Assembly: GCF_035083965.1 (NCBI RefSeq)
Contig: NC_089739.1
Location: forward strand, 5,400,198-5,464,197
DNA: 64,000 nucleotides
Source of the DNA: Branchiostoma lanceolatum
Taxonomy: Eukaryota; Chordata; Leptocardii; Amphioxiformes; Branchiostomatidae
Direction: 5' to 3'
Notes under the pieces: model-generated
Told to the model about the DNA's origin: nothing
Seen by the model: the letters and a program-made list of their open reading frames with translations, nothing else
The model's database searches: none
Made by a program: the position numbers and the translations under genes
Shown: positions 1-64,000 of the stretch, in pieces
Numbering within the stretch: position 1 is the stretch's first letter
How the letters are laid out: each line of letters starts with the position of its first letter

Positions 1-304
1 AAACATTAAAAAAGAAATCTTTATCCAACCTTCACCTACACAAAAATTGATAATACAGAGGTGTAAAGATCTTACTCTAAGTGTTAATGACACTGTAAAT
101 TGTACTAAAAGGTTTTTGATGTATAGTGATTCCGATGTAACAGTCATTTGCATTGGAAAATGACATGTAGGAATCCTGTAGTAAATAGACAAGATAATGT
201 CCCTTTATTACGTGTGAATTACGTTTTAATGGTTAGATAAGTGAGAATATAAACATCTGTGTCCTTGGATTGACATTGACTTAGTCTTGATTAATACTGT
301 CATG

Positions 305-400
305 TCACTGTAAATGCACAAATGTACGCGGTGGTTTTATGTTCGCGGTTTTCGTGGTAGACTAGATTCACCGCAAACTTAAATTCACCGCAATTTTTTT
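305..400 (+). repeat. GCGGTGGTTTTA-family dispersed repeat
   Basis: It starts with ACTGTAAATGCA and continues with alternating strings such as GCGGTGGTTTTATG, GCGGTTTTCG and CCGCAAACTTAAA. The same words recur on both strands near 948-1140, 18608-18770, 29703-29870, 31795-32100, 42885-43428, 48690-48852 and 51795-51890. The halves are partly self-complementary, so the unit may fold back. I cannot assign a transposon class. Confidence 0.7.
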
Positions 401-947
401 TCCTCCTACCCCCTTAGCTTGTCTCAAATGCCAACTTGAAACTTGAAACAAACGCTACCCAAAACATAACCTCCGTTGTTCATCAAGGTAGAAATGCAAC
501 ATTTATTCATGATATCCTGAGATATTTTGTTCACAAACGTTTCAATGCAAAGCCAATCTTGGTAAGATATATAATTCGGTTTAAATTATTGTATGTAGTC
601 ATGTTTAGTTTTCCTTCTAACTAGCACCATATGGTCCAGACATATGTAGTTTGTATAGTGAGATGCTATACCGGATAACCCACACAAGGAAGTACAGTAG
701 ATGTTTTGACGTGTAAACAAATAACAGGAAGTAAATGTTGGCATATACTGTTTGCCCTTCTTTTATCAGTTGGACATATGAAGAATATATCTACAATGAG
801 AGTAACATTTGTTGACGTATTGCTATAAATATTTCATTTATAGTTACTTTATGACAGTTGTGCTTTTCTCTTAACTTAAGTCTTTCTTAGATAAGAATTT
901 TTCTTTCTTTGTAATTCTTCCACCAACGCAACAGGTGCAATGGACAG

Positions 948-1140
948 GCTATAGTACCGTAAAAGGGAAAATGTTCGTGATGGTTTTATGTTTGCAGTTT
1001 TCGCGAAGACCTTTTCATCGTGAACTTAAAACCGCAGTGAGCATTTTTCTTCTGTATTCTGTCCGGCTACCCGCTCGTTTCCACTGCAAACTTAAAACCA
1101 CCAAAAACACTCTATTCTCCCTACCGCGAAATTGAGTCCT
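948..1140 (+). repeat. GCGGTGGTTTTA-family dispersed repeat
   Basis: A second, longer copy. It has the words ATGTTCGTGATGGTTTTATG, CATCGTGAACTTAAAACCGC and CCACTGCAAACTTAAAACC, separated by a pyrimidine-rich stretch. It is degenerate relative to the copies at 43.2 kb and 48.7 kb. Confidence 0.65.
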
Positions 1141-2753
1141 TGCAAACTTTACAACTTTAACAGTATATGTATGCCTTATTGTTATGACAAGTTTATTTGA
1201 ATAAGTTAACATACTGTGCTGTTTGCCTTTGATACTGTATATTTGAGATCATATCTTGCCTGTTTATGACAACTAATACAAATATGTGGTGTAGGAAGAA
1301 AGGAAACGACTTTGAATTGAAGACAAAAATAGGTTGTTGACAGTTTTTATAATCTCTTTGCAGAGTAGATCTAATCTTTTGGCTTAATCTCAACCCTCCT
1401 ATAAATATGTGTTAATCCAGATTACTGAAATGTTCAGGTTAGTCCCTTGGGCCTATGACAAGCCAGGGTGCCAGTTTATGGTGCTGTTTGACCTCTAATC
1501 CCTCCAGAGGTCGTATGCAGTTGTTACGATGACCTTTTAGAGCTGTAAAAATTTCGGGGGATCACATTTGAACTGTTGCCCTCTTTTACCAGACATATTT
1601 TGAAAACTGTTGAGGTTACTGAACTTTCCTTTTCCCCTAGTTGAAAAGATTTTCTATAATTAGACCAGAAAGATGAGTAACAACTGGATGATATTACAGA
1701 AAGATTGTATTATGAAAGATACAAACCTGATATAACGGAAGGATGATATAACAGCTTATTCTGCTACTGAAAAAACACATCCTTATAAAACTTCCACTGG
1801 AATATTTGATAACACAAACTCTTGCTAGCTTACAGGAAATTGGGTGACGATATATCTGTTACGACCCTTACAATATGAAAGGTATGCAATACCCAACATA
1901 ACTGACGTATTAAACCTACTGGCTATTCAACGAGATGTTTTTCACATACTTTATACCAGGGGATGTAGCAGTTTACCGTTTGTATTGGCAACTGTTTAGA
2001 AGTTTGAGAAGGAACAAGAAGGGAGTTAGGAGTCCAAGGTAAATATGTAGAGTTTGTGTTGGTATGTGTGCGGGGGTATTTTTAGCGAAGCTTGTGTTGC
2101 AATGTTTACCTAGATAGTGGAACGTCGTGACCTGCGAAACTGGTAACATGTTTTGTGTAGAGGCGCTTGTAAATTCTGTTTGAATGTTGTGCATGTAGCT
2201 CTAATGTTTTATAAAGGTAATGATTTGCTTTCATTCCTAAATCCTAAGGTAGAAGTTAAAAAAGTTCTCGTAATGTTATGAAGCAAAACAAGAGGGTAGA
2301 CAAGTGATGTGTGTTCTATAGTGTTAGATGTTCTTTGATGCTTGTATGTTATAAACAGTATGCATGTGTACATAATATACTCATATAGTGTTGCCATGTA
2401 CCAGTTACATTATGACAACAGCATACGGTGAAATATAGATAAAATCTATATGCTTCTTATGACAATATGAGGTGTGTAGTTAGTGCAAGTTATATATACC
2501 CGTAAAGTTGTACATGAGTCCTTCTACTTGTGATCAGAATCTAGGATAGTAGGAAGACACTTAAATTTTGATGAGTGCATGTTAGTTTACAATGAAATAT
2601 TGTAGGTTTGTTAATGACCTTAGCAAAAACTCGTGAAACTAAGAATTCAATTGTATTGTTGTTTTGTTAATCATTGATGTTACTGGGTAGATGGATTGTT
2701 TTAGGGAGGGGGATTCCATTGGTTTCCATCCCGATGTGAGTGGATCAAACCTT

Positions 2754-2834
2754 TTAACCTTCTCCCTGCTGCCTAACTCTGTAACCAATAGAAAATGGGG
2801 TGCCAAACGGCTACTTCAGTGTGCTAAAGGTTAA
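2754..2834 (+). repeat. 81-bp TTAACCTT...AAGGTTAA repeat, copy 1
   Basis: A short dispersed unit with perfect 8-bp inverted ends (TTAACCTT and AAGGTTAA) around a conserved core reading CTCCCTGCTGCCTAACTCTG, then a near-constant GGGTGCCAAACGGCT segment. Near-identical copies lie at 15629-15709 and 48507-48585. The length and terminal symmetry suggest a very small MITE, but it could be a fragment of a larger family. Confidence 0.7.
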
Positions 2835-3559
2835 TTGCAGTCTGGTCATACACAACTTGGTTTGTTATACCTAGAACTTATAATTTTTTTAGAAGTGGTT
2901 CGCTGGTTATGTCAAACAACGAAACAAAAGTTGTCTCTATATGTGTGTGTTTGTACTCTTGCATGAAGTTGATCCACTGTTAAGATTTCCTATTATTATG
3001 ATGTCTAGTTAGACACAATATTACTGTTCTATTAAGTTATTGTTATTTCAATTATTATCATCTAATCATGATTTCTGTTGTTTGATGAATGGTAATATTT
3101 TCTTTATTGTTGCAAGGTAATTCTATGTAAGGGGTTGAACTCCCAGGAATCTTCGAAAAGCAGCACCAGGCGAAATGTATTCCTCGTTAGATAAATAAAC
3201 TGAAACTGGAGTTTTTCTTCTGGACTGGAAGGTTCAGAAAGCAGTACGGGTAAGGGGGTGAAGTCTGCCATCTCTGACTGCTTTGTGTACCATGTGTGAA
3301 TGTCCTCTGCATAACTGTTGTCCTAACTAATGTCCTCTCCTTCTTCTCTCCCCAGTTCTTTGGCTGCCTTGGAGTTACATTTATGGCGTTTGTGAAGGAT
3401 AGCGCAGAGTACTGCAGGGCACAACACGACGCGTGAACGTCCCACCGAACTGTGCCTCCCGCGCCCAGCAATAATAACCACCCCCCTTTGTTGCACCTCG
3501 TTGCCATTTCGGGCCAGCCATTCCCGCATATTCCCAGAATCACATTGGAATGGGGTAAC

Positions 3560-3720
3560 TCCGACTACGGGTAGCAAAACCCCCTGCCTTACTAGAATTC
3601 TTCGACAGTCAGAAAGGACGCCGTCAGTCGTCCGTCTCCCGCGGGAAAACGACGTCCGTGTCGTTTGGGAAGTTCCAGTCAGCGTGAGAGCTGTGATTGG
3701 TTGAGAGAAGTAGCGTCGTC
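3560..3720 (+). promoter_or_regulatory. Presumed PTP4A proximal promoter / 5'UTR
   Basis: This CpG-containing stretch lies directly upstream of the PTP4A start. It has an ATTGG (inverted CCAAT) box near 3696 and several GACG/CGTC words. No TATA box is evident. The position and base composition support a promoter or 5'UTR, but the transcription start cannot be fixed from sequence alone. Confidence 0.35.
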
Positions 3721-6695
3721 ATGGCGAGACTGAACAGACCGGCACCGCCTGTGGTGCTTGAGCACAAGGGCATGAGGTTCTTGATAATGGACCGCCCCTC
3801 CAACTCCAACCTCCCCAAGTACATCGAGGTAAGTGGTACCTTCCATACAGTTGTATCACCCAAGGGCAATACCATTGATAGTTGCAGGATAGTAACTAAA
3901 ATTAGGAAAGAGGAATTGAGGGGTCATTCAACTTGTAAAGGCTCGCAAGATAGGAGCATAGAGTTAACGAAAGCATGCAATTGTGGATTTCTCCTTCTAA
4001 GGAAAGTTTAGTGACCAAGTTTGTCTTGAACATTCAAGACAGTTCCATGATTTTGACATTGAGATTTTTAATTTACCATTCAGATTCTTTTAGTCAGTGT
4101 GCTCAACACAAAAATACAGGCTTTTCATGCAACTTCATTTGTGCCATGTTGGAATATATTTTACACCTGTTACACATGCTGTAATGGAACATGGTCGCTA
4201 GGGGATTCAAATTATGATCATTATGTCAACAACAAAAAAAACAACTGAGAGTTTGATCATATGTTTCTGTCATTTTTGTGCAGGAACTGAAGAGTCACAA
4301 TGTGAAGGAGTTGGTGAGAGTATGTGAGCCCACCTACAGCACTGAGCCACTGGAGAAGGAAGGCATTCACGTTTGTGTGAGTACACAAGTCTGTTTTTAC
4401 AGGTTTGCATAGCGAAACCTGTGTAGGATCTATCGGGTTGTGCGGGGGCCGCCATCTTGAATTGTGACGACACAGATCGCCATTTTGTACTTGTGACGTC
4501 AGTATGTCGTCGGCTTGCGCGGGGGCTGCCATTACAGGTTTGGGTAGCAAAACCTTTGTTGGATCCGTTGGCATGTGTGGTGGCGGCCATCTTCATTTTG
4601 TGACGTCACAGGGTAGCCATACCATTTCATTGGGAGGGGTGTTTTTTGAGGTCGCTAGCGTTCTTTCTATTTTTAATAAATCGGCACACAACTATCACGT
4701 ATTCAACTCAAATAAAAAGAAAAATTCAATACCAATTCATATTTATAAAAAAAAACGTAATCGCTACACTAATATAGCAAACCTGAAGTATATGTAGCAC
4801 AAATACTTAACTCTAGTTGAAAAATCTTTTGTCCTGGACATGCATTTTCAATTTTTTTTTGTGACAGATAGCTTTTGATGTCAGGAAGGAGTAGTATAGA
4901 TTTTGGCCCTATAGCAGCTTGCTCTGGAACTGCAGGGATGTTTTTGTTGAAATTTTCCACCAATAAGGAATGGCAGATTTTTTGTTTTTGTAGGACTAAA
5001 ACTGACTTTCAACTGATTATTATCATTTTGCAATATATCTGACTTGGATGGTACTTAATTGACGCTATCGTCACGGTAGACAAATTTCACTGTTAAAGGA
5101 AAATTGACATTTTCACTGAACTTTAACTTCACGTTGGCGGCAAGGATAACAGAACGGATGTGTGAAGGAATCATAGATAATAACAACGGGTATTTTCAAG
5201 GTTATGATAAGTTCACAGTACAGAGGTGACCGTGATAACAGTGAACACAAAGTTACAGTGACAGAAACAACAATGACAGTAATCAGATCTAGTAGAAACT
5301 GCTACCTGAATGTCTACTCCATAAGTCTAAGGGGTGTGTTGTTTTGTAGGATTGGCCTTTTGATGATGGCGCCCCCCCACCTAACAACATCGTGGACGAG
5401 TGGTTCAACCTGCTGAAGACTCGCTTCCGTGAAGACCCGGGGAGCTGTATCGCCATTCACTGTGTGGCTGGACTGGGGAGGTGGGTGGCAGCATGTCCAG
5501 TAGCCGGGCTGTCTCTAGCTTTTGATTGTTTCCGTCCCACTCGTTTGGGAGCCGATGTATTGCTAAATTCGTCATGTCAAGCCTACAAGGATACATTTTC
5601 ATCAATTTCATGTCGAAAAGTTCAGATTTTGGGATGGACAGAATGACAGTTTTTTTTTTCCATCCCAACATGCAAATTTCTGTCCCAGGACGGAGGGACG
5701 GTTCCTGGAGACAGCCCTGTTTTATTGTCACCTCTTGCGATGGCATGATGTCCCTGTGGCTCAACTGGTAGCAGCCTCACAGTTGAGCTCCTAGTTCCAA
5801 TTAGCTGTTAACTGGGAGACCCAGGTTAAAATCCTGCATGGGACAGGACATCTCGGTTGGGGCTGCACCGTCTTTCGGAAGGGACATAAAATGGGGGGGT
5901 CCTGTGTTTGCGGAAGCGCCTTGAGCACCTAAAAGGGGAAGGGCTACCAACCCCTCACTGTAAAAGTATACCCTGCTACAGAAACAGCAAGGAAACTGAC
6001 CTATGTGCCACTAGGCACTGCAAGGTGAACAACAGCAAATTTTATATTGTTTTCTATGAATGTGTATTGATTACTTTATGTACAACCTTGATAATCATGA
6101 TGTTATGTCGATTTTCAGAGCACCTGTTCTGGTTGCTCTGGCCTTGATGGAAAGTGGAATGAAATTTGAGGATGCAGTGCAGTTCATCAGAGAGTGAGTA
6201 GGAGGCGCTTTTTATCCCATCTTTGTATAGTCTAAGTTCACCATGCCTGACATTTTTGTGGTAGTTATTGAGGTCAGGAAGAAACATGGCGCTTTAGGCC
6301 CTCTAGCAGTATTTTCAGGCACTGCAACATTACATGACGACACCCCCTTCCTGAGAGTAGTGTGGTATAGTCTATAGACAGCTGGTCAGACAACTGCCAT
6401 AGAATAGAGATGACATATGAAATAAAAGGAAGGGGAAGATCACTAGCATCTGTACTATTCTAGGGCTAGGGCATTAAGAAATTCAGAAAAGCTAGAGATA
6501 AATATTTCACTGAGGTAAAAGATCTTTGATTTCTTGTTTGTTTTTTTGTTTATCATCCTTCATGTTCTTTCCTGTAGTAAACGTCGTGGAGCCATCAACG
6601 CCAAGCAACTGAACTTCCTGGAAAAATACAGGCCAAAGTCCCGGCTGAAGATCATCACAAGGAATGGGGGGAAAAACAACTGTTGTGTCCAGTAG
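3721..6695 (+). CDS. PTP4A: Protein tyrosine phosphatase type IVA (PRL phosphatase)
   Basis: Five coding exons: 3721-3828, 4284-4376, 5350-5480, 6119-6193 and 6578-6695. All have GT-AG borders and joined phases, giving 174 aa against 173 in human PTP4A1. Visible hallmarks are the WPFDD loop with general acid D72, the CX5R signature HCVAGLGR (nucleophile C105, R111) and a C-terminal CCVQ CAAX box (C171) for prenylation and membrane targeting. The A residue that replaces the usual Ser/Thr after the P-loop Arg is the PRL subfamily signature. PRLs are small membrane-linked dual-specificity phosphatases that bind CNNM magnesium transporters (family knowledge). ATG 3721 is the first in-frame Met and aligns with the family start. 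Introns 2 and 3 hold a tandem repeat and a SINE. The single gene is probably orthologous to the vertebrate PTP4A1-3 group as a whole. Confidence 0.96.
4393..4650. repeat. Two diverged ~130-bp tandem units with CRE and YY1-like motifs
   Basis: PTP4A intron 2 carries two consecutive units. Each begins near TACAGGTTTG with an AAACCT counterpart shortly after, then has a GCCATCTT (YY1-like) word and ends with a perfect palindromic CRE, TGACGTCA, at 4494-4501 and 4601-4608. Both units keep GCGCGGGGGC/TGCGGGGGCC-like strings. This could be an intronic regulatory repeat or simply a dispersed repeat family. Confidence 0.6.
4860..4990 (+). repeat. GGAACTGCAGGG-family repeat fragment
   Basis: A fragment with the conserved words GCAGCTTGCTCTGGAACTGC and AGGGATGTTTTTGTT. 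The same family occurs at 20278-20480, 21900-22060 and 44400-44840, and more distantly at 59690-60290. The class is unknown. Confidence 0.55.
5747..6045 (+). mobile_element. tRNA-derived SINE
   Basis: It lies in PTP4A intron 3. The head reads like a tRNA, with an A-box-like TGGCTCAACTGGTAGC and a B-box-like GGTTAAAATCC, followed by an unrelated body containing GGGCTACCAACCCCTC and ACAGCAAGGAAACTGACC. A second copy of the body lies inverted at 18275-18430 in an AGO intron. The 3' end is placed only approximately. Confidence 0.75.
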
Positions 6696-9600
6696 CTGAC
6701 TGTTCCTTCCTTCAGAGTGTACCCTTCCACCCCCGTCTTACCAATGAAATGGTCCTGCCCTCCTTTTTAAAGAAAAAAAAGTGGGACCAGTCCATTTTTG
6801 TTTGTCGGTAATTAAAGAATGGATTGTTCCAAACAATATCACTTGTGAAACTTGTTTTGTTGTCCCAAGTTTGGCCCTTGATTGCCCCCCTCCCCCTTTG
6901 ACGGTAAATTCACAATTGTATTTCATTCCTGGCGTGAAGTGTTTTTTGAAAGAGGATTGTTTCAAAATGCTTGAACAAAATGCATATCATGTGTGAAAGA
7001 CATTGGACCGAAAAAATTGTCTCCAGAAATGCACTACATAACAAATATTTCAAATGGACAAGTCCATTTTGTGTGTATAAAAGGGATGGGAGGGACCACC
7101 TATGTAGAGGGAAATAGAAAAATCTTACCTACAGCCATAGTGGTATAAACCAGTCTTTTCTGAATCAGGCATTTTGAGTAATTTTTTTGTGTACCTCAAG
7201 ATTTCTGCCAATATTTTCTGTGTCAAACTCACTGTATTGCAGAAATATCTGCATATAAAAGTTATACAACAAAATTAGCCAAATGTTTGTAAATGCAAAT
7301 GAGCACATATATGTATACCTCTCTCAAATATCTTTTGAGATGTTGAGTAGTTTCAATACCGTTTATTGCTTTCAGCTTTTTTGTGCAACTTTCATGCTTG
7401 TCCGTACGCAAGGTCTCTTTGTAAAAGTGATGATTGGAAATGACCAGGAGTTTTACATGACTATTTTGAAGCCATCCAGAATTAACTTAAAAGTAGAGCT
7501 ACATGTAGAAAACATAACATATCATGATGGAAATTGTGCCCCCCTCCCCTTTTTAGATACTCCCTAAAATGACCAAAATGTTCAAAAGTCAGAACCCCAA
7601 GCCAGTATTTCACTATAACATTGGAATTATATTTTTCTTGGTGAATATGGATTAATATTTCTGGCATCCACATAAAATACAAGCAAACATTTTACCAGTA
7701 TTATTGTCAATGAAAGAATATCACTTTTGCAAGGAAAGCAGGCCATTATGTAGTGGGATATGTCGTGGACAAGCTTACTCCTTACCTAGCACAATCACTG
7801 AAAGTGCATTAATTACAACGAGAAGGCTAGTTCGTTAATGCTGCTACACAACACATCATCATGACTGTATACAATTGTTCGTCTGTGATTTTGTTATATG
7901 CTAAGGTCCATACATACTCTAGTTACATGAAAAAGTATGCGAGTTTCAAGCTTGTATTCCCACTCTACTCTTTAGTGTTACATTTCACCACCTATCAGTG
8001 AAAATCCAGATGGTAGGTATAGAATGGAATTTGACGAAAAACATCTTATCAAATTCCCCATTTTTTCAAAGTATTATCATGCATGAAATTCTGGTTTGCA
8101 CTTAGCATACACGGGTCAGATTATTTAGAGTGATTGATAATTTGACTTTTGGCTGATTTGAGAGCCACAGCATAAAATATAGCAGTATTGTTATAAATGT
8201 TGTCTCCCACCCCCCACTCTCCCGTAAGGTTAAATGCTCCCCTCTAGGATCTTCATTGATAGGTGCATGTTTTAGGTACATATCTACATATACTATGTCT
8301 GTTACATTTTGCTGCTGAGATTCTAAATATAACTCTTGAAGCACCCAGGCTGGTAAAGAGGTTATGATCAACATTTTTGTGCCAGTGTCCTCTTGACAGG
8401 TATTATGGAATTTTTTGCGTAAGAATTTCAGTGAATGTATTATTATCATCATCATTATTACTGTTGTTATTATTATATGTATGATTGTACAGTTGTCTGA
8501 ATTGAAAGAGATGTGCATTGTAGTCATGGCGACAATGTGCAATGGCGATAATTTCTCATTTTTGAAAAATACTGTTTAATGTAATTAAATCTGTGTCCCA
8601 GCTTTGTTGGGAAACTCTAGGATTTAGTTAAAAGAGGTAAAAAATGATGTTACCTAAATGTGGAGGTAGTCGGTTGTTGACAGTACTTAGTGGTTAATCG
8701 CGTTAGCAGTTTGAATATTAAAACGGCACATCTCTAATTTTTTGCAGTCCCACAGCCATTATGATGCCAACAAGGCAATAGGGTTGACCTCAACAGTAAA
8801 ACTACTGTACAATCTTCTCACTTTTCAAGTGTGGTGGATTTTGTTAAAGTATATCAACACAGGAGCCAGATCCTCCCCCCCATCTTTTGGAGTCCAAAGA
8901 GGTAAAATCACCCCCTCACTCCCCCCCCCCCCCGCCTTGTGTTTCGAATTGACAAGAGGGCCCGTTGCTATAGCAAACTATTAAGTAAGGGCAGGCTTAA
9001 CAAGCCCCCCTCCCACTATACACAATATTACACCTTCCTCAGATTACTTTTCACACACAATCCACTGTAACTAAAAGGCTCATATATTTCTGGAGTATTT
9101 TTAGTGTGTCAGATTTTGTGGCATAAAGCTGGAAAGAAAAAAAACTGTGTGTGAAAGCGCTGTCCTCTCTCCGAGGCTTGACAAAGCATTCCTGTCCTGT
9201 TGCCAAAAAACAAAGAAAAGGAACGAGGGAATAATAAAAAAGAATCTTGTGGTGCATCTCTTAACACCATGTCCTCCACAAGAAAGTTAGAGAGTTCTAT
9301 TTTTCTAGCCGAACTTTTGTACGACCCGGCTCTTGGCAGTGCTTTCACGAAATGCGTCCCTAACGTTGTGTTCCGACTATGCACAACGCGAAACAGTCTC
9401 CGAGTATAGCCCCTACGGTAGAAGGTCAAAAACAGTGTAGCCACTTTTCAAGTACGTTTGTTATGTGCCTTTGTGTATGAAAGAAAAGTAAACAGTTTGC
9501 CACTACAAATGATCGCTTTGCAATTCAGAAAATCCTAGAGATACAGAGACATGACAAATAAACTAGAGATATCGTGAACATCACGAATGATCAAGCGTTG

Positions 9601-10862
9601 GTTGGTTCCAATGTTGATATATGACATTATACTCTGTGGAACAATCTGCTAAACTTGAATCTTGTCTAAGAATATGATAACTGATTATGAACAAGAAATA
9701 TTTGTATGAGCTGCCCTTGTAAAAAATCTTGCCGGCACCTTGCCTGTACTGTGTATTTTTATTTGTATACAATTCTTATGTATTGGAAAGTTGATTTTTT
9801 TGAGAATTGTAGTTCAGCAACAACACAACGGTAATGAAGTAAGGATTTTAATAACGAAGGTTTGCTGGTGGGTATGGTGGGCGTATGGTAAATGTTGATA
9901 GTGTTGTGATAGGAGAAGGACAAAACATGCATGTACCGAGTTTATGTGTGCAGATACTTGTATAGCAAACACTAGAGTATGTTGGTATGACATTGTGACA
10001 CCAAGAAGGAACAAGGCAAGTCCATTCTTCTTTCTTAGAACAGAAAATCTAGTTGCACTTGGGCATTTTTCCACTGAAAATGTACACAGGTTGTACAGTA
10101 TTACACAAAATGGATTAAAAAAAACAAGGCCCAACTTTTATTGCTTGAAAAACCTTTTGAATTTCTTTTTCAGATGTTCACGGGAGACGCCAACAAGTTT
10201 GACATTCAAGCAGCATATTGTATTGTCCACTACATACGTTCTAAAATGATGGTCCAAATTGTATTGTTTTCAGTGGAAAAAATGTTCAAAGCTTGAATTG
10301 CATCAGTGCATTTTTCAACATCGTTTGACTTTTTGGTAACACCCTTTGGGGTTGGGCCATCTTGCTGGTGGTATTTCTACTTAAGCCTGTGGTGCCTGGA
10401 ATTTTCTGGAAAAAAAATACAACTCTTTCTAGGATGGCTGGGCTAGCAAATTGTCGAATTGTTCGCTTGGTACAGATCGGTGGCATGCAAGATTCAAAAT
10501 GGCCGCCTGCGAGTTTTGAGATGGCCGCTATTACATGGTTTTCCTTTTATTCTCATAGACCGTAGTGTTGCGTGGATGTCCGTTGTCATGATGATGTTGC
10601 TGTGTCATCTGTTCTAGAGGAATGTCTCATTCTATAGTTTCTCTCTTGGACAGAGAGCCGATGTACATCAAAATGCTGTTGATTGTACAGATTAGTGTAC
10701 AGCGCGGGGACAGTGCAACAAATGGTTGCCCCCCTCCCCCATTTTTTGGTCAAATAAAGTCTCGGCCAGAGATATAAATGTGTATAACAGCTTGCATCAC
10801 TTGTATTTTTTGCCTCCTTAATACGTCACTATATCTTAAATTTTCAAGTCCCTCCAGAATGA
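6696..10862 (+). other. PTP4A 3'UTR and intergenic sequence
   Basis: No recognisable coding sequence. The open frames, including a 146-codon one on the minus strand at 8102-8542, are AT-rich and domainless. The region probably holds the PTP4A 3'UTR, but its end is uncertain. Candidate AATAAA signals lie at 9557-9562 and 10753-10758. A C-homopolymer runs around 8919-8934. Confidence 0.5.
10753..10758 (+). terminator. Candidate polyadenylation signal for PTP4A
   Basis: An AATAAA hexamer is followed within about 40 bases by GT-rich sequence, near the point where the convergent AGO transcript would also end. It implies a 3'UTR of about 4 kb. AATAAA at 9557-9562 is an alternative. No expression evidence is available here. 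Confidence 0.25.
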
Positions 10863-10993
10863 TAGCCTCTACCAGGCTCCGCGGATCACCTATTGAGCTT
10901 TCCTGTATAGCGGACTACCCTTGGCATACTATTCACTCTATTTGGCCGATTTCTACTATTTTCCCAGCTATCTGCGGAGCCTGGTAGAGGCTA
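10863..10993. mobile_element. 131-bp MITE with TAGCCT ends and 9-bp target duplication
   Basis: The terminal inverted repeats of about 23 bp start TAGCCTCTACCAGGC and end GCCTGGTAGAGGCTA. The element is flanked by CCAGAATGA (10854-10862) and CCAGAATAA (10994-11002), a 9-bp duplication with one mismatch. A 9-bp target duplication is typical of Mutator-like elements. The interior is shared in inverted orientation with the larger element at 42160-42495. Confidence 0.75.
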
Positions 10994-11049
10994 CCAGAAT
11001 AATAGCGGTGTGTAAAGCTTTGTTAGGAACAGTGGTTGCATACATAGTA

Positions 11050-11055
11050 TTTATT
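11050..11055 (-). terminator. Candidate distal polyadenylation signal for Argonaute
   Basis: TTTATT on the plus strand reads AATAAA on the minus strand. It lies about 300 bp from the candidate PTP4A signal, which is the expected layout for convergent genes. It is only a hexamer match. Confidence 0.2.
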
Positions 11056-14000
11056 TGGCTTAAAAACAAGGCTACATGATCAGGTCACAAACCTTTCAGA
11101 ATGCCATGTTTAGTTAGTGTATTCCAGATCCAAAACATAGACACCAAAACTCACCAAAACGATGAACAGTTAAGTAAAAGGCCAAAGTTATCAGATAAGT
11201 CTGCACGCAGATTTGTTCTTTCAGGTGATTTCAAGTCAAAATAAATCATGCTATTTGTGGGTCAAACATGATGAGTCTAGCTTTCCATTAAGTTTGGAAT
11301 AATTCTGTTTTCACAAAACGTTTGAATTCTGGAATAGGATAGTATGGTCGCCAAGTGTTCTCCAGTCGTGTGCATAGTCAATGTACTTGCCTGTGAGGGT
11401 CTCTGGTGATCAAAATTATCATTGCAGCTGGTTGAGACATTTCTGCTGCAATAATTTCTTTGGATGCTAGAAGTCGCTTTTGATCCATACAGCTGAGGAC
11501 AGGAGACAAGGCAGCCTTTAATATGTATCCCAAATATTTGGCCAATCGCAGTAATCGATAAATGTGTTGGGCTAATGTTAACTTACAAAATTAGGTGATT
11601 ATAAATAAGACTGAATATATCTCTAACTCCTTGGCAACTAGTAGCAACAGAAAATGAGAAACACAAGTCTGTGAAGTTTGAGTACAATTTAATCTGAAAG
11701 AAACAAAAGCATACATTTCTTGCAGTCCTCTACATTTGATCCATGTAATACTATCATAATAATATAATACAAGCACAGTCTTGGACAACAGTGAAAGACA
11801 TTGGTATAAAGACACCTTAGTAACCAATACACCACTTCTATTGGTAAGCTACCAATATAAATCTTGTATGAAGTTGGAATACTTAAACTCTGTTTATGCA
11901 GAGTACATCTTGTATTTTCGTAAAACAAATTTTTTATTTTTGTGTGTCTTTCTCTTGCCCATTTCTCACATACATGTACATAACTAGCATTACGATAAAC
12001 AACTACTAAAAACAAATAAGCATGGTAAACACATATGTTCAGAAAAAAACATACAGGAAAAATGGTATGGCTCAAAACAGTAGATACACAATATATTCTT
12101 GTTTGTTTCCTTGTTCTTTTGCACCAAATGTTTCATAGGTAGGTTTGGTAAGATTAAATTAAAGGTGTGATATAGAATAATATTTTCAATTGAAAACAAA
12201 CAAAAAACAGGAAATTTCTAAACGATATTATTGTTTGGCCAGTGTTTGTCTAAAAGTTGACTGAATTTTCTAAAGTGAAAAGCCCTCAAGGTTTTGAATA
12301 TAAATTTGGAGGATAATGCATAGCAAACAGAGCATAGCATTTTTATCACAATATAACAACATCTTAAATGAGATACATTTTTGCAAAATGTCCGTGTACA
12401 AATGTATTTCAACTGGCACTTATTTGCAAATCTTTCCTTTAAGAAATCAATTTCATAACAAAAGGGCCTAGACAAAATCAGATTGTTTTTCTTTGCAAGA
12501 TAAAAACAAAAACGAAGCGAAATTAAATTTGGCAAACATTTACCCCTTTACAGTAGTTCCTATCTTTCTATGAGTGCCCTCCATATTTTAACCACATGGC
12601 TTAAATAAACAAAGTTACAGTAATAATGCAAAAGCTCACAAACCTCTCTGGGATCTTCTACCTTGAAAAACATTTCTAACTTTAAAATCCGTTATAAAAA
12701 TCAAGGTATATGAAAGACTACTGGCAAATACAATATTGATGATGTCAACAAAAATTGCATTTGTAAGTTATTGATACTATATCATGTTCAATTGTAGCAC
12801 TTTCTTCCAACTGTAGAGTTTACTAGCACTTGCACAGTGTATGTATGTAAAAAAGACTTATATGAGCACAATTCACAACACTGCACTTCGGAAATTCTAA
12901 AGTGTCCCGTCCACAACGTTAACATAAAAAGAGTGTACAGTCAAGAGCATAGTTCACAGCATCTTCTTTTTACAAAACTACTTGCGCTAAGAAAATTACG
13001 ACATAAATCCTGAACAAAATGTAGAAAAACAAGAGTGCCTTCTAATCGAGCACGCAATTCACACAATTCTTTTTCCAATACTGAAAGCACTAAAAATCCT
13101 ACGCTGTCCTTTAGACGGTCAAAAATGTAAATAAAAACACAACAAAGTGCAAAAAAAACACAGCAATCTACACTGACTGACAATCTTTCTCAAAATAATT
13201 CTAATAGTAAAGAGAACTTTTAAACCTTTCTGCACTTATTTCAACTCTCATGGAAAATATCCAATGGCATGTACCTGACAAACACATCCAGAAAGACTTA
13301 ATATTTTGTTCAAACTTGTACAAATTAAACAAGAAATCCCAGTAGAGAGTGTATCGTTTCTAAAAATTGCTTTTTGCTACTACACAAACACAAATCTTGA
13401 CAATTCCACATTGTTAAAAAAAGTCTTGCCAAAAGCTGTTTACAATACCTATGGTTAGGCTATGAAGTAGTACAGTATGCTTTTTGGCAACACCTCGAGA
13501 GCGTAGCCCATTACATTGCCCATTGATTCCACCAACCACAGCACCCCAAAAAACATGTCACGAGACTGGCAAAATGCAAAACTGGTGGTTATTCGAAAAG
13601 TTACTTAATCCATTGGTCAAGTTATGACACGTTTTTAATACATTATATCATGCTATTGCTCTTACCTATAAACAGTACATGTCACGTTATATGATATGCA
13701 AGGAAAGTTTGGAACTTTGTTTGTCAGAGTTTTCTGTGCACGTCTGGTTAGAGCATGGTAGAGCCTTGCTTTTTTCATGATTATTCAAGTATGTACGGTT
13801 ACTACTCTGCAAGCAAATATCATCATAATCAATTAATATCACCACAATACATTACATCCATACACACACAGCTCTACTCAAGTTATCATTATGATGGTAG
13901 ACACAGGGTATGTCACACAAAGGTGCTACTACAAAGAAAGCAAATATATCACGACTAGAATACTTATTTACACATGACAACGAAAACTCTTGAAAGACAT

Positions 14001-14893
14001 TTGGTAGTACGAGGGGCTAGTCTGTTTATATGGAGACCTCTACCCACCTGAAGCACTGAAATTACTTACAGCAAATTTAGATAGAAAAAAACAACAACAC
14101 AAAATTAATTTCTTGGGCCAATGGCGAAGTAGCTAGTTTATAAACTAAATGTAACTTTTTTCATTGAGTTCTTCTTTTCTTTTACAACGTTTTGGCCACA
14201 TGAATTGTGTTTGCTCCAGCGCTCTTGTTTTAGATTCTAGAGAAGTTAAAGCAACAGAAACGAGTTCTTACTAATCTTGTCTTCAAAGAAATAATTGAGA
14301 AGCATTTGTAGTAATAATGGTAATGACTTCACAGGCGCAAAATCTATTGAATATTTGGCGGTTACCATTTTCAGGCTTTCTGATTGGTCTTTGTGTTTTA
14401 TTTCAAATATCTAATAGCCAATCAGAGGTTACATGTATATATCAAAGCCAAGGCAAAACAACTTTCATCCCTTTATTGCCAAAATGATTACGTTTCTGTC
14501 TTACAGCAAACGGTAAAATTTACATTTTACCTCGTCCACAATAACTTCATTTTTAACCTTCTCACTGTTATGGGCCCATTTCCGTATCCAACCTTTTACT
14601 GGCGACAGCAGAACTCAATAGGAGAAGCGTAAATATCAAACATACTTCATTATTAGGCACATTTAGAGACAGCATAGTCAAGAGGAAGACTTGTCACATA
14701 ATTTAGATGCTGGCTTGATAAGTGTTCAGGTGGGCAGTTCGGCCTCCAATGTAGAAAAATACCACTTTAACACCGAGCTAAAACAAGACATCCGCCTTTT
14801 CTTATTTACAATCTTCTGTACTCCGTTTCTTAAGACATAGTGACTGGTTCTTCTTCTGTCATCTGTAGCGTGTCACAAGTACCCAAACAGTGG

Positions 14894-15137
14894 TAAAGCC
14901 GGTGTCACAACGTCAACAACTTTTGGACAAATTTGTTTATCACAAGAGGGTTGCTGATTTTCAAAATCACCAAAGAATCAAGCAAAAAAAAATCTACCGT
15001 GTCTTGTGAACATCGGACGACCCATAAAATTTGTGCAGCGATTGAGAGAACATCGGTCATACGACTGCCGAAAATATTCTTTAGAGCTCACAAAGTCGTC
15101 CTGCAAGCTATTTTTTTGGCGTGTGACGCCGGCTTTA
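14894..15137. mobile_element. 244-bp MITE-like element with GCCGG(T/C)GTCACA ends
   Basis: The terminal inverted repeats start TAAAGCCGGTGTCACA on the left and end GTGTGACGCCGGCTTTA on the right. The interior has no coding potential. I see no clear target-site duplication, so the superfamily is open. Confidence 0.55.
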
Positions 15138-15628
15138 GAGATGGAACGAAATCAAAAACAACTGGACTTGAAGTCACTTAATATCCTGGACACTGGATAA
15201 CAAAAAACATCTTCCATCACAATTTGTGATGAGCAAAAACCACACAATTCAAACGTTTGGTCCAGTGATACAATTTTGTCTGGAGATTCAAGTGACGTTT
15301 TCTAGAGAGCAACAAGTTGGTATAATTTTGGTCTGCACTTGATTTGGAAAATGGACTAAAAGTTTATATATTGTTGTAAAATGCAATGGACTAATATTCG
15401 TTGTTGATACAGACTACTCCATCCTACGGAAAGGTTTTTCTTTTTTTTCTTCTTTCTTTTGGACAAATTCTTATTCTTCCTCCAAACTGCTATATTACCC
15501 TTATCAAAATGCTCTTTTTGAAAGAAGAGAAATTAATTTGTTACCATATATCTTCCAATTTCAATTTGATCTCTTAACAAATTTGTTTTTCAAAAGTAAA
15601 CCTTTTCCAAACCATTTCTGGTCCCTCT

Positions 15629-15709
15629 TTAACCTTCTCCCTGCTGCCTAACTCTGTAACCAATAGGGAATTGGGTGCCAAACGGCTGCTTCAGAGTGCT
15701 AAAGGTTAA
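15629..15709 (+). repeat. 81-bp TTAACCTT...AAGGTTAA repeat, copy 2
   Basis: Same length and orientation as copy 1 at 2754-2834, with only a few substitutions. The terminal octamers TTAACCTT and AAGGTTAA are intact. Confidence 0.7.
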
Positions 15710-16936
15710 ACAACGGAATAGTCCTTTGATACAGTTCCACTCTTACTATTGTTTGGAGTACTTGATGACACAGATGATCAAGGGAATGTTAAAATGTTAT
15801 ACTTAATTCTATTATTCCCCTTAAATTTTTACTGCACTGGCTTTAGTGACTACAACGGGTGCATACGTTATACTTAATAGTTAGACTCTACTCTGCATAA
15901 ATGTGTTAACAAACTGTCCTTATTGCATTTACAAAAGCTGCTTAACGTTTATTTTAATAGTAGTAGTAGTTTTGGTCATGTTTGATAGTGTTGAGTTTTC
16001 TTCAATTATAAGATATGCACTTTTTTAGGAAGGACGCTTCAGTATTTCGTAGGTTTTGGCTGGACCGTGCAAAAACTGACCGGCTGACGTCTGGATTATT
16101 GCACATTTCTCCGCTCCGAATCTTTCCGTCTCTCGAAGAGACCGATCGTGAGGTACGCCTTCGCGGCACAAGCAACCTTTAAAAGCGTAGGGGCACTTTT
16201 CAAACAAACCACCATTAAATCCTCTTCAACACGTTTGGAAGCTATCTTTTAAATCTATTGCTTGGATGTACTCATGCCTTACAGCAGGCATTACAATACA
16301 TGTATATAGCCCAATTATTCTCATAGTGCAAGTCTAATGTTATAATTGCATTGTATGAGAAGCCCTAAACGTATTTAACACTTTACTGTTTTGTGTACTT
16401 TGGTCCAGTTCTTTGAGTAGCAAGTTTTGGAGGAAATCATTTGGGGTTCGAGCTGTATTTTGCATAGACTATTCTTTAATGTAGATAGATTGTAGAAAGT
16501 GACTGGTTTCTATCACAAACCCAGTAGCCAACTGAAGGGCTTTTCTTAAAAAGGAGCCAACTTAAGGGCTTTTGTTAAAGAAACACCCCAAAGAAGCACA
16601 TTTCGAGTGCTATTCCTTTGCTGACAATTTCATGTTTCACAAATAAATTAGGTAACTGGGATAAGCTTTTATTTCCGAGGGTTTCCCTCCCTCCTTATTT
16701 GTATCGTGGAAAATGTGTAAACTTTTACCGAAAATCACTGATTCTGAAAGAACAATACTGTTTTACTGGCCAAGAGGACAAAACTTATTCCATTTCCGTA
16801 GTCAGCCTTTTCTCGGATATATTATAACCTTTGCTAGAGTCCATACACAAGACCAAATACATCAGCCCCACTTCTGTCTTCTCTACGCTCTCCAAGGTGA
16901 GTCCAACCTGGATTTGCTGTGAGTCGTTGTGGCGCG

Positions 16937-19900
16937 TCATGCGAAGTACATGACGCGGAGGGTGTCGGGGTGGACCTGCACCGCACGTGCCATGTCCATG
17001 TGCGTCCGTTCGCTGCTGTCCCCGGAACGGAATGACCCCTCCCCGCTGTATATAGAAAACAATGAAACAAATCTGTTACGTCAAATCAGAAACATATGTT
17101 GATGAAGGTTACACATTTAGGTAAAAAGATTATACACAAGACCAAAATTTTGCAAGCGACTTATTTTCGAAACAGACGTTTCGGACAGCATCCCTTAGCT
17201 TTTGTCAGTAATTAAATCAGAAACAGCAAGGAGGTAGGGGTAGGTTTATGTCTGGATTAAAATTTATCTGGATTGAAATATGCTAGAGTACCTTTGAACA
17301 CAACTATTTCTTACTTTTTTTCAAATGTAGGTTTTCTTGAAACAAGAAATAGAAGATCTCACACATCCGTGAAATATCTAGAGATTTTGTGAATTTTTTG
17401 GTTTTATGTGAAGTACACATATCTTTGCTAATTCTGTCTAGGCATTTTCCTACCTTCCTGCAAAACTAGTGTTTTCATCCAGCGAATCTCCTGTTAAACC
17501 ATTTTCCAACCAACAGCAACATACTTGCACACACATAAAGACAAACGAACAGACCGAAAGCAATACCTCCTTTTTCACTAAGGTAACAGAGCTTCTTCAA
17601 GGAGGCAGTAATAGGTATGTGTCTTGATTAAAACATGTCTTCATTCAAATACATGTATGCTAGTTCCTTTCAACACAACACTTTCTTACTAAATCTTAGT
17701 TAAAAACTGAACAAGAAATCGAACAGTATTGCACAAACCTGTCGTGATCTTTCTCCACGAGATGGTAGCGTGCGCGGAAGGCGACCAGATGTGCGTAGTA
17801 CGCGGGGGCGGGGATGGAGACACTGCGCGTGCAGCGGACGTAGGTGTGACACAGCTGGTAGGTCAGCATCTGGAGGTCGTCCGCCATGAAGTTGTTGTCA
17901 TCCCACAGAACGTGATAGTGAGAGGGACGACTGGTACCCTGGGGGTGTCGGGGGAGAAGATCATGTAAATGAACCTCTGACCTCTCAAGTAAAGCAGAAC
18001 GGATAACAACTTCGATTTGTTTTCTAATATGTTTTCATGTAAAATATGTTTTTGGTTGTGTATACTTTCGGTTACTTGTGTTACTTATGTCTCAACACTC
18101 CTCTGTTACTTATGTTACAGTTTTGTCATAAGTTCATTTTCTTTGTTATACTGATGACTTGACTGTTTTGTAGTCTGGTGGACCCCATTGAAAATCAATT
18201 TGTTAAAATTGAATGGGCTACCCATGGCAGCTGTCTGAAAATTCAATAAAAAAAAGAACCTGCTTTGTTATTCACCTTGTAGTGCCTAGGGGCACATAGG
18301 TCAGCAATTTTCCTTGCTGTTTCAGTATCAGGATATATTTCTACCGGGAGGGGTTGCTAGTACTTCTCCTTTAACGTTATCAAGGCACCTCCTCGAACAC
18401 GAAACCCCCATTTTACATGAATTTTTGCATAATTTTCAATAGACCCGGCGTGTAATCATACCTGGATACCGGCGTGGCTGCATAAGTAGAAGTCAAACTC
18501 CGTGGGATGGGTGATACCAACGTCAACCGTAGTGCCCGCTGGGATGTTACCGCTCTTCCCAATCTGTTGCAAATACACGTCATGTTAGTACACTCTGCTT
18601 ACTGTATCATAAATTCAGTTACTTTTACAGTGGTTTTATTTTGCTGGGAAAATCTTCAAAAAGAGTTTTTTGCAGTGGTTGAAACGATTCGATATTTGTG
18701 ATGTCATGAATCTGCAGTAGAGAAGTCACTTCGACAGTAAAACCACTGCAAAAGTTCAAGAATTTACAGTATATAAACCACTATAATATCTCTATCTGTT
18801 TCTATTTGCCAGAATCACAATGCCTTTTCAAGCAGCTAGTAGTGCAATGCAGCTTTGGCAAAACTCAGGTTTCTAGCCAAGCCCACTCCTACTCTTCTTG
18901 ATAAGTGTGCTGGGTTCTTTTAAGTGCACAGGTTTGATACCTGAAGTTCATGCCTAAAGCTCCCTCATACACCGGACTGCAGACTTTACGTCACTATCCA
19001 AAATGACATTGGTTTCTGACTCCCCCCCCTGACCCAGACAGGAAGTGACCCCTGACCCAGACGGGAAGTGACCCCTGACCTGTTCCTTCCTGTCTGAGCA
19101 GAAAAGTCGGGTGTGGTGGCGCTTCTGCACCACGATGAAGGTCACGCCTGGCTCGTACCCGACCTCTAGCTTCACGCAGGCCTCTCGGATCGCCCGCAGC
19201 TCGTGCCACAACACCTGGGAGAAATACACAGGTCGCCATTAAAATTCAGGCTTATTACAAGTTGTCATTCAATGTAATAATAATGATTAGCCCCACTCGC
19301 GGGGCAGTAGCAGCTGGTTATATTACGCCGAACGACCTGTCGGGTACCATGATGGGTATGACCCTATGAACTTTGACCCTGTGAACTCTGACCCTACCTG
19401 TTGAAACTGCCCCTCGCTGACCCCATCTCGGTACATGATGATCCTGGTAGGCTTGAAGCGTGTCGACTTGTAGAACTGGATCAGAAGCTCCCGGACCATG
19501 GACGCGAGGTCCGCTATGATCTCCTGACGGTGGGTCTGCACACGTACGGTCGCCGCGTAGCGACTAGGGTGGGCATCCATGCTACCCACAACCTATCGAA
19601 GAAAGGTTTGGCGCGTCAGTACGCTGCTCTGTTCAACAAATGGCATAACAAACGAGAGAGGCTGTCTTGAAACATGCAAGATTTTGGTGTTCTCAAACTT
19701 TTGAATAAGGTTGAAATTAACTGTTGTCACATTCTGTATACGTAATCAAAATCATGGGAATTTTTAACACATTCTCAAACATATTTTTTTGTCTTCTGTA
19801 ATGTTATAGTTGCATATTTTGTTATCGTGATCACATTTTTAATCAATGTATGTACCTCAATCAAATACACAATTATTAAAGTAAAACATAATCAAAATTC

Positions 19901-22900
19901 ATCTTTTTCTACAAGAACTACCAGCCTCTCTCTTAATTACAATCAATATGATACATATTATACATACATGTCTACATATACTAGTCACAAACTAACAAGC
20001 AAAACTCCTTTAATTAATCAGACGATGGCCATTCGGGTAGTACAGGTCAAAATGGCGGCAGCCTGCAAAGAAAAGCGGTTCTGTCAAAATGCTTCCATGA
20101 AGGGAGCCAGGGGACGAAATGAGACCACACATGCAGAAGGGAAGAGAAGAGACACAGAAAGAACGACAAAAGGCAAGCATTGTGTGTATTTTGGAATAGG
20201 CAGTGAGACTACATAACAAGGCAGTATAAGTACATGTATGGGGTAGAGATTTTAGATAAACTGCCGTTTTTGTATCTTTTGATCTGAAGATGGTACGGTC
20301 ACCAAATTGTTGTCGACGTCGTTGATACTGCTCTTGTAAGCAGGAAACAGTGACATAAGTTTGAGCCCCCTAGTGGAACTGCAGGGGTGTTTTTGTCAAA
20401 ATGTTTGATAACTCAAGAAGTGGTTGACAGATCATGATGATTTTTTGGTATGTAGGTACATTGCAGCTTTAGCGATAATTGACATAATTAAGACAATTGA
20501 TTAACAAGAGAAACTTTATCAATCATACATACATGTAACAAGGGCATTGAGGTTATATGCAACATGATCTTAGACGAGAGAAATCGGTTGGGCAAAAGTT
20601 TCAAAGAAGTTCTTTTCTTGAGAGTAAATTGCATCTTTCTGAGATAGCTTCAGAAAAGATTGTCAACTTTCTGTTACCTGTGTGTCAAATTGTTTCCGCT
20701 ACATGTTCAATGCGTACTTCGTAATCTAGCGAAAAAGATCTGGAATTGGCTGGAATTAATTGTGAAGCAGTTGCAGTGATTCGTAGAATGGTCTTGATTT
20801 GTAGAACGACAAAGTGTTTGAGCAGTGGATATCAACCGTGACGTTGTCCCCTCAACAATTTGGGGCAAACTTTTGAAAACTGAGGAGCTACCCTTGATTT
20901 TGTTACAAAACCCTGTACGGGTTTACGGTAAAATGTGTTTTTCTATGACGAACAAACATGTACGTGGAAAGTGTTTTTCACAATATATGCAAAGATCAAG
21001 AGAAAACGAAAAAACACAACTTCTACAGGGAGGGATGATACAACAAAGGCAAAAGAAACGGACACAAGCAAAAGGAAGGAGGACAGATCCTACGGACATG
21101 CTACCAACCACAGCAAGGAAACGGGGTTAGCCTAGCTAACAGAGAGGCCCCACATACAGCTGCGATGGACGGCTTTCTCCCGTCTCCCGCTGGCGGGTGC
21201 GTCACGTCCGCTCCAATGAAAATGACGGGCTCCAGGAATACGCGCGGGCTGTAAGAGACGGAACAAGTTTCAAAGACAATGAGAGCTGGCTGACTCTCCT
21301 ACGAGAGGGAAGCCTTGGTGACGGGCGAGACCATTACGCTGCCTGATGGGGGTCCAACTTTTCAACACATCTTTTTTTGGCAACACCTCAGAGGCGAGAC
21401 TAATAAGATTTTTTTGGCGATGCCTTAGGGGCGAGCCTGATAAGATTTTTTGGCGCCACATTAGGGGCGAGCCTTATAAGTTTTTTTTGGTGATGCCTCA
21501 AGGGCGAGCCTGATGGGAAAGTATTGTTATAATTTCAGTTTCTAAATTTTTTTTGAAGTGATCAAGGTTGTGTCAGGACAGAAGAATTGCCACAAACTTG
21601 TCTGATGATAGAGGAAAGTTTCCTTGGAACCCCCTTCAGGAGAATGTAATGGTCTGCTCTGAGCCGGACGTACCGCAGCGATGGAAGGCTTCTTTTCATC
21701 GCCTACTGGGGGGTGCGTGACGTCGGCGCCCAGGAAGATGACTGGCTCTCGGAACACTCCAGGACTGAGTGTGAAGAAAGCACAGGCTCCAATGTAGCCC
21801 TACCGCCCAGCATGCCTAACCTGCCTTATAGTACATGTTGTCTCTAAAATGCTCAAAATCATCAAAGTTCACTTGTTTAATTTATCTTTTAAGACTGTTC
21901 TCGACCAAATTGTTGTGGTAGATAGCTCTTGCAAACGGGAAAAAGTGACAAAGGTTTACGCTCCATACCAGCTTTTTCTGGAACTGCAGGGGCATTTTTG
22001 CCAAAATGTTTGGTCAAACTGAGTGTGAAGAAAGCATGGGCTCTAATGTAGCCACCAGTGTATAGCAGTTTCTAATGTGCACAAAATGGCAAAAATTCAC
22101 TTGTTTTTCTGGTTTTTTTAGAGTGTTATTTATTTCTGTTTTCTATTTCTGAGCATTAAAGAATCACATTTAAATCTATGCATTTTTTTCTTGTGTGTAT
22201 TGCATATCTACATAACAACATGTTGTTTGGATATGAAAGAATAGGTATGGATTGATGATAATTATACGTTATTAAACAAGATAATATTTCAACAATATTT
22301 TACCAGTCATATAGCTTGTCATCTTCCTTATCAATTGGAAAAACTTAATTTTGATAAGCAACAATTCATCAACAACAAAATTCTGAAATTGTATGTACTT
22401 CAAGCCCAAATCATTTAAACCAAACCAAATTGTGAATAATCTTGAGGAACAAACAAAACAAACCTATTGCACCGGCAATAAGACAGTCTACTCATTATTA
22501 AATCCATGGCAACTATGTCAGAAATCAAGCATCTTTTTTACTGCACAAATGTTGATCTATGAACTTTAAGTTGTAGGTCAGACAGCATCTTTTTACATCA
22601 AATGTTGATCTGTGAACCTTGACCAGTAGGTCAGACAGCAAACATATTTTTTATTTGAAATGTTGATCCATGAACCTGGATCTGTAGGTCAGACAGCATT
22701 AGCATTACTTTACATGCTGCCCTGTGAACTTTAACCTATGAAAATTGACCTGTAGTTTGACTCACCGTATGTGCGGGACCAGGATGTTGTTGACCCCGCC
22801 CAGTTTGACGTTGATCTTCAGGCACAGGTTGGACAGCGTTTGCGGCGACGTCTTGATCACGTTCTTCACCTGTACGCACTGCGTGGCCACGCCCAACATG

Positions 22901-25900
22901 GTGTCTCCCACACGCTTCACCTCCGCTACAGAAAGTGGTCCAACACGACACGAGTTAGTCCTTTATCCATTGTGTCATACTAAAGACTTTTAAAAAAAAT
23001 GGTACTGAATATCAATTTACTTTCGAGATAGCTTTATTTTGCAGTAGGATGGAAAAGGAGGTGTTGGGGTGTTTAAAGTTTGCAGCTGAAACAATGTGGT
23101 ATACAGTAGCAGGGCTTGAAATTCATTTTTTGGAACAGGTGCACTTAACCCCAAAATTCAGGTGAACAGAAAGAATTTTGGGTGCACAACAACGTACATG
23201 AAATAAAGTAGAATGTCAGCAAAACATATTTACAAACCCTACTGCCCCTAAGAAATTAAATGTGAATTTCTATAGCTAACTTCAAAATCTAAACAAATAG
23301 TACATCAAAAAGTAAAACGAAGATTACATTGCTTTTTCTGATACTTAAATTTCAAGAATATTCTGTTCACTAGTGTACAATAGCCTACAAAAATATCTAG
23401 GTGCACTGGTGCATCCACAGGCAAAATTAGGTGCACAGCTCCAATTTTGAGTGCACAAAAGTGCACATGCACCCTGTATTTCAAGCCCTGCCACCTAAGG
23501 GAAAGCTCCTTACCATAGACGGGTGTCTTGCCAGGCAGGACCACTAAGATGAGCTGCAGCCCCTGGAAGGTGTTCTTGAGATACTGGAACATCTTTTCCA
23601 CCTGGTCGGCGCCCGTGGCGTACTTACAGAAGCACGGCTGGCCCACGATCGGCATGCCCGCGTCGTTGGAGATCCTCTGGAGCTGTTGGGTGAAGTTTCT
23701 AGAAAACAAAAGATATTTGAGGTTAGAAATACTACAGATACCTTGAATACATTGTTACCAATCAAAGTTGGTTAGTGTTATCACACTGCAACAAAACACC
23801 ACAGGGGAGCATTGCGAGGAATGGCGTGGAGGGGGGTTCCTCCCTGCAACAGTCATGAGTTTTGCTAAAACTTTTAGAGAACTTTAAGTTAAAATGGCCT
23901 GGTAGCACCCCTGGTCAATCAGAATTTTATGTGAGAGGATCTGCTCCCCAGGGCATGGGGGCGCAGCGCCTCTGTAACCCTGTTTAGGTAAAGCCTTGCT
24001 TTTGTATACAAGTATGACTTTCTATGTTGTACAATTAAACCTGTAGTGGCGACCACCCCTGTATAAGGTACATGACCTCAGACTGAGGATGAAGCATGAT
24101 GCTTTGCTAGCTAGTAGTGCAATGCAGCTTCACTCTACAGCTCACTTATCTAGCTAAGCACACCCCTACTTTTCTTGGTCAGTGTGTTGGGTTCTTTTAC
24201 ATGCAGAGGTTTTATGCTTGAGGCTTATGCCTGACAAATTATACAAATTCCACAAACATTGGCACAATAAACATATCATACATCACTCATTCGTAAATGC
24301 CTGAAATGGGTTAAAAATGAAGTCAAACAACTTGTAAAGTTACAGAAAGACAACAACTTAAGAAATACAGCTTAGAATTAGTGACGTTAAGATGAAAGAA
24401 ATGTAACAAATGTAAATTCCCTTACAACATGTCCGTGCTAGGGCTGACCTAGAATCAAACTCCAGTCTTTATTTAATATCTCATTGACCGAAGCATTACA
24501 AGAACCTATCTGTGGAGACCACCTGTCCACTGTGACCACTTTAAATCACTGGTGTGGGAAATGGAAAAGACACGCAGACAAACAACAAAAACGAAACACA
24601 CATATCGAACACAATGAAAACACGGAGACGGCCGCTCCCTTACCTGAGAGCCTGCTCGCAACATTGCCTCTGCAGTGCGAAGCAGGCCATGGCCCAGACG
24701 CCAATACAAAAACAAAATAAAACAAACACACATCGAAAACAATACCTTCGTACATGGTGGTAAAGACAAAGATACGAGCGCCCCCTACCTGAGAGCCTGC
24801 TCGCTACATTGCCTCTGCAGTGCGAAGCAGGCCATGGCCCAGACGCGGATCTCTATGCCCGTGTGGAACTGCTTTCCTCTCATGTCCCACACACCTTGGT
24901 TTGGCACCACGGTGGCACGTGTCTGTCAAACAAACAAACAAACAAACAAACATTCAGCCTTTCGTCCAGATTTCTTACATAATAAGACGTTTATAAGCAA
25001 ATGTTCTGAATTACTTAATATGCGGTATCTTAAGCAACAACAATTGTCTTGAAAGTAAATGATGAAAGCTTTGATAGTCACCGGCATTATCAAAGCAACC
25101 AAATGTATACCAAGCAGTAGCATGCTGACTTTTGAAATAATACCTGAAGCCAGTGACATGTACACAACTGATGATATCTCTTGGTTTGGAGATACAATGT
25201 AGTACTGTGCAGCAGTGTACTGAAAGTTTCTTTCTTTTATACAAAAAAATGCTGTTTTTATTTGGCAACAAATTTGAGCAGTTTCAATACAAAAATCCTT
25301 CCATGAAAATTTTGACACTTTGATAAATACAATATGGTACATGTATATGGAATGTGGGAATTCGACAGCTTTTTTAGTCATTTTTTTTACCCTGTCAATT
25401 CAATTTCAAACCAGCTAGTTTGGGAAAATTTGTTATGCAAAATGAAACCTGTTCTTGCTTGCTACTCCCTAACTGCCGAAATCTACCCCCATCAAATCTG
25501 AAACAATTCCAAATGTTATTTTAGTACGATTCAACAAAAAGCAAATACATTGTACAGGGGCCAAATTTGTGGCTTTCACTATATTCCAATTTTTTATGTT
25601 CCTGTAATTTTCAAAAAGACTGCTATTCATAAAATGAAAATACATTTCTACAATACAGAACATAATTATTAGTTACAAATAGTTTTTCCTCTAATTTCTA
25701 GTTTATTAGTAAGACAGAAAATAACATTTGAGAATCACAGCTTTCTAACTTTCTTCAGAACTATCACACCAAACTTTGTCTTTAAGTAAGTTAAAACTGA
25801 TGAAGGAGACTGGCACCCGACATAAGTCAAGTAAGTAAGTCAAGTTAAAACTCTCAAACCAAACTAATTCACACATTATCTTAACCTTCGGCGAGATCAA

Positions 25901-28900
25901 TTCAACTGGCGGTATAACAGACACAACTCAGGTGGTTTGGGACAACCCGGAAAAACAATCTGATCACAGAAAAGTGACCAAACGTCGAAAGGACACTAAG
26001 CTACTACAGTACACACAAAAATATCTTATTTACCATCTCAATAGTAAAGCGGGTATCTCACCTGACTGTCAAATTGCACTTGTCGTACAAATCGGTGCAA
26101 TTCAAAAATAATTTTCAATTTGGAAAATTGAAGTAAAACAGAGAACATCCTTTTATCACTGCAAGTTTCAATTCAGTGGCAACAAGTTACGATTTCCAAC
26201 AAAGTTAGCTTGTATCGAAACTGAGAATGCGACATTTCGGGAGCAGCCATTTTGTTTGGCTGATCTGGGTTTCATACTCAAATGCGTTGCACGCCAGTGC
26301 TACAGTAAAAGAAAATCGGCACAAATTCACAAAGTTGGCACAATTTCCTCTCGCGATTTGGCACACTCTAGTGAAATACCCGCTTGATATTAGTGTATAG
26401 AAAGATGGTAGGTTGTCTGTTTAAGTACTAACTACATGTATAGGATCCCAACCCCCTCCCCATTCTAAGAATGATTCAGAAAAAGCTGATACTTTGTAGT
26501 ATAGCATTTGGAATTCTTGTCTTAAGAAATGCAGGCATCAAATAATTTAGGCCATGCAAAGCTGTGACTTTTAATTTTTATTCAGCAAAAAAAAGAAAAA
26601 GCGAGTCCACTTTGCCTTGTAGAGTCTGTTATACACCCAGCTGAACGGATCTGGCCTAAATATGCTTTACATTGTTTACCCGTCCTCCATACTGAAGCAT
26701 GGGAGGGTCGAGCACGCGCCCCTCGACTTCCGCCATGTCGTTAGAGATGCTGATTCCGAAGTCTCGGACGTAGGGGTCCGCGTTGAAGTTGGCGCGCTGC
26801 ATCTGTAACATTATGGACAAATTAAGAGATTAATAATAACAAAAATATCAAATTAAACTGCATTCATCTTTCTTGTTGTTTTCCACATTTGTAACCTGGT
26901 TACTACTTAGTGGTAGCGTGCGTAGTCCAGTGGTTAGCGATCTTGCCTCTGGAACTAGAAGCCCTGGGAATTTCCCTGGTACAATGAACCTGTAAATACT
27001 GTATATAGCGTCTGTCATCTCCGGCATGACCAGTGGATGATTAGCTCATCTGTTCATTGAGTTCATTTGAGGTAAACTGGTTCGAAATCACTTTCCTTTC
27101 CTTTCCTTTTGGTAAAATTTGAGCATGTTGAATCTTCCGACTTTCAATCTCGGCAAATTGTAAATTTTGAAATGTTTTCAGTGATTTTAGTTTAGCAGTT
27201 TTCAGTGACCTCTTCACGAACAAACTGATGACATCACAAATTATCGTTTGCCAAGTATTATTCCTGTACTACAGAATTGATCCACCTATGTAATTTAAAA
27301 CCGCCTAAAACTGTAGCGAAAGAAATAGAAAAAAGAGGTCGATAAAAGAAAGATCAGAACTTTATTCATCTTTCTCGAGGTTATCATGTCTACGATTAAT
27401 CTTGAAATATTTGTGGCAGTTTAAGATTCGTGGTTTACGGGGTGACCTTCGAAATGCGAATTTATGACACTGCAAATATCTGTTTTAACTGTACTATAGA
27501 ATGTGTTTTAATTGCAAACTTGAAACACAGTGCAAAACCTAATTTTGGAAATAAAGCCAAGGCAACAATAAATGAATTTAAACTGCATTTATCTTTCTTG
27601 TTGTTTCCAACATTTTGTAACTTGGTAAAATTTGGGCATGTTAAATATTCAGTCTCTGTAATCTCCGAATGTTGTCAATTTTGAAATGTTTTGAAAAGTG
27701 ATTTTATTTTAGCAGTTTTCAGTGACCTCTTCACCACAAATTGGTAACATCACAAAATAGAACATACTTTACATAGAACATAGAATATGAAAAGTGGGAT
27801 GTTATCCAAACGTACCAGTCTGATAATCTCTCGTTCCCTGTCTGGAGCTGACCTGGCAGTGGCCTGGGTAAACAAACAAACACAACATGAACAACACTGT
27901 TCTTAGTTACCATGGCTACAGCCTGGCCAATCATGGGCCTGCCCAGATCATGTGACTAATGCATGGACGAGCTTATTGCAAGAAGTAAGTTTGCAGAACA
28001 ATAGCTTTTTTAAATTTTTTTGTGCAAAAGCAGAAAAACATTACATTATCATAACTATAACTAAGCCTCAAAGCTTACAACAATTAATTTGCATTTGATT
28101 CTTAATAAAATGCTATGCTCTTGCCCAATCATATATAATGAGTATGTTATTAATGCGCACTAAGCATAAGCTTGCAGGGAACACCATGCGACACACATAC
28201 CACAACGACATGCTTTGCACTGATCTAGCAGTACCCAAGTAAGTTGGTTCTACACCAGGCATCACCGAGTAGCTCTTTCAGACTCAGAAATACTACAACA
28301 TTTGGCTCGCCCCGGAGGCTTCGCCAAAAAAGTCACTACAGGTAGTCGATGTTGCTTCCAATATTTTCATACATTGAAGAATTGGAGAATGGATAAGTTC
28401 AATGCTAGAAATTTTTTCCAAATTTACTCGTAAATTAAGTAGAAATTTTGTACAAATGGTGAACTCAATGTTTCCCTTACACTGCCTAAACTTTCTTTTG
28501 AAAAAAAGTCAAATCAACCTGTGTATCAATTTTTGTTTGGGCATTTCATTTCTTCCCCAAATGTAACATATTCGAGAGAGACAATGTTTTCTAATGCAGC
28601 TTCTACGAACAAGAATATTTTCTCACTTTTGTTGTGAAATTCAATTATCCATGCGAACAAGTATGTGACAATGTTACAATTTATCGATGCAGCTTTGTAA
28701 AACCAGACTTTCCTTATATCTTACACATTAGCCAAGCACAAAAACAAAAGCCCAGAAAAACGAAAGAAGATTTTTGCGGAGAGAGTGTTTGTGTGCGACA
28801 CATGTACAGTCCAGGCCTTGCAGTGATGGCTCGGGTAGAGGACAACTTATTTGAGAAACCTTGATCATGGTGGAGGTCTGCATGTCGGTCAGTTTCTTGA

Positions 28901-31900
28901 TGCAGCGCTGGCCAGCGACGATGTTGCACACCTGGAAGGGGAGGAGAGCAGGCTGTTAGCTAGCAAGGCGTCTGGACACTAAGAAAACAAAGACATTAGA
29001 CATCCTCCTTTTACAGGGGACACCCAGCAAACGTGTACATGCGTTCCCTGCACAAACACACTGCCAGTTATTTTTTCCTCATACCATACACAGGGACATG
29101 ATGTAAATCAATTGATAAAAAAATTGCAAAGCTACCAGGTAATTGTTCATCCATAGAGCCCATCGGGGTTAGGACTGGTCACCCCTCCCCCGATTTTTGG
29201 ATGCCCTGTCTATAAATCCTAGCTATCCTGACCTACAACATAAATATTTATAATTCATGCAGATATTTCTGACGCCTACCTGAACCTAACATGCACTAGG
29301 CCATGTAAATGTGCATCTTTATCATTGTTAAAAAAAAGCTTTAAAAATAGTTGCACTTTACCTCGAGTGGCAGGTAGGTGTGTTTTTGTTCTTGTCCCAC
29401 CTGAAGGCACGGCAGGTGAGGAAATCTGGGAGAGAAAAAAACATCAGCATCTTTTAGCACACGTTGGGTACAGCACTGAAATATATAGTTAAAAACCTCT
29501 GCAGTATTTTATCTTAGCTGCAGTTTTCAAAAAGATCACCAGGGAGTGCTGCAGCACTGTATGCAAATTTTAAAAGATAGTGAATACAAGGGGAAAACTC
29601 ACTCCAGCCTCCTCTTGTGCCTCTCCAAGAAGTATTTTGCAACAGTACACTCCACAGTCCTCCCATCCTCCAACTGTAGAGGGAACCTAACACAACAGAC
29701 AACACATACTGTAAATCTTGAAATGTTCACTGTGGTTTTATTCTCACATTTTTTTGCCGTGACCTTTCCACTGAACTTTTCTGAACTATAGAATTATTTC
29801 AACTTATAACACAGCAAAATCTCAACTTCTCTTTTACTGTGGAACAAAGTCCCCGTAGATATAAAGGAATTTACAGTAAGCTTTCAACTTTGCAAAAAAC
29901 TTTAAATCCAACAGTATTTGCTCAGTAAGATATTTGTTCAATTGATGAGGTTCACTGTAGAGTGACAGGAAGTAAAGGCCAAAGTTGTAAATGCACATTA
30001 CGGTATAGAAGGGTTAAACGGCCATTATAGAAGAGTCGGACGTACGTTTGTGTCTGCGCGGGTCTGCGGGTCACGTTACATACGCGGTACTTCCGCTTCA
30101 TCTGTCCGCAGTGGGTGATCTCCACTTTCAGCCCTGAAGTACATACAACATAAGGATCATGTACATTTTGTACATGTACACACTTATTTTCCATATGCTA
30201 GTCACGTTCAGTCACAGGAATTGAACAATGGACACATGTAATGATGATAAAAATTATTCAAAAAATATTCAAAAGACAAACAAACAAATATAACACAACA
30301 CTGGTTGTCTTACATATGAAAACATTGCCTTTTATCATTGTACCTGTTCGTGACTTGAACACAATAAAAAATTGGTTGCTGACTATGTTAGACAGTTCAT
30401 TGCTTCATAAAGGGTTGTAAGTACATGGAATAGGATCAAACTATTTAATCTTACATCTAAATATGGCAGTTGCCACAAGTAAGTTATCAGAAAAAGATGT
30501 TTAAACAGGTGGATTTGACTGTAGATGAAAAACATCAAATAGAAAGGTGTTTAAACCATTATTCCATATACAGAATGACCTGTGAGACCTTTGATCTCCT
30601 TGGTGAACTTGACCCTTTGCGAGTCGGTGAGGGGTCGCCGTTGGTCGTGGATGTCTCTCACATCCAGCACCTCGCACATGAACTCTATCACTGGCTGGGC
30701 CTTGTAGAACGCAGTGGCAGAAACTGTAACAAAGAAACAACAAGATGTTACCTCCGTGAAATGGGAGGTATCGTTTTCGGTTGTCTGTCTGTCTGTGTTA
30801 TGTATTTTCCATATGCTAGTTACGTTCATGCCAAACCCACAGGAAGTAAAGGTTAGAGTTGCAAGAGTGACAGGAAGTGGAAGACAGAGTTGCCAGAAAT
30901 AGTGATTTAGCAACCTTGTGGTGACAACTGAGATTCCTGGTCATGGGGTCAATGAAAGAGCCTATTAGTTCACAGGGGGATATTGGTTTGTCTGTTTGCT
31001 TGTTTTTTTGTGTTTTTGCAGTTGTATATTTTCCATATGCTTGTCATGTTCACCATAGAGTGACAGGAGGTGAACAAAAGAGACATGTAAAATTACCCAA
31101 AACCTGATTTACATAATAAATGAGCTATAATCAGACGACAAACGATAAACTATAAACATTTCACATATTCAGGTATACAATTTTTGGAAAAGATACAGCA
31201 GGAAAACAATATGTATTTTCTAGCAAATGTCAGTTACTCTTACAAACATAATAGCTTATTTTGCAAGTTTTTACCTGAGGGCTAATTGCAACATGGAACA
31301 ATGCATAGAAAAAGTCTACAGACAGTGCAAGGTAACAATGGTGACAAGTGGAACAAGTGACAATTCTAATTTCAAGACCTGATCACATTATATCACTTTA
31401 ACACAGAGAAACAAGGACTGTAGATTACCGTCAATGTTGAGCATCATTTTCCACTGGGAGGGTCTGACGCTCTGGTGGAAGCCGAACCACACCTCTCGCC
31501 CCCCGCCCAGGGGGTGGCTGTAGCCCTCGGGGGACGAGAAGAAGGATCTTCCCACGGGAGTATACCTGGAGAAACATGGAGAAACTCTGGTCACTTTTCG
31601 GTAAGACCTCAGGGGCCGAACATTTTGTATCTTTATGCATTCAAATCAACATGGCATGAAAAGGTATACATGACGGTAATACGTCAAAGCTGTGGGCCCT
31701 GGCAATACATATAGAATGGACAGGGGAATTAAACTTTGACATTACACACAATGCAGCAGACTACACATTTCAGTTCGGGAATTCAATTTCATGGTAGGGA
31801 GAATAGAGAGTGCTCATGGTGGTTTCAAGTTTACGGATGAAACAAAGGGGTAGGCGGGCAGAAGACAGACGAATCCTTTTCACTGTGGTTTTAAATTTGT

Positions 31901-34900
31901 GGTGAACAGGTCACTGTGAAAACCGCAAACATAAAACCACAGCGAACATTTCTGCATTTACCGCTATGAGTATGATGTCCTATTCTTACTTCATGGATCG
32001 GAAATGTCTCTTTTCGCTGTGGATTAAAATTTGCGATGAACAGGTCTGTGACAAAACTGCAAACACAAAACCACCAAAAAACTTTCTGCATAAACAGTAA
32101 GACCACTATGATGTCATTTTCTTACGTCATGGATGGGAGGTGTCTCATAACCACGTCCAGCGCCTGGATGGCTTCGAACGGGACGGTGGCGAGGCGCCCT
32201 TCCAGCGCCTGCTCCAGCGCGTACAGGCTGACCTTCCCAACCCACTTCATCGACACCTTGAAGTGGCGGTCCTTCCCTCCGTCCCCAGGTAACGTCACGT
32301 CAAGCTCCACCTATAAACATGATCAAACATTTTTTATCATCGTATAAAAACTAGTTATGTAATTCATACATAGAACAGGCTACTTTTATACTTTCAATAA
32401 CAGACTAATCCTGACTGTCTGTCCATCATGATGAATCGTTCAACCAATGATAGGAAGGCACTTAGCAGTTCAACCAATGACAGCATGATAGTTAGGGGTT
32501 CAACCAATGATAGCTTGGCAATAAGCAGTTCAACCAATGACAGCATGGCAATAAGTAGTTGAACCAATGATAGTATGGCAATAAGCAGTCTAACCAATGA
32601 AAGCATGGCAATAAGCAGTTCAACCAATGATTGCATGGCAATAAGCAGTTCAATCAATGATAGCATGGCAATAAGCAGTTGAACCAATGATACGCCAAAA
32701 AGCAATTACTCAAACAACTAACACTGTTCACTTCACATCCGGAAAGCCAGTTTCCGGATTCGAAGGCGTCCATCTTGGAAATCCAATTTTCCAACTTTTT
32801 TTCTACTGAACATACAGATTAGTTTTACATGTCATTTGAAAGAGCATGATTTCCCTTGCGTTATGGTACCTCTAATTTGGTCATAAGATGTAAAGCTATG
32901 AAGATATTCCTTTTTAAAGTTGCCCAACCCATACCTACATTGATTAGGCCTGGCGACTGTACTATTGCCCAGACTTTGCTAAACTGGGGCCACAGGGGGC
33001 TAAGAGTGGGCTATCCCAATGAAAATGGGTGATAATTAGTCCTTCCACACTGTTGAAAACACTCGCATAATGAGTTATCACACCTAGCTAGTCAGTGTAA
33101 TTAGCACTTATTTGACAATTTTCTCCTGAGGTGAACAATCTGATTTGAACAAGAAGCTCTATCAAGCCTCCTTGATTTGATTTTGCCAGATCACAGTGCT
33201 TCATTATTTCAAACTAATAAGCTATGTTGTCAATTAGCTTGACTTTGTGACATAGGACATCTGCAAAGATGAAAAAAGTATAATGGACCTTGGTTGTATT
33301 CATATAAGCTGTGATAAATATGTAAAGATGTAACAGTGTAAATCAATTTTGACCTTTTTTAAAGAGACTGGTGGAAGAAACCTTGAAGAAACAAATCAAA
33401 TTCAACTGTAACAATTCCAATTGTCTTCCCTTGGCCCTCGCCAAAAAAAAAATGTTAAGAAATCATTGGGAATTTTCATAATTTGTATTTGGGAGATTAA
33501 AGAAGCCTCAATGCAAGGAGGTTACAGGCCTTAATATATTAAACCTCCTTTCTCTGAATGTTTAAGATATGCTTCGAGTCCTGAGTTGTGAATTTGTATG
33601 TTTGTTAGCAAGGCCTTAGACCATGTTTAACTTGATTGGTGTTTTAATTCTCTTATCGATCAAAAGCCTTGCTTGGCCCATGAATATAACATCTTTATTT
33701 GACCAAGGATATATAAAACCTCCTTGGTTTTCCCAAGGAGGTTTAATCTTGGTTTTCCTTAAAGGCATCCAGAGCATTTTATGTGGCTTGAAAATTGGAA
33801 ATATTCTAGTTGCTGTAATCTTTATGAAATTGTCATTTAATGCCACTGTTTACCACATTTGCGTGATGATTACATGTCACAAGCGCTCAAAAGCCACGCG
33901 AAAATAAGCTACACAATGATCCCTTTAGTTTCACGCGCCTAGTGTAATTAGATTGAAACAGAACTCAAAACGGTTTTTTCGTCGGTAATGGACCGTTCCC
34001 GTCGAACACCATATAGAACCCCCTGTTCTATTTGGAACACCTCCGTCAAAAACAGCGCTAGTGGGACAGAAATGACAAGCAGAAATGACAATGCATATCT
34101 GGGACAGATATCTCACTGCATTGGCTACATCAAGGAGGTTAACCTCCTTGGCTACATGAATACCCAAGAAAAAAGCGAAATGAAAAAGAAAATATCTCGG
34201 GCACTCAAGGGGACGGAGCTTACGTAACACATTGCCAACTAGTACCAAGTCCGTCTCTCATGTACTTGTGCGTTATTCCTGTGTTCGACTGGAACGGTCA
34301 GTTCTCTGCAAGTTCCGGCGACGGGACGTCACGTTCCAAGAAGTCGGAAAATTTGAGAACAAAAACGGCGGCGCTGACAGCGCTTGGATTTTTTTTTGAG
34401 TGCTCAACACACAGCGACATCGCATCTTTGCTCCTTGAATATCGATATGTAATGGTATAGTGTTATTGAAACTTACTATGTGTAGAAATGGCTAAAAACT
34501 GGAGTTTTTAATTTGAGTTTGAAGCCACATAAAGTGCTCTGGGTGCCTTTAATGGCAGATTTGTCCACTTATCAAAACATTTTGTAACATTATGTAACAA
34601 AGCTTCAGGTAGACAATTTGCATAATACTTACTGATCACCCATACAAAAAGAGCGGATAATGATACCTACCAATCGACATGGTTAAGACAGAGCTTGAAT
34701 GACAATGGTCCATTATTTACACAAGTTTGTTTTGTTGTTGTTGCTTGCTGGCAATGTGACAAGCGGCCATCTTTGCACAAAAAGATTTACAAAAACCAAG
34801 GACACGATAAAATGTCCTTGCAAAAACTTGGCCATGCGGCCTAATAGTTTAATATTTAACAAAGACTTTTTGTTGCGGGACAAATTGAGCAGGCGAGATG

Positions 34901-37900
34901 AAAATGATACTTGAGGTAGTCTGCAAGGATTCAGAATAGAATGGTTTTGCAGAATTGTAATCATGAATCCACGTTTTATCAACATAATACTCTTTTTGTG
35001 TAAATACCACTAAAATACAAACATCATGGCGTATGGTAAGAAAGATGGCGGCAGCCGGCCACGCGCCGCGATCGCGAGGCATTTTCTGTCTTTTTCTTGT
35101 CACCAGGACCATGATACATTATTTCATGCCGGAATATAGCAACCTGTGACGTTAACTCATCAAATCATACTGTATTTCGGTAGATTTCAGCCATCTTCAT
35201 GTGTACTTCGTGTATTTCGGACGTGTATTTCGTGTATTTCCCGCATTTCGGTAAATACACGGACCGCCGGGGGGACTATACTAGTTTGAGGACAGTGTAA
35301 ATAAAGAGACCTCATTAATTAAATTCTGAAACTATTCAATGATCAAAGCGTTACATTTTTGAATGTATATAAAACGGGCAAATAGAGTAAGTAGGTGAGA
35401 TAACCATAACATATTAGCACCTGGTGATAGATAATGTGGGCAAGACTGCAGTAGCACTTTAATAAAATTTGGGCGTGGGTCAGTTGTTTCCGAGTGTATG
35501 ATGCCAAAACAAACTGACACTACCAAACTAGCCACTACCTTTTCACCCCATGAGCAGAAGTGAATGTGAGTATATAGTGGGAAATGTGGGTGAATTTGGG
35601 TGAAGAGCCGTAAACTAGATTCGTATTGTTCCCATGTCAATATGGAGGGGTGAATGTAAAACTTGCGTCTTCGTGACAAATGAGTAAAATGGGGTGAATT
35701 TGAGTAAACCAAATTGCACTTTACAAATACAAAGGCGAATCCTTGCAACTACGTCATTATGTGCATTGTTTCAAGGGCTGAACGAATGGATCGATATTGA
35801 CACTATCAAGAATTATATTATATATATAGACAATATGAATAGTAGATTGGTCGGGAGTGGTGGCTTTTATACTCTTCTAAGTTTGACCCCGTTCACACTC
35901 ATTTTTTTCAATCGCGATTGAAGTATAATTGCGATTGTTCGATCCGATCGCGATTGAACGTAAAGAAACTTTTGCGTTCACACTGCTTTTCGCTAAGTGG
36001 ATTAAAGTACGCCGTGATCCGATCGCGATTGAAGCACGATTGAAGCATGCTATCGGCGATCATCTGGTAAATGTTGTTGTTGTCCTTGTTGCCCTTGTTT
36101 TGTGTCTATTTTTCCGCTAGACATTGTCACTTGGTGCGGTAAATGTCCGGATCCCTCTTTCGGTGACATTTCCCCAGTTTGGCCTGCACCTCCTCTCTCC
36201 TCCAGATTGCGATGAGGACCCTGGTCTCCTCATCGCGCCATCTGCCACCAGCTGAAGTTGCTGACGGAGTTTTATTGATTTTCTTCTTGGGCATTGTTGA
36301 CGATGAAAAGTTGTTGTTGTTGTAAAAGAGCGATCTGACGTGCGGATTGGGTTTGTTTTCCCGCGCGATGCGAACTATGACCCCAAGTACCCGCATGTAT
36401 GACCTCCCACCCCCGGAACCAGCCGAAATCTCCGCCGATCGCGATGGAATGAATCGTAGTTGTGTTCACACTCAAAATTTGATAGGATTGGATTGGATCC
36501 GATCGCGATTAATCCAATCAAACTACCTCCGGAGGTAGTTACAATCCAATCGCGATTGGATCGTTGTGGATCGTTCCAATCGCGATTGGGAGCGTTCACA
36601 CTGAAAAAATCAATCGCGATCGGATCGATTCAATCGCGATTATACTTCAATCGCGATTGAAAAAAATGAGTGTGAACGGGGTCTTTATCAGTGTTTATTA
36701 TCTTTTAAACGAGCCGTTTATCGCCAGTGTCTGTAAATTTAAGTACCATATTTTTTTTCAATGAACAGCGCACACCCTGTACCCGTATTGTAGCTTAAGT
36801 TACTCCTAAACCTTTTAGCGAAGTTGTTTTAGAAATCGTCAATACGCATTGGGAATCCCCACCACAAACATCCACCAATCTTTGAGAAACCATAATGTAT
36901 TCACATTGTTATGCAGCCCAGACTTCCACCGCTATTGTTCCTGTATGCAAATGAACATCACTATCACAACATCATGAGTGGCTCAGTAACGCTCCATTCA
37001 AACAAGGACAATATTATATAATGTCCTTGATTCAAACAACACCTTAGGTTAAAGAATTCGATTTTAAAAGATTCCAAAGTAGAGAGAAGTCAACAGTGGA
37101 AGATTTACAAAGTTATAAAAAATTAAACACCTCTGTAATTGAACGGGTATTTTCTTATTTCTTGATATCAGAGTCTCCTGCTTTTTAAAAATTCTTAGTT
37201 TTGCCAAGGAGGTTGGTTTTGCCAATTTCAATAAGGCACATCACTCTCACTTGTGGAAAATATATTGGGTGTATGTCGTGCCAGGAAATGTTAAAAAATG
37301 CATTTAAACTTATAATAAACTAAAAGCAGAGTAACAATTAAATGAACTAAACACAATAATATCGAGAAGAGTAGGGTCGCGGTGTGCTTCGGACCAAAAA
37401 TCAGAAGCGGTAGCTTTTCACGCCGCATACTCAACCTACAGCCTCCCTGACTAATTAGTCGCCAGACTTGCCACTCTCATGATCAACATCCCCTGTTCTG
37501 TGATTTTAGCAGGACTTGAAATTCAGTACTGTACTTTTCCTGTCATACTTCAAAGTAAATAAATCTATCCCGTGTTACTATAATGTAAGTAACATAAAAC
37601 TACCTGCACCCTGCTAATTTTAACTGCACCATCTATTCATTTTCCTGTTCTGTTCATCAAATGTAATAATTTTAAAGTGATATAATTCAAACCTTTTTAA
37701 ATCCTGAAATCTGTTCTAAGGGCAGTAAGGCAGTACAAAGTGAACATATTGTTTTATAAAGAAAATGGCCACTACCTGAATTGGATCACAGACCTACTTT
37801 GAATCATACTTGCTAATTAGACTGTATTTCACACCAACTGGCAAAGTGTGAGTTCAGTTCTGGAGAGCCAGGCATTGGCAATAGAGAGCCTGGCCATTCC

Positions 37901-40556
37901 CACATGGCCATTCAACCTTGGTCGATTTACATTTTTCACACCTTTTCCACCAAATTACCAGTTCAGTGGTCGGGCTTGAGTTCAATGGTCTAGCTCATTA
38001 GAGGTGTCATAGCCCCCTATGGGCGAAAGCAATTGCCACTCAATTACTGGTATTAACCCATATGGCCAGTATGAAGCTGCATTGTGCTAGGCTAGGACTA
38101 CATCGTAAACATGCATTTTCAACTGATCATATCTAAAGCGGTGAATATCACTGACTAATAATTTTTACATGATTATGTTCATGATGAAGAGAGCTTTCAG
38201 CTGATACCCAACTTGTAGGCAAAAATCAATCATTTCTGAAGATTCCTGATAGCTTCTGTTTTTCCACATGTGAACTGACTAGTGTTAACTGGATATGATT
38301 TTGGAAACGGTCAGACGTTTCAAGTAGCATCCACTACTTTTCGTCAGTGACTGTGAGCAAGATCAGTTGAACAGCAGGTTTATAACCACGAACTATGAAT
38401 TGATATGCAAATAAGGAGAAGACAAATTTTTAGATAGTCCAATAGAAAGCGAATTAGACAACTCAAGACAAGGTTGAAGTAAAAGGGGACAATAGCTCCT
38501 ATTGTTTATTTACCATGTTATCCTATGGTTATAAACCTGCTGTTCAACTGATCTTGCTCACAGTCACTGACGAAAAGTAGTGGATGCTACTTGAAACGTC
38601 TGACCGTTTCCAAAATCATATCCAGTTGTTTGAGTAATTGCTTTTTGGCGTATCTTATTACCTGGATGTCTAATCTTCATCGAGGAACCAATGATAGTAT
38701 GGCAATTAGCAGTTCAACCAATGATAGCAAGGCAACTTGCAGTTCAACCAATGACAGCATGGCAATTTGCAGTTCAACCAATGATAGCAAGGCAATAAGT
38801 AGTTCAACCAATGACAGTATGGTAGTTAGGGGTTCAACCAATGACAAGATTGGCTGCATGTCCATCAAATACTTGCATTTTTATGTTTCTACTTTGCATT
38901 TTCTACATTTTAATTAGTCTATTGAAGCATTGTCACTGACAGTGCAACAAAGTACAATTTTTAAGACATTACATTGACTAATTTGACAACTATAACCCTA
39001 ATAAGCATATTAATGTATTATAAATGTAACAAGCAGTAGGTGCGTTGCCAGATTTTCCGTAAGTTTGCGTATGAAATGTCGCTACTTCCTTACCTTCTCT
39101 GTCCCCACTGGAAGAGGATCCCTCGTGTACAGGTTCTTGCGCCCGTCGAAGACAGGACGCAGGTCCCCAAAGATCCGGTTGGCGTACGCTTGGGCCATTT
39201 TTTCAATGATCTCTCTGTAAAAAGCACAAACCATGAAAGTTTTTAAATCAAAAATTTTGGCTATTCTGTTCTACTCTGACAATTGCAAGGATTTAGATTT
39301 TTCAGACCTAATAAAAGGTTACAGTAAGGGAGTGACAGGAAGTGGAGTTCATAGTTGATGGAATCAGTCATTTCTCAACTTCCTCTGGCAGCTGGTAGAC
39401 ATTCCAGGTCAGGGGTCAATGGAAGAGGCTACTAATTCAGGGAGGTATTGTTGTTGGTCTGTCTAAATAAACAGTACCAGTTTGTGTCTTATGCCTCTCA
39501 ACGCACAAAATTAGTGTGTTTATTACTGGCAGGGCTCGAAATTCATTTTTGGAAATAGGTGCACTGGTGCACCCAACCCAAAAAATTAGGTGCACAGAGA
39601 GAATTTTGGGTGCACCACATATAATAAAGTTGAATGTCAGCAAAACATAATTACAAAGTTTAAGGCTCTTAAGAACTTCAATCTGTAATTCTAATTTATC
39701 TAAAGCTAACCTTAAAATTTCAAACAAGTGATACATCAAATAAAGTACAACAAAAGGTAATATTGCTTTTTCTGATACCTGCAGTTCCAGAATATTCTGT
39801 ATACTAGTGTACAATAGTGACTTTACCCTATAGCCTACAAAAATACCTAGGTGAACTGGTGCACCCACAGTCAAAAATTAGGTGCACAGCTCCAAATTTG
39901 GGTGTACACAGGTGCACATGCACCAATTATTTCGAGGCCTGATTACTGGTAGTGTAAACAAAAAAGTAAATAAACGAAAAAGTTCATTGCCTTACCTGTT
40001 GACTCTGCGAGGGCATTTGTCTGGAATAATACTGATGTCATAGTGGTGGAGGTCGCCCTTCGGCATGGACACTTTGAAATGGTTGGCCCGCAGGCTGATC
40101 CTTCGCCCCACCGTACCGATGTCGGGTCGTCGGGGGCAACAGAACCGGTCCATCGCCGCCGGAGGGGGCATACCGAGGGGCGGACCAATGGGTGGGGGCC
40201 CAACTAGGATACGAAACAAGAAGTTGGTTTTAGGTACTAGTCCATGTTATTTTTCTATGGATGCTAAATAACAACACTTCTTTTATTGTACCAACAATCA
40301 ACAACAAAATTATTCATGATATATTTCTCATAACTTTGAACTGATTTTGTTTGAACTGATTTCAACTTGTTTCGTTCTTCTTTAAACTACCAGTGCAAGT
40401 TATAAACATTGATAAATATATTCACGCAATAACACTTGTGAAATTTCACTTGTGAGGTCTTTATAGGAATAAAGATCCTAGAACAGGTGTTCTATAACAG
40501 GTGTACTTACTTGGCTCCCCTGGAGGACGAAGTGGAGGCATCCCTGGTAATGCCAT
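16937..40556 (-). CDS. AGO: Argonaute (AGO1-4 clade), slicer-type
   Basis: 21 coding exons: 40511-40556, 39996-40203, 39094-39214, 32126-32310, 31429-31565, 30589-30723, 30046-30133, 29603-29686, 29362-29425, 28860-28931, 27816-27863, 26680-26802, 24789-24922, 23514-23698, 22766-22925, 21674-21764, 19398-19592, 19080-19214, 18462-18563, 17739-17938, 16937-17045. All phases join, giving 873 aa (human AGO2 is 859). Domain order is a Pro-rich N terminus, N, L1, PAZ (about 240-360), L2, MID (about 460-595) and PIWI. The catalytic tetrad D611, E651, D683, H821 is complete, and the protein ends MYFA. It is the small-RNA-guided silencing effector. The ATG lies one base inside its exon, after a CTTCAG acceptor, so the 5'UTR starts on an upstream exon. 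Exon 16 has an alternative copy at 21158-21248. Exon 18 uses the weak donor GTCAGG. The 6.8-kb intron 3 is packed with transposons. Confidence 0.97.
17150..17215 (-). repeat. Degenerate hammerhead/Penelope-like repeat fragment
   Basis: Minus-strand sequence at 17175-17208 reads CTGACAA, then a decayed stem, then GAAACGTC. It matches the layout of the better cores at 38.3-38.6 kb, with one core substitution (CTGACGA to CTGACAA) and a broken stem II. It is probably an inactive remnant in the AGO terminal intron. Confidence 0.45.
18275..18430 (-). mobile_element. SINE body, inverted relative to the copy at 5.9 kb
   Basis: The reverse complement matches the SINE body at about 5885-6035: the ATGGGGGT start, a GCCTTGA word, AGCAACCCCTC, ACAGCAAGGAAA, GACCTATGTGCC and the CACTACAAGGTGAA end. 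It lies in the intron between AGO exons 19 and 20. The tRNA head is truncated. Confidence 0.7.
18608..18770. repeat. GCGGTGGTTTTA-family degenerate copy
   Basis: It contains ACAGTGGTTTTATTTTG and, about 110 bp later, the inverted AGTAAAACCACTGCAAAAG followed by TTTACAGTA. This resembles a fold-back form of the family. It lies in the intron between AGO exons 18 and 19. Confidence 0.5.
18820..18975. repeat. SINE-tail-like repeat fragment
   Basis: It shares the words TAGTAGTGCAATGCAGCTT, GTGTGCTGGGTTCTTTTA and AGGTTTGATACCTGAAG (or close variants) with 24083-24235. Part of it also resembles the end of the SINE at 52940-53215. The boundaries are approximate. Confidence 0.5.
19027..19083. repeat. 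23-bp tandem repeat overlapping an AGO splice donor
   Basis: Minus strand: the exon 18 donor GTCAGGGGTCACTTCC is repeated about 23 bases into the intron, followed by a third partial copy. The unit reads GTCAGGGGTCACTTCC plus CGTCTGG or TGTCTGG. It creates extra GTCAGG donor-like sites just downstream of the real donor. Confidence 0.65.
20278..20480 (+). repeat. GATCTGAAGATGGTACGGTC-family repeat
   Basis: A longer copy of the GGAACTGCAGGG family. It begins GATCTGAAGATGGTACGGTC, then has GAGCCCCCTAG, GGAACTGCAGGGGTG, TTGATAACTCAAGAAG and TTGACAGATCATGATG. The strongest relative is at 44637-44840. It lies in the intron between AGO exons 16b and 17. Confidence 0.65.
21158..21248 (-). CDS. AGO: Alternative exon 16b of Argonaute (first catalytic Asp)
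   Basis: A second 91-nt exon with its own acceptor (CTTACAG) and donor (GTATGT), in the same phase as exon 16a at 21674-21764. Both encode a split Arg plus 30 residues, 24 of 30 identical, with an intact GADVTHPP motif containing the catalytic Asp (D611). Differences include G to R, R to L, L to I, V to A, E to G and K to R. Using either exon gives an open frame into exon 17. Using both adds 182 nt and shifts the frame, so the pair should be mutually exclusive. The clean frame and conserved substitutions argue that 16b is functional rather than a pseudoexon. Confidence 0.85.
21372..21520. repeat. ~40-bp tandem repeat between the two AGO slicer exons
   Basis: About four diverged units of the form TTTTTTGGCGATGCCT, then AGGGGCGAGCCTGATAAG. 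Single related fragments lie at 13488-13512 and, inverted, at 28305-28330. It occupies much of the roughly 425-bp spacer between exons 16a and 16b. Confidence 0.7.
21900..22060 (+). repeat. GGAACTGCAGGG-family repeat fragment
   Basis: It contains TTGTTGTGGTAGATAGCTCT, then GGAACTGCAGGGGCATTTTT and CCAAAATGTTTGGTCAA. It is a shorter relative of the 20.3-kb and 44.7-kb copies. Confidence 0.5.
22549..22745. repeat. ~60-bp tandem repeat in an AGO intron
   Basis: Three clear units and a decayed fourth. Each has ATGTTGATC(T/C)(A/G)TGAACCT, then GTAGGTCAGACAGCA. It lies just downstream (minus sense) of AGO exon 15. No coding potential. Confidence 0.65.
23110..23490. mobile_element. hAT-like MITE, copy 1 (GTGCAC-rich)
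   Basis: Ends CAGGGCTTGAAAT...ATTTCAAGCCCTG, with an interior full of GGTGCAC and GTGCACC words. It is the same family as 39530-39941, which shows an 8-bp target duplication. No duplication is recognisable here, so this copy is older. It lies in the intron between AGO exons 14 and 15. Confidence 0.65.
24083..24235. repeat. SINE-tail-like repeat fragment
   Basis: It starts GACTGAGGATGAAGCATGAT and continues TAGTAGTGCAATGCAGCTT and GTGTTGGGTTCTTTTAC. It shares parts with 18820-18975 and, inverted, with the distal part of the SINE at 52940-53215. Confidence 0.5.
24641..24701 (-). pseudogene. Duplicated 3' end of AGO exon 13 with its splice donor
   Basis: 61 bp match 24786-24846 at 60 of 61 positions. 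The match covers the last 58 coding bases of exon 13 plus the donor GT, about 145 bp into the following intron. It has no upstream acceptor, so it is a decoy rather than a complete exon. Its frame would encode the same residues with one Ser to Cys change. The near-identity points to a recent duplication or gene conversion. Confidence 0.8.
24925..24951. repeat. (CAAA)n microsatellite
   Basis: A short run of CAAA units next to the acceptor side of AGO exon 13. Confidence 0.8.
26860..27245. repeat. Direct duplication, copy A (interrupted by a SINE)
   Basis: It matches 27572-27755 in the same intron: AAACTGCATT(C/T)ATCTTTCTT, GGTAAAATTTG(A/G)GCATGTT, TAGCAGTTTTCAGTGACC and TCTTCAC. Copy A is split by a 210-bp insertion at 26901-27110. 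Copy B has no insertion. Confidence 0.75.
26901..27110 (+). mobile_element. SINE insertion with an empty site in the paralogous copy
   Basis: It begins near a tRNA-like head (GTAGTCCAGTGGTTAGCGAT) and ends in a (TTTCC)n-type tail. Comparison with the uninterrupted copy at 27600-27640 (AACTTGGTAAAATTT) places both ends and shows GGT repeated on both sides. This is unusually direct evidence for insertion boundaries. Confidence 0.75.
27572..27755. repeat. Direct duplication, copy B (pre-insertion form)
   Basis: The uninterrupted counterpart of 26860-27245 in the intron between AGO exons 11 and 12. It ends close to exon 11 (27816-27863). Confidence 0.7.
29703..29870. repeat. GCGGTGGTTTTA-family degenerate copy
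   Basis: It starts TACTGTAAATCTTGAAATGT then TCACTGTGGTTTTATTC, which are diverged forms of the family. It sits just upstream (minus sense) of AGO exon 8. Confidence 0.5.
31795..32100. repeat. Two GCGGTGGTTTTA-family copies in AGO intron 4
   Basis: The units end ATAAAACCACAGCGAACATT plus TCTGCATTTACC (near 31960), and CACAAAACCACCAAAAAACT plus TTCTGCATAAACAG (near 32100). Each contains TTTTCGCTGTGG or TTTTCACTGTGG upstream, as expected for a partly palindromic unit. Confidence 0.6.
32397..32690. repeat. 30-bp minisatellite, left half (about 9 units)
   Basis: The tandem unit starts GTTCAACCAATGATAGCATG and continues GCAATAAGCA. It is 30 bp, a multiple of three, and so produces a spurious hydrophobic minus-strand open frame. 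The left flank (AGACTAATCC, GACTGTCTGTCCATCA) matches the left flank of the short array at 58480-58600. The array stops abruptly at the inserted sequence at 32690. Each unit contains a CCAAT pentamer. Confidence 0.85.
33540..34150. repeat. Cluster of AACCTCCTT / AAGGAGGTT palindromes
   Basis: The 9-mer AAGGAGGTT or its complement recurs, including a 30-bp hairpin near 33717-33746 (AAACCTCCTTGG, TTTTCC, CAAGGAGGTTT) and the perfect palindrome AAGGAGGTTAACCTCCTT at about 34133-34150. Related words occur near 33168, 37205 and 55511. The role is unknown. Confidence 0.6.
35885..36683. mobile_element. PIF/Harbinger-like non-autonomous element
   Basis: Roughly 45-bp terminal inverted repeats begin GACCCCGTTCACACTCATTT and end with the complement. 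The flanks are TTT on both sides (35882-35884 and 36684-36686), a 3-bp duplication as in Harbinger-type elements. The subterminal regions carry about ten copies of TCGCGAT, mostly as the palindrome AATCGCGATT. The interior holds a minus-strand Myb/SANT-like fragment (36127-36396), the accessory protein type of Harbinger transposons. No transposase is present. Confidence 0.65.
36127..36396 (-). pseudogene. Myb/SANT-like (MSANTD/trihelix-type) domain fragment
   Basis: An 89-codon minus-strand frame. About residues 50-89 read like the start of a Myb/SANT-like domain: W-x-D-E-E-T then L-I-x-I-W, followed by a basic HRKRDPDIY segment. A K-rich stretch (MPKKK) precedes it. In Harbinger-type transposons a second gene encodes such a DNA-binding protein. 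The frame ends early in the domain, so it looks truncated. Assignment is by motif only. Confidence 0.5.
38310..38351 (-). ncRNA. Hammerhead-ribozyme-like motif (left arm)
   Basis: Minus strand: stem I GTCA, core CTGACGA, a stem II hairpin with AAGTAG/CTACTT arms and a 6-nt loop, GAAAC, then GTC and stem I TGAC. All core positions of CUGANGA and GAAA are present. Stem III would be only AC/GU with no loop, as in minimal type I motifs thought to act as dimers. One extra A sits at the base of stem II. The motif is structural evidence; activity is unknown. Confidence 0.5.
38563..38604 (+). ncRNA. Hammerhead-ribozyme-like motif (right arm)
   Basis: The exact reverse complement of 38310-38351, so the same core and stems are read on the plus strand. 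Perfect identity of the two 42-base motifs implies recent amplification or constraint. Confidence 0.5.
38677..38900. repeat. 30-bp minisatellite, right half (about 5-6 units)
   Basis: Same unit and orientation as 32397-32690. The right flank (TTTTTATGTTTCTACTTTGC, then ATTTTC) matches the right flank of the short array at 58480-58600 (ATTTTTATGTTTTTATTTTG). With the left half, it reconstructs one interrupted locus. Confidence 0.85.
39530..39941. mobile_element. hAT-like MITE, copy 2, with 8-bp target duplication
   Basis: 412 bp, ends CAGGGCTCGAAAT...ATTTCGAGGCCTG, flanked on both sides by ATTACTGG (39522-39529 and 39942-39949). CAGGG ends plus an 8-bp duplication are diagnostic of the hAT superfamily. 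The interior is rich in GGTGCAC and has no transposase. It lies in the intron between AGO exons 2 and 3. Confidence 0.85.
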
Positions 40557-41949
40557 CCTGAAGACGTATGTGTGTGAGCACGGTCTACTCCAACTGGTAA
40601 CTAGTAGTTCTCACAATGTTGGACCCCTGGAGAATACAGAAACAACAGTCAAGCCACATGACGTACATTTTGTACTACCAGTGCTGTCTAATCAAACTGG
40701 CAACAAGAAAAGGCACCGGGAGGTTCATAATAGACCTTGACCTTTGCCTTTCCAAGACCTACCCACATTTATACACAAAAATATCATCACAATCTATCTA
40801 GAGGTTCTTAAGCTATGCTGACCACAGATATATGCATCTCATTCTGGAAACACAAATGTACACACACACACACACTGACACAGCCAAAAACATGTACATA
40901 CATACACCCAAAACAATACTTCCATTTTTCATGGACGTAACTAGCTAGTGCTTTTCAATGTTGGACCCCTGAAGAATACATAGAAAAAATATCCAAGCCA
41001 TTTATATATACACATGTATAATTATAAAGGTAAATAATCATAGAGACTGCTACACTCAACACAAAAAGGTCGGAAACTTGAATGTCATCAATCATACATG
41101 TACTATCTCCGTTATCACATTGTCTGTTGTATAGTATCACAATTTATATAACATTTGAAAGCTTATTTATCCTTTTACAAAGATACCAAACTTGCCATGA
41201 TCCTACATTCATAGGCCAAACACCACAGCTGACACTGCTCAAGAGGGTCACAAAACAAGTTGAGCTAATTTTCCTTGAGACCCACTCACTAGATTAGTCA
41301 TGGTGCTCATTGCATTAAACAGTGATCATAACAAATGAGGTACTAGTATCACTTTAAAGAACACTGCAAGCTTTCAAAAAATATACCACATGCCACATGC
41401 ATGTACCCCTAATCATTAAAAAAAACTAGGGGAATTTTGCCACTTTTCTTAAGCAACCCCGTACTCACTTAAGTAGCCCTGATGCTCAACCCATGATCAT
41501 AACAGATGGGATATCATTGTAAAGGAGAATACATAAGCTTTTCAATGATACATGTATATCTATAGTACAATTTGATGAAGTATTTACAGAGATATGATTG
41601 AGTAAAATCAAGCTTTCTAATTTTGTGTGTGTTAAGTTTAGTGTTGTGTTTAACTCTAAGTGAACAAGTGTAAACATATGTAACAGTGTAAATGTAAATG
41701 TGACCACAGCCTTCATTTACAAGAAATATCGGAACAAAGTATGAATAATGAATGTCAACAGCTGCAGCATTAATGCTGTAATTTGTCTGCCCTCTTTATA
41801 ATTCATAGCAACTGCTTAAAAACAACAACCGCTTTGTTATGACTGACATGAACTAGCATTTTAGTAAGGTTTATGATTCTATATCATATGAGGCTAAGAT
41901 TCTATCTTTTGTCCTATTTCTGCATTTCAAGGCTAAACAATATTCCATT

Positions 41950-42060
41950 TGGGGGCCTGAAATTCATTTTTGGGAATAGGTGCACTGGTGCAAGAAACCT
42001 AAATATTTCGGTGCACAGTAAGAATTTTGGGTGCACAACATAAAATAAAGCCATATGAAA
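41950..42060. mobile_element. hAT-like MITE fragment, copy 3
   Basis: GCCTGAAATTCATTTTTGGG then ATAGGTGCACTGGTGCA and AGAATTTTGGGTGCACAACA match the left third of copies 1 and 2. The right part is missing. Confidence 0.6.
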
Positions 42061-42159
42061 GGAGAAAAAAACCACTGCGAACATATCACTGTTGTACAAC
42101 ACCATCTCAACATTTTACTGACGCAGATAAAATCAAACAACCTCTACTGCCAAATACAC

Positions 42160-42495
42160 TAGCCTGGGTGCCATGACAGCCATCCTATTACTACCGGGGC
42201 TCCTACACTTGGTACAATAAACATTACTTGGGGGGTAGGGAGTGTAGGAGCCCCGGTAGTAACACTAACAGGATGTCTAGCTAGTGCAGGACTAAGAGCC
42301 CCAGTAGTAGTAGGATGTTAGCCTCTACCAGGCCCCGTGGATGGCTGGGAAAATAGCAGAAATTGGCCAAATAGAGTGAATAGTATGCTAAGGGAGTTGG
42401 CAACAGAGAGAGGGTCCAATCTGCCATCTTAGCCTGGCAAATATTCCCGCGTAGTTAGTCTGGTGGAGACTAGTAGTAGGATGGCACCCAGGCTA
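42160..42495. mobile_element. 336-bp MULE-like MITE with 9-bp target duplication
   Basis: Inverted ends TAGCCTGGGTGCCAT and ATGGCACCCAGGCTA are flanked by the exact 9-mer CAAATACAC (42151-42159 and 42496-42504). The interior contains a 20-bp-arm hairpin (ACTACCGGGGCTCCTACACT and its complement) and a segment shared, inverted, with the 131-bp element at 10863-10993. The duplication length suggests the Mutator-like superfamily. Confidence 0.8.
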
Positions 42496-42884
42496 CAAAT
42501 ACACATGCCCAACCCCCAAGTCTTTTGTTACAAACAATAGGAACTATGCCCCACCCACGAACAAGCTCAAGCCATGGTCCAACTAGGATTCAGACAAAAC
42601 AACCCTGCCCTGTTCAACCTTTCTAATCTAAGTACACTGAATCCCAAGGGGGAAAGGTATTGTTTCTGGCTTGTCTGCGTCTGTACGTGCACAATGCAAC
42701 TTGTTACCACATGTACTATCCAAGCAGAGGATGGGTTCCAGCAGGTTTTTGACATGTTTTTAGGCGTTTTTGTCTGCTTAACCACATGCATGAATTCTAA
42801 GGGCTGTTAATGCTGTCTCAGTACTGTGCATTTATTTATTTTGGTGGGCATTTAATTTTGCGGCAGGAGTGGAATTAAGGAGGT

Positions 42885-43428
42885 TTTCACTGTGTTTTAA
42901 GTTCGTGATCCAAACTATGATGTACTGTAAATGCATCTAATTTCGCCTGGTTTTTACTTCGCGCTAAGGCAAAAATGGAGTGTTTGCGGTGGTTTTAAGT
43001 TTTTTGGAGCGCTATAATCACATACTGCTACAGTATTGGACAAAAATGTTCGCGGTGGTTTTAAGTTCGTGAACATAAAACCACGCAAACATTTCTGCAT
43101 TTACAGTACATCAAAACCGACTGTACTGCTGCAGTAACATGGAATGCCACCAGGGGGCCTAAAATCTAACAGTTTCTTCATCTTGCCTACACCTACAAAC
43201 ATACCAAATAATACTGTAAATGCATTTAAGTTCGCATGGTTTTTATTTCACGCTAAGGGGAAAATGGAGTGTCCACAGTGGTTTTACGATCGCGGCAGCG
43301 CTATACTTACAAACTGCTACAGTATTGGACAAAAATGTTCGCAGTGGTTTTAAGTTCACGGTGAAACGGTTACCGCGAAAACTGCAAACATAAAACCACC
43401 GCAAACATTTCTGCATTTACAGTATCAT
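42885..43428. repeat. Two clear GCGGTGGTTTTA-family copies
   Basis: Both run from a CTGTAAATGCAT(C/T)TAA start through TTCGC.TGGTTTTTA, TTCGCGCTAAGG, AAAATGGAGTGT and CTACAGTATTGGACAAAAAT to GTTCGC(G/A)GTGGTTTTAAG, ending at CATTTCTGCATTTACAGTA. They define the consensus used for the other copies. Confidence 0.75.
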
Positions 43429-44068
43429 AAGGATCCATTTATGACTTGATTTATGCTGTTTACGTGCACACGAAAACATAACCTTCTTGGCACACTCAAT
43501 ATAGTACATATATATTATGTGATACAAAATGTTTAATGTTTAAGGTTTAAAACAAAAATGGTAAGAAGTGTTCTGTTTTAGTTCTGATACAATATACGCA
43601 CACAAAAATATACCATGAACATAATACAAGAAAATTGTCGATACCTTTTTAAAAATCATTGAGACAAGAACGTAAGAATGAGCAAAATTACCCATGAAAA
43701 TGTTACGATCTGACGACCGTAAAAACGAGGCGATCTTTTTGTGTGGGTGGACATCGCTGTATATTTATACTAGAAAATAACAGGGGAAGCTACTGCTAAC
43801 AGATCCATTTTACCATATAAAACCACTTAAATAGGCCCACTAGAAAGTAAGCAATAAATGTACGGTATGACGTTAGCATTTCGTAGCAATAAAAACAGAA
43901 TTTTAAGCCTAAAATCGTCTGAAAATAACACGACCCCCCTCCCCTCTGAATACAATTTTGAAAGTCAAGAGCCGACTCTCTCGCTTAGATTCCAAATAAA
44001 ACAGTCTTAAAATCGGTTTGCAGGGAAAATAAAGCTATCAATAACGGCACAAGGATGTTGTTTCTTAC

Positions 44069-44215
44069 CTGTGTTTGTTTTGGGATGGCAAAATTCCGGA
44101 GAAAAGGGTGAAATTTGAAGTAAAAACTGAGGAAAATTGGAGGTAGCGGCAGACCCAACCCCGGACAGCCCTCCCCCATTTACCGATTACCCGGCATGCA
44201 TCGCGCGACTCCCTG
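44069..44215 (-). promoter_or_regulatory. Candidate noncoding first exon / promoter of Argonaute
   Basis: Minus strand: a GC-richer segment ends in the strong donor ACACAG|GTAAG (exon edge 44069). The exon bearing the AGO ATG has an acceptor one base before the ATG, so an upstream noncoding exon is required and this is the best donor seen upstream. A short frame starting MGEGC does not join in the AGO frame, so if used it is a 5'UTR exon, possibly with an upstream ORF. No expression evidence. Confidence 0.35.
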
Positions 44216-44399
44216 AGGAATAACAAAGGGCCTCCAAGCAGATGTTGGGGGGGTTACGATTGTAATGTTTTTCCTGAACGATACTACACAAAAAATGCTG
44301 GAAAACAACGGCCTTTTTGGTCAGAATAGTTTCTATTTCTAACAGAATGACTGTTGTTTGCCAGCATCTCTTTGCGAATTGGTCAAAAATATCAACTTA

Positions 44400-44840
44400 C
44401 AAATCATAAATACCTTCGCCAGAAGGTTATATTTTCAGTAGCGTTCGTGTGTCTGTCTGTCTTTCTGTGTGTGTGTGAACACAATAACCCGTGAATGCCT
44501 GAATGGACTGTCTTGATGTTTGGTATGTGGGTAGGTCTTGATGAGACCTCAAAATGATTAGATTTTTAGCCCCCTTGAGGCTAATTGTTCATAATGGTTT
44601 AATACGGTACAGCGGAACTTCCAGCTTTTGCATAATTTGATCTGAAGATGGTACGGTCACCAAAAGGTATATTTAGTCTCACTCGCTCTTGTGCATGAAA
44701 ATATGATATAGGTTTGAGCCCCCTAGCTGCTTGTTCTTACTCCTGGAACTGCAGGGGCGTTTTTGTTCAAACATGCTTTAAAAGAAGATAACTCAAGAAG
44801 GGGTTGACAGATCATGATTTTTTGTACATAGGAAGCTTTA
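44400..44840 (+). repeat. Long copy of the GATCTGAAGATGGTACGGTC repeat family
   Basis: It includes ATACCTTCGCCAGAAGGTTA, a TGTCTGTCTTTCTGTGTG stretch, GATCTGAAGATGGTACGGTC, TTTGAGCCCCCTAG, GGAACTGCAGGGGCGTTTTT and GGTTGACAGATCATGATT. It is followed by a (TGTG)n run to about 44900. This is the longest member in the window and the best consensus source. Confidence 0.65.
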
Positions 44841-45004
44841 TTTTGTGTATGTGTGTGTGCATATGTGTATGTGTTTCCCGATGATGTGTGTGTGTTCGAA
44901 CTATTAACGTTATTGATTTAATAGGTAATCTGGGGGAATATGTTGAACTTTTGGCAAGACTGACTAAAGAAATACTCAGAAAGTGTGTTTTCCTCGAGTG
45001 GAAA

Positions 45005-46043
45005 TATGTTTATTTATTTCAGGATGACAATGCCTAACTTGTACAATAGCCTTGTGCGGCTGAACAAACATTGTCTTCAATGAAACAATATTGTCCTCAA
45101 AAGTACATGTATATTTTGCAAGAACACTCAAATATCATACCATTTCTGATGGCATAAAGACAAATCTGAGTAATATGAAAAGCACAAAGTATTCATAAGT
45201 TATTCTAAATAAACATATTTCTGACTGATGCCATTGTTTTTATCACTTTAACCGATGAACCAAAGTACATGTAAATGGTTTTGCATAAAGAGTTCAAGCC
45301 ATTAAAAACACCATTAAACCAATACATTTCCATACAAAAGTCAGAAAATGATAAGTATTACAACAATACATTAGTTAGCATTGAATGAAAAACCTAGATG
45401 TTCACGTACTGACATTCAATTTTAACAATAAGCTAGTTCATAAATTGAAGTGCACATGGACAGCATGATGCATTGAAGGTAAATGTATAAAATGTTAAAG
45501 TTGAATTAGGCCCCTGGTATAATACAGAACATTATAGTCAGGCCTTAAATTTTGACATATTACAAACATACATAACATGCACACTTCAAACCATGAATTA
45601 GCTTATCATCTAGTTCAAACTTGGGCACGACACTTTTGAATTAGTTCTCTCAACTTTTCAGCAATTACATCAGTAACCACATATTAGTAATGATTGTATT
45701 TACTACAAATACATCATATTCAGCTTCAAGAAAACCATTGCAAAAGAAGATTTCTTTTTCTTTTTTTCAGTCTTGCATAACATTTGTAGTCTACACTTGA
45801 ATAATCTTTCACAAAATGAAGATTCCATGGCCTTTGGAGCTGTTGGTTGGTGGAAAGAGTTGTCCAGTACGAACAACAGAAAAGGCTGTCCAGTCTGGCT
45901 GAGGGGGCATAAAAAGCCGTCCGACCTTTTCGGAGTGTGGTTGTGCCCCCTGGCAGAAAGTGATAGAATTGCAAGCAGTATGGTGTGCTCTCATTCCTTC
46001 ATATCTAGCCGTTGTAGTTGAAGATTTGCAGGAGTTTGCTGGA
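45005..46043 (-). other. Probable PSMF1 3'UTR
   Basis: About 1 kb of AT-rich, repeat-free sequence directly downstream (minus sense) of the PSMF1 stop. AATAAA words on the minus strand lie near 45008-45016 and could mark its end. No coding exon seen. Confidence 0.45.
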
Positions 46044-49000
46044 TCACATGAACATGTCATCAAAGCCAGGTGGGGGAAGGTGGTCTGGATCCGGGCTGTA
46101 AAAGACCACAGAACAAAATTAATTATGTTTTAACATTTTCTACTGTTTCAATTAATATATATACATTTGTCAACGTCAGTAAAACAGTATACAGGATATG
46201 CATAAAAATACTGTTCCACAGTTACAGGGACATGTTAGCCATAAGTAAAAGTGACATCACTATGATCAAAATCAGTCAAACTATGAGTGAAAGACCTTTC
46301 TTGTACGTTTCTGCTCTTACAAGCTAAGTACGTACAAGTCATGGTGATAAAGCAGAAGTATAATTACAGTGATGTTAAAAACGTGATATTCTACTACATT
46401 TAAAGACTAATTAATACTGTTATGTACAGGTTCAATTCCTTCTCGCTTCTTAATACAGTTGTAGATGTATGAACATATGGAGCCTATAATACTAGTACAT
46501 GGTTTGTCTAGTTCCACAGTGAATACGAATTTTTGACTATGACCAATATTTACTTACGATACTTGGAGTTTCTTTTGACACAACCAGGTAATCTCACCTG
46601 CTGACGTTTCGGTGTCTGTCAGACACCTTCTTCAGAGCTTCTGACTGGAGTACTGCTTCTCACCTCGTCTCGGTTCATCATCAGGAAGTCATCACCTGTG
46701 ATGAACCGAGACGAGGGGGGATACAAGCTCAGCCACATTTGGGATTACGTTCTCGCCGCAAAAGCGCCACCTACATCGGCTACTTATAGCGGTGAGAAGC
46801 AGTACTCCAGTCAGAAGCTCTGAAGAAGGTGTCTGACAGACACCAAAACGTCAGCAGGTGAGATTATCTGGTTGTGTCAAAAGAAACTCCAAATATCCTA
46901 ATATGTTCTACCAACCTGATGAAATTATTTTCGGAAATATTTACTTACCCCCTCATGGCACCCCCTGTGACAGGACCAATGGGGTCAAACCTTGCTCCAG
47001 GTGGGACTGAACCCCTACAGAAACAACACACAAAAGGTTTGGATATAAGTCAGATTATCAGATTGTCAGTACGTCAGTATTGGGACTATACCTTTACCTT
47101 TTTTTTTCAAGGGAATCTTAGGATCCCCATTCAGGACGTTGGTCAATGACTTCCGGCGCCAGCGGACTAGCAGCGTGACACAAATGAAAAGACCTGCAGT
47201 GGACCCTTCTCTATGAAAGGAGGAGGAATGCCCGCCTCACCTTTTTCTACAAACTAGTTAACAATCATATTAATATTAAAACACTGACAGTCTACTGAAA
47301 CCAGCTCAGGGGCGCACCCGGGGGAGCCACCATCTCAAATTTCAAACCATCAAAGCCAGAACAGATACATACAAATATTCATATTTCCCCCATACCATTC
47401 CCCAGTGGAATGCCCTCCCTGGCACGGTTTTGATGGCTTCTACAATTGAGTCTTAGCGTGCCAGGCTGGAGGCCTGCCCGCCTTAACCCAGGACCTCAAC
47501 TCCCCCCCTCCTACTTTGCCCCTGATGGGGCTATATGGGGGTAACCCATGATGCTCAATGATGAAAGCAGCCCTTACCTGGGCACCATGCCTGGTATCCC
47601 AGCTGACGGGTTGAGGGGTCCTCGTGGGTAACCTGACCTCATAGGGTCCACCAGCATGCCTCCTCCCATACCTCCACTGGAAAATATGTCAACCAAGGTT
47701 AAACTTTCAGTGCTTTTTTGAGAGTTCACATGTCGAATATAAGTCAGGGTTAATTCTAATAGACGAATTTGAACAACACAACCTGATTTTGTCTTTGTCA
47801 CCGCGCAGGTCCATTAAAATAGAAGGTGTTCAAACGACATTCCACAAACCCACATCAAGAAGTAGGTGTTCGATTTCAATCCGACTGATTTATGAAAGAC
47901 AAGTTTATTGGGAATTTTATGCAAGTGAGGAAGGGGAATAGCCACCGACGGTATCCGGAGAAGTTTGACGGCATGTGTATGGGACGCTGGGCTACATCAC
48001 AACGGTCGGGTTCGGGAATCGTTCGAACGCCTTCTATTTCTTACGGATGTTTGTGATGACAAGGACAGCTTGTGAGTAAAATCCGCCCTATGACGAGACC
48101 AGTTTACGTGGTTCAAATTTGTCTATTCTGAATCTCATTATTGAAATTAAGAAGTTGTTGAAAAGAAATGCAGGTAGATTGTCCTAAGTACTGTGATCAG
48201 TTTGAAACTATGCATGCAGTACCTGAAGGGGTCCAGGTCCCCTGTGCCAACACTTGGGTATGGTCTGGATGGCTCACCCCTGAAAAAAAAAGGAAAAAAA
48301 AACATTTTTAATGGACATTTCAACAACATTTGACAACTCATACAAAGACTTTAAGTTAAATAAAAATCATAATGAATGTGCTTTGTTTGAACTATACTTT
48401 GAATTATCGGTAGATTAATCTGCGAAATCCAAATGACAGGGAACCCTGCACCCTCAAAAATGACTTTGCCCTGGAGTTTTCATTGACATTTGCTGATGAC
48501 TTTTGCTTAACCTTCTCCCTGCTGCCTAACCCTGTAACCAACAGAGAATGGGGTGCCAAAAGCTACTTCAGTGTGCTACAGGTCAATTCTAGCTATACTA
48601 TAATCCATCAAAATAAACTGCTTCACATCTTAAATACAGTCAAAGAATTATATCCAAGATGATATTTCAGACATGTCTATGATCGATCACTGTAATACTG
48701 TAAAATTAAATGCATTTAATATATAAGTTCGCATGGTTAATATTTCGCGCTAAGGGAAAATGGAGTGTTTGAGGTGGTTTTAAGCTCACGGTGAAACGGT
48801 AACTGCGAAAAACCAAACATAAAACCATCGCGAACATTTCTGCATTTACAGTACCATTCGGGGTTGCCCTGTCTGTAAGGATCTCTCGGTCTTCTGGGCG
48901 GGCCGATTCGCAAGGGATCGTGGTCTGGGTCATCTGCCATTCGCGGTGCCCTCTGTGACCTGCTGGGTTTGTCCTCCTTACGTTCCTCGCTGTTTGTCGC

Positions 49001-50812
49001 GGCATTGGACGATCTGTTCTGCGGCTTGAATTCTTCCACGATTCCCGACTGGAAAGCGGCTTCCAGGGTTTCTATGTTCTTGTAGACACTACAAAGTACC
49101 ATATCACACACTGTTATAATCTCATTTCAACTTAGACAAAATCTGAAACAAAACCAATCCCTGCAGTTTTATATCATTCATTTGTACATGAATATTCAAC
49201 TAAATCAAGTCAGTGGCAAAAAATAAGTTTTTTTCTGACCTATCAAAGTCCTGCAAGTCACTTTTGTTGATGTAGTTCTTCACATCCAGTGTCAGACTGC
49301 CAACTTTTTCATCTTTCACTCTCTGTTAAAAGGAAAACAACAATCGTTAGAAAATATCCATATCAAATTGTGTTTAGATAACCTTTCTGTGGCATACAGT
49401 AGAAGAGTTTCTGAGCTCTGAGGAAGAATACTGCTGAAATTTGCTGTGAAAATTGACTGTCAACAGCACATTATTTACCAATACAGTAGTAAAAGTCTGA
49501 AGTGTAAGAAAATGAATCCTGTACTCTGGCTATACAACTGATCAAAAGAAGGAAAAGCAGTTATCCTCATTTTGGGTGAAGTATGAAGCTTTTTCATGCA
49601 GGTAGAAATTGCAATATGGGTTGGTAGAAAGAGTGGTTCAGTCCAAACAGAATAAAACATGGTCTAGTCAGGTCAAAGGGTACAAAATCTCCCTGCAATC
49701 TTTTTGCTTCATGTGCTTGCACTATATGGGGGTCAAACACGCAGAGTAGGTCAGACTGTTTTTTCCAGCCCCACATGACCCATTAACTGAGTTGCAATTT
49801 CCACCATCGAACTGGACCACTCTTTCCACCGACCCATACTGCAAAGCTACTGCTTTGACCAAAATCAGTCCTCCCTACCATGACATGTATGAGCAGACTA
49901 CCATCCATCCTGATGGCCTTCAGCAGGTAGTTCTCTTCCGTATCATTGGGCTGATATCTCAGAGCGTACACGTCCTGCGTACTGTTCCATCCCCGGGGCA
50001 ACAACTCGGACTTCTTCGCTTTATTTGCCGTCACTGGAGCCTTCAAGAAAAAAAAAGAAGAAGATATCTTTGATAATTTCTTACATTCAAGTTCAAATAT
50101 CTAACAAAGATAGGTGCTGCACTTGTTACTGAAAGTCTCTTAGTTCTGTATCATACTAAGTAGGATATTATGACGACTTCTAATACAATATATAACAAAT
50201 CTATCTTCTTCTTCTTCTTCTTCTTGTGGTTATGTGCACAACCTCATCATGCTGAGGGCTACGGCACAGTATTTTGGTCAAGGTCAATAAGGGCACTGGT
50301 TGCTCGCAGTCTACTAGTATTTGTGTTTTGTGTCCGGTGTTCTCTGTCCCCTGGCTCCTCAGAGGGCAGGGGCGCCACTCCCTGACCGTCACCCGGTGCT
50401 GGGGGACGGCGAGTACCCGTCAATGTGAGTAAAGAGTTTTGTAATCTTTGTAATCAATATCCGTCAACAAAGCATACACAAGTAGGGCTTCAGCTATTAG
50501 TAAGAAAACTACTGTGATGAAAATTTTGGAAGACAGCCAGGACGTCCGCGTCTAGATCCCATACGTCAAGCAAGGGGATGGGGCAAGGTATGAGTAGAGG
50601 GAGGGGGGCGGTGAGCTAGCAAGTTTCGACACAGATGACGAGCATTTTCTAGCAGAAAAACAACATGTCATCACCTCATCCCCGGTCCCCACGCACTTGA
50701 ACCCGGACTGTACCATTTCCCAGTGGAGGAAGCACACCAGCGCATCGTGTTCGTCCTTAACCTGGTTACAAACACTGCTGTACAGCAACTCCAAACCTGC
50801 TGCGACGGCCAT
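46044..50812 (-). CDS. PSMF1: Proteasome inhibitor PI31
   Basis: Eight coding exons: 50675-50812, 49879-50040, 49240-49322, 48855-49088, 48223-48279, 47578-47676, 46949-47014 and 46044-46095. All phases join, giving 296 aa against 271 in human. The N-terminal FP domain spans about 1-165 (GLELL, DALVCFLHWEMV, then ELLPRGWN and YALRY), and a Pro/Gly-rich C-terminal region carries repeated DPFR/DPMRSGYPR/FDPIGP motifs. PI31 binds the 20S proteasome and the Fbxo7/PI31 partner interface, and acts in the cytosol. The C terminus reads DDMFM, so the Tyr of the usual HbYX-type tail is Phe here. The exon 4 donor (GTACTG) lies at the edge of a dispersed repeat. ATG 50812 is the first Met and matches the family start after a short extension. 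It is head to head with CNOT11. Confidence 0.95.
46600..46638 (-). ncRNA. Hammerhead-ribozyme-like motif
   Basis: Minus strand: stem I GCT, core CTGAAGA, stem II GGTGTC/GACACC with a 5-nt loop, GAAAC, GTC, stem I AGC. The core agrees with CUGANGA and GAAA. Stem I is only 3 bp and an extra A precedes stem II, so activity is doubtful. Confidence 0.4.
46817..46855 (+). ncRNA. Mutated hammerhead-like motif
   Basis: The mirror copy of 46600-46638, with the invariant G of GAAA changed to A (AAAAC). Stem II is intact. It is predicted inactive. Confidence 0.4.
47455..47545 (-). repeat. GCAAAGTAGG-family repeat fragment
   Basis: The reverse complement matches 61455-61525: GGGGCAAAGTAGG, a G-run, GAGGTCC(T/C)GGG and TTAAGGCGGGCAG or CTAAGGCGGGCAG. 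It lies in the PSMF1 intron between exons 6 and 7. Confidence 0.55.
48507..48585 (+). repeat. TTAACCTT-ended repeat, copy 3
   Basis: 79 bp, the same core as copies 1 and 2, but the right terminus has decayed (ACAGGTCAA in place of AAAGGTTAA). It lies in the PSMF1 intron between exons 4 and 5. Confidence 0.65.
48690..48852. repeat. GCGGTGGTTTTA-family copy abutting the PSMF1 exon 4 donor
   Basis: Its right end TTTCTGCATTTACAGTAC runs straight into the exon 4 boundary (exon edge 48855). On the minus strand the splice donor GTACTGTAAATGCAG is therefore made largely or wholly of repeat sequence. Confidence 0.7.
50203..50226. repeat. (CTT)n microsatellite
   Basis: Eight TTC/CTT units in the first PSMF1 intron. 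The minus strand gives (GAA)n. Confidence 0.85.
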
Positions 50813-50827
50813 GTTGTTGTTTTGGTG

Positions 50828-50835
50828 TGACGTCA
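50828..50835. promoter_or_regulatory. CRE-like palindrome TGACGTCA
   Basis: A perfect ATF/CREB octamer 16 bases upstream of the PSMF1 ATG. The match is by sequence only. Confidence 0.45.
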
Positions 50836-51024
50836 CAGGATGGAAAACATCATAACTTAGACTCAAGAATTACTTTAAGCAGTTTGACATATACAAAATG
50901 TATCTGTGATGCAATAATATGTTGTTTTATATTATGAGAATGAAACAATGACAGAATACGGAAAGATAATAAATTTGTAAAGTTAAAAAGGTCAAAGTTG
51001 AAGGTCTAAGGTCAACAATTCTAT

Positions 51025-51040
51025 CCCATAATGCATTGCC
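51025..51040 (+). promoter_or_regulatory. ZNF143/Staf-like binding site
   Basis: CCCATAATGCATTGCC, preceded by ACAATTCTAT, resembles the extended ZNF143 consensus (ACTACAATTCCCAGAATGC followed by a TGC tail). ZNF143 sites are common in bidirectional housekeeping promoters (established knowledge), which fits this position. Confidence 0.5.
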
Positions 51041-51057
51041 AATGCACATTTTCAAAC

Positions 51058-51069
51058 ATGGCGGCGTAA
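51058..51069 (+). CDS. Upstream ORF (3 codons) in the CNOT11 leader
   Basis: ATGGCGGCGTAA, in a good context (AAACATGG), 94 bases before the CNOT11 ATG. It lies inside the leader if transcription starts upstream of 51058. Such minimal ORFs can reduce or tune initiation at the main start. Alternatively, transcription may begin downstream of it. Confidence 0.4.
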   Translation: MAA

Positions 51070-51162
51070 ACCTAAAAAATTCTGTTTTTGTCGAAACTTT
51101 GTAAGATTTCTGTCTTAGTTTGTGATTCCTACGCTTATCCTGGCTTGTCGGAGGAAGACAAG

Positions 51163-57920
<6,758 letters not shown>

Positions 57921-57937
57921 TGGTTAAGCCCAATAAT

Positions 57938-58340
57938 GAAATGGTCTCATCTGTGACCTTTGTCCTTGTGTTGACCTTTTCTGACCTCTGATCTTACTGA
58001 GACTGCCCTTTATGACACTGAGACTATTAGACTGGAGAACAGAGGCCCCATAGTCAGCCCTATAATGAAATGGTCTCATCTGTGACCTTTGTCCTTATCT
58101 TGACCTTTTGAGACCTCTGACCTTTCTGAGACCAATGAAGACATTAGACATTGGGAAACAGGGTAGAATGAGGGCCAAGTAGAAGTTCCAAAATAAGATG
58201 ATGTCACCTGTGACCTCTATCCTTATTTTGACCCTTTGTGAACTCTGACTGTTTAGCTGTTTAGACTGTGTAAGACTTAAGACAGCGGAGAGCAGGGGTC
58301 AACGGGGGCCAAGTAGTGGTTTAGTCCCTCCAAGAGGCCC
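57938..58340 (+). repeat. Tandem units in the CNOT11 3'UTR derived from the last exon
   Basis: CCTATAATGAAATGGTCTCA then TCTGTGACCTTTGTCCTT recurs after each partial copy of the terminal exon. The clearest exon copy is 58256-58325 (GCTGTTTAGACTG, AAGACAGCGG, CAACGGGGGCCAAGTAGTGG), which includes the original stop codon. Decayed units lie near 58018 and 58133, and another GAAATGGTCTGATCTGTGAC unit near 58865. Confidence 0.75.
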
Positions 58341-58456
58341 TACACTCACCCCTATAATGAAGCGGTCTCATCCCTCAACCTTTGTCCTTGTTTTGACCTT
58401 TTTAACTGAGTAGACTGCTAAAGACTTTGCAACAGCAACAGCCCCAAATGGGTTGA

Positions 58457-58462
58457 AATAAA
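58457..58462 (+). terminator. Candidate polyadenylation signal for CNOT11
   Basis: AATAAA about 540 bp after the stop, beyond the tandem units. No downstream evidence beyond the hexamer. Confidence 0.3.
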
Positions 58463-58479
58463 GGGCCAAAGTGCTGTAG

Positions 58480-58600
58480 ACCAATCCAGACTGTCCATCA
58501 CAATTACCAGTCCAACCAATGAGAGAAGGGCAATTAGTGGTTCAACCAATGAGAGGGTGACTCCATTTTTATGTTTTTATTTTGCATTTCTAAGTTTTGA
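58480..58600. repeat. Short complete copy of the 30-bp minisatellite family (2 units)
   Basis: The left flank (AGACCAATCCAGACTGTCCA) and right flank (ATTTTTATGTTTTTATTTTG) match the outer flanks of the two half arrays at 32.4 and 38.7 kb. It contains two CCAACCAATGAGAG-type units. It shows what the uninterrupted locus should look like. Confidence 0.75.
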
Positions 58601-58879
58601 TAGCCATGTGCAGAGCTGATAATGGGATCCCTCTATTTTATTTAACTTCCTGGTAGGAGGGGACCGGAGGCATTCCCAATGTTTTAAGATTGCAGTTGAA
58701 TCAACTGTATACAGCCAAGCAGGACAGAACACATGTTTGTGGTGCGGCGAGTTCCCTCCCTGCAAAAACTGCAAACATTCAACTACCACAAATATTTCAC
58801 AATTTATAGTTGTCTTGCACCTCCGAAAAGGGCCAAATAGAAAAGTCAACCAACCCCTGTAATGAAATGGTCTGATCTG

Positions 58880-58892
58880 TGACCTTTGACCT
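58880..58892. promoter_or_regulatory. DR1-type nuclear receptor half-site pair
   Basis: TGACCTTTGACCT is a perfect direct repeat of AGGTCA (reverse strand) with 1-base spacing. Related imperfect forms (TGACCTTTGTCCT) recur in the adjacent 3'UTR units, so it may be a by-product of repeat sequence. Confidence 0.25.
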
Positions 58893-59244
58893 TATCTTGA
58901 CCTGTGACCCTTTTGACATATGACATTATTTGACATCATCTTGACCTTTTGTTGACACAGCTTGCCACGGTCTTGTTTTCATGCCAGTTACATGCATGAC
59001 TAGGACAAGTAATATAGGCAAGCTTTTGTACTTTGTTGACGTAATGCTTAGTAACACATGAGTTGTGTTTCAGTACAAACTACATAGTATACATAAAGAT
59101 GCCAATAAGGAAAGTTGCTATGGTGCAAGCTGCTTTTGTTTGAAAATGGGACTCAACACATGCACAGCGCAAGAATACAAGAGCATAGTATGAGTCGATG
59201 TTGTAACAGTGCATGGCTCAAGTGCCACTTACTGACCAGTCTAA

Positions 59245-59345
59245 CTGGTCCGGACCTTTTAGCCTTGTGGTAAGTGTGTTGGGTTTGTGAGCTGGTGGCT
59301 CGGGTTCGATTCCCGGGAGCCAGGAGTCTGTATTACTGATGCCCC
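59245..59345 (+). mobile_element. tRNA-like SINE head
   Basis: A-box-like TTAGCCTTGTGGTAAGTGTG and an exact B-box GGTTCGATTCC inside a GGCTCGGGTTCGATTCCCGG context. No good acceptor stem or anticodon arm closes, so a functional tRNA is unlikely. Confidence 0.5.
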
Positions 59346-59689
59346 ATGTGTTTTACATACTTGAGCAATGCATATCGGGCGGGAAGAAAAATAGAGGGAC
59401 AAGAAAAACTACAATGACATTGTTATAGCTTTGTACATGCAGACACAATGTCACAGGTATATACCGATTGTATATACGATATTGATAAGAGACGCTGAGA
59501 ACTATGATATGAGTTAGCAGTTTTTATTTATGGAAATGGAAAACTTGAGAACTTATAGTCTCTTTCTTAGTGTAAGTGACTAAAAGAAAAAAGAAAGAAA
59601 ATGAGGACTTTGAAAGAATGTTGCCATCGGACATTTGTTCAACTGCATTAAAACAGTTGCTTGAGAGTAAAAATATTCAACCTTTGTGC

Positions 59690-60290
59690 ATTTCTTTGTG
59701 TTTGTTTTATATAACTGGTATACCACCTTTAGGGATAACACACCAGTTTTGTACATACAGTAGGTACAAGGGCCCCTTGCAAGCCTCTTTGGAATTGCAA
59801 CTCTGCTTTTGTCGGTGACTTTAAAGACAGTAGAACTCAAGACGTTAATAATGAATTAGCATAGTACTGCTGGGCCAACCTAACTGCCTCATGTGCCAGA
59901 TGACATGAAAGCCCCTAAGTCTAAGTAAGTAATAGTACTGTGAGATTGCATAGTGACCATCACCGTAACAAAATGAGATTTTAGGCTCGGAAGAAGTGGC
60001 ATACGTATTAGCCCCCTAGCAGATTTCTTCGGAAGTGCAACTGTGCTTTTGTCAGTGACTTGGTTGACAGGATAACCCAAGAAGTTAACAATGAAGGCAC
60101 AGTATCGTGTTGGTTGCTAGGTGACTACCATAAAAAATGTGATTAAAAACTCTGGAAAAAGCGGTTTTAACATGGCCCCCTGACGAGTTTCTGAGGAATC
60201 ACAGCTGTCCTATTGTCGGTGACATTAAAAGGAATATCGCTCAATAAGGAAAGACTGTATGACCAGTATTGTGTAGGTTGCATAGTGACA
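59690..60290. repeat. Three diverged ~170-bp tandem units
   Basis: Each has CCCC(C/T)T then GC(A/-)AG...TTTCT, GAA(T/G)TGCAACT(C/G)TGCTTTT, GTC(G/A)GTGACTT and a later GCATAGT or TGGTTGC word. Starts are near 59770, 60008 and 60175. The first two produce similar minus-strand open frames. Distantly like the GGAACTGCAGGG family. Confidence 0.5.
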
Positions 60291-60744
60291 TCCACAACAA
60301 AAGATAGCGACACTATCAAATTGCTATTACCTCCGTTCATTAGCAATAGTCTAGGTCAAGCAATTCGAACGGTTCAGGTCCTTACAACTTGCTACACTAA
60401 AAGAGGTTCTGACAACAAAAGATGCTGAAAAAGTAAATTCCATACTGAAGCCATTTGCGTCATTCACTTCTAAGTCCAGAAGTCTAATTGTGTGCTGGTA
60501 TTGTTATTCAGGCATTTGTATACGTCGTTTCTATTAAAGGTTTGACAGGGTCTTTCCCGGTTGCTAAGCGACGACGGTTTCTTAATTGTCCGAAGCACAT
60601 TGGACTCTGGCTCTTGCGGATTCGCGGGGTTTGCTTAGGGCATGCCGGGGTCAGTCATTCGCGGTGACACTTTGGACATTTTTTGGTTAACGCCTAACTT
60701 TGACGTATAACGGTATTTGTTTCTTCGCTTAGGTACAATATTTG

Positions 60745-61030
60745 TAAAAGGTAAAGGTATAGCCCCATAGCATTTTGTTAGGCTGTAGGGGCAGTGGGTT
60801 GTTATCCATTGTGTCTAGCGTCTAGGGAAGGTGGAGCCCAACCCTCTCCTTCCACCGCCTTTTACCTCCCCAACTGAAGTCAGGTACCCATTTTTACACC
60901 GGGGTGGAGGGTGGAAAGTCGTGTAAAATGCCTTTCCCAAAGGCACAACATCAGTGGCATTCGAACTCAAGACCTCTGGGTTCTGGGCAAAACATTCTAA
61001 CTGTTACGCCAACGCGAAGCCGTTGACAAT
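60745..61030 (-). mobile_element. tRNA-derived SINE, minus strand
   Basis: The minus-strand head reads TTGGCGTAACAGTTAGAATG (A-box-like) and TTGAGTTCGAATGCCACT (B-box). The body carries GGCATTTTACACGACTTTCC, and the far end has GTAGGGGCAGTG-like and AAAGGTAAAGGTATAGCCCC words. The tail words also occur at 57535-57615 and 47085-47110. Confidence 0.65.
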
Positions 61031-61454
61031 GTTTGTACATGGTCTAGTGGAGAGATCCCAGGCAGTTGCTCAAATACGTTCAATTTTTCAACAGAAAGAT
61101 TTTTCATAGTAACACGAACGTAGTTAATGTATTTCATGTCATTGTTTATATCCGAACACATGCGGTTTTTCTCATGAATTCTTTTGTTCGTTTGCCACCA
61201 AAGGAAAAGCTGTCGTCCTCTAGTATTTTCTTTCGCGAACCAAAAACAGCTTAATCATTGAATGCAAATCGCACTAGTCAATAGTAACATCTGGGTTCGG
61301 TACTTGTCAGATCAGAGAGTGTACGATTCCTTTAGATGTTATATTAATACTGTTTTAATACACTTTACTTTAGCGCTTCTCTTGTATATTATACATACAA
61401 ATAAGATTCACGTTGGGACGCTGTTTTCATAGATTATCTTCAACTTCAACTTAT

Positions 61455-61525
61455 TGGGCCCCCAGATAACCCCGCAAGGGGCAAAGTAGGGGGGGAGGAG
61501 GTCCCGGGCTAAGGCGGGCAGTTTA
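61455..61525 (+). repeat. GCAAAGTAGG-family repeat fragment
   Basis: GGGCCCCCAGATAACCCCGC, AAGGGGCAAAGTAGG, a G-run, then AAGGCGGGCAG. It matches 47455-47545 in inverted orientation. Confidence 0.55.
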
Positions 61526-62070
61526 TCAACAGTTTATACAACGTACAACAAGACCAATTGCAAATTTAACACCCATAATCTTAATTTTTATCAGAGCAAG
61601 TCCACTTGAACGTTGTACTGAACGAACCGTTAGATAAGGGGGTTAAACGGACGAAGTTGTCGAATCTTTTGTGTACCGTAAGACTGAGATGTCATTTTCG
61701 GACAAGCCAGACGTTGGTCAAAGGTGTTAACCACCAAGCCATTGCTTTTACCGCCTCCGTATGTACGTAATATCTAGGACGTCGCCGGGGTAGCGCTATT
61801 TGCCTAAATTCTCCCGTCTCTAGGTGTGTCGTACTTTATAAGTTATAGCCCTCTAACGACTGTTTTCTTATCTGAAGACCCTAGCGACCGCGTAAACAGA
61901 AAGTTCATTTACGTAAACGACCATGCTTGTCGCTAAGGTCATTTGGGTGGTCCCATGGAGTGTATGAAAGACGGACTGTTCGTTTGAAGAAATCCGTTGT
62001 GGACGGTTTTGGATTTTTCATTCTCTGATTCTCAGTTACAAGCGGGATAGGTTGAATCTACAATTACACC

Positions 62071-62112
62071 ATGGCAGCGGACATGAATTTAATACTGAAA
62101 GTCTTGGAACTG
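62071..62112 (+). CDS. First coding exon of an unidentified gene (partial)
   Basis: ACACCATGG start context, then 14 codons (MAADMNLILKVLEL) ending exactly at a strong donor, CTG|GTAAGTAG, in phase 0. The preceding 350 bases are CpG-richer, as at a promoter. No second exon was recognised before 64000, so the gene presumably continues to the right. Too short to identify; it could also be chance. Confidence 0.45.
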
Positions 62113-64000
62113 GTAAGTAGAAAAAGCATTTGCAAATTTGCTAACATCGGCAAGTCTATAGTATGGTAAAGTATAGTATGTATCTAATTTTCTGATAATA
62201 TTTTACGGCTATATGTACTTCTAAATGCATGTTTTTAGGATATATCTACTTATAGAAATGTGTGTATTTAGATTTCAAATGCCCGTTGGGGTTTTTTTAG
62301 CCGTAGAATTTCATGATGTTTTGTACATTATGCAAGAATGTAGCGTGTAGAAAAGACTATGCAGCTGTTGCTTGGATTGTCTCAATAGCATCGGCCGTTG
62401 GCTTTTGTAAGTCAGGGCCCAACCAGTTACATTCGTACGGTCGTCGTACGATCGCGAACTCAGTGCATTCTTAGGATAGTCATGAACGTGTCGTACAACA
62501 TTCAAGTGTCTTGTTATGGACGTCAAGACTGTCTTACATCCTCGTCATTTTTCTGTCAAAACCTACTTGAAAATTCTGCGACATCAAAATCGTACGACGG
62601 CCTGCGACAAATACTAGCGACACCTTAACTGCAAAAACGTTTGAAAGAATCGGACATTGCATATATTGAGAATATCATTTGATTTCTGAACGCAATACAT
62701 GTAGATTTACAACAGTCTTATGTATGTTGTTAACGTTGCTATGAGACAAGAACACAACATGTAATTGCAGTGGCCTTGATACCCAACGCCCTTCGACACC
62801 GATATCACTTTGAACCTAAAATCAAGCGTAGACCCCTACAGCAAATACCGTATACTGATTTACATGTTTGTCCAGTACACATGGACTTACACTTTTTCAA
62901 TCCTTACTCTACTTTCAAACAGAACCAAACTATGCTTTCGCAACTCAACCAGCCTTACCCTTTGCGAATGGCAAGTTTATGAAAACATAACCAAACATAT
63001 TTCCCAGTTCCCACTGTAAGGGGTGACATCTTTAAAGCCCCCCCCCCCCCCCCCGCCGTGTTTTAAATTTCAACAAAGACGTTAGATAAGAGAGAGACCA
63101 AGTAAACAAATTTTGACTTGAAATCAATACGAGTTGTTTGGTTTTTCTACGTCGCCAAACAATACTGAGTGTAGCACACGACTACGTACACCGCAGTACA
63201 CAAGATTCTAGACCCCGATTGCAACAGCCGCAAACCAAAAACGTTAAATTTGCCATTACAAGAATAAGATTGTAATTTGCTTTCTGTTCCCCTTGACAAC
63301 AAAAGATATACCGACAACAAAAGATATACCCCCACCCCCAGTCACGGGTCTATCTTCCCCTTTAGGCCACACTACATGTAATTTGATTATCTGGATGACA
63401 TCCTCTAGGCACCCCAAATTGATGCGGCCGTGTTAAAAAAAGTTGGGCAAAAAAGTTGGGCAAAAAGTTTCTTCATTGTGAAATCGAAGTGGTCAGGAAG
63501 GTTTTACCAAAAATATGGTACATATACCAAACAATAAGTACAATCTATTTTTTGTATACAATTAAAACATGTCTGAATACTTAAGTCTATCAAGTTAGTA
63601 TTTCTGGCGGTATTACTGATTTTCCATCTAGCATATGTCCCTAAATACCCCGTTTATAAAAATCCCGAATATATGTGATACCATGCGGATTTAGGTGAAA
63701 CAGTGTTTGCTTTTCTAAATTTGTTATGTTGGTAACGTTAAAGGCAACCAAAACAATATTAGGGCCCAAAATATGTGTTAAAAATGTTGAAATCTTTATG
63801 GTATCAACATCTAGTAATACTATTTAGCGCATATGCGTCGTAACTTCACACTTCGAACATCTTAAAACCGCGCAAAAACGTGACGTACGATGTGACGTTT
63901 CGCGAGTCTACAAAAACCCCGGCGATGATTTTCAGTGTGAGTTCTCACTTCACAACGACGTCGTATTTTTGCTTGAAGGACGTCGCTATACATTGTGATA
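62113..64000. other. Presumed first intron of the unidentified gene
   Basis: No exon recognised. It contains a C-homopolymer of about 17 bases (near 63038-63054), a short direct duplication (CGACAACAAAAGATATACC, near 63295-63330) and, at the right edge (63880-63900), closely spaced TGACGTAC and TGACGTTT words. Confidence 0.4.

What the first reader, a model, noticed from the sequence alone, without database searches (positions are those of the whole stretch)
21158..21764. Duplicated, apparently mutually exclusive slicer exon in Argonaute
Two 91-nt exons (21674-21764 and 21158-21248) have the same phase, good acceptors and donors, and 24 of 30 identical residues. Both keep the GADVTHPP block with the first catalytic Asp. 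Either alone keeps the frame; both together (182 nt) break it. The six substitutions flank the active-site strand, so two AGO isoforms with slightly different catalytic centres may be made from one gene. I know of no described mutually exclusive exon at this position in animal AGO genes, though I cannot search.
Basis: partly seen in the sequence, partly recalled or inferred. Interest (0 to 1): 0.88.

Follow-up and report, generated by a model that had tools for sequence, protein, structure and literature searches.

The report
Argonaute gene with alternative slicer exon
This animal Argonaute gene carries two old, protein-constrained versions of the exon that holds the first catalytic residue and an RNA-gate loop, so one gene can probably make two slightly different RNA-silencing proteins by choosing one exon or the other; no RNA data were available to prove the choice.

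Summary
The minus strand carries an AGO-clade Argonaute gene, 20 coding exons per isoform modelled from 40203 to 16937. Two 91-nt exons (16a, 21764-21674; 16b, 21248-21158) encode the same 30-residue stretch with the catalytic Asp, share phases and 24/30 residues, and have GT-AG sites. Either alone keeps the frame; both or neither stops early, 621 or 553 nt before the last junction. Of 25 codon-base differences 19 are at third positions; dN is about 0.10, dS saturated; 0 of 200,000 neutral simulations had so few residue changes. The pair is old and both copies were kept as protein.

The interpretation shifts. The catalytic Asp is identical in both. Three of six differences lie in the loop matching human AGO2 602-608, the PIWI side of the 'central gate': 16b is human-like (PAGDGRK versus PAGDGKK), 16a is PVGDEKK. 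Published swaps of this loop change seed strength and product release, so altered targeting is likelier than altered catalysis.

Mutual exclusivity is inferred from frame, not shown. The RNA-stem mechanism failed its control. No relatives, RNA-seq or species identity could be obtained.

The parts
16937..40203 (-). AGO-clade Argonaute gene, 20 coding exons per isoform modelled (first coding exon with the ATG not located)
   Evidence: Exon chain with GT-AG introns and no internal stop; Pfam ArgoN, ArgoL1, PAZ, ArgoL2, ArgoMid, Piwi in order for the 16b isoform
22766..22925 (-). Exon upstream of the pair; ends in phase 2 (CG|gtgagt)
21674..21764 (-). Exon 16a, 91 nt: [30 protein letters not shown]; variant central-gate loop PVGDEKK
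21249..21673 (-). Intron between the two copies, 425 nt, with a 37-nt tandem repeat array at 21372-21511
21158..21248 (-). Exon 16b, 91 nt: [30 protein letters not shown]; human-like central-gate loop PAGDGRK
21090..21215 (-). Candidate hairpin of exon 16b with the sequence after its own donor; predicted only
   Evidence: fold z -2.56, 4 of 200 shuffles as good; most extreme of 20 exons in the same local test, z -3.9, next -2.32
19398..19592 (-). Exon downstream of the pair, starts in phase 0 (VVGSMDAHP...)
28860..28931 (-). Exon encoding the other side of the gate, IKKLTD (human 353-358)

Best explanation
An old tandem duplication of one exon gave this Argonaute gene two alternative versions of the segment matching human AGO2 584-613. 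Each transcript uses one. Using both or neither shifts the frame and makes a stop in the PIWI domain, far upstream of later junctions, so such RNAs should be destroyed or useless (inferred from frame and the established nonsense-mediated decay rule). Both proteins keep the first catalytic Asp and should slice. They differ mainly at the mouth of the RNA channel: 16b carries the human-like loop; 16a has Val for Ala603 and Glu for Gly606. The facing gate loop keeps Lys354 and Lys355, so Glu606 could bridge to it and hold the gate more closed. By analogy with the published plant-loop swap this would weaken seed-only binding and speed product release. Shown: anatomy, frame logic, constraint on both copies. 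Inferred: alternate use of both exons (about 0.8), decay of wrong products, and gate tuning (about 0.35).
For: Equal lengths, phases and GT-AG sites. Single-exon isoforms are open to the natural stop; double and null products stop 621 and 553 nt before the last junction. Third positions carry 19 of 25 differences in the 90 codon bases; 13 of 24 same-residue codons differ; 11 of 15 fourfold sites differ; dN about 0.10, dS saturated (ML 4.8; NG86 undefined; two other estimators failed); 0 of 100,000 neutral runs from each copy. Third-position G+C is coding-like in both, 67% and 70%, gene 76%. Three of six differences lie at 603, 606 and 607, in the loop 602-608 named as central gate (PMC11893014, passages) and shown by swaps to tune seed binding and turnover (PMC10240194, abstract and passages). 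IKKLTD is conserved on the facing loop.
Against: No transcript evidence for either exon. Each copy has one weak splice site on the gene's own scale. No structural mechanism for exclusivity was found: the best inter-exon stem (z -4.75) is beaten by the best stems of four other introns of the 19 examined. The intron between the copies is 425 nt and the AG-free zones are 20 and 35 nt, no sign of a close-packing block. The gate effect rests on analogy with a whole-loop swap from a plant protein, not on these substitutions. [quoted passage not shown]
Confidence: 0.77

Rival explanations
1. Both exons are spliced alternately, but the proteins are functionally equal; the pair is kept for expression control or by drift under purifying selection.
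For: Within the exon the residues named for the active site and the target-base-9 pocket in the passages seen (D597, T599, P601, P609) are shared (PMC8616905; D597 as catalytic is recalled); human 603-606 is disordered (PMC10240194, passage); L/I and K/R are conservative.
Against: Two non-conservative changes (A603V, G606E) fall in a loop with measured effects on targeting (PMC10240194).
Confidence: 0.35
2. One copy is a relic that was used for a long time but is now silent.
For: No expression data; each copy has one weak splice site; the 16a acceptor lies in a 36-nt sequence repeated 254 nt upstream, so its surroundings were rearranged.
Against: No stop, frameshift or lost GT/AG in either copy, and saturated synonymous divergence with only six residue changes.
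Confidence: 0.1
3. The pair is an off-switch: double inclusion or double skipping is the regulated event and lowers AGO level through decay.
For: Both aberrant products have stops 621 and 553 nt before the last junction.
Against: A poison exon needs no conserved protein sequence; both copies are constrained as protein.
Confidence: 0.08
4. Assembly artefact: two alleles or a paralogue placed in tandem.
For: Only the window was available; no read data.
Against: 65 of 91 bases identical, that is 29% different, far above allelic differences as I know them (recalled); the flanks differ, and the gene's protein finds no other doubled coding part except one recent partial exon copy.
Confidence: 0.03

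Closest known systems
Tandem-duplicated, mutually exclusive exons (OGDH 4a/4b, U2AF1 3/Ab, SNAP-25 exon 5)
   Same: Two homologous exons in tandem that swap one protein segment; OGDH 4a/4b swaps calcium sensitivity (PMC7969005, passages; U2AF1 PMC5224494 and SNAP-25 PMC2581893 from the search listing only)
   Different: Different gene; usage here is unproven, and no distant branch point or competing structure was found
Shrimp (Marsupenaeus japonicus) Ago1A/B/C isoforms
   Same: Alternative products of one AGO gene that differ in the PIWI domain (PMC3510085, passages)
   Different: There it is presence or absence of an 81-nt, 27-residue insertion (place within PIWI not given in the passages seen); here two homologous versions of the same exon
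Central-gate PIWI loop, human AGO2 602-608 / Arabidopsis AGO10 713-720
   Same: The same loop position is what differs between the two exons (PMC10240194, abstract and passages)
   Different: There the difference is between kingdoms and was swapped artificially; here it would be switched inside one gene
Vertebrate AGO1-4
   Same: Closest solved relatives of this region; AGO1-3 chains match over the same length, the AGO4 chain over ten residues more; several near-identical AGOs in one animal
   Different: Diversity there comes from gene copies (recalled), here from an exon copy

Membership tests
AGO-clade Argonaute | ArgoN, L1, PAZ, L2, MID, PIWI domains in order | tested here: met
   Six Pfam families in order, 16b isoform tested
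AGO-clade Argonaute | First catalytic Asp retained in both exon versions | tested here: met
   D at human position 597 in both; its catalytic role is recalled
AGO-clade Argonaute | Slicing activity | not testable with these tools
   needs biochemistry
Mutually exclusive tandem-duplicated exons | Homologous adjacent exons with same phases and GT-AG sites | tested here: met
Mutually exclusive tandem-duplicated exons | Only single inclusion preserves the frame | tested here: met
Mutually exclusive tandem-duplicated exons | Both copies under protein-level constraint | tested here: met
Mutually exclusive tandem-duplicated exons | Transcripts with either but not both exons | not testable with these tools
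   no RNA data held
Mutually exclusive tandem-duplicated exons | Conserved in related species | tested here: inconclusive
   No genome held, protein database off, no relative in viral contigs
Exclusivity by intronic RNA pairing | Pairing beyond that of other introns | tested here: not met
   Inter-exon stem z -4.75 is exceeded by four other introns of the 19 examined (-5.88 to -6.88), and one more is at -4.70; one species only
Exclusivity by steric block or distant branch point | Very short intervening intron or long AG-free zone before the second exon | tested here: not met
   425-nt intron, AG-free zones of 20 and 35 nt; note that the OGDH intron is over 500 nt in early chordates (PMC7969005, passage), so length alone does not exclude exclusivity

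The most novel reading that the evidence does not exclude
One animal Argonaute gene switches, by exon choice, between an ordinary seed-driven silencing protein (16b) and one whose central gate is held more closed by Glu606 facing Lys354/Lys355 (16a), giving a more complementarity-dependent, faster-turnover enzyme. Splicing would then change the targeting rules of the small RNAs in a cell.
Probability: 0.15. Interest if true: 0.88.

Novelty: new variant of a known kind. Interest (0 to 1): 0.62.

Why it matters
Argonaute diversity in animals is usually explained by gene duplication (recalled). A swap of the segment that holds the first catalytic residue and the central-gate loop, inside one gene, would be a second route, and would give a natural pair of near-identical proteins with which to test how that loop sets targeting. 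The prediction is directly checkable in RNA-seq.

Tried and rejected
Protein relatives: the large protein database was switched off and the query was not sent. No whole genome is held for this window. A viral-contig scan matched 9 stretches, none a relative. I did not run the bacterial and archaeal genome collection.

RNA structure: a first scan of 11,781 segment pairs in the introns around the exons gave best energies (-51.2) below the best of three half-scans of shuffled sequence (-36.0, -42.7 and -37.7). A strong predicted stem joins the 16a donor side (21657-21625) to the inter-exon intron (21356-21325), z -4.68 against local shuffles, 0 of 1000 as good (the whole stretch folds with z -3.26). 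I took it as a candidate mechanism, but the best stems of four other introns of the gene are stronger, up to z -6.88, so it is dropped. Pairing of the region upstream of 16a with the 16b acceptor (228 of 1000 shuffles as good) or with the 16b donor side (104 of 1000) is not above shuffles; exon 16a with a stretch of intron 15 gives z -2.5 (18 of 1000), unremarkable for one of many pairs looked at. The 16b donor hairpin stands out among 20 exons but was picked after seeing it, and there is no second species; kept as a note only.

Third exon copy: none found; the gene's own protein finds only two extra matches in the window at E up to 0.1, exon 16b and the partial exon copy near 24.7 kb. Rfam: nothing at gathering threshold.

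Literature: seven searches for duplicated or mutually exclusive exons or isoforms of Argonaute and one for Branchiostoma Ago2 splicing showed no such exon in the titles and starts of abstracts listed; for only 20 of 125 papers and for only 25 of 36 were listed. PMC9741552, on human tandem duplicated exons, has no occurrence of AGO1, AGO2, AGO3 or argonaute in its main text.

Splice-site scores come from 18 donors and 19 acceptors of one gene and rank, rather than prove, strength.

Full report
What is there. The reported exons are real. Reading the minus strand, an exon ending at 22766 in phase 2 (CG|gtgagt) is followed by 16a (21764-21674, acceptor cactcag, donor gtacgt), 16b (21248-21158, acceptor cttacag, donor gtatgt) and a phase-0 exon starting at 19592. 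Pfam finds the six Argonaute domains in order (16b isoform). In solved structures the best matches of the region are argonaute-3, -2, -1 and -4 chains (human by recall; the listing names no species), argonaute-3 on top for both versions. Of 23 such full-length chains, 22 score 1.6 to 2.3 bits higher with 16b; one argonaute-2 chain (8d6j) scores 264 with 16a against 259 with 16b. Among distant relatives the order varies: argonaute 10 (7sva), 5the and KpAGO score 1.0 to 1.9 bits higher with 16a, QDE-2 1.7 higher with 16b. These small differences say only that neither copy is an outlier.

The two copies. They share 65 of 91 bases and 24 of 30 residues. In the 90 codon bases there are 25 differences: 2 at first, 4 at second and 19 at third positions. 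Of 24 same-residue codons 11 are identical; 11 of 15 fourfold sites differ. dN is 0.10-0.11; dS is saturated (ML estimate 4.8, NG86 undefined, two other estimators failed). Simulating 25 neutral differences from either copy gave a mean of 15 residue changes, a minimum of 7 or 8, and 0 of 100,000 runs per copy with six or fewer. So the duplication is old and both copies have been kept as protein; a copy long out of use would not look like this, though recent silencing of one cannot be excluded. Synonymous saturation prevents dating. For contrast, a recent partial copy of another exon in the same gene (24637-24701, 65 nt, 97% identical; no acceptor seen by eye) has nearly unchanged DNA.

Frame. 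With either exon the model transcript is 2577 nt and ends at the natural stop. With both, the stop lies 621 nt before the last junction; with neither, 553 nt. Full-length protein therefore needs exactly one copy. That is the only evidence here for exclusivity; no RNA was seen.

Splice sites. Against the gene's own other sites, 16a ranks 10 of 20 for donor and 17 of 21 for acceptor; 16b ranks 18 of 20 for donor and 8 of 21 for acceptor. Each copy thus has one middling and one weak site, which would suit regulated choice but proves nothing. The last 35 nt before and the first base of 16a are repeated at 22018-22053, 33 of 36 alike, so its acceptor lies in rearranged sequence.

How exclusivity might be enforced. 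The intron between the copies is 425 nt with AG-free zones of 20 and 35 nt before the two acceptors: no sign of close packing or of the distant branch points reported for OGDH (PMC7969005, abstract and passages). A strong predicted stem inside that intron is not exceptional: of 19 introns examined (one, of 6783 nt, was left out as too long), four others have z of -5.88 to -6.88 and one -4.70, against -4.75 here. The sequence around the 16b donor folds better than 196 of 200 shuffles and is the most extreme of 20 exons in a local test, but it was singled out after the fact. I therefore rest on frame plus decay, with an unknown regulator.

What differs in the protein. Aligned without gaps to human AGO2, the differences (16a/16b, human) are 585 G/R (P), 588 R/L (Q), 594 L/I (L), 603 V/A (A), 606 E/G (G), 607 K/R (K). 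Against human, 16a alone differs at 603 and 606, 16b alone at 594 and 607, and both differ at 585 and 588. D597, T599, P601 and P609 are shared. Residues 602-608 are the PIWI side of the central gate (PMC11893014, passage). In one complex this loop contacts target RNA, and P601, R814 and the backbone of T599 and P609 form a pocket for target base 9 (PMC8616905, passages). Swapping the loop between Arabidopsis AGO10 and human AGO2 changed seed affinity, and the plant loop in the human protein sped product release about fourfold (3.9 +/- 1.8); its ordered form lies within bonding distance of the K355 main chain and perhaps the K354 side chain (PMC10240194, abstract and passages). The window's protein keeps IKKLTD at 353-358 (the printed alignment is to argonaute-1, the argonaute-2 rows have the same range). 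Exon 16a adds an acid and removes a glycine on the loop opposite those lysines. A bridge that favours a closed gate is my inference. A Nematostella study notes that predicted models show this loop even where the human crystal does not (PMC11811051, passage), so I did not lean on modelling.

Known or new. Tandem exon swaps are a known kind (listing; PMC9013439, passages). For Argonaute the nearest printed case found is the shrimp Ago1 27-residue PIWI insertion (PMC3510085, passages), which is not an exon swap. The searches named under Tried and rejected showed no swap of this exon. Genome annotation may already list two isoforms; I could not look.

Limits. If it is right, Branchiostoma lanceolatum small-RNA libraries were reported to hold miRNA and piRNA candidates but no siRNA class (PMC6396948, abstract and passages), so any isoform difference would, by inference, act mainly on miRNA targeting. 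No second genome, no transcripts, no measured activity.

Noticed in passing
24637-24701: Recent partial tandem copy (65 nt, 97%) of the 3' end of the exon at 24789-24922, with a donor but no acceptor seen by eye; reading on from the true exon past its donor meets a stop.
   Followed up: partly
22018-22053 and 21764-21799: The acceptor sequence of exon 16a is repeated 254 nt upstream (33 of 36 alike), giving a possible decoy 3' splice site.
   Followed up: partly
21372-21511: 37-nt tandem repeat array (3.8 copies) inside the intron between the two exon copies.
   Followed up: no
20259-20445, 21904-22012, 4856-4946, 44616-44823: Interspersed repeat family, mostly 71-73% alike between copies, two of them in the introns around the exon pair; looks like an old mobile element.
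   Followed up: no
21090-21215: Predicted hairpin of exon 16b with sequence after its donor, the strongest such local pairing among 20 exons of the gene.
   Followed up: partly
56044-56364: Plus-strand open frame with part of a CNOT11 domain (Pfam PF10155); CNOT11 is a CCR4-NOT subunit, a complex that by recall acts in the same silencing pathway.
   Followed up: no
5350-5646: Open frame with an HCVAGLGR stretch that by recall resembles a PRL-type phosphatase; Pfam gave no match to the frame as cut.
   Followed up: no
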